NCBI GenBank assembly: GCA_021904315.1
Contig: CM038919.1
Coordinates: 19,709,666 to 19,773,665 of the forward strand
From: Sphagnum magellanicum
Taxonomy: Eukaryota > Streptophyta > Sphagnopsida > Sphagnales > Sphagnaceae
Length of the DNA stretch: 64,000 nt
Reading direction: 5' to 3'
Shown here piece after piece: positions 1 through 64,000 of this stretch. A program made the translations under genes and the position numbers. The notes under the pieces are model-generated. The model was not told the origin of the DNA. It saw only the letters and a list, made by a program, of their open reading frames with translations, and did no database searches. Numbering within the stretch: position 1 is the first letter of the stretch; the number at the start of each line of letters is the position of its first letter.

Positions 1-2370
1 AAGGTTGAGGAACCCTATAAACCTTATAAGAGACCTTACAAACCCAAACCCTCCCTTGCTAATGTGCCTTATCTCCAATTTTTAAAACCCCCAAAAGAAA
101 AAGAAGGGCGTTCAGAGCAGCCGGAGGGCCCCATTTCTCAATGTGAAAAAATGTCTCCACCAACGGACCCTTCCTCGTCCACCCCCCCCCCCCCCCCCCC
201 CCCCGCCCCCCACCCCCAAAGCAACGTCCTTTAGAGTCGAATGAACTCGGCACCGAGCACACGGCAGTATTGTTTATTCTCTGTCCAATGGTCTCTCACC
301 TCCTCACCCACCGGTTCCCCCCCCCCCCCGTCCATCCCACCCCCATGTGTAACTTCCCAGCTCACTTTATCACATCTTTATTCCTCTCCCCCCCAGGGTA
401 ACTTAAAGTAAGATAAAGATAAAGACAGACACACTGACGGACGTAGTGAATTAATATATATGATATATGGCCAGATTGAACATAAATTTCACTATAAACT
501 GAGATGCTGAAAAAATTCAGAAATCAAGTGTTATTCACAACCCATGTTCATAGGGTGGGCTGTAGGAACACTTAATCTCTATGGTGTATGTAATAGTTAC
601 TCTTGTAGGGCCACATTCTAAGCATGGGTGGAGCTGCTTTAAAGGCATTAGCCCAATGAAAGCTTCTATTTCAAATGGATTGTATTATATACTCCCATTG
701 TGACATCAATAATGACTTGAGGTCCATATGACTATTGTTTACATATATCCACCCGCCTTTCTCTTTTTTGCAAATTTTTGAAAAACTTTGTCACAAATTC
801 AATGATTTTGGAAAATCTTAAACATTTCAACAAATTTTTTTATAATTTTGCCAATTTTCTATACATGGGTTCAAGTAGATAGCCAAATGTATAAAAGGAT
901 ATTTAAGCATTTCCTTTCATATTTTTCAAATAGCCCAAATTTGGCTAAATCAGCTTATGGATGATCACCACTTAGCTAAATCAAAATTCAGGAGAAAAAA
1001 ACATTGATACTCAAAAAATGAAAAAAATTAAATTTAAGTAGTTATTAACATGTTGCTCAATATGGTAATTTTTTTAAATTGTGGATTGTTGTTCACATTT
1101 GAAGTTTCGCCTCAAATGCATGTCCATATAATAATGAAATCTTCAATTTCAAATATTTAAATATATGCTATGTTTCCATTGGAAGAAGGCCACTTGGAAT
1201 GTTTTGGAGGATGATTAAGTTGGACATTTTGTTACTTCCAGAATGATGAAGCATAATTGAATTATTGTGCATTGAAATGACCAAGCTTTTGATCCCCACA
1301 AATGTATTCAACAGATGTTTCTGGTTATAAAACTGAAAATCCAAAATTTGGAAAGTTTAGTTTGGTGGTAGGCAATTAAATTGATGGCATTGTTTTTTTT
1401 ATAATAAATTCATTACATGCCATCCAAACTTCAAAGTTTTTACCACATGCCATGACAACTTTAAATAGAACTAACACATTGCAACATACCTAATGCCATA
1501 CAAATGATGCCCATACTCATTACGGAACATACAAATGCCTCAAAACAAACAAGTCTAATAAACCCAAAGAGTTTTGGAAACTTTAAGCCTTTTTATTGGT
1601 AAAAGAACCAATAAAACGCACCCCCCCCCCCCAATAAATTTTCAAAATTTCAAAGTTTAAAATTTTAAAATTAAATTAAATTAAAAATTAAAATTAAAAA
1701 ACCCTTGGGTTTTGGTGACAACATAATTATATATGCATAGTGCTTGATTTAATTGCAATCACATCAACATTCTCCTCACCTGTTTGTTCATCAATCACAT
1801 TGTCACTTGAGTTACTAATGGGTATAGTGTTGGTAGTAATCTCTACTGGTAGCCAGTTCACTGTGGGGGTATTGGGTCAGTTTCAAACCGGGATCCAGTT
1901 CTAAACTGCAGTTTAGGGTTCTAAACTTAGATACAATATTGGTACCAGGTGGATCCAAATTGGTTACACATATAATACTTTTATCTAAATGTGGCTGTGA
2001 TAATTAAAATATGTTTATAACTTGCCAAAAAAAACCTACATAATGTTGTATGTTCATGTGGCTACATCTTTGTTCAAGCTTTAAGTTTACAAGGCTACAA
2101 GATTTTTCATAATGTAGCATAGTGGTAACAATTACTCCTTTTACTCAAGAGGTTTTTGTGCTTACTAAAGATTGTGAAAAGGAATCAATCTAAACTGACA
2201 AAACTAACTTTACAACACATAACACACAACAATTGCCATCTCTTTGAAGTTATTAGAAGTATCATTGATCTTTCAAACTAATAACTTAAGAATTGACAAC
2301 CACTTTGCCACACTAGATTCACAAACCCCCATCAACTAAAAAAAACAAATGACACAAGACATTGGTCATG
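1..2370. other. gene-free AT-rich stretch with C-rich left edge
   Basis: No open frame here resembles a known protein. The first 420 bases are C-rich, with poly-C tracts at 182-204 and 317-329; a further poly-C tract lies at 1621-1632. The rest is AT-rich single-copy-looking sequence. The short open frames over the poly-C runs translate to glycine or proline runs and are artefacts of the tracts. Confidence 0.6.
182..204 (+). repeat. poly-C tract (about 23 C)
   Basis: An uninterrupted run of about 23 cytosines, followed by one G and further short C runs. Similar long tracts recur at 36790, 37550 and 61094. The exact length in the molecule may differ, since assemblers handle such runs badly. 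Confidence 0.85.
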
Positions 2371-2374
2371 AAGC

Positions 2375-2440
2375 AATAGTGTGGTGATTGTTTAAATCAT
2401 CGACCTTGAGAGTTTGAATCTTCAACAAATGGGTTTGCAA
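2375..2440 (+). repeat. tRNA-like SINE head, degenerate
   Basis: The segment carries an A-box-like stretch (GTGGTGATTGTTTAA) followed about 35 bases later by a B-box-like stretch (GAGTTTGAATCTT). That order and spacing resemble the internal RNA polymerase III promoter of tRNA-derived SINEs. Both boxes differ from consensus, and I could not define the element's 3' end, so the call is tentative. Confidence 0.35.
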
Positions 2441-2792
2441 TGTTTCATTTTCTTTCCCAAGGCTAAAATCCAAGTAAAAGAAATTTGATGAATTCTCCAA
2501 ACAAATTATCAAAAACCATTACTATACATTTCACATACATTACTATATATTTCACATGAACATCATGGAAGAACATAATGACAATTAACAAACTTGATGT
2601 AATGAAATTATATAAAAATAAGAAGAAAAATCATTAGAATGAGCCTCCAACACTACAAGTTGTTTATAACTCAAAGAAAGCATAAAAGTTAAACAAATCA
2701 TATCTTCAAATAGATGGATGCACAAATGAAAATGGTTTTTTATTCAACTGTTTACACATCCATTATACCAAATACTATCAATCTTGATATAT

Positions 2793-2946
2793 CACTACTA
2801 CAAAAAGTGAGATTTATGACTAGGAAAATGTAGTCATTTCTTGCAAATAAAATCACATGACTATGTAATCAACTCAAACTCGTTGCTTTTACCATAGTTG
2901 TAAAAATGGCAATAGTCACAAATCACAAAAACAACTATGGTAAAAG
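2793..2946 (+). mobile_element. CACTA-like left terminus with subterminal hairpin
   Basis: The segment opens with CACTACTACAAAAAGTGAG, the usual look of a CACTA (En/Spm) terminal repeat. The next 200 bases hold several TGACTA/TAGTCA motifs, as expected for subterminal transposase-binding repeats, and a perfect 16-bp inverted repeat (CTTTTACCATAGTTGT at 2886-2901, its complement at 2931-2946). A matching inverted terminus (GTTTTTGTTGTAGTG) ends at 11308. I could not find a matching 3-bp target duplication, so it is uncertain whether the two ends belong to one element. Confidence 0.45.
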
Positions 2947-3744
2947 TGACCATAACAACCTAACATGCATATGTAGTCATCTAATTTGTAATATTTTGTG
3001 AATACTATTGAGTTTTTCAACTAGTGATTAGTAGCCATGTGGCAACCTATATTACAAAAGACAATATAAGCTAGCCTAAATAGCCTATGTTGAAGGTAAA
3101 ATTTTATTGAAAACATTTTATCAATTTTTTTATTATCGAAATCAATTACCAAATTTTCCTTATTGAAACCAGTTATTAGATTTTCATTACTAAAAACATT
3201 TTTATTGAAATTGATTTACTACTAGATTACATTGAGTAATTTTAGGACCGATTTTTTTGGGATAAGGTTAACCACCTGTTCCATCATTTTCTTGTTTTCT
3301 TTCTTGAAGGTACCTAAGGTTTTATACCTTTGAGGAATGTACAAAGGGAATTTTTTTGGAGTAAATTAACTTTTTTCTATTATACTTTTGTATGTAAAAG
3401 TTCTATGAATTGTTTTTTCTTCATATGTTGTGAGAATTTTGTCTTTTGTATGCAAGGTCTTTTTCCTTGTATTTGTTTTAGGTTTGTTTCTATAGAAAGT
3501 TTATGAGGTTGTCCTACTAAATTTTAACAAACCTTTTGTGTGTGTTTTTTTTTAATTATTTAAGGAAAGTAAGAAGGTTTTATCTTTTGTTCCTTTATTT
3601 TATTCCTTTCAAAACCCAATAGTTCACTAGGTGGTCTTAATAACCTAACCTAAAAACTTAAACCTAAGGCCTATGCAACCCAACCTAAAGGGGTACCCTG
3701 GATTAAAATAAGTAAGTTAACTAAGCATATTCAAGTAGGTTGCA

Positions 3745-3815
3745 AATGTGAGGATTTGAACCCCTTGCCTTCACATTAAAAATCCAAATTTTTAACCATT
3801 ACACCACTTTTTCAA
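3745..3815 (-). repeat. tRNA-like SINE head
   Basis: Read on the minus strand, the segment has GTGGTGTAATGGTTAA (A box) and, about 35 bases later, GGTTCAAATCC, a near-perfect B box. This is the layout of a tRNA-derived SINE head or a decayed tRNA gene. It cannot be a working tRNA because the anticodon arm region does not fold convincingly by eye. The body and tail of the element were not delimited. Confidence 0.5.
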
Positions 3816-3839
3816 TATGTGATATTTTTGTCATTGCAT

Positions 3840-4765
3840 CATTAGGAACATTTTTTCCTATCCTACCTATGTACCCTAACTTGCCTACCCTAATTATGTA
3901 ATTATCTTAAATTACCTTAGGCTATTTTTTATCATTTTGGGCTATTTCTACGACATTTTAAGTTCTATTTAAGTTATTCTAGACTAATTAACCTTAGCCT
4001 ATATTATGTTATTATAAATTAGTTTTAGATTTTATAGGCTATTTCACTCCATGTTTTTTTTTTTGTTGATTATTTTAAGTTATTTTAAAGTTATTCTATC
4101 CTTAGTTATTCGAAATTATTTTAAGATGTATTATTGAAAGATATTATAGGTTATGTTACCCTAGGTTATTATTGGTTATTATTGATTTTTTAAGATTATT
4201 CTTGGCCTTTCTTAATTATTTTAACCTATTTTATTCTAGGTTATTTTTATTATTTAAAGATATTCTACTCTAAATTATTCAAGGTTATTTTACTTTACTC
4301 CTTCTAAGTTATTATCATTTATTCTACCTTAAGTTATTATACATTTATTTTCAATTATTTTACCTTATACCATTCTTAATAATGATACATTAGGCTACTT
4401 TAAGTTATTCTCGATTATTGTACCTTAGTCTATTAGGTTTTTAAAATTATTCTCAATTATTTTATTTTAAGCTATTTTAGGTTATTATATTTAAATTTTA
4501 TTAATCTTAGATTATTTTAAGTTATTATACCCTAATGTATTAATAGTTTCAAATAGCTTATAATATCTTATAATAACTTGGGTAGAATAACCTAAAATAA
4601 CCTAGGGAATAATAGCTTAAAATAGGCTAAAAATAACAACCTTTCAAATAGCCTTGAATAAAGTAATCTAAAATAACTTTAAATGATTTTATGTAAAATA
4701 ACTTTGAATAGCCTAAAGTAGAATACATAAATTAGCTTAAATAAAATAGTTTAAAGTGTAACTAG
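3840..4765. repeat. strand-switching short-period AT array
   Basis: From about 3840 to 4530 the plus strand is built of degenerate units around GTTATTCTA, TTATTTTAGG and AGGTTATT. From about 4540 to 4765 the same units appear as the complement (AATAACCTA, TAAAATAACC). The array therefore reverses orientation near 4535 and forms a long imperfect inverted repeat. No coding sequence is present. It lies inside the interval bounded by the CACTA-like ends at 2793 and 11308. Confidence 0.65.
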
Positions 4766-4769
4766 GTGA

Positions 4770-7430
4770 AAATCCTATGAAGTGTACCACTAAAGACAAA
4801 AATGACCTAATCCTTATTGTGGTCATCTTTTCCTTATATTTTGATCCCCATCAAAATTAACGAATCAAAAATGTTAAATATTTCATAAACACCATATTTT
4901 AATCCAATAAAATTTTTAATTCCATCATAATCATCCATAAATATGCTTTTACATGGTAAAAAAAATTATGTAAAAAAATATATATAAAGGTCAAAGCATT
5001 GTGATAAGATTTTAGTACATTTAAAAAAATTTGGACCCATTTACTAATATGTTATTTGTAATCTATTAGTAGGCTACCTGGAACAAGGTTTTTAGGAAAT
5101 TAACTAATTCATGACTCTAGTCATGGGACTAATTGTGTAATCATAATTATGGCATTAATTGTGAAAATGACATAGTTGCAAGTTCAATATGCTTACATGA
5201 TTAGGTTTGAGACATAATTGCAAAAGTCTCCAATCATAAAACCACATTTTTACAACAATGTATCTTCTAAAATATCAAAAAATAAAATAAAAAACGTGTT
5301 AACATTTTCATACTCTAAGACATTTAATTTGTTACAAATAATTGCATTGGCCTCAACAATAGTTTCATTGAATGCATCTTCCACCTTTACAACTATTTCA
5401 AATATCGTAGGATGGATTCAAAGCATTGAATCATTTAGGAAGCCAAATATTATGGTACTCAAAAACAAATTCCATGAATTGATAATAAGGAATAAAAGAT
5501 CCAAATATGGATTAATGCTTCCATGAACATTTCTTGAAGCTTGGTTGAGATCACAACAACTTGTTCAATAGGTTATTTTGCGTTTGTTCACTTTCCCATT
5601 TAATTGTAATCAGTAAAACAACAAAACAATAAGTTGTTTATAGAAAGATGGCACTCTCCACTTGTATGATTTATAAAAAATCTTTTAGAACTCTAAGACT
5701 TAATATACAAACTTCAAGTATTTTGAATTGGACTTTGTGAAACTTAAGGAGAAACCAATCAAAATCATGGATTCTTGTTAAGAGATTTCAAATTCACTTT
5801 TGGGTTTAATTTTGTTCTTATTTTTAGCATTGTCTTTCATAGTCTTCCATTATAAAAATTCACACCAATCCCTTCGGCTATACAATTTCATGAGTTCAAG
5901 ATCATTGTTGTTTACAAGGTTCATTTCATAAAGTATTCCATTCTACACCATTTGCACTTTCACAAATAGACTATTCTTAATCTATTTGTCGTTTGCTTGA
6001 AAATGGTTTTATGGAATCAAGGGGATGATAAAACAATAATATGCAGTTCATGATATGCGTATGCATTTCCTATGACATGTATTTATTGTAAAAAGGTGTG
6101 TTTGCATAAATGAACTACTCATTGCATAACAAACAAAAGGGTAAATTTTGAAGGATTGTAGGGGTTTCAAGGGTGCCATCGTGATGAAAAGGTTTTTAAA
6201 ACTTTTTTAAAAAAACATGGTAAGCTATTGGTTGTGTTTGAACAACTTGGCCTCAACCTTTTATAATTTGGCAAATGTGATGGGTTTTAGGAGAGAATTT
6301 GATAGTCACAACATACGAAACAAAGTGAGCCTCTACAAAAGTTGATGTTAATAACAAATCAACAAATATGAAGAGAACATGACATAGATTAGCTTTGACA
6401 AAAAGTTTGACATTCACAACAATAGATTCACAAATGTGAGGAAACATGACATGAATGTTCAAGAAAAAAAATTCATGCTCACAACAACATATTGGCAAAT
6501 GCAAGGAGAACACAACATGTACTTTCAATAAAAAAATTGACACTCACAATAGATCGACAAAATTTGTTTGAATTACACGTAATGCTTGTGGTTTGTACCT
6601 GATCAATATTTTATTATGGCTTGAGATTATCCATTATCACCTCTGCATCACGTTGCTTCTTCGACTTCCTACTAAAAGACCTAAACATATGTTCCCATAT
6701 ATTGAAACTTGATTTTGATTCTATACCTTCAAGCTCATCATCAATGATTAACCCTTGGCCCTCATTACATTTTCGACATCCCAACTCACCAAAACATAGT
6801 CCCAAACCCTCCTACTAAAACACCATGCTTGAATCAAACAACTTAATAACTTCAAACAAACTTTCAAAACAAATACAAATGTTCGAACTTCCATCTCCAA
6901 CAACCTAAAAGCATAGAGGCAGACTCTCCTACAAAAACACAATGTTTCCATCTTCATCACACAAATCATTAAAATCTACCCATTCCATCTCCTTTCCATT
7001 TCCAACAACACTCATTTTTCACAAGTACCAAATTCAAGATTGCAATATGAATCAAATCTCATCCTACAAACCTTGTGAGGAGATGAAAAAATCTTACCTC
7101 CATCAATATGGTGATCTTTACATTGAAGGCTGGAATGTTGTTAAAGATGGTAGTAACTAATTATAAGGGAGTGGAGGTGTGAGTGCAGGCGACAAGATGT
7201 GCATTGTGTAGCATCTAATGGCGAGGGGCAAATGCACATTGTAGATCTTCAGGTTGGCAAGAGCTTTGCTTTCCAGCATCAATTCCTTGTGACAAATCCA
7301 AATCCTTCAGGCCATTCACATGGAGTCTGCTAACCTGTCGTGCAGTAGAGATAGAGAAGTGCCATATTTGATAAACCCCTGCAATTCTTCTTGTGCATTG
7401 AGATCAGCAGGCTTTATCATGTTATTTTTC
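4770..7430. other. gene-free AT-rich stretch
   Basis: Several open frames of 60-100 codons exist (for example at 5218-5526 and 6253-6543), but none shows a recognisable motif or gene-like composition. The last 250 bases before the TFIIE-alpha pseudogene are richer in GC and may be its upstream intron or flank. Confidence 0.5.
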
Positions 7431-7439
7431 ATGCTGCAG

Positions 7440-9208
7440 ATTGTGAAAGGGGTCAAGCTTTACAATGCAGCCATTGCTGCTGTGAGTGCAGAACAACAAA
7501 GTGAAAGTGGGGGTGACTCATATTGCTGCCTTGACTATCTATGCCCAGGTAATGGCTGTAGGCTATCTGGAACCCTATCTGACATCCTCATTTTGTGCAT
7601 TCTTATTCATTGTCTCTTTGACCCATGCTCCAGATGTCAATTTCTTTTATACCAAACAATGTTGATGGACAAATTGGGGACAAGGTTTGTATCCTCAGAT
7701 CAGGAAGATCTTCATATGCATCCCTTTTGTTTCCTCCTGTGTACAACATTGTGCGGTACCATATACACTGTGTAAAGCAGAAGATAAAAGGATCAATTGG
7801 AGCATGACAACACTACTCAGGAGTACACCTGCCCCAACACCAGCTTTGATCACAGGTATCTTCACAGCCTTCCATCCTGTTGATTCTGTCCACTTGCTGA
7901 GCAAAGCACTCTGCTCATTTTTGTTCTTTGCTCAAATTTGAGCATCCTCAGAATTGAATTTCCCAGTAGGACACTGCTAGGGAACAGGACTTTATCTGCA
8001 TTCTTGGCAGGTATTCTGCCCTTGATGCATTGTGCCTGGTCAACCCCTTTGATGAGAGATTGCACTGTGAGAATTGCAAGACAGAGCTCATGGCAGAGAG
8101 TGACAAGCTTGCAGCTGCTGAGCTTGGTGATGGATATGGTGAAGCTAATGCCCACTGTGGGAAGCTAAGGAGCTTCTTGAGAAAATGGATGTGAGTACTA
8201 CTTACACTTCTCCTGTCTGTAAGCATTTTGTTCTTGGGCACCACAGGAAATGAGTGCCTGGTGGGGAGGCCCACTTTCTGGCTCTCTTGCCCTTTGTAAA
8301 CTTAGATTATGAACTTTGCCTCTCAAGGTTTTTGGCAAAATACCCCAAATGTTCAGTGCTTGTGGGATGATAAAGAGTCTGTACTATGTCCTGCCCTATA
8401 TCTGTTCCAATTTTCAGGGTGTGGGATGTTACAAACTACCAACTAAGAAGTCCTGTACTGTGAATGGATAAGGAGTCGTGTAACATTGACTGTCTTCTGT
8501 GATTCTGACATAGCTTCAATCGTTCTTCTGGTGTTGGTGATTTGAACTCTGAACATGCAAGAGATCCATTAGAGACCACATGATATGATCCCAATATGAA
8601 CCACATAGTCCTAATGACTCAAATCTCTTTGTTTCGCTTTTGCAAGCTTATATGCATCATCCAATGACCAGTGATTTTATGGTTACTGACGAAAGATGTC
8701 TGGTAGGTGAGGTGAAAGTACAAGCAGCTTCAGCCATTGATGGTGCAACTGTCATAGGTGAAAGATTTGTTAGGTGTCAAAATACGCGTGAAGTTGATAT
8801 TGTTTCCATTTAACATGTGAGGTGGAAACAATGTCAACTTCACAGATATTTTGCAAACTCTTTCAGATGCTGTATCAATGCACATTTTTGTCCAAGCAAG
8901 TTTAGAAGATTATGTTCAGGACTTCAGAAAATTTACATTCTGAGTTGCACCCTTCAATGGTGACTTCAATTATTCTTGAAGCTTTGTCGTGAACATTCAG
9001 ATGAAGTTCTTGTTTTATCTCATTCTGTCTTGTTATTCTTCTTCATACCATGATCTTTTTGCCTTTCACTGTGTAGAAGAAGGGCCCAGCAATAGCCTGC
9101 CAAAAGGTGGGAACATGGAAGAGACAGGAGCTATGATTGCAGAGGATAATGCGGGTGGAACTGGAGGAATTTGAAGGTTTAGATGAAATTGATTGGGAGG
9201 AGGGCTGA
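7440..9208 (+). pseudogene. TFIIE-alpha pseudogene with introns retained
   Basis: Pieces of the large subunit of general transcription factor TFIIE appear in order. Exon-like 7440-7548 encodes VKGVKLYNAAIAAV and SYCCLDY. Exon-like 7742-7855 encodes VRYHIHCVKQKIK and, in another frame, QLEHDNTTQEYTCPN. Exon-like 8011-8190 encodes YSALDALCLVNPFDE, LHCENC and ELMAESDKLAAAE. About 8700 there is GEVKVQAASA, and 9164-9208 encodes the acidic end EEFEGLDEIDWEEG before a stop. Splice-like sites (AG before 7440 and 8011, GT after 7548, 7855 and 8190) show that introns are kept, so it is not a processed copy. It is broken: a 4-bp repeat near 7540 shifts the frame, the 3' splice site before 7742 lacks AG, a frame change falls near 7800, and one zinc-finger Cys of the CPNC position is replaced. 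The N-terminal winged-helix exon was not found. Confidence 0.85.
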
Positions 9209-9512
9209 GATTTCAGTTTCTGCCAATTGTCACATTAATTGTCCTGTATTGGTTAATGTTGCAAGCTTATTTGAATCAGAATGGGCACCTCAATCAAGAA
9301 TATGGTGTCCAGTAGAATGTTGTAGAAGTTGAGCTTTTAAATCAGGTCTCCACAGATTATGGAGCAACTAAATTGGAGAAATTGCTAAGACGTCATTTGC
9401 TATAAGTTAGTGGGGGATTTGTGCATGGGGTTTGCATAGAGAACTTATACACAGAAGAGAAGAGTCTTTTGTAAAGAAGATGATTTAGGCATTTCTATTT
9501 GTTTTGCAATAC

Positions 9513-9821
9513 TCATGGATTTCTGTTCATGTGTTGTTGGAACTGGAACAATAGGCACATGTGTTTCATTGGCAGGAGAACACTAGGTTTTAGCCTCAGG
9601 TGTATTCGGGACATTGCTCTTGCTACAGATGTGTCAGCCAGATATATGAGCCAAATGACAAACTCATCCACGAATGTAAGGAAGCTCCATTGCTGTTGAG
9701 TGAATCCATCAGAAGCCATCATTGACTGAATTTGTATTAAAGATGCTACCAAAGTGAAGGTATGAATTCCACCCAAGACGAGTGGTGAGATCAAGAGGTT
9801 TTTGAAGTATGCAGATGACAT
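9513..9821 (-). pseudogene. possible membrane-protein fragment (CASP-like?)
   Basis: A 102-codon open frame on the minus strand encodes two hydrophobic stretches separated by ASDGFTQQQWSFLTF, then VDEFVIWLIYLADTSVARA. The layout (helix, short loop, [FD]xxxxWL helix with small residues) recalls the last two membrane segments of Casparian-strip-like (CASP-like) proteins. The resemblance is weak, there is no start region and no flanking exon, so this may be chance. It lies opposite in strand to the TFIIE-alpha pseudogene just upstream. Confidence 0.2.
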
Positions 9822-9829
9822 AAGCTATG

Positions 9830-11290
9830 AGTTGTTCATGTAGTGCTTGGTGGTTTCTCTTTGTTGCTTTCTAATGCCAAACCCCCATTCTGATGCAGAG
9901 TGATGATGCGGATTCCTGGATGCAAAATCGTTGCCATTCAATACACAATGATCAGAGCATTCAAAAGTAAGTTTGTCATTTTATTGTGCTCTATGTATCT
10001 GGAACTTCTAGGGCTTCTGAATCTTTGGACAATACCTTGACTCTCACTACAGCTTGTGCTGGCTGTGTTCCTGTCCCATAGCTAACCACAATTGTTAGCT
10101 ATGTATTGAGCATTCATATACATACCAAGTGCTCATACCTACTTAGCCACTGACACGGTGACCACACTTCATGGATAACTATCAAGCACTTCAATTGCAC
10201 GAAACAACAAAGAAAGCATTTAGTGCAATCTGAATCCAAACTAGATTAGAGACAAATCACAAACTTATGAGAGGTTCATAATAGCTCTAACCCATGAAGG
10301 AGGAAAATACTCTCCTCCTTGTGGTCTAATTTGAGAATGATGCTGAAATGGCAAAATTCTTAGAACTCCCAAAGTCCTCTCACAAAACTGAAACTTTAGA
10401 ATCTTGTAACTTTAGGAAATTCAACCAAATGGAGCATGACAAAGCATTTTCTTATAGCTCGCATCGAGAGATTTCTAAAGTCCTATCAAGATCCTCAATT
10501 GAACATAAATTTCCTCTTCAAATAGTTTAAATTGGATCGGACTTTTCATTTTATTTCATTTCATGGTTTAATTTAACTTTATAGTACATTAAGTTTTGAA
10601 TATTTCATTTGGACCGTGAATTCAAATCTAATAAATTTCATTACATTAACCAATTCTTAAATTTCATCCTGAAATAAATTCTACAAGTGAAAAATATAAT
10701 CAATGTGACATTATTTACTTTAGTAATTAGATATTATTCAAAATACTTTTATTTAAAATTCGTAGACATGACATTGATTTAAGATATATTTCTCAAAACT
10801 GATTACACAACTTCAAAGGTGTTTTATTTTCATTATTACATTTTATTATAATTTTTTTTAAAATTATATAATCTAAATGGCAATTATAAAGAATAATAAA
10901 TTTTATGTCATGCATGTCAAAAAAAAATTAATTGTTGAAAAAAAGAACTTGAGGCATTATATACACTTTGCCACATAAGGTAACAAAAGTAGCATTTTTT
11001 ATGTCACAATGCCACATAGAGTAGCATATTTTTTGTCACAATGATCATACATGGTGTGACATCAGTATCTATGTTGTGTTCCAATGACTTAATTCAATCA
11101 TGACATAGGATCTTCATATAGGTTCTAGTATCTAGATGTCACCAACAATGTCCCTTATGACTAAAACACAAATTGAACTTAGTAAATTGGACATTGTTAT
11201 TTTTGGGTTAGTCAAAAGTGACATAGTTAATCATGATAGTCAAGTAATAATGACTTTACAATCATTGCATTATGCTAGGGGCAAAAAAGA
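9830..11290. other. gene-free stretch between pseudogene and CACTA-like end
   Basis: The first 250 bases are of mixed composition and may be further pseudogene flank; splice-like GTAAGT occurs at 9968. From 10500 onward the sequence is AT-rich, with TGACTA/TAGTCA motifs becoming frequent between 11050 and 11260, as expected inside a CACTA end. No protein is recognised. Confidence 0.5.
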
Positions 11291-11293
11291 CAT

Positions 11294-11308
11294 GTTTTTG
11301 TTGTAGTG
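11294..11308 (-). mobile_element. CACTA-like right terminus
   Basis: The sequence GTTTTTGTTGTAGTG is the reverse complement of CACTACAACAAAAAC, matching the CACTACTACAAAAA terminus at 2793. The adjacent 250 bases carry TGACTA-type motifs in both orientations, as at the left end. Flanking trinucleotides (TAT left, GTA right) do not match, so either the target duplication has decayed or the ends belong to different elements. Confidence 0.4.
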
Positions 11309-11309
11309 G

Positions 11310-11905
11310 TAGCATTTCAATTAAATCAAGACTTCCCCTGAACTAATAATATTTTTTCAATTTTCTAATGTTACAACATTGGCTAGCATCCCAAGTGGGA
11401 TTTAACATTAAACGGTGATAAACAAAATTTTAAATAATTTTTAAATTGGTAACAAAATGAAGATCAATCTCCAAATGCGGTGAATCTTTTTCAAATTTTA
11501 TTTTGAAATTTGGCAATTAATGAAACTATAGACGTATATATTCACACACATTTTGGAAAACATTTGCAGAAAAAACAATGCCCCAAACTTGGTCACCTCA
11601 TGTTTGAATCAAAATTTTATGGAAACAACTTTATGTGGGACATCAAACAAATAAATGTCCCATCCCAAGACATTTTACTAGGAACATTATTGAAAATGTT
11701 ATTTACAAACAATTTAGCATTACGAAATAAATGTTGAACTAAAAGTCCTAAATTTTTAGAAAACTTTGAATGACAAAGAAGAATCCTACTCAAAGAACTA
11801 TCCTAACAATGGTTTTATTTTCCAAGGGTTGGGATTAGAATATGGCATCAACTTTTATCTCAACCTTAGAAGCCTAAATAGACTCACCCAAATCAAACCC
11901 AAGAA

Positions 11906-11936
<31 letters not shown>

Positions 11937-13040
11937 GGATTTCATTGCTAACATCTTATCAAAGTGCATCAAGCAACATCTCATCTTTTGGGAATGATTC
12001 ACAAAATTGTTTTATGATATTCCATTTAGATGGAAATAGTCTAAAATCACATTGTAGGCCATAACGCAAAATCTAAGAGTAGATCCACTACAAGTTTTTA
12101 TCACATCCAAGGATTGCTTTAATTGTTTTCCCCTCCCCATCCATAACCTTGAACAACATGTCATATATAATGTCAAATAATGCTTAAATACAATACCATG
12201 TGTCTCTTTGAGCTATGCCATAATCTAACCATGTTGCAAGTCAAACTTAGACACTAACTCAAAAATGTCACATTTTGGTGGAGCTTCATCCAAATTTTGG
12301 CATATAGTACCATCACTAGAACTATTCTAAAATACTTATTTTAGAATGTCTAATGAGACAATCTTCACTTTCAACATCAATTTATACCACCTAGGGTTTT
12401 CTTTTCGAGGTTATGGTATTAATGGTGATGAAATAATGTGTACATGTTCTTTTTAATCAATTTTGTGAGGTAGCCACATCTAGTGATCATCCACAAGATG
12501 ACTTAGCCCAAGGGAAATTATTTTCAATTTTTTCCAAATTACATGCAAAAAAATATAAGGCATAACTAATTAAAATATATTTTATGACTTATTTACATAT
12601 AAGTAGGGTGCTTGGAATTAATTTTGAAAATATACTCAGAATATATCTAAAATATTTTCAATTTTAATGGAACATTTTTTTACTATTTTATTGTTTCATA
12701 ACATACCAAACAATGTTTTTTTTCAATGAGTTTTCACATTGCATTGACCAAAAACAAGTCAAGTGTGAAATGTGTAAAAGGTTTCTTTGTAAAAACATTG
12801 TGAAAAAATCGCAATATTTTGAGGAAAAAAGTTTTAAATCGCCTAACGGTGTTATGTAGATTGAATGGTTATAAAATGTGTATGATTATCTACAACACAT
12901 ATGCCAATTAATTCTTTGATCATCATCATTTAATCTAACACAGAAAGTCAAGCCATTTATTTTTAGAACAATATTTTGTACCAATTTGGTCAAGATAATT
13001 AAATTTTGTTGATGTTTGCAAAAATATTAACATTTCTTCA
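11310..13040. other. gene-free AT-rich stretch
   Basis: No recognisable gene. It holds an (AT)n microsatellite at about 11905-11932. A short dispersed repeat at 12461-12510 (TTTGTGAGGTAG, then GTGATCATCCACAAGA) also occurs at 33191-33238. Confidence 0.55.
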
Positions 13041-13049
13041 AAAGCTTCA

Positions 13050-13950
13050 TATAAGTGTTGTAGGAAGACATTTTTCTATGAATATTACATCTCAAAAGAT
13101 ATTAAATGAAGATTATTGGTGACCTACTTTGTATTGAGATACATTTGATTATTGTAAATCATGTGATTCACATCAATGCACATGTAATCTTTCCACATAG
13201 ATTTGGGCAAAGAACTTTACTAGAAGAACCATTTACGAAATGGGGATTGGATGTTTTTGGACAAATCAAACTTGTAGGACAACTTACTAGAAATTGGTAT
13301 ATTTTTGTTATTATCAATTATGCTACCAAATGGGTTGAAGCAAAGGCTTTTTTAAAAAATACTACTACAACCACTACAAAATTTCAATTTGAATATATCT
13401 GTGTGTGATTTGGTTGTTCAATGTATATCGTCACCAATCAAAGTGTGCATTTTATAAATGATGTTGTTTGGTATCTTACCCACCATTTTTTTAATGTATC
13501 ATACAAATTCTACAATGTATTAACTCTAGGGTAATGGTCAAGCCAAGTCAACATGTAAAAAATTGATTAATCATATTTTATTTACCAAACTTGTTAACAA
13601 AAAAAATATTGATTGGGATGAACGTATATCAACTTTTTTTTTTCTTACCAAATTTCTTACAAAATGAAAATTGGTCATACCTCATTTTAAATGGTGTACA
13701 AATTACATCCATTAACACCCAACAAAGCTCCAATTGTTAATTTTGAAACATTGTATGGACATGGAATTTTAATTCCCAATTAAGACTTATAAAAATTGAT
13801 ATTTTTACATATCAATTTTTTATATGTTCCCATGTTGACTAACACTCATTAGTCCACACAAAAGGTTCCAATGTGCTTAAGCTTAGTAAAAGGTTCCATT
13901 ATGAAAACAAAGTTCCAAATGAAATATCAATAAATTTGAGCCATTGCATT
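13050..13950 (+). mobile_element. Ty3/gypsy LTR-retrotransposon fossil (integrase region)
   Basis: The region shows the integrase zinc-binding segment followed by the start of the integrase core (WGLDVFGQIK, YATKWVEAKA), in the order expected for a Ty3/gypsy element. It is a broken fossil with several breaks, probably old given its divergence and AT drift. I did not find the long terminal repeats, gag, protease or reverse transcriptase parts in the flanks. Confidence 0.75.
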
Positions 13951-13959
13951 GAAAACTTG

Positions 13960-15120
13960 AATTTGTTGAGGTGTTGTTAGTATTGATGTATTAATAACGA
14001 TTTGAACATTTTAGGATCAAGCAATTTACCTTTTCAAAATATGAAGAATTTGAAGATCATGCTAGACAAAATCATGAAGGCACATTTTTTCAAATTAAGG
14101 CTGATATCAAACTTTTGATTGTTTTAGTTTTTTAAAATGGTAATCCATATTATTGAAAATTATAAAATTGTTCAAAAACAAATTCATAAAAAATATTCCA
14201 ACTTTTTTTTTTTGGATAGCACATTGATAGGTTAATGGTTTGTTTTCTACACCCAACAACATGACAACCCATACAAAAGTTGTTTTGTACCAATCTTCTA
14301 ATGTTATAGAAATTTTATGATAATTAAAAAAACCATCCCAAAAAAAAGGTTTTGTGTCCTACAACAATGTTCAAAACTTCATTGGTAGTAGTAAAAGATA
14401 AGGGTATTTTTTTATTGCAACATTTAATTTGAAAAAATCCACATTCATAACTTTTTTTTTCCCTTCAACATTACCACAATCAATGACAATCAAGTTGCCT
14501 CTTCGACGTGTTGACTAAATCCTACAACTAATAACTTGTTGATATCATGTTTCACAATTATAACAGAATTAAGATTTAATCAATATCAAGCTTCAAGAAC
14601 AAGTTGTGGCTTCATGTACATGTTCAAAACAAAAATATGTACCTTTTTAATTTTAAATTGAAAGGGATTCTTGTCTTACTTTTTTGTTGAAGTGTCTTTA
14701 TTTTTTAAATGTTGGCTTGAAATGAAGAGTTCCAAAGTTTCCACAATAACTTGTGACAACCCTTGCAATAAATATGAATGTACACAAAACACAATTGTTT
14801 TTTTATGCAAGATGATAAGCTTGAGGATTTTACCATTGAATTTCAATCCTATTTTCCTCAACATCTGGTGATTTGATAGTTTATGTAGTCCATCCCCAAA
14901 TGTAAAACTTGTCAAACTTACATCTCATGAGTTGAGTATGAACTCATGGCCTAAACAATTACATACATGTTGTTATGTTGGCATTGAATCACACAATATC
15001 TAACTTTCCATCAAAGCAACCATGAGGCCAACTTTCACCTTAGTGTCTGTGTGTATGTCTATATAAACTTGACTATTTTTCATTATTTGTTACATGTGAA
15101 TTCAAAGCATCATGATGTGT
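13960..15120. other. gene-free AT-rich stretch
   Basis: AT-rich sequence after the gypsy fossil. Open frames up to 79 codons (14671-14915, both strands) have no recognisable motif. Nothing else stands out. Confidence 0.5.
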
Positions 15121-15330
15121 AATAATTCAATGGACATATTACAAAATATGTATTAACAAGCAACAATTATTATACATGTGATTAAAAAGAAATGGGTAAA
15201 AGAATAATTTTAACATGTGAATGAAATTTTTAAATAAATCAAATGGAAAAGGAAATATTTCTTGTAACCAAAACAATACTACATATGATCAAAAAATAAA
15301 ATAAAAAAATTTATGAATTTATGACCAAAT

Positions 15331-15382
<52 letters not shown>

Positions 15383-17000
15383 AATAAATAAAATGTAACA
15401 AATACAATGTTTTTATTTCTAAATGTAAAATAGAAGGTGAAAACATAGTCAAAGGAGCCATTTGAAGGGGTGGACACTACTTAAAACTATATTTTTTGTA
15501 TCTTTGAAAAATCACAAGGTGACCACAATAATTTGGATTGTCAATAATTGTTTTGTAATAGGTTTTATTATTTGCAAAATTTCTGCTCAAAATTTGATGC
15601 AAGTTAGATAGAGTCCTTTTAATGTTTAAGTCACTCAAACCTTTGGAGTTTTTTTTTGTTTTTGTTTTCCATACATCTATTTTCCTTATTAAATGTGCAA
15701 TATGCATCATTCTTTTTCAAAATTGGAGATGATCTTAACATTGATAATTTTAAAAATAAAAGGAATTGAATTGATGAAATTCATTTTTACACACACATTC
15801 AATGAACACATTTGGTTCAATCTTGTGTTTTTTATCTTGAAAATTATGAATTTTGAGGATGTGACTTTAACAAAAGTTGTTGATTTTGTGTGGTAATGAG
15901 CATGAATGCAAAATATACATGATATAGGATCAAGATGTAATAAAACATATTTATATTTAACACATAAAGATAAAATATGTATGAAAAAAATATAATTTAA
16001 CACTATAAACCAACACATGAATGCACATGTCACATGTAGTCTTTGGAAAATGATTTTTACTTTGGCACCTTTGGGTCTTTTGATTGTGTTTGCACCTAAA
16101 AAGATTTTTCTTTCAAAATGTGTCCAAGACATTAATAAATGGGGCCAAAAATGAAATGAATAAAACATTAATTTGAACATGTGACCAAAATTTAATGCAT
16201 GTGATTGAGAACATGGGAAAATAATTAAGTTCAACATGAAATTGAAACATTAGTGGATACAACCTAAGATAAAATGAATATAATGTTAATTAAAACTTGC
16301 AACTAAAAAAAATGCATGTTACTAAAAAGGAAATGGAAAAAAATTATGTTTAACATCCAACTGAAATCATTAATACATGTGATTGAAGATGAAATTAATT
16401 AAATATTAATTTTGATGTGTAACTAAAAGCTTAATGCATGCGATAAAAAAATGGAATGCAAAAATTAATTTTAGCATGAAACTGAAACAATAAAATGTTA
16501 TGGGGGTTTGCTTTTGGATTTTTAATTGCACATTCCATTATATTTATTTCCATTTTTTTAATTTTTTGTCACAAAAGTATGGTTTTTCAATTTTTTTTGT
16601 TCTATTTAGTTTCATGTATGAAAGGTTTTAGTGGCACATTATATATAAACTAAATTATTTTTTCAGTTGCATATTTATATTTATTCTTACTTCTACTTTT
16701 GATCACATTTATATTATTTTTGATTTCACATTAAAATTAGGTTTTCTTACATTTATTTTCATTTAATCACATGTATAATATTTGATGTAAAAAATATATT
16801 ATTTCTTCTTTTATTATAACATGTATGGTGTTTTCAGATTTTAATTGCTAACAATCAATTTTCAATTTTAAAATATTTCTAAATATTTTAGTTGCAATAT
16901 TATGTTTAATTTTAGTCAAATGTTTATATAGTTGCATATTTTATATTTTATATTTGATCATATTTTAAAATATCAACTCAATATTATGGTAGTTGTTTTA
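15120..17000. repeat. degenerate ~120-bp repeat array with orientation switch
   Basis: Units anchored on AATGCATGTGATTGA (about 16193), AATGCATGTTACTAA (about 16311) and AATGCATGCGATAAA (about 16432) follow each other at roughly 120 bp; related units without clear spacing occur from 15120. After about 16600 related motifs appear as complements (TTTAGTTGCAATATT, TTAATCACATGTATAA). A TA/GA microsatellite lies at 15331-15378. Both-strand open frames here (15477-15710, 15707-16237) are unlikely to be genes. Confidence 0.5.
15331..15378 (+). repeat. (TA)n(GA)n microsatellite
   Basis: About nine TA units run directly into about fifteen GA units, followed by AAATAAATAAATAAA. A compound simple repeat. 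Confidence 0.9.
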
Positions 17001-17009
17001 TAATGTATA

Positions 17010-18400
17010 ATTTTTGAATTGTTGCATATTATATGATTTTTACAGTTATATATATTGATGTGATGACAAGACATGTTTATGTTTAAATTGATGTGATATG
17101 TTAAAACAAATTTATGTGTCACATATAACTCTACAAAGAAGCCCCAAAGAGGAGGAGGCAAAAACCCCATATGTATAAGATGTTTTCCTGAGTATGAGTT
17201 TGCCACACTTCTAGTTAATGCTTTTTGGATACCACATGAACATGTTTTTGATCTTGTGCAAGTCTAGCCATGAATGTTTGGTTAATAGTTCGTCCTATCA
17301 CACTTACATTTTGTTTGTCCTCAACTCACTATTTTATAACAATACATATTCACCTTGGCTTGTTACAACTTATATAGTTGCACATTTTTCACAATATGGA
17401 CATACCATTGATGATTTGAGTATCCATTTGCTTTGATGCCCATGTGGGAGTGAGCACATTGCAACTCACAATATTCTTCAATATACCATCACAACTATTT
17501 GTTTTGGAGAGTGGAACACATGTACAAAAAGAGGTTTCCCACCTTTTTCCTTGCTAGACTTGATGATAAGTCAATATTCTTATCACTAGAGATGGTTATC
17601 GAACCTTAACAAACGATGCCAAAGCTTATTTAACATGTCCAAATATGATACAATGTGCGTCATCCATGGCAACGTATGTAGCAACAAACACAGACATAAC
17701 ACACGTTAAGAGATGACTTCATTCCCCTTGCCATAGAGACTTATGGTTGTCTTCATTTTTGTTTTGACTCCTTTTTTACTTCTTGTGCTTAGGCCATTAT
17801 AGCTGGTCATTAATGGTTCCTATCATGGTTATTTCTTATTATGAGCAATGTGTGTCCATAGTTGTCCAACATGGGCAAGCCATTGCAATTCTTCAGTGTG
17901 TTGCTACGTTTGGGAATCAATCCTCATCATTTCCACACATCATAACTAGTGCACCTCCATTGCTAATATCAAAATTATATGATGCCTTTTTAGTTTATGG
18001 TCTTCTATTGTTATGCTGTATTAGTGGTGTCCTAATTATTATGTTCTTTCAGGACATGTGTTCTCATGCTTTTATTCCACATGAGTGTATGTAAAGTAGC
18101 ACTCATGTGGGATATATCACTCATGTGGTATAATTTGGGGCCTACAATTGACTCACGCAGATAAGATGGTATCCACTTGAAACTCATGGTTGGTTGTTGA
18201 GTATCCGTGACTACTTCCCAATTGGCCAACAATGAGGTTGTACATGTATGCACCCAGCTTTGATGCCCAGATAGTGTGGGCTTAAAGTGGGCTTTTAGGC
18301 CCACTTTAACCACCCAAAAGAAAAAAAGGAAGGCCACTAGTTTTTGGCCTGGTCTAATAGCCCTTCCTTAGAACACCCTACCTATTAACCTGGTCTACAA
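17010..18400. other. gene-free stretch
   Basis: Composition becomes more balanced after 17500. A 103-codon open frame at 17783-18094 is rich in hydrophobic residues but matches no family I know, and a frame overlaps it on the other strand. No promoter or splice context supports a gene. Confidence 0.45.
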
Positions 18401-18423
18401 AACCTAGGGCCTTAGTGTTTAAA

Positions 18424-18455
18424 CCTAAAAGTGATTAAGCTTAATCACTTTTAGG
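18424..18455. repeat. perfect 32-bp palindrome flanked by direct repeats
   Basis: The arms CCTAAAAGTGATTAAG and CTTAATCACTTTTAGG are exact complements with no spacer. The palindrome begins inside one copy of GGGCCTTAGTGTTTAAACC (18407-18425) and ends inside a second, GGGCCTTAGGGTTTAAACC (18454-18472). A third partial copy follows at about 18475. Confidence 0.9.
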
Positions 18456-18733
18456 GCCTTAGGGTTTAAACCAGCTTAGTGCCTTAGTAAACCCTTGGTG
18501 GGCCAGCTTGATCCCATATTAAAATGCATTTTGGGCAAGTAAATGCAAAGCAAATGGACTTCAAAAATGAACTTCAAGTCTTGGGCCTAAGAAGACACCC
18601 TGTGTCCTCACACAGACCATCCTCATCCTCTCCACATCTCAACATGGAACTTTCTGTCCAATGGTTTAAGATTGAAACAGAATTATATTCATAGAGATGG
18701 GTTATCTATCTATGAAGGAAGATAGTTTGTTGG

Positions 18734-18853
18734 CCTAAGGATATTTGTGTTTAGATTCATTATAGAGTATAGTAGCTTAAGGAATTTTGGCCCCTAGGTA
18801 AAGTAGGTCTATTTTTATATAAGGATTTTTGAAAGATGATATTTTGGCTTGTG
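18734..18853 (+). repeat. dispersed repeat, copy A
   Basis: About 120 bases from GGCCTAAGGATATT through TTTAGATTCATTATAGAGT, CCCCTAGGTAAAG and AAAGATGATATTTTGGCT match a second copy at 33806-33932 in the same orientation, with small indels. Identity by eye is about 85-90%. Neither copy encodes a recognisable protein. Confidence 0.75.
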
Positions 18854-18859
18854 TTGAAA

Positions 18860-19455
18860 CTTGAGATTAGTTATAGAGTTGTGATATCTTGAAGGATTTC
18901 GGTTTCTTTTGGAGGATTTTTTTTTTTTTGGTGAAGATTATATTTTTGCATGGTGAGATATTTGAATTTCCATACTTGTTCTTTTGCCTTGAGATACTTT
19001 TTAATGTAAATGGCAAGGCCACAATGTGACACAACCCTTGTTCTCTAAAATCTTGACAAACTACTCTTAGTTTAATTTTTTCTAGAAAATACACTCACCC
19101 TCTTAAAAATTAATTAGTCCCCAACATGAACTATTTTTGAGATCATTGAATCTGCCACCCCAGACATTAGTGTCACGGAATGGTCTTGCCTTTGAAATTA
19201 TGTTGTTGGGTGCATTGGCTAGCTTGCCGTAACAAGCTCACCTAGTGCCCTACCCAACATAAGAGGAAGGAACTTGATCATTCCGTAGTGCATAATATTG
19301 AGATCATCACTGGTTTAGGGTGCTTAAGAAATCTCAAATGTGTGTCTAGTAATGCCCCCAAGGTGGGTCGGTGCCATTCCCCGAATAAAGGGCCTAGGTG
19401 AGGCGTAGCTGAGTCTAGACCCATATTTTGAGAATTTTCATCCCTGGGGCGACCA
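18860..19455. other. gene-free stretch before the 178-bp duplication
   Basis: No recognisable gene. A segment around 19360-19420 (CCTAGGTGAGGCGTAGCTGAG) loosely resembles 51860-51890 (CCATGTGAGGTGGAGCTGAGG), which may reflect a shared old repeat. Confidence 0.45.
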
Positions 19456-19457
19456 TC

Positions 19458-19800
19458 AACCCACCACAAAGCATGACACGCATCTTGAACTCAACACTTG
19501 TGGACCATGAGGTCATGATGGATGTGTCGATCACAATATGGCCATGGCCACCCCTTTCGGTGTGAAGGCACTTTATTATGCCTACTCTTCGGTGCAAAAG
19601 AACTGTGCACCTATTAGTATGCATAAGGCGGGCATTAAGCCACCGCAAAGTGTGAGGTGCATCTTGAACTCAACATTCATGGACCATGAGACCATGATGC
19701 ATGTGTCGATCACAATGTGACGGCCACCACCCCTTTCGGTGTGGAGGCACTTTTTTAGGTGCAAAAGAACTATATGCCTATGAGTATACCTAAGGTGTCT
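19458..19800 (+). repeat. tandem duplication, ~178-bp unit
   Basis: Two copies follow directly: 19458-19635 and 19636 to about 19800. Shared blocks include GCATCTTGAACTCAACA, TGTGTCGATCACAAT, ACCCCTTTCGGTGTG and GGTGCAAAAGAACT. The copies differ by substitutions and a deletion in the second, so the event is not recent. Open frames on the minus strand within each copy are similar because of the duplication and are not taken as genes. Confidence 0.85.
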
Positions 19801-21340
19801 CCGTACCTAAAGGAGGGACTATTCCGAGATATAATGTGGCCTACTTTTACACTGAAAAAAGATTCAAGGAGTGTTTCATGGAAATTTTGAAAACCTTTTG
19901 ACTCAAACAACAACAGAAAATGCTTTTACTCATAAGTATTTTGGAAATGAGGAGCCACTAGAGTCAAGCTGTGGGCTCCAGTTTGAGATGCCCCCATTTG
20001 GATGCAATCCCTACACATATGACAATGAGCCGGCAATTTTGACATTGCCTTCACCAAAGACCCATTAGGACACTAAACGTTGGGCCTAAACTTTAGGGAT
20101 ACCCTACTCCGGAGGCCTTACCCCATGGGAAAAAAAAAGAAAAGTAAAGGTCAGCATTTTTGACAGAACCTTGCACCGAAAACCCATAGGGCTGCAAAAG
20201 TTCGCAATGCCATAGAGTTGTTGCTAAGATTGTTCAGAGGCCTAAGAAAGAGCCATCTTGAGAATTTTTGATAAGGTATGGTGCCTGCACCACTCGGTGA
20301 GATGACATGAAAGACATGAAATTCAGGTTGTGCTACCAAATATGTCACAACCTTAATTTTATGTGGTAGTTCTGGGTCTTGGGATTGAGTTTTCGCATGT
20401 CTTTTAGAGCCTGATTTTGTCTTTGCAATCAAGTTCTCCATTTGTTTCTATTGTTTTATTAAAAAAAAAGTGCTCCTTACTTGCATGTTCAAAACACATA
20501 GCAACTACAATAGTTATTCACATCATCCCATATCCTTTGCCCTAGAGTCTAATCTTGTAAGCTATATATAAGAGCCCAAAGGAAGAGAGCTCAACTTATC
20601 TACTTTGGGGACTGTTCAAAGCATGGGGTTTTTGTTGTGCGATGTGCCTAGAAAAGATGCTCGACACAAGAGAAAAAAAAATTGAACTTTGAGGGTACCT
20701 ATAATTAATTAACATGAGTCACAAAATACCACCTATAACATAATTAAGTGCCATAGTGCATGCTCCAGTTTCCTCCTGGGTTGCTATTTGGGGAGACCAT
20801 TCAGTTTTGGGAATGCCAAGTGGGGTCCTCTTTCTTCCCTTGTAAGAAGCTACCATCCAAGTATAGTAAGAAATAGTGAAGGCTAGCTTTCTTATTTTTT
20901 CACATGTTGTTCATGACTGGAAATGACGTGAAATTTTGCCATTACAGTAAGAAATGATGGCTAGGGTTTTATTTTCCCACATGTGAATAATGACTCAAAG
21001 ACAAAGCTGGATGTGAAATTTCCAAGGAAAAAGAGAGAGACTAGAGAGATGTATACATACATACATACATACATACATTTTCATTCATTCATTCATTTAT
21101 TCATTTATTTATTCATTCATTCATTCTAAAGTAAGCATATGAGCAGATACAAAGGCAAAGGACAAGAAGAAACTGGATGATCCAGTAGGTAGCCTAAGAA
21201 AAAGGTAGCATCATCCAAATTTGGCAGGGGATGTTTTTTGTTCCCAACATGCCACTTGTCGAGGAATGAGACAAAAGTTGGGCGGGCGGAATTCGGAATT
21301 CGGAATATGCTTTTTTCTGTTGATTCTGGTTCTTCTGTTG
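19800..21340. other. gene-free stretch upstream of the PAP gene
   Basis: No gene is recognised. Two related blocks at 20863-20938 and 20946-21020 (AGTAAGAAAT, then TTTCACATGTTGTTCATGACT or CCCACATGTGAATAATGACT) form a small old tandem duplication. A CATA/CATT microsatellite lies at 21056-21125. Confidence 0.5.
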
Positions 21341-21349
21341 CAGAAGAAT

Positions 21350-22022
21350 TTGGCATATCTTGGTCCAGGTTCTGTCGCCACAATCATCCCCCCAAAAAAA
21401 GAAAAAATTAAAGAAAAAAAAAACATTCCTTGGTATCTTCCTTGATTCCCACCTACACTTTCTTTTCCTATAGCCAACAAGCATCTTCCCTAGTAGCCAG
21501 CCAGCCCTCCCTACACACAAAGTTTCTAACTAGACTATGGATGAGAAAATTATTTTCTGTTTTACTCATCCTAGTCTTCCGAAATTTTCCATCCCCCCGC
21601 CCCCCCCCTTGGTTCCATTACTTCCTTCCTTTGTGCCTACCTTTATCGATAGACTAGTAATTACAAGGCGAATGAATACATTCATTGACAAACTCATTTT
21701 TTTCATCCACGAACTTGGCATCTTTTTGGTCCGGCTTCAGTTGCCACAATCAGCCAAAAAAAGAAATAAAAAAATCATCCCTCGGTATCTTCCTTGATTC
21801 CCATCTACACTTCTTTCTAAAGCTAAGCAGCCTCCCTAGTAGCCTACACACAGAGTCCCTATCTAGACTATGGATGAGAAATTCTGTGTTACTCATCCTG
21901 GTCTCCATATTCTCCATCCTCCTGAGTTCAAGTACTTCATCCCTTTGCCACTACTTTGTCGATAGACTAGTAACGAGACGAAAACATACATTCGTTGATA
22001 GTTTCATCGTTTTCATCCATGA
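21350..22022 (+). promoter_or_regulatory. tandemly duplicated upstream region of the PAP gene
   Basis: Two diverged copies of a 300-370-bp unit lie head to tail: about 21350-21717 and 21718-22022. Shared landmarks are TGGTCCAGGTTCTGTCGCCAC versus TGGTCCGGCTTCAGTTGCCAC, GGTATCTTCCTTGATTCCCA, CTAGACTATGGATGAGAAA, and CGATAGACTAGTAA with the ATTCATTGACAA/ATTCGTTGATAG stretch. The second copy abuts the CpG-richer first-exon region of the phosphatase gene, so the duplication probably affects its promoter. Promoter role is inferred from position. Confidence 0.6.
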
Positions 22023-22842
22023 ACAGAGGCGGCGCAACTCATGTTCCTTCTGCTGCGCTTTCATTCGTCTTCCCTTTGCTGTGCGTTTTGTTGTTGTCGT
22101 CCTTATCTTCGCGAGACGAGCATTTGTCATTGTCGCCCGATTGCGTTACGATTTGTCGCAACATTTCTGCGCTTTCTTTGGTTTCCTTCCAGTGGTATTA
22201 TTTTCACCAGAGTGTTGTGATTCGCTCTTCTGTTACCTACTTAAGTTGCTCACTCTTTGGCAGTCTCTCAAACCGTGGCTTCTGGAGGAAATCGAGTTTT
22301 GTGCACGGAAATAAATCGTTCGATCTCGGTAATGTGAGCGCGGACGTCGACTTCAAGTGCACGCTTTGAGATATATTTACGTTACGAAGAGGTACGCATC
22401 CATGTTTCTTTTCTTTTCCCCCTCTTTTTTCTCTGACAAACGAAATTTTTCGTTTGCTGTCCACCAATTTTCTTATCAATGTTTTGGAACTTAGTCTGTA
22501 ATCGAAGAAGCTGTCTTATCGATTCTTCTCGGTTCTTCTTCGCGTTCTTAGACTCTTTGTGTGCATTTCTGTGTAAGTGCATCCCCCCCCCGCAAGTTTT
22601 GAGAATGATATCTAACTTTCTGTAGTTTGAGGAAATACTCATATTTTTGGTGTGGTTTGTCGCTTTGCTTACTTCTTTCGTGCTCTCTTCAGGACACTGC
22701 ACAGACTGGTAAGCTCATGTCAAAATCTGCAGTCGATTATATTCTATTGTTCCAGTGTTCCCACATTTGAGGCTGTGAACAAAGAGCAAGGAGGATTGGA
22801 CGGCCGCTGAAGCAGATCCCAGAAGTCCTTGAGACGATCCAG
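22023..22842 (+). promoter_or_regulatory. probable promoter and non-coding leader of the PAP gene
   Basis: This stretch has many CpG dinucleotides compared with its surroundings and no recognisable protein, although long frames are open by chance at 21995-22369. It ends at AG|GTATGAG (22842/22843), a good 5' splice site. The matching 3' site is at 23795, just before the phosphatase start codon. I therefore read it as transcription start region plus leader exon or exons; other splice-like sites (about 22393, 22707) suggest the leader may be split further. Confidence 0.5.
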
Positions 22843-23795
22843 GTATGAGACCCGTTTCTCAGCTTTTATTTTGTTTTCAGAGCCGTACGTGCTCTTTTAT
22901 CCGATTTCATATTTTTAGAGACCAGCTCATCTTGCAAGAATTCCTGCATGGAAAAGCATCATGATTTCATGTGGATAACATGCAGAAAACAGTGTTGCTC
23001 CTTTTGATGGAACTGTTTTGGATCCAATAAACCCCCTTTTCAGTCAAGAGTACTCCTAGTTTTGCCATCTTTGTCTTCTCTCTTCATGGTGCTCAATGTT
23101 AGTCTTGGATACATCTTCAATGCTTTTATGGACTCCTTTTGTGTCTGCTGCACTTCTCGTAAGATTGCCTTTATGCTGAATGTTTCAGCATCCAGGTTTA
23201 TTTTTCAGTTTCAGTTCCTGAGTTCTTCATTTTTGTCACAAGAATGGTTCAAAAGACATCTCATAGTTCATCCCTCAATCATCTTCGATTTTGGTGCCAC
23301 TCACTTCTCTGTCATGATGTTTGATTTTTGTTAACCAGACACCCTGTCTGTATACAAACAAGGGTTACAGTATTAGTGTACACATACAGAGGGTGTTGAA
23401 TAGGCTTGTGTGTAGGCGTGTAGAAAAAGTGTTATGGCCAATGAAATTGCTGGATTTGATTGTCTGAATTCTTCTTCTTAGTTATCTTGAGTAAACTAAC
23501 AGCTAAATATGTAATGGGCTTTGGTAGTTTTATGAGAATTTGAGTGGACCAATGGAGATGGTAGAAATGGAACATTATTTTCAATTTTCAGCAGAATAGG
23601 GTAGTGTGTAGTCCTGAAGAATTTTTTATTCAGGCCAATGGGATTGCTGCATTTGATGGTCTGAATTTTTTTTCTTAGTTATCTTGAGTGAAACTAATAG
23701 TTCAATGTGTAATAGCTATTTATAGACAGGGGTCTAGGACATTATTTGTGCACTTCGTTATATTCTGCTCTGATATCCAGTATTTTGAATGACAG
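22843..23795 (+). other. probable 5'-leader intron of the PAP gene
   Basis: The interval begins GTATGAGACC and ends TTGAATGACAG, 15 bases before the ATG at 23811. It contains a local duplication: 23436-23525 and 23633-23720 share GGCCAATG, ATTGCTG, TTTGAT, GTCTGAATT and TTCTTAGTTATCTTGAGT, at a spacing of 197 bp. An open frame at 23062-23334 has no recognisable content. Confidence 0.5.
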
Positions 23796-23810
23796 ATCGT
23801 GATTCAGAAA

Positions 23811-26481
23811 ATGGAGGGTGGGACCATCCAATTCATCATCTTCTTGCTCATCATAATAGTGATAAAAGAAAGCTTAGTGGAGGCTGTGAGTCTAGAAGCA
23901 ACACCAACAGAGCTAGCAAAATCTGGTGACACCATCACACTAACATGGAAGGACATGACAACACCCTCAGATCTTGACTGGCTTGGAATTTACACACCCC
24001 CTGAATCCACCGATGACCATTTCATTGGCTACATCTTGCTCTCCTCCTGCAAGGGTTGGGAATCTGGCATGGGCGCATATGAGTTTGTGGCTCTCAACAT
24101 GAGAGCTCCATACGAGTTTCGGCTTTTCAAGGGGTATCCACCTGATGCAGAGACACCTTTGGATGAGGACAAAAACCCATTGCCTAGCACCAAGCAGCGT
24201 CTTGCAGTTAGTCCAACAGTCAGGTTTCATTGCCCAAATCAACCAACTCAACTCCATCTCTCTCTCACATCAAACATGTCTGAGATGCGGGTCATATTTG
24301 TGACCAAGGATCCGCTGAGAAGCTTTGTTCAATATGGGAGGAATGCTGACAATTTGCATTTGAGTGTGGGGGCTTTGTCACAAACCTATCAGCAATCAGA
24401 TATGTGTGCTGCACCTGCAAATTCTGCGATAGGTTGGCGGGATCCAGGCTTTATTCATACTGCACTTCTTCATGAACTGGATTCTGGAGCAAGATACTTT
24501 TACAAGGTAAAATCTTCCTCCATCCTCCCTTTTTTCTGTATCCTTCCTCCTTTGGGTCTAGATATTACAAGAACCCTGAGGCATGTATGTGCATTTGTAA
24601 TTTCTCCCAGTCTCCCATGCTCTTGGATGTTCAGGTTTCATGTATAAGCTCTTTGAGGGTTCAATCCACTTTGCTAAGCTTCAGTGCCTCTCTCTTGGTT
24701 TATTTCTCTCCCTCCTGTAATATGGAATTTTACTGTAATAGGAACTTGTGTCTCAGGGTTTCTTCGGGTCAACACTCTGGCAAAGGAAATTCTCCCTCAG
24801 TCTGTAGGCTCTGTGTTGTCAATAGCTGGCAGTACAGATCGCTGTAAGTGAATCCGAAATCGCTTAATCATTGGGGGGTTCAGCACTCTATGACTAACCA
24901 AATAAAAGAGCTATATTGGGATAGCTTTGGAGGGCTTAGAATCACAACCAATCCATGTTTTAGCTCAGAGGATAGTAGCTTTATGCTATGACTTAATTTG
25001 TTGCTCATAGAGCCATGAAACATTTGTAGGTCTCCTGGCAAATTATGAAACTGTGTGCCTGTAACTGGCAACACATCAAAGTTGTCTCCTACTGGTAGCT
25101 GACACAGGAACTAGCATATGCATGTGCACACTGGCAACTCTAATTGGTGATATGATCCTCCTTGATGGTGGGCTGGTAAGTTACTAACAAATGCACTGGA
25201 TCTTTGCAGGTGGGAAGCATTGAAGGGGGCTGGAGTGAAACTTTCAGCTTCATAGCACCACTGGAAGAAGCAGAAGAGACAAATGCTTTCCTATTTGGAG
25301 ACCTGGGAACATGGGTGCCATACACTACTTTCAATTGGGTTCAGCTGGAAAGCGTGAACACAATCAAATGGCTTCTTCGTGATCTTGAGAATCTTGGGAG
25401 TAAGCCCACTTTCATATCACATATTGGTGATATAAGTTATGCTCGAGGATATGCATGGATGTGGGATGCTTTTTTTGCGCAAATTGAGCCTGTAGCTGCT
25501 CGTGCCCCATATCATGTTTGCATTGGAAACCATGAATATGACTGGCCAGAACAACCCTGGAAACCTGAATGGGCCCCATATGGAACTGATGGGGGTGGTG
25601 AATGTGGAGTTCCATTTAGTCTAAGGTTTCATATGCCTGGTGACTCAAGTTTGGCCACTGGGACTGGATCACCAGCAACAAGGAATCTCTACTACTCACA
25701 TGACGTTGGCAGTGTGCATTTTCTTTACTTCTCAACAGAGACAAATTTCATATCTGGTAGTGACCAATACAGTTTTATAGCCCAGGACTTGAAGAGTGTG
25801 AACAGGAGTAAAACTCCCTTTATTGTGTTTTTGGGGCACAGGCCAATGTATTCGACAGACAGCAATCTCATGGATGCTGCATTTACAAAGTCTTTGCGAT
25901 CACACATTGAACCATTGTTGGTCGAGAACAGAGTGAATCTTGTGTTGTGGGGTCATGTTCACAAGTATGAGCGGACATGCCCAATCCAAAATTCATCCTG
26001 CATGGACTCAAATACACTTGATGGTGCATTGCCAATCCATATAGTGATAGGAATGGGTGGGCAAGATTGGCAGCCGATCGACCAACCCCGAGCCAACCAT
26101 CCAACATTTCCAATCTTTCCACAACCCAGTTGGTCTCTGTTCCGGAGCTTTGAATTTGGGTACATCCGTCTCCATGCCACAAAGCAAGTAATGACAGTCT
26201 CGTATGTTGGGAACCATGATGGACAAGTTCATGATGTTGTGAAGATCCATTCCCACTTTGGGCACTTTAAACACATCAAGCTTTCAGAGAAGTATGGTAT
26301 CCACATTCACAAAATTTGGTCTGCTTTGACTTCAATTTATGGTTTTGTTACCTTGTGTGCTGTCTCCGCATCTCTTGTGGTTGCTGCAGCCATTGTGATA
26401 TCCATTAGGCTGTATTCAAAGAGGGACTCAGAGAGGTCTAGAGGTCCATGGCATATCTTGAGAACAGAGGAGATGACATAG
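23811..26481 (+). CDS. purple acid phosphatase, PAP2/PAP9 type, membrane-anchored
   Basis: Metallophosphatase with a dinuclear metal centre that hydrolyses phosphate esters. CDS exons 23811-24506 and 25210-26481 (GT-AG intron 24507-25209) give 655 aa, the usual size for the PAP2/PAP9 group. The first 28 residues form a signal or anchor segment. A fibronectin-like N-terminal domain (about 30-230) is followed by the phosphatase domain with GDLG (Asp263), GDISY (Asp306, Tyr309), GNHE (Asn339), LGHRPMY and GHVHKYER. The position corresponding to V in the VxxH motif is Phe (FLGH), though the ligand His is kept. A hydrophobic segment near residues 605-635 followed by RLYSKRD would anchor the C terminus; in Arabidopsis PAP2 such a tail targets plastid and mitochondrial outer membranes, so a similar location is possible here. 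The ATG at 23811 is preferred over an in-frame GTG at 23799. It converges on the legumain gene. Confidence 0.95.
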
Positions 26482-27724
26482 GTAGGGTATAAAGAGATAC
26501 ATGTTTGTACTATGGAAATGTTTTGGATAAGTACAGCTGATACAAGTTAGGTGTTTAAACCTTTGTTGGATGTTACTTTTGGGAAACAAAAACGAGGAGG
26601 GTTTTTGAGTAAGTTTTGACAAGAAGCAAGCAGGGTGGTGTTAGATTTCAACCCTTGTACCGAACAGTTGTAAACTAGTTGTGTGTTATTATTCCTTTTG
26701 AGTATCTGCCACGAGAAATTTGGCAGGTCTACTTCAAAGAGTTAAGGTAAAGAGTGATTTGGTGGTGCTTCTTTTGTCAGTAACATAGGCACCAGTTGAT
26801 GTTGTCCAATTGTTTAGTGTCTATTGAAATCGTTATCTGAAAGCATGTCTCATGCCAGTCCTTAATTGTGCAATATGAGCAACCAAACTCCAAGAGATGA
26901 ATGGAGACTGCGATTTGGTGATCCTTTTGCAACATTGTTTGTTTACTACATACACATTGGAGCAGATCTCTAAATGTTTGTTTCTGATAGTTAATAACTC
27001 TTTGCAGAGTCAGGTTTTGCCACACACAAGCAAGTCTCAATGTCAGATTCCCACCCATGTGGCATATATTACAGGTTTTGATTGAAGCAGCTTCATTCAT
27101 GGGCCAGTTTCAATATGAGATTTTCGCCCACTGTCACATTGGATTTAAGCATATGTTCATTGCTGGTTTTTTTTTCCTCTTGTTTGTCACTTACATATCA
27201 TGAAAGATATTTTTCAACTACGTCATTCAAAACCAATATTTACATCAAGTGTATTAAGAGGAATTGAAGAAACCCAAACTCAACAGTGAAGCTTCAAGTA
27301 TACAAAACTTCAAAGGTTTGAGTTGAAATAAAAAACAAAGGTAATTCAAAACATCCATAAGCTTATGTTTACGGGCAGAATTAGAATGTAACATAATGAG
27401 GCAGTGAAGCCTTGGCAGCTAATCAAATCAATCTGCTGCTAATTGAATAGTACATGTGTACATGACCCCCACCTTGGGTCCTGACTATGTTTCCAAATAC
27501 CTGGAGAAACCTGTACATTTACAATCCAACAACCTGCATATCTACAATTCCAGTAGTATGTGTTTACCAAGGGTAAACGTGATGAACACCAATTCCAAAT
27601 CAAATGCAAAAGAATCACAAATTCACTTACATAAACTGGTTGCACGACTATATTTTCGCACCATTTACGCTTCATCAGAGCAGGGTGCTTGTATTTTCAG
27701 GTGCACCTGTTTCTTCAGATTTTT
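26482..27724. other. intergenic region between two convergent genes
   Basis: The 1.2 kb between the phosphatase stop codon and the legumain stop codon must hold both 3' untranslated regions. No gene is recognised. Composition in the first and last 300 bases is gene-like, consistent with transcribed tails. I could not assign polyadenylation sites with confidence. Confidence 0.6.
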
Positions 27725-30700
27725 CTATGCACTGTAACCTGCAGAGATGGGGGTCCAGAAACCTGGGCGACTGCTACAGGCCTGCTCTGCAGCTGAGGCC
27801 ATTTTAGTGGCATCAAGACCAGCATTGCAAACATTTGCAAACGCTCGCATGTGCTTCATGCCGTACTGTGTGAGTGGTCCACAGTGTGACTCAAAGGTGT
27901 GCACCTGCATTCAGAATGTCCAAAAATTAGGAAGATAGACAAACATTCAGTCAGGATATGCACCACATGAAAATTAGGAAGACAAAGATTCAGTCAGGAC
28001 ATACACCACGTGGGAGGAGGTACTGCAAATGTAGCAGGAACAGAGGATTTGAAGACTAGGAATATCACATCGAGAACAAGCCATATGGTTTGACTCAGTT
28101 GAGACATTCAGAGCACAAAGACAGGGGACTAAACTGGATGAGCCCGAAACAGAACACTATCAAGATGGAGCCACTCATCTGTGGTACTAAATGACATCAA
28201 GCAGGACCTAGTTCATACAAGGGCTTTGGTCAACGTAAATATAGACAAACTCCAGCTCCCCCCCAAGTCCACACAAATGTGCAAGTGCAAACTCTGCTAA
28301 AAATTCTGTGTTACAATCTTACCATGCTCTTGAGGCAATCCCAGTCATCAACTAGAACTTGCCCAGCAGGACGTACAGCATTCAGTTTGGAAGCACCAAC
28401 ATCAGTGCCAAAGAGGAGATTGCCAATGAGTTCTACACTGCTGTCAAGGTGCATACGATGGGCCATTGTGTTCACCAACTCCTCCCCTGCTTTTGATTTC
28501 CTTGTTGATCCCTCTACAGCTTTATGGTACTGCAAAACACTCAAATCCAAGAAATTGCTTGAGGAAACTACACCATTTTGACCTGCTTCCGTTTTTTTGT
28601 TGAGATGACAAACCGAATAGCAAATCTGCTCCAGGAAATGTAAGATGGAAAGACCAATGGGACAATACTATACCTTGTGCCACAGATGAAGTAGATCCGC
28701 ATCACGCTGATTCACAGCAGATTCCTTTCCTGCCATTAATGTGCTGGCCAAGTTCACTCCAGGCAGCACAGGCTTTGTCACATTCTCATTTGCAGGGTCA
28801 AATCCAAGATATCGCTCCATCTCCTCAACATCAATGTTTATGTCTCCATATTGCATCACATGTGACCCTGTCCTGTAAGTTTCATGGTTTGAAGTTCTTG
28901 CTTTCACCTGTATGCATATAGTTTATCAATATGAAAGGCACATACTACACTATGAGAGGAACACAACCCACAGTCACCAGAATGTTCTCCACTATCTGCA
29001 ACTACTTCTTTCCTGTGCCAGAATGCAGAAGACAGCATCCCTGCTTTCCCCTTCCACTTGCATCCTGGAGAAGTGAAGTTCTACTTATTCCTCTGGAAAG
29101 AATTCAGAAGAAAGGGATGACAATTCATTATGATACAGGCATTCAAACATACACAGCAGGATGGAAGCGACTCACAATGACATACTGATCCTCAAGAGTT
29201 TCTTTTTTCAGGTTTTGAATCTCGCTGCAACCCACAAAATTATGCAAAAGACTTCAGAAGCATGCAAGATTTAATTACATCTCCCTACCCCCAAAGTCAC
29301 AGTGTAGGCTACACAGAACATATAACCCATGAAACATTTGGTGCCTTCCTCAAGTCTCTTCATGTCTAAATAAGACAATTGACAGGAAACCAAATATAAT
29401 GCATCTGGTCAAGCAACTAGCCAGATACTGGCATTGTGTGTAAAGCAGGTACTCACACATCTTCCATCCAGGCAACACTGTAGAGATCACCTAAGCAGGT
29501 GTAAAATTCTGGAGGAGGTGCTGGCCACATGCCTGGGCAGTATGTTCCCCAGCTGCTCTCCTGTGCATTTGAGGCAGTGGTGACATATATGTTCAGGCCC
29601 TCTGGCAAGAGTCCCTCGAAAATGCTTCCACTCTCACAAGCCTCTACGTATATCACCTGAGGCACACAGGCAAGAACATGTTTCAGATAAAAGGAATTTC
29701 AAATGAAGTTACATACCAGTTTTCAGAAGCACAACTTGCAATCTGGGTCACTGCTATAAAACTGTCCTGAACTTTTGAAAGAAGCTTTTACCAGTACTCG
29801 GTATGGTAAAACACCACCAAACATCCACACACTTTGACAACATGAAGTGGCTTGTTTCAAACAGGTATTTTGGTCTGTTCCAAAACTACTGCTTAACAAA
29901 TAGGTTTCAATTTGCAGGCCAATTAGCTGGAAGGCAGAGATTGCTGCACTCCATCTTGTTTTGACTTACTTTGAAGTATGTACTCATGTGAACACCTATA
30001 CTAGTTAACTATTCTTTAGCACATCATTGTAATTTCCTCCTAGGCAAAGGGTTTGGTAAAACTATGCCTAAGCAAATTCCTTGATGTACAGCACCGGTGC
30101 AAACCAGAGCTTCAGTAACTGGAACACAACCAGAACAAAAGTGCCTACCATCTCTTTGTATGTGCCAGATTCATGCTTCTTCTTCAGAGTCTCCACAAAG
30201 TCAACAGCATAGAGATTGTTTGAAGTGGGCATACCTGTGGCACACTAGTAAAATATTAGCAAGTGGTTGAACTGGAAAGAATCAAATTCAGTAAGTAATA
30301 TCACCTAGTGCATTTCTTCATGACCAGAAACAGTCTTTTTGTTAAGGGAAAGGTCAGACACATTTGCAATGCATGGAAACAAAGAAACATACCGAGAACA
30401 CCAGGACCACCATGGTCAGTGTAATAGATGAAGATGTGGTCATTGGGACCACTATCCACCACCTTGCCACTGCCACCCTCGATGCCACTCTTGTCTCCCA
30501 AAATTGCTGCAAAGAAGTTGGAAACTGTCACATCTTGCCCTGTGTAGTCCTGGACAGCACAAAGCAGAAAGACACATTCAAGGCACCTTAGTACATTACA
30601 GAAGCAAAACAGGCCTGCTTGCAATGATCCCCTAAATGAAGAAAACATGGAAAAACATGTGTCATCACAGGGATATACTGCAAATACATCAATTCTATGA

Positions 30701-31724
30701 CTTAGTTTTCAAAACTAGTAGAAAATATATCTTCCTTGACAGTTTGCAGTAATAAACAGCTACAGAAGGACAATTCTATGAGGCAACCGGGAACCCACCA
30801 CTTCACAAAGTGCAAATGATCTCAAAAACACAAAGAATGAACTCGTACTCAAATTCACTGAGATTAGTTGGAAAGCAGACTAAAAACATGGAAACATCTG
30901 GAGAAAAAAACAGAGGACACCACTACTACTACAACTTCATGCAGAAGTACAGTTCTTTCTCAGGAGCACACTTCAAAGAAAGTTTGCATCGTCACTGGTC
31001 TCAAGGCATACATGGGAAATTTCCAGAATAGAGAAAAGAAAGCTCAAGACATTCCAGAAGAAAAAATTAATTTTGAAGTGGTCTTAGGTCAAGGACATAC
31101 CTTGGGAACTCCATGGTAGACATCACTACCTTCAGGGTGGTTGATGATAGTGCCTGGGTATGGATTTTCTGGGTTATGTGCAATATCGTCATACATGAAC
31201 ACAATGATGTTCTCATCCTTCAAGCCTCCTTTCTTCAGTATCTGGTATGCGTGGCACACATCAGCCTGCCATATCACACCCCAACAACATCAGTGAGCAT
31301 GGAAATGTTTGTTTGTTTCTCCTTTCCAGCGAGGGAGATTAGGATCATCAGCTCAAGGACACGAACGACAAAAGCCAAATTTCTATTTTCCCCTTCACAA
31401 GATAATAGACATGCATGAAAGTGAACTTCTCCACAGGGGGAAACGCTCTCGGCATCTCCATTCTTAGAAAAAGTTTTTAGAGAAAAAACTGAGTTAGTGG
31501 ATCAGTCAGGGAACTGCCAGCACCTGATGGCGGTAGTTGCCGTAACCAGCTGAGCCTGCAAGAAGCACGGCCCAACGTACTCCCGCTCTATCAGACGGCT
31601 CCTCCTCTTCCGCCTTCGGCATCACGATTTTGCCGTCCCATGTGGCTTTCCTGGCTGCTGCTGCGCTTCCTACAAGCAGAAACGCTAACAAACTCGCCAC
31701 CAAAACTCCCAACACGGAATCCAT
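27725..31724 (-). CDS. legumain / vacuolar processing enzyme (asparaginyl endopeptidase)
   Basis: Cysteine protease of family C13 that cleaves after Asn or Asp and matures vacuolar and seed proteins. Nine exons: 31724-31524, 31265-31101, 30549-30393, 30234-30149, 29656-29457, 29224-29176, 28907-28674, 28529-28323, 27904-27725. All eight introns are GT-AG and the exons join in frame to 492 aa, the normal family length; nine exons is also the common layout in plant VPE genes. Residues 1-24 form a signal peptide. The caspase-like domain has [29 protein letters not shown] (catalytic His168) and VEACESGS (catalytic Cys210). The C-terminal prodomain ends with [18 protein letters not shown]. Nothing is missing, so it should be functional. 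Expected site of action is the vacuole. A leader intron lies upstream, and the gene converges on the phosphatase gene. Confidence 0.97.
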
Positions 31725-31740
31725 CCCTCCCTCGTTCCTT

Positions 31741-32373
31741 CTGCTTCAAAAAAGAGAGACAGAACACGTGAAATCCTCTTAAGAACCAGCCAGTGAAGCC
31801 TGACGATTTGCGCACACAGATCATGTCATTCTCTCTCATCACAACAACAAAAAGTCTTTGTAATCGTTCTTCTGCAACTATACTGCGAAACTGCTCACTC
31901 GAGAGAAACACATTTCTAACGACAACGAATAGAATCCGCACAATTCCTCGAACTCTATAAACGAAAGAAAACAGATCCCGTGTAGGAGGAGGAAAAAGAA
32001 CAAGAAAATCAGGAATTACTCTTGACTTAAGAAACAAACTGGCCATCTGAAAGGAACACTACAATCTTATCGAAACACGCACCTAAGCAAGAAGAAAAAC
32101 GACAGCAATGACCTCCTCCTACAGAGTAACGAGCAAACAACAGCGTCAACCGGAAGAATCCTCGCAGCAAGAGGGGGCAAAATTCGACTTTCTTTTCACA
32201 ATTCTCTTGAGTCTGTGACTAAAGGGATTCCGCGGCAAAAAAAATCATACAAGAAACAAGGAAAGAAAACGAAAGAAATCTACTGCAGGTACCAAGAACA
32301 CGTCAAACGATCAGTAACAAAACTACTTCCAAAAACTAGATAGCAAGAACAAAAATAGAAAACAAGGACTTAC
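31741..32373 (-). other. probable 5'-leader intron of the legumain gene
   Basis: On the minus strand the sequence CGACAAA|GTAAGTCC gives a strong 5' splice site at 32374/32373, and TTTTTTGAAGCAG|AAGG gives a 3' site ending at 31741, sixteen bases upstream of the start codon. Splicing would remove 633 bp. A long frame at 31591-32046 runs through the start codon region but is not protein-like. Confidence 0.6.
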
Positions 32374-32471
32374 TTTGTCGTCACTTCACCGATTCGATTC
32401 CCGTAAAATCGAGCGGGAAGAAGAGGGAGAAGCGCAGGCCGAAGCAGCTACCAGAGAGACAGGAAGGAGAG

Positions 32472-32503
<32 letters not shown>

Positions 32504-32760
32504 CAAGTGCAAGTGCTATTTGCATTCTGCGATGGCGAACTGCGTTCTTTGTAGTCCGCTGTCCTGACCTCCCCCACCCGGCAATCAGTCGGGTTTCCTT
32601 CCTTCCGACCCTCCCGGACGGTGGACACCGGCTGAAACCGGTGATGACCGGTTGCTGTTTGAACCTCACACCCAAAGAATGACCAGAATGCCGTATCTGC
32701 CGACAGACGTGACCGGTCATCCTCCTGTGTATTTGGAACCACCATGGGCGAATGGGAGGG
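32374..32760 (-). promoter_or_regulatory. probable promoter and leader exon of the legumain gene
   Basis: GC- and CpG-rich relative to its surroundings. On the gene's strand it carries a (CT)n tract (plus-strand GA repeat 32467-32503), typical of plant core promoters and leaders. Upstream there are repeated ACCGGT motifs (GAAACCGGTGATGACCGGTTG at about 32633-32653, GTGACCGGTCAT at about 32708-32719). Their role is inferred; I could not place the transcription start. Confidence 0.5.
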
Positions 32761-34560
32761 TTTTTTTTTTTTCAATTTTGTGAAATCGAAAATTTGGCGA
32801 TTCCTGCCCTCACTCCCCCGAAGGAAAATTAATCGAATTTACACTAGAATAAAAAACTTCTCCTAACTTTTCTAAATTTCTTGGTGATAGGTCATGCACT
32901 AATAAATTACATTTTGATTTTTTTTTTAAAGAAAAAAAGAAGCTGTACTTGCTATGCCAAAAATTTAATTAAGCTCTAAAGCACAATAGCTTCATTATTT
33001 AGTATAGTGCCAAAATTTTAATAGTTTTTTTTATTGCAGAATAGAACTGCCAAAATAAATAATTTATTGTGGAACCAGCCTAGGTACTATGGTAGTTAGT
33101 TGTTAGTACCTGTGCACCAATGAGCCAATTACCAAGCACACAATTCCAAGGTTAACAAGAACTTAGGACTTGCAGTGTTTTCTTTTACAAATTTGTGAGG
33201 TAGGTGGGTTGGTGATCACCCACAAGAGGATTTAGCCAAATTTGGCTAATGGTGAGAGATGAAAGGGGGGAAAAAAAATTAGAATCCCTCCGATATTTTT
33301 GTGACATGTTGGAACCTATTGTCTAAATATTCTGACTTCAGGAAAAATAAAATAAAATAAAAATACTCATAATTTTGTGAGAACTTGGCCCATTTTTTTT
33401 CCAGAAAAAAAAAAAACAAAAAGGAACTCTTGGGAAGAAATCTATCACAAGAGCTGTAAAAATTCCTACGAAATTTTTTAATTTTTTGGGGAAAAAAAAC
33501 TCCAAAAGGGGCATTGCATCATGCATTTAATAAAAGCTGCCGTCTCCTGGAATTGTGGGTTATTGTTTTTGTTTTTTTTTTGACAAAACATGAAATGTCT
33601 TTTTGGCAACTTCTTTTCAATTAAATTCCTGCCGCCTTGAGCTTTCACATTGTCCCCTTTAGTTGACAAATTCTGTTATTTGTGTTTGGCAGCAGAATTA
33701 GGGCTCTAGAATCTAATTGGCCAAATTTTGATACAAAATAATAGGTATGTCCTTTTGGATTTGCCCTCTTTTTTCTCCTTTGTTGGCCTTGGCTGCTAAC
33801 TTAGGCTAAGGCAACGATATTGCGTTTAGATTCATTATAGAGTTACAAGTAGCTTTAATGGATTTTGACCCCTAGGTAATAGGTCTATTTTTATATGAGG
33901 ATTTTTTTTAAGATGATATTTTTGGCTAATGTGAGAACCCTGTCTATATATAGCTACCAATTACACATTGAACTGTAAGTTCACTAAAGATCACCAAGAA
34001 AACAAATTTAGACCTCCTAATATAAGCAAATCCTATTGACCTGAATAAAATAAATCTTCTCAAGTCTATACACAACCCTATCAAACTTGTTGAACATTGA
34101 AAATATGAGTCCCTTTTCTAGCATTTTCCATTTGTAACTCTAGCATTCTTCTCACAAACCTATCAAACCCTATTTATAACACATTGAAGTGTTAAGTTCA
34201 CTCCAAGATAACTAAGAAAACAAATTCAAGGATGTCTTGTTATCTATGTAGTATGTTTGTGAAGTAAATAGGTTAGACTGGACAGTTAACCCATAGGGTA
34301 TTGTGCTAAATAGGATGTGGCATAGGCTGTGAACCTTTCAATCATAGCAGATTCAGTAAGCAACACAAAAAAGTTGGATATTGGTTAGAGTGGGTCCCTT
34401 GCCCCAGTTCCCCCTCCCACCCCACCTTCAAATATTACATATGGTAAAGGACGTCGTGAAGCATCATTTCATCCATCTGTCCTGTCATCCATCCGTCCCA
34501 TCATGCTCTGTTTACTCCAACGGGGCGGAGAAAGAGTGGAATACAGATGTGGCGCGACAG
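32761..34560. other. gene-free stretch upstream of the legumain gene
   Basis: AT-rich with A and T homopolymers. It holds copy B of a dispersed repeat (33806-33932, see 18734-18853) and a local duplication: 33970-34015 and 34180-34230 share ACACATTGAA, TAAGTTCACT and AAGAAAACAAATT at about 219 bp. No protein is recognised. Confidence 0.55.
33806..33932 (+). repeat. dispersed repeat, copy B
   Basis: Matches 18734-18853 in the same orientation. The two copies share TTTAGATTCATTATAGAGT, CCCCTAGGTAA, AGGTCTATTTTTATAT and AAGATGATATTTT. Similarity ends just after the GTG at the right side of both. Confidence 0.75.
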
Positions 34561-35060
34561 TTATCAACTATGTAACCGCCTCCTCGAGCCCTGTTACAGG
34601 ACATAACCGGTCCCTCCATAAAATTTGGTGATGTGGCATTACCCCATTGGCGGAGAGGTCACAGGTTGCAACCCAAATTGCTGTGTACTGGGTCAGCCAG
34701 ATGGGTGCAGGAGGGTTATGGCGACAGCAACAATGACATTCATCCCAAACATTGTCGATGTAATCATCAGTTACGAGCGGGTGAAATCCCATCCGTCGAT
34801 TCATCATCAGTTATGTCCTGTAACACAGCTCGAGCAGGCCGGTTACATAGTCCATAACCGGTGAGTCATAAGACCTCACTGGACGGAACGACATAGTGGA
34901 CAGGTTTAGGGATTTCACAGGCCCGTAACCTGTGAAGAACATCAATGGCCCGATTTGAGCCGGTGGTCTTGCCCGTAGCCGTGCTGCTGTACCCATCTGG
35001 CTGACCCCAGTACTGGGTGGATACAACTTCTAACCCACGAGCTCTGAACAAATGTGGTGA
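34560..35060. repeat. GC-rich, dyad-rich segment with interleaved inverted repeats
   Basis: A 41-bp block at 34567-34607 recurs inverted at 34810-34851 (about 36 matches), and a 24-bp block at 34687-34710 recurs inverted at 34987-35011. The two pairs are interleaved rather than nested. Smaller dyads lie between them, such as CACAGGCCCGTAACCTGTG. Open frames on both strands (34568-35087) are by-products of the composition; none looks like a protein. It may be a decayed transposon with complex ends. Confidence 0.6.
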
Positions 35061-36789
35061 GACCATGTCACCGAAAACCCTTGACAAAACTGGTTACATT
35101 CCGATGAAAACTTGAGGAGGGAGTTCAATTCGGTTTATGAGCGAGAGAAATGACCGACCCATGTTCTAGACTCGGATGACCACTCTTTTTCCGTCCTTGC
35201 AAGCCAGTTGAGTGGATTCAATAGTGGACCCACCATTTTTTCATTTGGATGGACGAGGAGCACTCTCAGACTTTCCGATTACGCAACCATGCATTGATGG
35301 GTTGACGACGGAGCTTCTTTATATTAATTTTAAACCACATTGCCCACTCTCTTTTACCAACATTGTGGGAGGTTCCCGAATCTGATCTTGTCTATATTGA
35401 TAGAGGTGAGCTCATGCCGGGCTGTTGTCAAAAAACTGAATAAAAAATTATTTATTTCTAACTTTATCAACGACCATTTGGAATTTTTTATAAAAAACTG
35501 CCCAATCAACCAGTTTGTCTGCAATCAAAGGTTGGCCCAAATCACTTCACCAATCCAAAGGTTGGCTCTCCGATCCAAAACTATGAATCGATGGGATCTG
35601 ATGCTCTTGTCCGGCCGAAAAGGAATGTATGGGCCCACCAAAAATAGGAATAAATAACAGAAGGGTTTGTTGTCTGATCCAGTTCCGTAAGCTGGCAGAG
35701 GTGGTTTCTTCTTTCGGACGTTTCTACTATTTTATCCCGAAAGAGAACCATGTTGGTCATACTCGCTTCATACAACCTTCCAAATTCAAAGAGTTAGAAG
35801 TGTTCATAAGAAACACCAGTTATTTTATGTTTTACACAAAGCCGCCCACCTAGGAACACAATCGAGCTCTGTAGGGTGGTGAGAAGTCATCGTTCTATCA
35901 GGCTATCAAACGGTTCCACAAATGCTTGTTACAAAATGCTTGCAGACAAACCCGTGTAATGTGGTTCATATCACAAGTGGAACTGGCAGAAACGCAACTG
36001 GAACCAGCAGCTGACCACGTCTCCCACCAAGTGATTTGGGGGTGGTGGGGGGCGAAGAGGGGGGGAAAAAAAGAATTAACTATTTTTTTTAGAATAAAGA
36101 AAAATCATTTTCTTCAGTGAATCTATATTTTTCCAGCAAAAAGTTCTCACTTTTGTGAAATCAAAAAAATAATAATAAATAAAAAATCAGAGCACCTATA
36201 CAGCAAAAAATCCTTCAAAAGGTTCCGGGCAAGGCATTGAACCTGGTCCTGTATACGGGCTCCACCTCAAGAAAGCCGTGTTCAAAAACAATCACGGTTT
36301 TCAAAATGGTAAGCCTTTGAAATTCCTCGAAGTGACCGGAAAGAATGATGGGTTTTGTTAATAATATCGTAGTACTACTACCTTGGCGTGTTCGGTAATG
36401 CTCGTTCGTACCGATGTATGCCTGCCAGATAATTAATTAATTAATTAATTTCGTAAGATTCCATTTCCAAAAGCTGAATATTCTTGAATATTCCAAATGA
36501 TTCTTCATTTTCCTTTTTAAAAAAATAGTAAGTACCTTGGCGGCTTTTGGCACAAATTATATTATTTTTAGAAATGCCAAAAACTTTCTGAATTTTTATT
36601 TTATTTTTCTTTTGATTGATATCCTCATGTAGTAGATGACCAAATATAATACAAATATATAAAAAGAAATACATTTTGAAGGTGTTTAAAAGACCAAACT
36701 ATGTCATCAAAAGTGAGGAAATTATATATTTTGTCAACCCATGCCAAAATGTGGGTGTGCCAATTCAATCTTGAACATTGGACTCAACA

Positions 36790-36811
36790 CCCCCCCCCCC
36801 CCCCCCCCCCC
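36790..36811 (+). repeat. poly-C tract (about 22 C)
   Basis: An uninterrupted cytosine run in AT-rich context. Length may be imprecise in the assembly. Confidence 0.85.
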
Positions 36812-37548
36812 AATTACAGGATTTTTTTCTTCTTGTTTCAATATTGTGATATCAAAAATTTAATCAATTTTCAGAAAATATATAGCAAAATTAGTTGAAT
36901 TTACACTAGGCAAAAAAATCCAATTTCTCACCCTTTTTTTTGGGTTTAAAACAATAAAACTTGTCGAAACAAAAAAAAAATGAACGGGACCCATGTGAGC
37001 GAGCTATTGTCAAAAGTGTTAATTTATTAGGGATCCTAATACCTTGGCACATTGGGCACACGAATGTGGAATAATTAATTTAACTTAAATTTCCTGGTTC
37101 CGCACTTAGGTTTTTAATTCTAAAAATCTCAACAATAATATATATTTACTTCAATCGATTTGAATTATTCCAGGCGGACCTCTATTTAGTATCCTCCTTT
37201 CAAAATGACTAGAAATCAAACTCTTACACCTTAAGCAACTTTTTTGAAAATATTAATAAATTAAAAAATAAATTTATAAAATTTTCAACAGATAAGATAA
37301 TATTTACACGGAAGCCACCTTGGTACTACAATATTTCATTTTTTATATAGATCCCAATTGCACAACATATGTTTTAAACTAATATCTGATTATATAAATT
37401 TTGATTAAATAATAATAAGAATAATATGACCATAAAAATAGATAATTGTATATAATTTTCATTAAAAAATACGAATTTTAGTACAACAATTGTCGCTAAT
37501 GGGCAGTAGGTACTCAGCATAAAGAAACCCACCCCCAATCCTCTCTCC

Positions 37549-37549
<1 letters not shown>

Positions 37550-37579
<30 letters not shown>
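37550..37579 (+). repeat. poly-C tract (about 30 C)
   Basis: The longest cytosine run in the window, preceded by CTCTCTCCT and followed by TCCACCC. The minus-strand open frame across it has a glycine run caused by the tract. Confidence 0.85.
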
Positions 37580-37582
<3 letters not shown>

Positions 37583-38489
37583 ACCCATTTAGGTTCCCGC
37601 CCACAAAGGTGCATGATGGAGTGGGTAAATTAATAGGTAACGCCAAAAAGCAACCCATTGGGCTGCCACCGATTGCGCCTTTTTCCAAGATATTAGGCCA
37701 ACTGGCGTGGCTTTTAAGAAAGTTGTTGAAGTTTCATGACACGTGGCCCCACCCCGGTGGTCAGTATATCTGTTTACCGTCTGAAAAAGGGGTTCTGTAA
37801 GTTACGTGGGAAAAATCATCACCTGATTCCATGGGCTGAGCTGGAAAGATCCCCGCTTCAGTCGGCCATTCCTCTTTCCGTGGATGAAACGCCATTTTCT
37901 AACTACCTAACGTATTCCAAATGACCAATTTTATCATCCACATGGATGGGTAGACCCCCACCTCAAATTACGGGAAAGAAAGAATCTCAGTTTTGTTTTG
38001 TTTTTCTTTTTTTTCTTTTTTTTCTTTTTCCTCCTTATGGGAAAAAGTGTGAGAAGGGGGGGGGGGAGGGGTGCACAGTTTGGGAGATGAATGAATTTTT
38101 TTATACCCCCCTTTTTGTTGTCATTGCCCATCACACGCATTTTTGATGAGCTAAGAAGAAAGGCTCCAAAAAACAATGTGCTTGTCACATGAAAGGCAAA
38201 AAATGAAAGTATTCCTATCACATGAAAGGCAAGAAAGTAAAATGTCTATTACACGAAACTCTAACCTTCAAAATTTTGAGAAAGTTATACAATAAATATA
38301 TCCACAATAGGACGAGAGAAATTTCAAGTCTCAAATTTCAACCTGGGGCCAAATCATGTCCCAAGTGAAAGTCCTAACCCAAGTGGAAGTCTCAATCCCC
38401 ACGCGTTTAGGCCCTCGCCCAAGGGCTAAGGGTCAATCATCATCCTTTTTCTCCCTTTGAAAGATACTCCCAATCAATGTAGCATTGTC

Positions 38490-38738
38490 AAATCTTTGAA
38501 ACCCTTCAACACTATATATGCTCCGAAGCTTCTTCATGCTGCACAAGTTGACATGTTCATACAACACTCGTGCTCAGCTTAACGCCCTTTTTGCACTTGA
38601 ATGCCTTCACTCCAAATCTTTGAAACCCTTCAACACTATATATGCTCCGAAGCTTTCTTCATGCTGCACAAGTTGACATGTTCATACAACACTCGTGCTC
38701 AGCTTAATGCCCCTTTTGCACTTGAATGCCTTCACTCC
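38490..38738 (+). repeat. recent tandem duplication, 124-bp unit
   Basis: Copy one is 38490-38613 and copy two 38614-38738. They differ by one inserted T and about two substitutions, so the duplication is recent compared with the others in the window. The unit contains CTTTGAAACCCTTCAACAC, CATGCTGCACAAGTTGACA and TTGCACTTGAATGCCTTCAC. The 61-codon frame at 38601-38786 is open across the junction but unrecognised. Confidence 0.95.
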
Positions 38739-38739
38739 A

Positions 38740-41050
38740 AGAGTGGCTCTTCACCCACTTGCTTTCACCAAAAAATTTGTTTTTGAGGAAGCCTTTGAAA
38801 TTCTCATTTTCCAATTGTTGAATAATCACATGGAGAAAGTAGATGCACCTTCTTGAGTAAAGAACAAACTTGAAAAGCAAAGGGCATTATATATTTGTCC
38901 CAACATAGTATAATACTTATGGCTTTAACATGGTTCCCAACTCCCATTTAAAGGAATTCATGTGAACAATCGTTATTGCCAAAACACAACTTCTTGCATA
39001 AATTTATTCCAAAGTCACACGACAACTTGGTAAAGGGCTTATAGGTGCTTTAATGTAAGGATGATCATGGACTTTGCTACCTTAAGCTTACTTAATCTTT
39101 TTTAGTGCTTACAAAGGTTCATATGGTGGGTAAATTGTCTTTTTTTTTTAATGCCTTGGTCATGTTTGGAGGCAATGTTAAGTGTGTATGTTGATCATAT
39201 TCAAGGATCACCGGATTCCACTACTTCCATATTTGAACACACTACATTTTGCAATTGGTTCTTTAGGTTGAAATTTTAATTGATCTAGAGTCTTACAATT
39301 TTTATGCTTGACATATTATGAGTTTAATTACAGTTGGAGATGTAAGTTATTAACCAATTTGTTGACAAGAATTATGAAATTCATGCAATATGTTACATAC
39401 TAAAGTTCCACATCCTTGTTTTTTTTCAATTAAGATGTTTCTGAATTTAAAGGGCAACACCACATCGGGTGGGCCTCAATCTAGGGGCCAATATGGGAAA
39501 TATGGTTGTCAACACCACATATTCACATTAGGGGTGTCACAAGGTTCTAGCCATTAAAATAATCCTATGAACATGTAAGAGTTCAAGTTCACAATTACTT
39601 CTATATTGTTTACATGTGATTTTAAATGTCCATTCACAAAGAAATTTTTGTAAACATATACACATATGCCTTGTAAGGCATCCATGTGAATATTGATGAC
39701 AATGTAGATGCTAATATGATTTTTATTTTATTTTTTGCAATCATTACCTCAACATTGTATGTTTTTATGTGCATGCCATTGTGTGGGATTAAAGCTAATA
39801 ATATGGATTAGAGGACAATCTTTGGCATTTGGCTTAACAAACAAAGATTAACAAATTCGATAGTCGGATTAAATTTGGGCCTTGTGTTTTTTTAATATGA
39901 TTATATTTACTCCTTGTAATTTTGAATCATACATATGTATTTCTTGGGGAAGTCATTATTTGTATTTTTTTCGAAATATTTAATATAAATGGATTTTTTG
40001 TTGAAATCATATTTGAATTCAATTCCTTTGGTTTTCCCTTGCAAATCCTAGTTTGTTCACCTCATTCATGAATGAAATAAGTTCATTTGTATAATTTCCA
40101 CATGAAAGACAATTTTTGAAATTGCATGACAAATGAGAAACACCTACGACTACCATAATACCTAGCATGGTTTAGTAACAAGGTGTCTAATTAAAATTAA
40201 TAATACTAGTGTGGATTATGTTGTTGGCTCAAGTGTGAACACATTGAAGGCTCAACTAATTTTTCCTCCCAAACCCAATTTTTGCAATTTGTTTGAATTT
40301 TCAGCTACAAAATCCACTTAAAAATCATCTTCCACCCCTTAACTTTGAAAAATGTGGAATAATTTTATTAAATTTGATTCATTGAGGGTTTCCAACAACA
40401 CCAAGAATGTCCTCAAATTCCAATACAATTTAGTTTTGATTTTATTTAATTTTCATTGAGAATATGGTTCAATAATCAATAACTTCCACACTGTAACTCC
40501 AAACAAGCTCAAACCAAGTTGATGCACCCCTACTCATCAAAAGCTTTCTGAGGACACCAAAAGCACAACATGAAGCACCATGGTTTGGGAAATTTTAATG
40601 TGACTCACAAACAAAACAAAACAAGTTACTTTGTTTCATAGATAAATTTTATAATTTGATGTTATATTAAACAATGAAGCAAGTACACTTGAAAGTTTTT
40701 TCATATTTTCAACTTGGCAAACAAGTATTCTCATAAATTTTGACAATTCAAATACTGCAAAAATCAAAATTGTCTATCATAGTATAAACCAATTTCAAAA
40801 CTTCCCTCCTAATCGTGATAGGAAATGGCCCTATCAAATTCCCACACTAAATGGAAGGACCTAGGTCTTCATGTTATATCCCATGGAAATTATGTACCTA
40901 TTTACCAAGCGTAGAATGCATTTGATCAATGTATTTTTTTGCACCTATCAATTCTAATCAAACAACCTAGGTGCTCATCCTTTACTTGCACTACCCCTTA
41001 TGGTGAGTTCAAACTAAAAACATATAAAATCATTTCATTTGACCCCAAAC
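38740..41050. other. gene-free AT-rich stretch
   Basis: AT-rich with no recognisable gene or repeat structure. The segment 40939-41127 may be the diverged upstream part of the retroelement relic that follows. Confidence 0.5.
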
Positions 41051-41099
41051 ATCTTCTCTGCAATGTTGCACACCAAGTTGGGTTTCTCCCATTTAGCAA

Positions 41100-41640
41100 A
41101 TATTGGCATGTTCTATTCCATCTATAGTCATCCTATAAACCCAATGGGGATATAGTTTTTATGGTGTTCCCATGGAGGGGAACACATTGCATCCCATGAC
41201 GCCATTTGGGAGGCCTTTACTTCCATGGCCAGAAATATTGAGTTTTATGTTTCACGTGAACAAACACATGTCCTCTAATTGCCATCATTTACATATTTTC
41301 ATTGGTGGATCAATATTACATGTTCTCATGAGTCTACATTATAACTAATGTCATCATTGTCAATCCCACTCAAGTTGATTTAGTTTCATAAACTACCATT
41401 TCTCATGGAATGATTACAACAATAGCAATTCAAGCAAAGGACATGTTTTATTATGGTTAACACCTCAAGGATGTATTTCTCATTTTTGTCATAGAGATAT
41501 TTGGGTGTTTTCACCAACATAACAAATTTTTTCATTGTTGTGTTAACATGGTCTGATCAACTAAGGGCACCAAAAGGGTAAAAGCATATTACAATGAACT
41601 TTTCTAAATGACATAAAAGCAAAATTGTTGGGTTGAACAC
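41100..41640 (+). mobile_element. non-LTR-type retroelement ORF relic, C-terminal region
   Basis: In successive frames the segment encodes INPMGI and FLWCSHGGE, HDAIWEAFTSMARN, FYVSREQTHVL, then NVIIVNPTQVDLV, ISHGMITTIAIQAKD and IEIFGCFHQHN. This order matches the C-terminal part of reverse-transcriptase-like proteins that I recall as abundant in moss, fern and algal genomes: a Cys/His cluster, HDAIRDAF, VSREQTHVL, DVVIxDPTRxDLV, AAQAKE and EVFGCLHQQ. It is interrupted by several stops and frame changes. No reverse transcriptase core was found upstream, so this is a 5'-truncated or heavily decayed copy. Assignment to LINEs is inference. Confidence 0.6.
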
Positions 41641-44600
41641 ATACTATTATATAAAACCCATATATGCAAGTTGGAAATTCCAACAAAATGGACTTAGATA
41701 AGTGAAACAAATATCTTTGCCTTACTTACTTTCAAATAATTACACCAAAAACATTAATTTTCAATGAAATATGGACTTTGCAATCGAGACCATCTTGGGG
41801 TCACGATCCATTAAAAAAAATGTTATGGATTCATTATTTTTAATGGAATTGCAGATTTTTCCACAATTTTGGGACATGTTATAATCTCAAGGGTTATGAC
41901 ACTTAGGAATAAAAAGTTTGAAAAATATGAAATACATGTGATGGACTTTATTATTCCTTATTGTGTGTAATAGAAGTAAAAAAAAATTCAAAGTCTGTCA
42001 CATATCCAAAAGGATGTTTTTCATGTTCAATAGTAAATAAAGGTGTTCAAAAAGGTTGAAAGTAGGGTACAACACCATTAACTTGGACATGGAAAAGATG
42101 TCAACTTTAACATTGTTTCAAGGTTTTTGTGGTTTTGTTCATTTTTTTACGTTTAAAAATACATTAGAAAAACTTCCAAAATGGACTTTGTAATGGCCAT
42201 TTTTGGTAGACCCTAATGTGCTTTCACCCAAAAGTTGTACATTGTTTGAATTGTACATATTTTATAAGCAAAGCATGTTCATAACTTTGTAAAAAAATTT
42301 AAGCCACCTCTATTTTGAAACAAGTCATTATTGCTAAGAAGGCCTTTTATAAGCTTGGTGTTTTTTTAAAAAATCCACCTCTTTCTTTTTCTAATTTGCT
42401 TCGTGCAAATGGTGTGGGGTTTAAAGCATAGGTTATTATTTTGCCTCCCTTTGGTAGGTTCTATCGTTTTCCTTTGTAGCCTTTGTTCGTGTGCTTTCAC
42501 TTTTGAATTTTTAAAATTTTTGATCATATTTCTTTTGAATTGGGGTTTTTTCTGTAATAGATTTTGATATGGATTCATTAATAAAGAGGTTATGTTTTAT
42601 AAAATTCCCATAAAACGGCATCACAAACATTTTAGGGCATGATTTGGCAATAATAGTCATGTGAAATATCTTTTTTCATAGGTTCATACTACTCCATACA
42701 TGGATATTGTCCATCTAAAACATGTATGAAGCACGTATAAGTAGGATGCAAGATTCTACATGTTGGTTTGTTGTAGTAATGATCAAAAAGACCATTCGCC
42801 AAAATTACAACTTTAAAAAAACACTTCCATTTTGATGTTTCCATACTATTTCATGAATCTACAATTTCCTAGTTAACCTTGTGCTGAATTTTCTTTGCAT
42901 TGATGAGTGACAAAATCTTAGAATTTCCCCAATCAACTTATCTAAGTATTTTTGCTTTGGCTTCCATGAATTTTGATTCATCTACAATTTTTGTCTTCCT
43001 TTTGTTCGTTTGAGATGGACCTATGTTATCATCACTTATATTTTTAACATTTGCATATGAGTATCAAATCCTCATCATTATTTTCTTTATAATTTCAAGC
43101 TTTTATTTCATTTTCTTGAAATATTTTTTCCTTGCATTATTTTCACTTTTATTGGGTTTGCATATGATCAAGAAGGCAAATTTATGCAATGGGTGCAAGG
43201 AATTCAAGTTACTTAAAACATCACATGGCAACATGGTTGCTAAAGCCACTACATTTGTTGGTAGTGGTGGTTGTTGAGGAATGTTGTATTCTTCATCAAA
43301 TTGGTGCAAGTCAACAACTCAGGGAAGTCACTTCCATGTAAAAAAAATTTATTTCAAATGGCATGCAAAAAATAAAGGGTGAAACTTATTGGAAATACAT
43401 ATAATTTATGGTTTATTTGAATGTAAATAGAACACCTATAACTCATTATGATAATATATTACAAATATATTTTATATATTTTATATATTTTATGATGTAC
43501 CTAGAATATTTCATTATTTTATAGCATACCAAAAAATACCCTTTTATTTCAAATGCTTCCTAAAATATACAAGGAGTGGCTTCCCCAAGGTTGATAATCA
43601 ATGGGTGTGAACAATGAAATCTCTTAAATACGAACTATTCACCATTGATGTACAACATCTTGATGATGATTTGCACCAATATTATGGTTCACACAAATTT
43701 AAAATGTAAGTTCAAATTTTATAGTTAAACCTATTACATACAATTCATGGATAGAGTTCTTTTGTTATTATGTTTTTATAAATATAGGTTTTGCACCTTT
43801 ACAAATAATGATGGTAATGGAGATAAAAATTGAAGGAGCAATCGCAATGAACTTGCAAGAAGTATGGAAGAAATGATGGTAGCAATAGAAGTTAAAGAAA
43901 GAAAAGGGGGAAAAAATGGGCAAAAAACAAAAGAAAGAAGATGTTTTGGCTTAACATTGAGATATTTGCTCATTTTTTGAAATTTTATGTAACACCAAAA
44001 ACAACTTAAAATGTTCATTTTCTTAGATTTAATGTTTGTTAACATTAGTTGTTAACACCAACACCATGTCACCTACCATTTTATTTTAAATGAACATTAG
44101 TTAACATATTGTGTGTGAATTATTGCATTTTTATCATGTTTTGGTTTCCAATGACCTTTTTGAATGAGGTTATGGAAGTTGTATGTACATGTAGAGTGTG
44201 TATGTGAAAGAAATCTTGGCATTTCCATGATTTCAAAATATTGTTCTTGTTAATTGAAAATTTATAGAGCATTGTCATTAGTTGATGTTATTAAAAAAAA
44301 AGCTTGGAGAAGCAAATTGAGGTCCAAAAAAATACTTCCATATTCTTTTTGTCTTTGAAAAAGAAAAAGGGACAAGTTGACTTTGATATAATATGTAACA
44401 AAGATGATGTTAATGATGATGAAAATTAATTGATTCAAATTTCGAGAATTTTCTAGATTTTGTGGTACACCATTTCCATTATTAAAGTAGAATGCCACCC
44501 AAACAAATCCTTTCTTCACCAAAACATTCATGGATGATTTGTTCAAAGAAGAGAAGGTCTTATGAAAATTGGCTCACATAAAACAAATGACCTTTTATTT

Positions 44601-44755
44601 TTGCAACAATGAAGTGCCATCGCAATATCTCTATTGATTTGCTCTATTGATTTGCATTACTTGAAATTAATTCACATGTGATCAAAGTTTATTGATATAT
44701 CATTGTTGGTTAAGAACAAGTGGTCCTTTCAATTTGTTTACATGTGATGCAATCT
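41641..44755. other. gene-free AT-rich stretch
   Basis: AT-rich. Open frames at 43023-43277, 43776-44045 and 44262-44546 have low-complexity or hydrophobic translations with no recognisable motif. The stretch before 44760 may include the lost N-terminal DNA-binding part of the transposase relic. Confidence 0.5.
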
Positions 44756-44759
44756 AATT

Positions 44760-46345
44760 TTGTGTTATTTATTTTCATATATGTTATCAAGGACAAATAC
44801 GAGGCCTTTTGACAAATTGAATAGATGGGTGATGTATGAATGGCTTACACACGATGGAAAGGTGAAACCAAAGTATAATTGTTTCATATATGAAGATATA
44901 ACCATTGTACATCAACACCACATGAAGGGTTTATTTCATCTACACTAAATGTTATGAAATTTTTTTGTGACATGCTTCGTGGAATGAAAGATGTAGGCCA
45001 ATTGTTGAGAGTTGGTATTTTACAACTTATTATCTTTGGATCTATCAATGCACATGTTTTGAAGGTGATGGAAGGTTAAAGGTTACAAGAAAATGGGTAC
45101 GATATTTTGTAAAATTTCAATTGTAGTGGAGTTATCAATGAGCTATAATGGCATGTGGAAAAAACTTCCATATGATTTGGAGAATGAAGGAAAATTCATG
45201 GTGTATAAGGTGGCCTATTTGGTGAAGGCCTATGACATACCTCTAATTTTAGTCATGAACAATGATCAAATAGGTATGGTCTTATTTAAATATTATGTAT
45301 GTGTCAACCACGAATATGAATAAACCCCTACTTTCCATAGATTTCCATCAAACGTATTAGTTTGATGATTGATTCAAAGGTGTTGTGGTAAACAATGATT
45401 TTGTTAAACTTCATATTAAACTAATTCTAAAGTTATTCATTGCATTGTTTGCATTAAGTATACATTTGATTTTAATGGCCAAGGATTGTACTTGAGAAAG
45501 AAAAGGTTCTAAACACATCAAGGTCATCAACATGAAATATAAACATTGAGTGACAATTTGTGTATCATTAGTAGCAAATGGCATTCTGCTACCTATGAAA
45601 ATCATCTTCATTAACAAAACTAAGTGATAATTACCAAAAAATCCACTAGCCAAGATTTCTCTTGATTATGGTTTCATCTCACAATGATTGAAAATCGTTG
45701 GTCAACAATTAAATCACGCCAATAGTTTGTGTGTCATGTTTTTTTTTCCTTACTATGAAAATCTAATTATGAAAATGGAGTTGCATAACAATCAAGAAAA
45801 TGATATGGCTTATTGATTGTTGGTCTATGCACAAGCTAAAAGTTTTTCTTTCTTAGATGAAAAAATGTATCCTTTCATTTGTGTATTGTCCATCCCAACA
45901 AATTGCACATAAAAGTTATAACATGTTGATGTCATTCTTCAAAGGCCATTGAAGTGTGGATTTACGACAAAGTTTAAACAATGTAGTCTATAACATCAAT
46001 TCAATGTTAGATAGAACATTTTGTTCCCAAGATTCAAGTTCATCTTTGAATAGGCACATTATGTGAACATCTATGCATGTGGTTTTGGGAGTCTTGACAA
46101 GTTGTCAGATCTTGTACAATCATGATCATAAAGGGTTGGGGAAAATGTGAATTATAAAGGGTATTTGATCTTGAATTTCAAAGAAAAACTATGGATGCAA
46201 ATGAGAACAATGTTCCTTTCATTATTATTGATGATATTTGTGAAGACACTAATGAGGAAGAAAAACATGACTTTGATGAGTTATTTGAAGACAATGCAAC
46301 TTAAACACGTGATGGCCAAATGTGTAAATGCTTTCCAAATTAGTT
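44760..46345 (+). mobile_element. DDE_1 (pogo/CENP-B-like) transposase relic
   Basis: Motifs of a DDE_1-type transposase appear in order but in shifting frames: KVTRKWVRYF (about 45080), VYKVAYLVKAYDIP and VMNNDQIG (45199-45273, first catalytic Asp), VTICVSLVANGILLP (about 45550), LIDCWSMHK (about 45807, second catalytic Asp), IPTNCT and VDVILQRPLKCGF (45893-45965), and an acidic C-terminal stretch about 46190-46300. The family reads NTDQTG, VTVVVSSAANG, DCWSVH and PANCTSKLQVADVxLQRPFKH. At least four frame changes or stops separate these motifs, so the element is dead. No terminal inverted repeats were found around it. Confidence 0.8.
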
Positions 46346-46349
46346 AGAT

Positions 46350-48033
46350 TATTTTTGTTGAAGAGAGATTATATATCAAGGTTTTTCAACGCCTCCATTG
46401 AGAGTTTTTCAAACTTTTATTTTTTAATATGATTATTGTGTGAGCTTGAATTGCTACAATCATATTGGTGTATGAATATTGTTGAAGTGATTATAAACAA
46501 GTTTGTCACAATTGAAGTTTCAACTCAAATTTTGCAAATTGAAACTTGTTTTCATGAAAGAGGAATTTTTTCAAATTTCAACATACTAAGCCAAAAATTT
46601 CCTTAAATTTTCTAAACTTTAACATGAAATTTCTTAACAAATTACAAATTTCATTTAAAATTAATTAGTATCAATTATGACATCCACATAGGGTTAAAAA
46701 AATAAAGAGTTACTATGTAGATAAATAAGTAGATAAGGCATTTGATAATTACTAAAAAACTAGATACACATGAGTGGTTAGTAATTAGTACAAAACTAAT
46801 TATTATGCTTAAATATGAAGCATGAATACAATAGAAAAATGGTACCTATTCATCACACCAACTGGTGCATTGTTAGGTGTTGTTTATAATACAATCTAGT
46901 GTTGGCCAATTATTGAAATTTGATTTAGTTATCAAAAATCAATAACCAATTAGAAGGTTATCACAAAATATAATAACCTATCCAAATGGCCTACTTATCA
47001 TCTATGTAGGTTATCAATCCTTAGACACTTAATATTTTTATGATAGAAAACCCAAAAAATAAAGACAATTTTCATATTTTTACTTGTTTGTTAAAACCCT
47101 TATAATTAACTGGTTGATAACTAGTGATAACCATTGATTATTTGATAACCTAACTTTATGCATAATTGGTGATTATTATCCCCCAATTAGTGATAATTTA
47201 TGTGGCACCCAATTTTGTTTTGACATTGATATTGCTAACCTAATTGGCAATGTGGAAGCTGACCCTACACTACGGTATTGAGATTAATAAATAAGGCTAA
47301 ACACTTAAGAGAGACATTAAAGGAGACTGAAACTTCTAGGACCACCAATTTATGTTGGGACCACACCAAAATTGATGGTCCCAACATTGATTTTTCATAT
47401 AAATCTTTTTCAAATCATGTGCAATAAATGATGAATTTCAATGTTTGAAACCATCTTTCAAAAAAAAATTTGCTAACTAACTTTGCGGGATACACGGTCT
47501 TTAGAGGAGACACAACTTTGGAGGGTGAAACCAAGGGGCGCAAAAGCAAGGTGACTTCCAAAACAACTCTAATACTCAAGGACCTTGCCTGATAGGTTCA
47601 AAAGGAAGTGTATACCAGTTCAACACTCATTTTGGCAAATAGCCAACCAGCAATTGATGAAGGATCTTGTGTGAAATATTCAATGGAAAGGAAATTACTT
47701 GAGGGTGCACATTTGGTGTTTTAGGGATAGAAAGGAGGGCTACTACTGAATCTCCTCCCCACTAGTGCTATAACCAACAGATTGATTGATTGGGAGTTGC
47801 TAGCTAGAGAAGTGGGAATATCTAGAAAGGTGTGGGGGTTGGGGTTGCAGAAGGATTTGGTGGCCCCATTGGAAAACAATAATAACCGCCAGGACCAGTA
47901 CAACTTCTATTGTTTGGACTCAAAGTTTATAGGATCAAGTTTTTTTAGGGTTTTCCTCTTCAAATCCCAGGACTCAATTGAAAGTTTGTTATTGTAGTCA
48001 GTACAAAAGGACACCCTTGCTTGCTTGCTTTCT

Positions 48034-48066
<33 letters not shown>

Positions 48067-48150
48067 TTCCCTGACTGCCTTTTTGTACTGCCTGCTTCTT
48101 CTTTTTTTCTCCTTTTGGCTTGTTCAAGATTTGTCTGGTGCTGCCCCATA
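46350..48150. other. gene-free stretch, possible MITE at 46894-47260
   Basis: Between 46894 and 47260 many GGTTATC/GATAACC motifs occur in both orientations. The left side begins TAGTGTTGGCCAATTATTG and the right side ends AATTGGCAATGTGG, a loose inverted match that could mark a hAT-type MITE. The segment 47480-48000 has gene-like GC, including a 71-codon frame at 47782-47997, but no recognised protein. A (TTTC)n microsatellite lies at 48036-48064. Confidence 0.4.
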
Positions 48151-48159
48151 CAACCCTTG

Positions 48160-48925
48160 GGTCCTGTTATGCTTGTTTTGGGTTTGTATTGGTGTTTTTA
48201 CAAGTCCAAAATATGCCTAAAATAGGTCCTTTGGGCCCTGTTATGCATGTTTTGGGTTTGTAATGGTGTTTTTACAAGTCCAAAATAGGCATAAAATAGG
48301 TCCAAAGTGTGTCTGGTGCTGCCCATATTTACGCCCTTTGGATCCTGTTACAGTAAACTCTCTCTAAACTAATACTATGTAAACTAATATTCTCTCTAAA
48401 CTAATATGCGGGCACAGGCCCGTGACGGGCCTCATACTTAATCTAATAATTCTCCATAAACTGATATTCAATATATTTTTTCGATCCCATAGCATTTTAT
48501 AAACTAATACATCATACATATGGCACAAAAAAGCGAAGGAGGGCATTCTGAGAGTACCCAGAGTGCAGCTTTCCACAACCTCACTTTCTGCCAAGATTTC
48601 GACCACTCATGTCATATGATTTTTTACGTGCTTCTTTGATCCTCCACAAAGCTCCACAAGGTTCTGTTACCTTCCCCAATGATCCATGACCTTCTACTAA
48701 CCTCCATGACCTTCCATGCTGCTTTGGCAGGTTCCGAAATGATTTTTGTTACCCCCCATATAATTTGTGTAAACTAATATCCTCCATAAACTAATATCTT
48801 CTGGCCGGTCCCAAGGATATTAGTTTAGAGAGAGTTTACTGTATGCATGTTTTGGACCGGATTTGTAATGGTGTCTTAAAAGTCCAAAAGATGCATAAAA
48901 TGGGGCCATAGTGTATCTGGGCATC
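48160..48925 (+). repeat. three ~74-bp tandem units, the third split by a MITE
   Basis: Units start near 48162 and 48235, and a third starts at about 48342 and resumes at 48842. Shared blocks are TCCTGTTATGC, TTTTGGGTTTGTAATGGTGT and AAGTCCAAAATA. The third unit is interrupted after CCTGTTA by a 491-bp element and continues with TATGCATGTTTTGG. Confidence 0.8.
48351..48841. mobile_element. Emigrant-like (pogo/mariner superfamily) MITE
   Basis: A 491-bp element with 24-bp perfect terminal inverted repeats starting CAGTAAACTCTCTCTAAACT, flanked by TA on both sides (48349-48350, 48842-48843). As I recall, the Emigrant/Lemi1 terminal repeat of Arabidopsis and Medicago starts CAGTAAAACCTCTATAAATT, so this belongs to the same type. 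Near each end the inner part of the terminal repeat (TAAACTAATA) recurs two to four times. It has no coding capacity. The tandem units around it show the empty site CCTGTTATGCATG, confirming the TA duplication. Confidence 0.9.
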
Positions 48926-51180
48926 ATCCATCTTTTTTTCTGACAAACCAAGGGCAGACAAGGGAAAAAAAAGAAGTGGGCAGAACTCTTTTGTACAGCC
49001 TACAATAACAGCCCATGTGCACATCTAATGTTGGGTGGGGGGGGAGGGGGCAGTTTTCTGTTGAGTTTGACACACCCCCCTATGCTGGAATGTCTGGCTC
49101 ACCCTTTTCTATTCTCCATGCAACCTATGATGGCTCATCAACCTTTGCCCCTTGGGAGATTCCTTTGGCAGTATTGAAGCCAATACGCCAAAGTTGAGCT
49201 TCTTTTCCTCTTTTGTGGTGAATTTGGAAAGGAATCAAGTTCCCCTATATATACCATCCCGTACCTTGGCAGCTTCAACACTAAATTATATTTATTTCAG
49301 AAATGTTGAAAATTTTCAAAAAAAAAAAAAGATTTCTAAACAACAATCTTTTTTGAAGGAATTTACAAAAAAAATAATTTTTTAATCTGTTTAAATACTC
49401 GTTGTCACATGGAATCTTCAATATAAAATAATTATTCAATAGTGAAATATTGAACTTGCCATGGTAATATAGTCATTGGTGAAAAATCCATAAGAGAATT
49501 CGGGTTACTTTCTTTCTCTCCAATTGGTAGAGTATGATTTGGGTTGGAATGGACCTCTCATGCTGATCTATCAAATCCTCTCAAAGTTGGATTTCTGTAG
49601 ATAAGTGATATATGTAAAATGATGTGTTCTTCTTAACTTCATTTGTTTCCAAATGCCCTAAAATGAGCTTTGAGATTGGTTTTTGAGGGAAATTTGCTAG
49701 CTCGTCGTAGCCATGGGAATCTATACCTTTGAACTTGTTTTCCTAGAAGTTGTGTGTCAACACTCAAGGTTTTACTACATTTTATGATTGACAATCACAA
49801 AAACAATCGTTTGACGACGTTTTGGTAACAATTCTTCTTGCCTTTTGGTCAATGTTTTGTGTCAAGAGGTGCTTAAGTTATATTGGCTAAAGCTGTTTTT
49901 ATGTGTTTAACACCTCTTTCTGTGCTCATCACCAAAATCAAGTTTGCAATCTAAATGAAATTCTTGACATTTTGAATTGGGTTGTGATAATTTGGACTTT
50001 TTTTGGGTTGTTGTTGGCCATTAGTTGATGTAGTTTGGTGAATCAGCTCCATTTTACATCATGTAATTGAGCACGAAGAGAATTGAAATGAAAAGAATCC
50101 ATTACAAAAAGAGGGAGAGGGGGGGGGGGGAGGATGTTTGGAAAAATGATTGCCATCAATCTCCAAAAAAAGGCAAAAATAACATGAAAAGAAATACATT
50201 TGTCATGTTAGGTTTTTGAAGACAAAAAGGAGTCTTCATTGCATGATGACCTCATCTTGGATTGTAGAATATTATTCTTGCAAATTAAATTGTGTCTATG
50301 GCCCCACCTTCAGTCAAATTTGTTGTTTGAATCACATGCAAATTCAACAACTCTCTCCAATTGTACCACAAAGACCCAACCAAATCAAGAGTGCCACTCA
50401 CTCAAACAAGCAAATTGTTGGTCCACTTACTTTGGTTACAATACATCTTTTGTTCAATTTGTTAATATAGAACCCCAAAAGTTTTTTTTTTTTTTTTCCT
50501 TTGTATCTTGTTTTTAATGGAAACAAGTCAAATGTTCAGTGGTTGTAATGACTTTCTAAATGCCAAACATGGTCTTCTTCATGCAAAATGTGTTGAAACT
50601 ATTATCATTGTGTTTTAAAAACTAAATTTGAACATTTTATACATGATATATCTTTAATCACACACAATCACCTTCTTTCTTTAGGCACTCATCATGCCTC
50701 CAACTAAAATTTTAGCATTTGAAAAAAGTTCACTTTGCATCCACTTTAATCCACTTTCATTTGAAAAAGCTCTAAACAATGAAAATGGTTTTCCTATTGC
50801 TGTGCAAAATTGTCATCCAAAAAAACAACCAACCGATGGATGGACGAGGTTCATTAAATGGACAATATATGGGTAAGGGAAAGGTTCTACATCAAATGGA
50901 CTAGAGAAAATTTCTTTTGTACCCAAAAGCATGTTGGGACTTGGGACAAACTATGGTGGTAGATGGTTCTACCAGTTTGGATACCTAACCCTAGCTTCAG
51001 AGATGGGTGTTGATGAGCATGGCCCAGATAGTTTTCTAGGATTTGGGAATGATTCATTTTTATTTTTTTGGGAAGAACTTCAAATTTTCCCTTGTCATTA
51101 GATTAGTTGATTAACCCCACATTGCACTTGGTCATGGTGTTGTATACTTAGTTGTTTGTTGGGGCTCCTTGACTCTTGTG
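48926..51180. other. gene-free stretch
   Basis: Mixed composition with a G-rich tract at 49035-49050 and poly-G at about 50120. The segment 49258-49320 (GTACCTTGGCAGCTT, AAATTATATTTAT) loosely resembles 36533-36600. A stretch around 50690-51050 has open frames and gene-like composition but no family I recognise. Confidence 0.45.
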
Positions 51181-51189
51181 TGTTCTTTT

Positions 51190-51824
51190 ATGCCCGTGGG
51201 TTTGACAGATCTTAGCAAACCCAGAACAGACAGATTTCGTGGTTTCCCTCAAGGCTTCTGGCAAGACCACCACCGTGAACGATCATCCAACTGGTGCATT
51301 GGTGGGTTCTAGTTCACCAGCACAGCCCGCATGTCCCTGGCTGGGTTCAAGATTCAAAAGTTCAACTTCGGACGACGATCTTTACACCTTGGGAGTCGCA
51401 AAGCACTGGGGGCTTGATTGGTTCATACAAATGCTCATTGGCTACCTTCCAATATTTAGCTACTGGAACTTGTGATCCTCCAGCCGGAATGCTGCAGCTC
51501 AATTCACACTACTACTACCCATGCCACAAACAAACAACGATGGAACCTCCAATGGATCCAAAGCATGCTGTCTGTCAGGAGCTTTTTGCCCTGGGAACAA
51601 AAGGGTCACGGGTGAACCTACTTGTAAACAACAGAGGTGCAAGCAAGCAAACAGTGCTATCGCTGAGAAGCATTCAAATGGATGTTGGAGATTGTATTAA
51701 CATTCAGACACCCCACCCCCGCCCACTCCAAGGAAATTACATCCAAATTTCAACACCATCTGTGAAGCAGCAGAAAATTGTGCTCGGTCAGACTGCCATC
51801 TTCATCAAAGGTTGTTCCATGTAA
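51190..51824 (+). pseudogene. gene-like segment, product not recognised
   Basis: GC is higher than in the flanks. After a pyrimidine-poor but AG-ending site near 51210, one frame reads ILANPEQTDFVVSLKASGK and continues to 51475; a second frame, open from 51294 to 51824, ends with SVKQQKIVLGQTAIFIKG. The overlap of two long frames makes it likely that a frame change joins them and that this is a broken exon set of a host gene. I cannot name the family. The 3' flank to about 52090 also has gene-like composition. Confidence 0.3.
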
Positions 51825-51829
51825 GGTAA

Positions 51830-53840
51830 CGCCTGAGATTGCGGGCATTACCATACCAAAGCAAGGGCCCATGTGAGGTGGAGCTGAGGCGGTCCCAATT
51901 CTGATAATGCCCATGACAAAGGGAGTTACACAATGTAAAAAATCAATGATTTTAAATTCTTCTTCCTGTGATACCCAATGGGTTTCCAGCAAGTGCATTA
52001 AAATGGGATGTGAGTTCTTACATCTGAGGAGCATTCCTCCAAATGTATTACAAATCTTTTCAGAGTTTAACACTTACACGAGGCCAGTGTAAATATCTGC
52101 CAAATACACTTATGCAGCCCTGTGTAAATGTTTTGAGTTGTGGAAGTGTAAATACTAAAACTATTCATAGAGTCATAAAGTCACTCTGTTCTTTGTCCTC
52201 CTTTCACCCCCGAACCCTCCTTTCAGTGATAACCATAAAGGAAGGAAATTTTATTAAATCTGGGAATGAAATGCAGAAAGTCAGCATTTAATACACAAGT
52301 TCAAGACTAAGTTTATAGTAGCTTTCAAAATAGGAGGAGTGAAAATACATGCAGCAACAGTGAAGGCGCTAAAGAAAAAGGAAAGACAGGGTGAAACTCA
52401 GTTTACCGCAAAAACTGAGGTCCCCCACCCTTGAATGCTAATTTTTTTTTTGCGGGGTAGGTTTTGTTTTTTTTGAATTTTTCACCCTTTTTATGATCAC
52501 ATTCAGCGTTCTAGTGTTGTTTTCCTTTATTATATACCTTTAATGACCATACCTTCTTGCAAAGTCATATTAATTAATTGTGGGTACATATTTTGATGGT
52601 CTTTTTTTTTTGCAGTGGGCCATTTAGTTGACTTATCATTAAAAAAAACATTATGAAGTCTCCCCTCCTCAAGTATAAATCATATTTTTACATTTTTTTA
52701 CATCTATTTAATTTTACACATACACTTAGAGTGTAAGTCCCAAACCATTTACATGCACAACACTGGTTTTTACATTGGTAGAATTTTAATAGGACTTGTA
52801 TCCTTTTGTATTCCTTCTCATTTCCTCCTCACAATGGTTTTCTAAAACAACAATAAACTTTTAAACTAGTTTTGTGATGTCAAAAAGTGTGAGTTTTTCT
52901 CAAAAAGATTCCCAAGAAATACATTGTTGTTGTTACAATTTTTATGTGTAGGGTAAAGCTTCATGGTGGACCTAGGACAAGTCCAACAATGCATTTGTGG
53001 AAATGTCCTTCACTAGTGAACTTTACCCATAGTAGAGCACAATGTGAAATCGCATTTGGGATATGTCTTTCACTCGTGAGGTTTACTTGTAATAAAGCAC
53101 AAGGTGAGAGTTATCACGAACCTAAACATATGTAGCTGGGCAGGGTTCATATCAGTGTTGGGTGATTATTAAAACCAATGTTGTCCAGATATGAAGGCTA
53201 GATATGAAGTTTTGAGGTTTTGCCTAGGTTATCAATATGGCATTTTTAATTTAAAAATTGATAGAAGAATATGCATTAAAAAAGATTAGTAATACATTTG
53301 TAATAGTGGATTTATTTTTTTCAATTTTTTTCATTTGATGGATATGGATTTGTCAAAATTTTAGGATAATTACAAGATATGTACAAAGGTTAAGAAAAAA
53401 ATTTAGATGTTTGACACTAATTTTTGCAATCACACATTTGCTTTACAAGAACATATTTTTTTGCAAAACTAATAAACTTGTGGAAAAGTTGAACCCTGAT
53501 TCTTTAAAGAACTTTGCCCAATACAACACAAGCTTCTTACTCTAACCACACCCCACCTAAAACACAAAAACATCCAACCCCACACAACATGACTAAAAGT
53601 TATCATCCTTGTTGTCAATGAACTCCAAAAGTAAAATCAACACGAACACAAAGACTAAGTTTTTTCAAATTTCAAATTCCAACAATATTAATTAAACAGA
53701 ATAACAACAAAAATATTTGTGATCTCATCTTGACAAACCTAATCATAATCCAACTTCAATTTTTCAAAATAATTTGATACTTCAATCAAATCATAATGTT
53801 CTTCAACCAATAAAATATCAACTTTCATAAAATTTGTCAA
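51830..53840. other. gene-free stretch with a 61-bp tandem repeat
   Basis: A two-copy repeat lies at 52991-53112 with a 61-bp period, sharing GCATTTG, ATGTC, TTCACT, GTGA and GAGCACAA/AAGCACAA. At 53153 CAGTGTTGGGTGATTATT could be a hAT-type terminus related to the transposase relic on the right, but no partner end was found. The rest is AT-rich. Confidence 0.45.
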
Positions 53841-53844
53841 ATTC

Positions 53845-55290
53845 TTATGTTGCAAACAATTCAAATGAGGATTATTACGCTAGTTTTTCACCACAGTGAT
53901 GATGCAATAAAATTTTTCCACCTATAACTTACAATGCCTTAGAGCTATCAACACATGAACAAGATTGAACACACATTTAGTTTCAATCAACTTTAATCTT
54001 GAAATACACAAGATTTGTTTGGCAAAGAAACTAACATTTGGAAGTTGACCTTTTTGAATTCACCACCAAGATAGGGGATTAAAACATGTAGCAAGAATTA
54101 CAGATAACCTCTTGAACAAATATTATTCCCCAACAACAACTGCATATGAAGCCTTTTCCACAAATGTGCCAACACCAAAGATTTTATTGTCTTATTCAAT
54201 AAACTGATCAAATCCAACAATTATTGTTATACATGCTTAGATAGTAGGGTTTAGTACTTCAAAGACTGTCATTAAAAGAGGGATACTGCATTTGCATCAT
54301 ACTCAAAAGCAAGATGAATACAATCCCAATCCCCATGTTCCACATAGTTTTCCACAAGTTGTAAAAACTTGAAACAAGGATCAAACATAATGGCAAACAT
54401 ATTTTGAATATGATGTGGATGATATACTTTCAAAAATTATGAAAAAGGTTGATCATCTTAACAACTTCAGCTCACATGAAATTTTGAAGACCCTCTTAGC
54501 ATCAAAGAAATCAAGAAAATTAATAACATCAATAGCATGTCTCATCTCAACTTTCAAAGTCAATGTAAAATTGATAGATGTAATGAGAACACTTAAGCAT
54601 TATATAATAGCCAATGACCTCCTAACTAGTTCATCACACAAGTAGTGATAATGCGGTTCAAAACATTTGTGAGTGTTTTCACAATTACCCAAACTTCAAC
54701 CTTAAGAATTTTTTGCTACAAAATAATTGCTCTTTGTTGCCCACAACACAAGATAATGGCCTCTTTAAATTCTAGTGTCTCTTCAAATAATAATCACCTT
54801 ATCGACAAATTTGGTTTTCATTAGGGTTTTGAGTTTTTGAGGTTGCAACCCTCTTTCAACACATGCCTTTTCCCATTCATGCCTTCCTTTTCTGATTTTT
54901 TTATTCATGTGATTATCTTCTATAAATTGCCATAGGTAGCCTTCACATTGACATGTTTTAAACTTGTAGCCACATTTTTATCATTACTAACATATTAGTA
55001 GGCTCCAAGCATGATGTGACCAAAACACATCCCTTTGTAAACACGTTGAAATTTCAAAGGGACAATCAATAATGTAACATAATGTTGTTGCCATAAACAT
55101 TAGGTTGTTGATTTTATATTTCACAAAAGTAATCACATAATGCATCAAACCATATTTTCCAAATAAAATATGCAACTGCCTAGCCATGAAAAGCCTTGTG
55201 GTTTCATGAACTTCAAATAAACCAACACTAGCATACATAGGGGTCCAAAAATCATTCAAATAATTAATTACCAAGCATTACAACGAAATT
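53845..55290 (-). mobile_element. hAT-superfamily transposase relic
   Basis: Read from right to left on the minus strand, the region encodes LNDFWTPMYASVGLFEVHET, MARQLHILFGKYGL, VKYKINNLMFMATTL (55274-54987), then KGRHEWEKACVERGLQPQKL (about 54890), CSIPLLMTVFEVLNP (about 54250), and the C-terminal dimerisation region CFNPLSWW, GQLPNVSFFAKQILCI, VFNLVHVLIALRHC and IITVVKN up to about 53845. This is the order in hAT transposases (WxPKHVTIGLFE, KGRQEWEKAC, dimerisation domain with LPNVSxxAKQIL). The part upstream of 55290, including the BED finger, is missing. Many stops and frame changes are present. Confidence 0.9.
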
Positions 55291-55366
55291 CATATGTGTA
55301 ACCCAAATGATTTCATTGGATTTCAAATGTATTCACTAATCCCACTAAACAAGATTAGCACCCACA

Positions 55367-57748
55367 TTTTGTAATAGTGAAAGCAAATGTCATTACAAGA
55401 AATATTGTATTATATAACCATCCAATTTGCGACTACATGCGACTGTCCATCATTTGCAACTATGTTTTATAATTTTTACAACTAATAACCATCTTTTTAA
55501 TTTTCTTATTATTTTTGCAACTATGATGTGATTACTATATTGCACATCCCTCCATATTAACTAAGTTTTTCGATTATTCGTCCAAGAATAGGCCCTTATG
55601 TTCATTTAGTCACAAATTTGGTTGTAGTTTGGTTACTTTTGCAATGTGCCCATACATTTAATGTACATTAAGATGTTTTTGACTACATTAAAAATATATT
55701 TAACATGTAACAAAACTACATGAAGTGTATATTAAAACGTATTTAAATATATTTAACCTATATTCAACGCATGTTGAACTCATATTATTTCATACTATGA
55801 ACATATTAAAAAAAAAAATTTCACCTTGATTTCATATTATGGTTTTTTTACAAATATACCATGTTTATTTTGATGTATAATTAAATTATAGTGGTAAGGT
55901 CATATTAAGATGACATAATCTTAATTTCAAACTAATATTCATTATTCATAAAATAGTAATATCAAAAAATTGATTAAATAATGTAAAATATGGAATAATA
56001 ATTAACTAAATAAATATGATTTTAATGAATCAATCATTTAGTTTTATAATTTATTCTTGAATAGTTTATTAATAATAATTGATCAACTAATACACATAAT
56101 TAATTAATTATAAGAATTTAAAAAAAAAATGATGTATTCTTTATTTCATCATTTAATAGTGACTAATCAATAAATAATTTAAAAAAATTTAATTAGTATT
56201 TTAATCTCTTTATTTAACCAATTAAATATTTTAGCAATTAATATTCAATATTTACTGATTTATTTGACAAGTTTTTCATTTCAAGTTATTAATCAAACTA
56301 CAAATTATAAAAAAATAATTAATAAGTTAATTATTAATTCATTAATTTTCATTTAATTATTTGATCATTAATATTTACTAATCAAGAGATATGGTAAATA
56401 AAAAATAAATATTACTTAATTAATATTTATTTAGATTATAAAAATTAATAAATATTTATTTATTTATATTATAAAATATTAATTAAAATTTCCCAAATTC
56501 AAATACTTAGTTATTTAAAAATGATTAATTAAATTTATTTTCCATTTAATTCATAACTTCCGAATTAATAACTAATGTTTATTGATCAGTTCAGAATTTA
56601 TTAAAATTTAATTAACACTTCAATTAGTTATTCAATTAATTATCTCATAATCCATATTTACTAATCAAGAGTTATGGTAAATAGATAATAAATAATAACT
56701 AATTAATAGTTATGTAGCTTATAAAATATTAATTAAAATATCAAAAATTCGATTATCTAGTTATTTTAATGATTCATTAAATCGATTTCCTATTTAATTC
56801 ATAAGTTTAGAATTAATAATTAATTTTTATTAATTAGTTAAAAATTTATCAAAAGTTCATTAATACTTCGGTTAATTATCTAATAATTCATATTTACTAC
56901 TCAAAAGTTATAGTAAATAGATAATAAATATTAGTTTATTAATAATTTTTGTAGCTTATATAAGATTAATTAAAATTTCACAAATTCAATTATCTAGTTA
57001 TTTATTAATGATTAATTAATTAAATTGATTTCCTATTTAGTTCATAAGTTCAGAATTAATAATTTAATAATTGGTTTAAGTTTTATTAAAAGTTAATGAA
57101 TACTTTAGTTAATAATTTAAATGATATTTATCGATTAAATAACTTGATAACTTAATAATATAATATATAATATTCAATATTTATTATTATTTAATAATTA
57201 AATATATAAGATAGTTAATCATTTATTTATTTATTTATTTGTTCAATTAGTTGATAACTAAAACTTAAAAGGTTAAGTTTCAAAAATTAAAGTTATTAGT
57301 AATAATAGTTTTATTAAATTTAGAATTAAAATAATGACTAGTTAATTAATTTCATAAAATAATTACATATTGTTGATGAATTATGATTATGAATTAATTG
57401 ATTAGTTAGTGAAAAAAATGAAATAAAAGTGAATGTTAGTTTCAGAATTAAATAATTAAAAAATGGTAGGTAATTATAGGTAGGTTTGTAAGTGGGTAGG
57501 TAGGTAGGTAGGTAATTAATTAATGGTTAATTGATTTATGAGCTACTTAATTAGTTTCCTTTTTACTTATTTAATTATATAGTTATGTAGTTTACAAAAC
57601 AAAACACAAGCACAGAGCATATGGGCTAAATTTTTTAGTTATAACTCAATTTGCAACTAAGGTGCAACTACAAAATTTAACCGATATGTGTTGTCTTTTT
57701 TCTCATCTTGGTAACTATATAACAAAGGTGCCTTTCACTATTACAAAA
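55367..57748. mobile_element. AT-rich block bounded by 17-bp inverted repeats
   Basis: TTTTGTAATAGTGAAAG at 55367-55383 recurs as its exact complement at 57732-57748. Just inside both ends lie several GCAACTA/GCGACTA motifs (left 55428-55525, right 57650-57715), like subterminal repeats of a DNA transposon. The interior is extremely AT-rich, with no coding sequence and a tandem array (see 56370-57120). Read outward, the right boundary is CACTATTACAAAA, so an alternative is that the two boundaries are ends of separate CACTA-like elements that face away from each other. It abuts the truncated start of the hAT relic. Confidence 0.55.
56370..57120 (+). repeat. AT-rich tandem array, ~235-285-bp units
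   Basis: Three diverged units are anchored on TATTTACTAATCAAGAGATA (about 56372), TATTTACTAATCAAGAGTTA (about 56655) and TATTTACTACTCAAAAGTTA (about 56890). Each continues with a TAATTAAAAT block, a TTATCTAGTTATT-like block and a CCTATTTAATTCATAAGTT-like block. A diverged part-unit precedes the first. Confidence 0.75.
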
Positions 57749-57759
57749 CATAGTTTTTT

Positions 57760-58680
57760 AAGAGGTTCAAATTGATTAATTTGTCATTTTGATTAAAGGC
57801 TAGGGCTTGAATGACACATATATTTATCCTAGGGGGGGACATTACTCAAAAAAATTAAAAAATATGTGAATAAAAATATAGGGTGCAATATATTGGTTGT
57901 GACGTAAAAGTTATAAGTTAATTATTTAAAAATAGGGTGATATATATTTTGAAAATCATATTATAATAAATATAAGGTATGTGTAAATATGTAATATTAA
58001 TTTTTTAAAATAAAAAAATAGCATGTGTAGTATAAAATAAATGTATTAGTTATTAGTAGGTTCAATTATTATGAAATAATGTTGATTAATTATTTTTTGA
58101 TTGTATATGATGCTTATAGGGTCAATAAATTAATTGAAGCAAAACTAGGTTTAGGACATTTAAGTGAACATGGAAAAAAACCATTTAAAAATTTAAGTTT
58201 GACATTTTTGACAATTAAGGTTTTAGACTTTAGGGTTACAAGGAGGTGGCGGCGATGTCTTCTAGTAAAAGAACCTTGTTTCTTTTTTTTGAAGGTTCAA
58301 ACACATGTTTGTACATTTTGTTTCTTCAACATGGTTGGAAGGATTTTTGTGGTCAAACAAATTTTGAATTTATGTTTCAAGGAGCACGCAAGCAAAGGCA
58401 AGCAAGTAGTCAAGGGTGAGCAAGGGCAAGCAAACAAACAAACAATCTTAATTTTTTTCATTTGCAATGGTTTTGAGATTTGATTTTTGGGCTAAAGGTT
58501 AGATTCTTGAGATTTTTGAGCCGAAAGAAGCAAGATGTTTTCCAAGCAACATTTTCCAAGTTTCTCCTTCACCTATATTCTATTCTTTCAAGGGATGTGT
58601 GTGTTTGTGTGTGTATCAAAGGCAAGCTTCAGGATCTTGCCAAGGAAACAAATCTTCAAGTGTAGTCTAGTGTAATAAAC
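57760..58680. other. gene-free stretch
   Basis: AT-rich to 58200, then more balanced. A 134-codon open frame at 58079-58483 ends in a lysine/glutamine-rich segment from an AGCAAGGGCAAGCAAACAAA-type simple repeat; no family is recognised. A (GT)n-like stretch lies at about 58595-58615. Confidence 0.45.
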
Positions 58681-58689
58681 ATGTTAAGG

Positions 58690-58860
58690 TTGAGGCTAAT
58701 GACCACACCACCACTTGGACAACCATCACCAGTGCTGGTATTTTAAGGAATCATCTAAAGGATGTCATGAATGATTTGCAAATGCTTCGACAAAGCGTGA
58801 TGGACAACCACAAAGACGCCATTGAACAATTTGAACTTTCACGCACTTTCAAAGGTAATT
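58690..58860 (+). pseudogene. syntaxin (SYP1-type Qa-SNARE) fragment
   Basis: One frame reads WTTITSAGILRNHLKDVMND followed by LQMLRQSVMDNHKDAIEQ. Plant SYP1 syntaxins, such as the cytokinesis syntaxin KNOLLE, have at this place a stretch of the form TSxxTxGLRKKLKxxMxxFQ then LRQKMMxEYKETVERRYF. The match covers the end of the Habc domain only. The RRYF motif, the SNARE helix and the membrane anchor are not found nearby, so this is at best an isolated exon fragment. Confidence 0.4.
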
Positions 58861-59628
58861 TTTGTAGCAAAGTTGAGAGAATGAAATTACATTTACAATG
58901 GTGGCAATGGCATATTGTTGTTGTTTTCAGAAAGTGGTTTGAAGGCGAATAGAGGGAAGAATGTGAGTAGTAAATAACTTAGGCTTATTAGTAGTAGGAG
59001 CTCATTCATTAATGGTTATTCTTTCAAATATGAATGTTTGTGCATGCAGGCAGTTAAGCCCAAAATGCCTTTTTTTAAGAAACAACTTTAGAAGGAGGTG
59101 CATTCCATGTTTGTGATTACAAAAACTAGCAAAATTTTAACTAACTCCGATGATGCGATTTTGGAATATGTGCTTTATCTCTTGATTAATTACCTGATTT
59201 TCTAGTTCATTTATTGTTTATTTATTTCTACCCCATCTCCTCCACTAGCTTGCTTTCCAGTAACATTCCAATTAATCAAAGACCCTTTTGGGGATCAAGT
59301 TGTTGTTGGTGACAATTCAAGGAAAAAACCAATTGAGAAGTGTTTACAACTTTGCAAAATTCCTCTTGACCTAACCATTGCATGTAGGGCGAGCTTTTGA
59401 TCAACTGCATGTGTTCTTCATCACAACCAATTCGTCCTCAATAGATAGCAAGGTTCAAGGAGGAGGAGGAGAGATTTGAAATGGAGCAGTTCAGTGTACC
59501 TATTTGAAGATCATGACAACACCAACAACAAATCATCAATGTAGCATTGGAAGCTTTGGGTGAGCAATTGGCTAGAGAAGGAGCAAGCTGCAATAACAGT
59601 AGCAACAATAGGCGAAGATCAAACCTGG

Positions 59629-59790
59629 CTGCTTCCTAGTTTTTATTTCCACCCCAGAGTTAAAGAGGTTGTCAACTATTACTTGGCCTAGAAAGTATGT
59701 AACAACAACTTCAACGTGCATGCCATAGCCGAAGTAAACTTCAACAAATGCGAGCCTTGTGACCTCCCTAACAAGAAGTTCTCTCGTTAA
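59629..59790 (+). pseudogene. NAC-domain transcription factor fragment
   Basis: The frame reads LLPSFYFHPRVKEVVNYYL, an in-frame stop, then KVCNNNFNVHAIAEVNFNK and CEPCDLPNKKFSR. These correspond to NAC subdomains A and B (LPPGFRFHPTDEELVxYYLxxKV then AIAEVDLNKCEPWDLP). The canonical PGFRFHPTDEE is changed to PSFYFHPRVKE, a stop interrupts the helix, and the frame ends before subdomain C. It is a dead fragment of a host transcription-factor gene. Confidence 0.85.
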
Positions 59791-60504
59791 GAAACTCAAG
59801 TTCTTTCTTTTGTTTTTTCTTTCAAATATACAAACCCAAAAACCACCTACAGATCATCTACAAGCCCAGAATGCTACTCATTTTGTCATGCTTTCTAGAC
59901 ACAAGATCTAAGAATTAACAAACAATCCAACATCAATGAAAAAACTTGTTGTGATTTGGACATAAACAAACATCAACGCCCTGAGTTGTGCTTAGACTTT
60001 GTCTGCATGCACCTTTTAGTTGAACCTAGAGAATCAATCAAAGTTGCAAGACTTGAGGAAGAAATGAGCCTTGAATCATATTTCCTTCAAGATTCAGCTC
60101 CATGAATCCTTTTTGTAGGCTTGATTGTAGAGGTTGGGAAGTAACAACAAAAGAAATTGGGATGCAGCCTAAACCCAAAAAAACCTGATTTGAGCAGATA
60201 TGATGTTCTATGTATCACACAAACATTGTGTGATGGGGTGCTTAGGGATCAATTGCCACCCAACTTGTTTCAATATAATAGTTCAACAAATTTGGACTTC
60301 TTGATGATACCATTCAAAATTGGCTTGCCTACATTTGTTTTGTGTTCATATTGGCTATGCTAGTCGAATTGATTACTTGGGGTTGACATTTGATGATGGC
60401 ACATAAATTAGCAATCAAGTGGGAGATTTTGGAAGTTGTAAATAGTAGGTGATAACTTTTGGTGACCAAGAGAGTTGAAGTTGTTTTTGCAACACTTAAA
60501 CAAA

Positions 60505-61563
60505 ATGGGGAGCATGATGAAGGAAGATAAGCGGCATGAAATGATGATTAAGAAGCTCTTAAAGATGCCCCAAAACAAGTGCTACATCAATTGTGATAGT
60601 GTGGTTAACATGTTTCCCCTCTTTCCGTTTTTTGGGCATTATCAAGATTAGAAAACCCGTGCACAAATATGCACTTTTGAATGTCTTTTAGGTTTCCTCA
60701 TGAAGATTTTCTTGCCTAGGAAATCATTTTGTAGCTTAAGAGTACCTAGTATAGTACATGATGAAGTATGGATTTCTTCACTACCTCACACATGAAGTTT
60801 CAAATGTGTGAAGATGACAAGAGATCAAAGGAAAATGATTGGCTAACCTACACAGAAGTCATGGATACTTATGCTCTCAAACCATTCTAGTCAAGGCATT
60901 TTTTTGGCACACACAATGCAAGGTGGGGAATTGACTTGAAAAATTGTTTGGTTTTGGGATTTTATGTTAATAATGAAAACACATAATGGTATTGATTTGG
61001 AGAGTGTTGAGATGACATGGACCTCAATATGTTTGCACAAACTTTTCCATGTATTGTCTATACACAATGCAGTGGTGTGCAATAAGTGCTCCTCCCCCCC
61101 CCCCCCCCCCCCCCCCCCCACCATCCCCTTGCCTATAAGTTCTAAACTTGAGGCTGCTGCAACAACCACACCTACTTTGGATCCATTTACACCCCTTGCA
61201 ACCACAACCACCATGGACCCCTTTTCATTTGTTGCAAATGGCACTATGGGTGATCCATTTCAACCTACTAAACCCAATATAACAATGTATGTTGCATTTC
61301 CACCTGCATCAAACCCACTTGGCGATCCCTTTCAACCAAATGTTACAACTGCTAACCCATTTGCACTTGCCTCAACAATCAAACATGTTTCTGACTTGTT
61401 TTCTCTTGGGGTACAAGCAAACAATGTGTCTTTCAGTACCATTAGTGTTTTAGCTTTTGATTCACTTGCTACAAGTGCTCCTCCAAGTGGTTATCCCAAT
61501 ATTTTTGGGTTGAGCACTACAAATGGTTCGACACAATGGGCTACTACACCTGTTGGACTCTGA
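60505..61563 (+). pseudogene. ArfGAP (AGD14-type) pseudogene
   Basis: The ATG at 60505 opens MGSMMKEDKRHEMMIKKLLK, then NKCYINCDS, matching the start of the plant AGD14/NEVERSHED ArfGAP group (MGSRKEEERNEKIIRGLMKL, RRCINCNSLG). The remaining zinc-finger part (CTTFWTFVCxxC) is not recognisable and the frame is interrupted. From 60964 to 61563 a 199-codon frame encodes a low-complexity tail with repeated DPF and NPF motifs (LDPFTPL, MDPFSFV, GDPFQPT, GDPFQPN, NPFALA) of the kind used to bind adaptor-ear and EH domains, fitting the same protein's C-terminal half. A poly-C tract at 61094-61119 encodes a proline run there. The catalytic finger is lost, so it cannot act as a GAP. Confidence 0.65.
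61094..61119 (+). repeat. poly-C tract (about 26 C)
   Basis: Uninterrupted cytosine run within the frame of the ArfGAP-like tail, giving a short polyproline run. Confidence 0.85.
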
Positions 61564-63486
61564 GTTCAAGCGCAATTGATGTTTGGTCTACCTTTCAGGC
61601 GTGACCATCAGTTGTTCTTTCAACTGCATGTCTATTGCAACTAAGGTGAGGTCTGGGAGGATGTACATTGAAGTGCTATTGTTGTTAAATTTGAAACACA
61701 ACCAATTTTGATTAATTTAAAAGCTTTTTAGAAAGTAGGTAGAGAAATATTTAACACAAAAGATTTAAGATGAGCAGTGCAATTTAGAGATGTAATTGCC
61801 TGTGTTTGAAAAGAGGCAAGCAATTCCGTTTCAAAATTGCACTGCTTTTTTGTTAGGAACAAATCTGTTGTATAACATGGTTTGCAAATACACTGAATTT
61901 TTTTTGGCAGTGCTTTCAGAGAACAAATAGATGGACTTTGCCTTCCTCATGGGACTCAGGCCTTGGGCTTGGGACCAAGTCCTTCACACTATGGCACACC
62001 GACTCCCCAGAATACTATTGTTTATTGTACCCCAAGGCCCTGATTTCCATGGGACTTTGCCTCTTCTTGTCGGGACTTATGAAATTGGGCTGGCCCTGGG
62101 ACGTGGTGTGAAGAGGACCTACCTAAGACTCAAGTAGAAGCTTGACAAAGAAGAAGAAACAGGGGAAACATTTCAACACATTCAACCACACTTTGGAAGC
62201 GTGTGGGTTTTACGAGCTTAGTAAAAACCCCAATGTAAAGGTGAGCAATCCATCAGCCCTGGGAAGCAAGGGAATGTGCCTTTTCATTGTCATGTGCAGG
62301 TACTGAGGGGCTTGCTGAGCTGCACTGGAGGTGGCTTGAGACACCATTGAGGTTTCTGTAATTTCTGTGCCAGTTTGGGTCACTTTGCTTTCTTCCATGG
62401 TTCTTTTCCTTGTGTGATGTTTGCAAATGTGTGCTCTGGTTTTGACTGTGAATCTGGTGGCTGCTGTTGTGATTTGGTCTGAGATGCGTGGTACAATCTG
62501 TCCCTGTTCTAGCATTTGCTCTTGGAATCGCAAAATTTGGTACATGTGCAGGTGAAGGTTCAGATGGATAAATTGTGGACCTGTGCTATCATCTTAATTG
62601 TTGTGGAAAATGTAATATGAGACCATGAGATTTCTGAAGGAGAATTGAAAGCTAGAGTGCATACTATTCAATATTCAAGAGATTTGGACAGGGAAATATG
62701 TCATAAGGAGTTGTTTCCCATTATCATTCAATAAAGAAACTAGTTCAACCAAGTTTCTACTTATGACTCTCAAGTGGAGATCGTGCATTTTCTATCAAAA
62801 GTTCTTACTTTCAAATGTCTCAATGTTTTTTGTTTTCCTTTTCTTCATCCTTAACATTTCCAAGTTTCTTCCATTTATTGCCCTTTTCTTTTTCACTTTT
62901 TCTTTGTCTTTGTGTTACCCTTTCGATATCAGTTTTCCAGTCTTACTTGTCTTTCAATGAAGCTTTGTGTTCCTCCTTGTTAGTTTTTGGGTCTTGTTGT
63001 CTTTCAAGTTTGTTGAGCTACTCAGTATCATGGCTGAGTTCTGCCTTTACTGCATTATAGCAATGTCAATTTTTCCAAAAAAACCTATGTCAATGTATGT
63101 TCCAATGTATGTCTGAAACTCAGTAACTTCGCTCATTGCTAGGAACTGGTAAAAAGTTGGGTACTAAGACAGTTATATATGTAACAGTACCCTAGGGAGA
63201 ACATGTGGTACACCTGCATCACCATCTAAATATAATTTACATTTGAAAATTTCTTTCATGTTGTTTATGATTATTCAAAGGTGGCTTGTGGCTGAAGCAC
63301 AAAGAGAGTCAGCTTCAAATACAATATTTTCTCTTAAGTCACCAGTTCATTTGCCAAAGCGTAAAAAAGTAGCATGAAGAAGAGTTGACCTGTGAACAGA
63401 AGTTTCCTTCTATCTTGAATGAGGTTCAGTCCTAAGCTCACTGGCAATCACTGAGGAAGAACCTTGAACAGACTCATCAAAAAGCA
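61564..63486. other. stretch between ArfGAP pseudogene and the VTE6-like gene
   Basis: The first kilobase has gene-like composition and could be further exons or the 3' tail of the ArfGAP-related copy; frames at 61931-62137 (+) and 62210-62545 (-) are unrecognised. The right part, up to 63486, should include the 3' untranslated region of the VTE6-like gene on the minus strand. Confidence 0.45.
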
Positions 63487-64000
63487 TTAGGGCAAAACTC
63501 CTGCAATGGATTGTGTTGGAAACAATAAAAGCCCTAAAATAACTGTAGTAAGGGGAACTGTGAGATTGTCATCAAACCTGTTTGTGATAGGTAGTGATTC
63601 AACAAGAGTTGCTGCCAGAGATACAGCAGCCAGCTGTAGGGCCACCCCTTGCAGATCAAATGGATAGAAGCCCATGAAAGAGAAGTACCATAGACACCTG
63701 TCAAAAAGACCAGTCACTTTGTAAAAAGTCTGTCCAAGGATCACCTCAACATCCGCAGTGTAGCTTTATGAAGAAATCATGACACCATACAAGTCTGCTG
63801 TTAACCATCACATAGGCTTCAACCTGAGTGTAAGTCAGGGAAAAGTTTGCTAGTAGGATATGGCTGTGACCAGATTCTTGTGTGAAGAATTATGAAAATT
63901 GGGTCAACACAGGTTGTGGGACATACCCGAGTGAAACAACAAAGCCAAAGAGAAACATGGTGATACTTCCAGCCCAGCTTTTCTCTGAGTTGTAGGGAAG
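63487..64000 (-). CDS. VTE6-like phytyl-phosphate kinase, last two exons (partial)
   Basis: Integral membrane protein of the chloroplast that phosphorylates phytyl phosphate to phytyl diphosphate for tocopherol synthesis. Exon 63927-64000 (continuing past the window) encodes LPYNSEKSWAGSITMFLFGF; after a GT-AG intron (63926-63698) the final exon 63697-63487 encodes LQLAAVSLAATLVESLPIT and FDDNLTVPLTTVILG, ending in TAA at 63489-63487. SWAGSISMFxFGF and VxSxVATVVESLPITxxxDDNxSVPLxT are hallmarks of the VTE6 family. Three hydrophobic segments are visible. The exons join in frame with no defect. The N-terminal part, including any transit peptide, lies beyond the right edge. A related polyprenol kinase is the main alternative. 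Confidence 0.88.

What the first reader, a model, noticed from the sequence alone, without database searches (positions are those of the whole stretch)
58690..61563. Same-strand cluster of three unrelated host-gene fragments
Within 2.9 kb, in one orientation, lie a syntaxin-like helix, the first part of a NAC domain and an AGD14-type ArfGAP copy. Unrelated exon pieces lined up on one strand are typical of gene-capturing Helitrons or Pack-type DNA transposons. No complete set of element ends was found, so the carrier is unknown and may be of an unfamiliar type.
Basis: partly seen in the sequence, partly recalled or inferred. Interest (0 to 1): 0.7.

Follow-up and report, generated by a model that had tools for sequence, protein, structure and literature searches.

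The report
Gene-fragment-carrying DNA transposon in a moss
The cluster is a decayed, cut-short copy of a jumping DNA element that had stitched together pieces of four different host genes and then spread to several chromosomes; this is a known kind of gene shuffling, but the element carrying it could not be placed in a known transposon family.

Summary
Donor-type genes lie on other contigs. Intron DNA is retained, so capture was at DNA level. The set is one transposed unit: five insertions (this window, C6, two on C10, C1) share the NAC|ArfGAP junction and two internal deletions at near-equal distances (K2P 0.16-0.19). The carrier has short terminal inverted repeats (about CCYNRRGGGGACAYT). 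Flanking repeats of 7-10 bp, mostly 7-8, mark 6 of 14 elements examined (8 of 182 mispaired controls). The C6 copy is 11.2 kb. The window copy starts at 57828 and is cut off at 61663, so no complete ends were visible; both ends were seen in 2 of the 5 insertions. Helitron and CACTA signatures are not met; no MULE or hAT domain was found. The element's own decayed gene matches no Pfam family well (weak P-element-like hint, E=0.005). Best reading: a Pack-type TIR element of unassigned superfamily, filled by serial template switching. Genome size suggests Sphagnum.

The parts
57820..57827 (.). presumed left half of the target-site duplication (ATATTTAT); its partner is lost with the right end of this copy
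   Evidence: position relative to the TIR as in sister elements; inference for this copy
57828..57843 (+). left terminal inverted repeat CCTAGGGGGGGACATT
   Evidence: sharp common boundary in own, c6, c10a, c10b, c1a, c1b; inverted counterpart at the right ends of c6 and c1a
57828..58329 (+). left subterminal region of the element family, with ARGGTR motifs at 57880, 57934 and 57974
   Evidence: shared from 57833 with the 1-kb deletion relative L036 (89%); motif count; left end has 863 first-look candidates genome-wide, 40 scored
58739..58827 (+). syntaxin exon piece (protein similarity from about 58700)
   Evidence: 76% DNA identity to the syntaxin-type gene at C10:12855006; PF00804 E=6.8e-4
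   Evidence: alignment to the PFK gene on C5; PF00365 E=3e-23 for the donor's later exons
59211..60163 (+). NAC gene piece 1: 5' region, exon 1 (NAC domain 59635-59844) and part of intron 1
   Evidence: 78% DNA identity to the NAC gene on C15; NAM E=3.6e-10
60176..60310 (+). NAC gene piece 2: end of the last exon, joined to piece 1 by an internal deletion of about 1.5 kb shared by the five copies compared
60305..61112 (+). AGD14-type ArfGAP piece 1: 5' region, exon 1 (ATG at 60505), intron 1, exon 2; about 148 bp lost at 60727, in this copy only among the five
   Evidence: 87-90% DNA identity to the ArfGAP gene on C2; gap table
61138..61663 (+). ArfGAP piece 2: later coding exon with DPF/NPF motifs, joined by a deletion of about 1.77 kb shared by the five copies compared; this copy is cut off at 61663

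Best explanation
This is a truncated, decayed copy of a Pack-type (gene-capturing) terminal-inverted-repeat DNA transposon. The ancestor had its own gene, subterminal repeats, about 14-bp inverted ends and made target duplications of about 8 bp. Repair synthesis inside the element switched templates between host loci: it copied a syntaxin piece and part of a phosphofructokinase gene, and a further event placed genomic DNA of a NAC gene and an ArfGAP gene inside the phosphofructokinase piece. The composite, 11.2 kb in the C6 copy, lost two internal stretches and was then moved to at least five places in a short time by a transposase acting on its ends. The window copy later lost its right two thirds. 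Shown: ends, target duplications in a part of the elements, copies, donor-type genes, junctions, shared deletions, retained introns, nesting. Inferred: template switching as the capture step, cut-and-paste mobility, and the identity of the transposase.
For: Multi-copy unit with shared junction and shared deletions. Common left end with unrelated flanks. Inverted right end in c6 and c1a. Target duplications: 6 of 14 elements with an exact flank match of 7 bp or more against 8 of 182 mispaired controls; 73 of 100000 shuffled pairings as high. Donor-type genes and retained introns. NAC+ArfGAP lie inside the PFK piece, PFK resuming right of ArfGAP in c6, c10a and c1a. Overlaps of about 4-7 nt at three junctions (PFK|NAC, NAC|ArfGAP, ArfGAP|PFK). 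Near-equal pairwise distances, K2P 0.163-0.192. Small relatives with the same ends: 15 of 40 scored left ends have a scored right end within 0.56-1.9 kb on the same strand. Element's own gene.
Against: Both ends were seen in only 2 of the 5 insertions (c6, c1a); c10a is interrupted, c10b is rearranged (its right part lies inverted further on) and the window copy is truncated. Of these two, c6 has a 7-bp exact flank repeat and c1a only 6 bp. Target duplications are below 7 bp or absent in 8 of 14 elements, and the anchors were set by hand after the repeats had been seen by eye on the same 14 elements. No autonomous copy was seen: the element gene is broken in the matches found, apart from short open frames. 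Junction overlaps are short and blurred by 15-20% divergence. The syntaxin gene on C10 is only 76% alike over 89 bp and may be a paralogue of the true donor. No transcript or excision data exist here.
Confidence: 0.92

Rival explanations
1. A gene-capturing Helitron (rolling-circle element) carried the fragments.
For: Several unrelated fragments in one orientation; in 4 of 6 left ends (own, c6, c10a, c10b) the boundary reads A|TCCT, which superficially fits A|TC.
Against: Inverted ends and target duplications; the right ends of c6 and c1a read RTRTCCCC and not CTRR.
Confidence: 0.02
2. Three or four independent pseudogene remnants that happen to lie together.
For: All pieces are decayed; a plant genome may hold many pseudogenes.
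Against: The same pieces, the NAC|ArfGAP junction and two internal deletions recur at four other places.
Confidence: 0.01
3. A processed (RNA-copied) chimeric transcript inserted by a retrotransposon.
For: Same-sense order of all pieces.
Against: Intron DNA of NAC and ArfGAP is retained; DNA-element ends are present. A poly(A) tail was not searched for.
Confidence: 0.01
4. Segmental (patchwork) duplication of a composite region without transposition.
For: Two of the places, c1a and c1b on C1, are indeed a local duplication that includes flanking DNA at 92% identity.
Against: Own, c6, c10a, c10b and c1a share nothing recognisable left of the terminus; flank repeats of 7 bp at c6 and 6 bp at c1a, and of 7-10 bp at five small relatives.
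Confidence: 0.04

Closest known systems
Pack-TYPE transposons (Pack-MULE, Pack-CACTA, Pack-hAT and others; PMC8903248, passages seen)
   Same: Non-autonomous TIR element carrying copied host-gene DNA, present in several copies, with target duplications in its family.
   Different: Superfamily not assignable; five captured stretches from four genes, two of them nested inside another capture; the composite still carries remains of the element's own gene; bryophyte host (inferred).
[quoted passage not shown]
   Same: Short overlaps at junctions; multi-copy chimera moved after capture.
   Different: Described there for animals; here several donors in series.
P elements and zebrafish P-like elements (PMC7776569, passages seen)
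   Same: 8-bp target duplications; 13-bp TIR and 400-bp spacers in the zebrafish form; internally deleted derivatives; weak RNase H (PF21787) hint in one open frame.
   Different: The Pfam match is below its cut-off and seen in 1 of 6 members; PF21787 not found in this genome at E<=0.001, although the control genomes were silent too.
hAT elements
   Same: 8-bp target duplications (PMC8903248 passage), short TIR, subterminal repeats (recalled).
   Different: No hAT domain found in the frames searched; TIR does not start YARNG (consensus recalled).

Membership tests
Pack-type TIR DNA transposon | host-gene DNA enclosed between the two terminal inverted repeats | tested here: met
   c6 and c1a have both ends with donor-type gene DNA inside; the window copy itself lacks the right end
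Pack-type TIR DNA transposon | target-site duplication flanking copies | tested here: met
   6 of 14 elements of the family with exact matches of 7 bp or more against 8 of 182 mispaired controls; among the gene-carrying copies c6 has 7 bp, c1a 6 bp, the other three could not be tested
Pack-type TIR DNA transposon | donor genes present elsewhere as intact-looking loci | tested here: met
   PFK, NAC and ArfGAP exons open and matching Pfam (exons spliced by eye); syntaxin relative
Helitron | 5' TC, 3' CTRR with hairpin, no target duplication (recalled) | tested here: not met
CACTA | ends CACTA, 3-bp target duplication (recalled; PMC8903248 passage gives 5 nt), Transposase_21-type protein (recalled) | tested here: not met
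   element starts CC..GGGGACA and flank repeats are mostly 7-8 bp; no such Pfam hit in c10a frames or c6 ORFs
Mutator-like (MULE) | 8-11, mostly 9, bp target duplication and MULE transposase (recalled) | tested here: inconclusive
   flank repeats of 7, 7, 7, 8, 8 and 10 bp do not exclude it; no MULE domain in the decayed frames searched
hAT | 8-bp target duplication | tested here: inconclusive
   about 8 bp (7-10) in 6 of 14 elements
hAT | hAT dimerisation domain or BED finger in the transposase | tested here: not met
   a CxxC...HxxxxH pattern is present by eye only, and the gene is decayed
P element | 8-bp target duplication | tested here: inconclusive
   about 8 bp (7-10) in 6 of 14 elements; family feature from PMC7776569 passages
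P element | P-type RNase H / GTP-binding / THAP domains | tested here: inconclusive
   PF21787 E=0.005 below cut-off in 1 of 6 members; nothing in PDB by profile; none in genome at E<=0.001; structure prediction never ran

The most novel reading that the evidence does not exclude
A moss lineage carries a TIR transposon superfamily not represented in Pfam, with target duplications of about 8 bp, CCYNRRGGGGACAYT ends and its own RNase-H-like transposase gene, for which no intact copy was seen, and which built multi-donor chimeras by nested repair synthesis and dispersed them in a burst.
Probability: 0.3. Interest if true: 0.7.

Novelty: new variant of a known kind. Interest (0 to 1): 0.5.

Why it matters
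Pack-type capture is documented mainly in flowering plants and, as Pack-TIRs, in animals (PMC8903248 and PMC8277862, passages). This case gives five sister copies, donor-type genes and small relatives in one genome, so the order of capture events can be read: NAC and ArfGAP DNA lie inside an earlier phosphofructokinase capture. It also exposes an abundant inverted-repeat family whose decayed gene matches no Pfam family well; the Sphagnum genome paper lists unclassified repeats as its most abundant repeat type (PMC9946827, passage).

Tried and rejected
Helitron ends: rejected after the right end and target duplications were found. Long repeats or long inverted repeats around the cluster inside the window: none that fit, since the right end of this copy is lost. 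Transposase domains in the right part of c10a (six frames, stops read as glycine) and in ten c6 proteins: none convincing. PDB relatives of the element gene: none. Relatives in viral contigs: none confirmed. First attempt at the target-duplication statistic (3 of 20000) mis-anchored several ends (C3a, C18, C4 and C10 visibly); it was redone with hand-set anchors. L034 (no right end found in the piece) and L035 (right end mis-anchored) were left out of the 14. P-element family scan of the genome: nothing, controls silent. Codon-position test on the element gene: no third-position excess among the recent copies nor between c6 and C4 (38/46/27); third-position excess between c6 and the older C18 copy, 47/45/86 over two ORFs. 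My eye-reading of 13106-13405 as a retrotransposon integrase piece gave no Pfam hit. A 2026 review of gene capture in plants held none of six terms asked, superfamily and moss among them (PMC13317346).

Full report
Observation. The three reverse frames of 58200-61801 gave no Pfam hit at E<=1.

Genome context. The window is C13:19709666-19773665 of a 439-Mb assembly of 31 contigs. The size equals that printed for Sphagnum divinum (439 Mb; PMC9946827 passage; PMC13120521 table passage). The species is an inference from size only.

Copies. A DNA search with 58690-61563 gave 27 matches, the fragment set recurring at 81-85% identity. After fetching flanks, pairwise comparison showed five insertions carrying the NAC|ArfGAP junction: the window, C6 (c6), C10 at 15.22 Mb (c10a), C10 at 16.86 Mb (c10b) and C1 at 17.04 Mb (c1a). 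A sixth place, C1 at 17.33 Mb (c1b), holds only the left part and is a local duplicate of c1a that includes flanking DNA (92%). c1a and c1b lack the phosphofructokinase piece and the start of NAC.

Ends. The six copies begin at the same base, window 57835 in the GGGGACA core, with unrelated DNA to the left apart from the c1a/c1b pair. c6 and c1a also share a right end...RTRTCCCC, which is the inverse of the left end. In c10a the right part is interrupted by another repeat, in c10b it lies inverted further on, and the window copy lacks it. The C6 copy is 11.2 kb. A related 0.7-kb element with the same ends lies next to it. Genome-wide, the left end gave 863 first-look candidates (40 scored) and the right end 343 (40 scored); 15 of the 40 scored left ends have a scored right end 0.56-1.9 kb away on the same strand. 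One of these, read in full, is two ends of about 500 bp of the large element joined.

Target duplications. For 14 elements with both ends (ten small ones fetched as end pairs, plus c6, c1a, the neighbour of c6 and the C7 element), exact repeats of 7 bp or more with at least three A/T letters flank 6 of 14 (7, 7, 7, 8, 8 and 10 bp), against 8 of 182 mispaired flanks; 73 of 100000 shuffled pairings reach the observed sum. They are TGTTTGTC (C18), TAAAATAT (C3), GAAATAT (c6), CTCCTAT (C13), TTTTGAA (C3) and GGGCAAATTG (C4). c1a has only 6 bp. In five of the six the repeat sits 8-9 nt outside the left GACA core, which makes the inverted repeat about CCYNRRGGGGACAYT (six ends per side chosen by hand). 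Eight of 14 fall short, and the anchors were set by hand after the repeats had been noticed by eye.

Donor-type genes. ArfGAP: gene on C2 with open exons matching PF01412 at 6e-26; about 5.1 kb of it, introns included, corresponds to the element. NAC: gene on C15 (PF02365, 2.6e-51). Syntaxin: a syntaxin-type gene on C10, 76% over 89 bp. Thus NAC and ArfGAP DNA sits inside the phosphofructokinase piece. The five copies share an internal deletion in NAC of about 1.5 kb and one in ArfGAP of about 1.77 kb, so they descend from one composite. Overlaps of about 4-7 nt occur at PFK|NAC, NAC|ArfGAP and ArfGAP|PFK; they fit template switching at microhomology but are too short to prove it.

History. 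Pairwise distances among own, c6, c10a, c10b and c1a are near equal (K2P 0.163-0.192 over 3167-3898 sites), as expected for a short burst followed by decay. The window copy has also lost about 148 bp at 60727 and everything right of 61663.

Element gene. Right of the captured DNA, c6 holds decayed ORFs. Protein searches found relatives at other places that are not among the 27 matches for the fragment cluster, for example C4:14396489-14397585, where the family's right end lies 2.5 kb downstream on the same strand. The matches found are broken, apart from short open frames such as 198 aa in c1a. Substitutions among recent copies show no third-position excess; between c6 and the older C18 copy the third position leads (47/45/86 over two ORFs). 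This points to a formerly functional gene belonging to the element. Pfam is silent except PF21787 (P-element-type RNase H, E=0.005, below cut-off, 1 of 6 members), and a scan of the genome with that family found nothing at E<=0.001, its controls being silent too. Structure prediction could not be run.

Comparison. By ends plus captured DNA the thing is a Pack-type TIR element (PMC8903248, passages). It is not a Helitron, and CACTA signatures are not met; MULE is not excluded by the flank repeats but no MULE domain was found. A duplication of about 8 bp would fit hAT or P; neither is shown at protein level. I saw no description of this family in my literature searches, which cover only an open-licence library and of which I saw listings with starts of abstracts, plus passages of five papers.

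Check.

Noticed in passing
window 23793-26478 (+): Purple acid phosphatase gene (Metallophos 3.4e-16, N- and C-terminal PAP domains).
   Followed up: partly
window 30304-30708 (-): Legumain / vacuolar processing enzyme exon (Peptidase C13, 2.7e-20).
   Followed up: partly
window 63490-63765 (-): Looks by eye (recall) like a phytol kinase exon just right of the element; no Pfam hit.
   Followed up: partly
window 56469-57064: AT-rich tandem repeat with a period of about 240-250 bp a short way left of the element.
   Followed up: no
window 182-217, about 36790, 37550-37579, 61094-61119: Poly-C tracts of more than 20 nt; the one at 61094 lies at the ArfGAP deletion junction and is longer than in the four sister copies.
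   Followed up: partly
c10a (L009+L010): copy positions 5778-6599 and 17824-18633; similar stretches near c10b, c1a, c1b, c6 and in L023: A separate repeat of about 0.8 kb present twice, in opposite orientation, inside the C10 copy of the element and near other copies.
   Followed up: no
both ends of c6, c1a, L036; left end of the window copy: ARGGTR motifs repeated 2-4 times per end, all but one in the same orientation at both ends, possible transposase-binding sites.
   Followed up: partly
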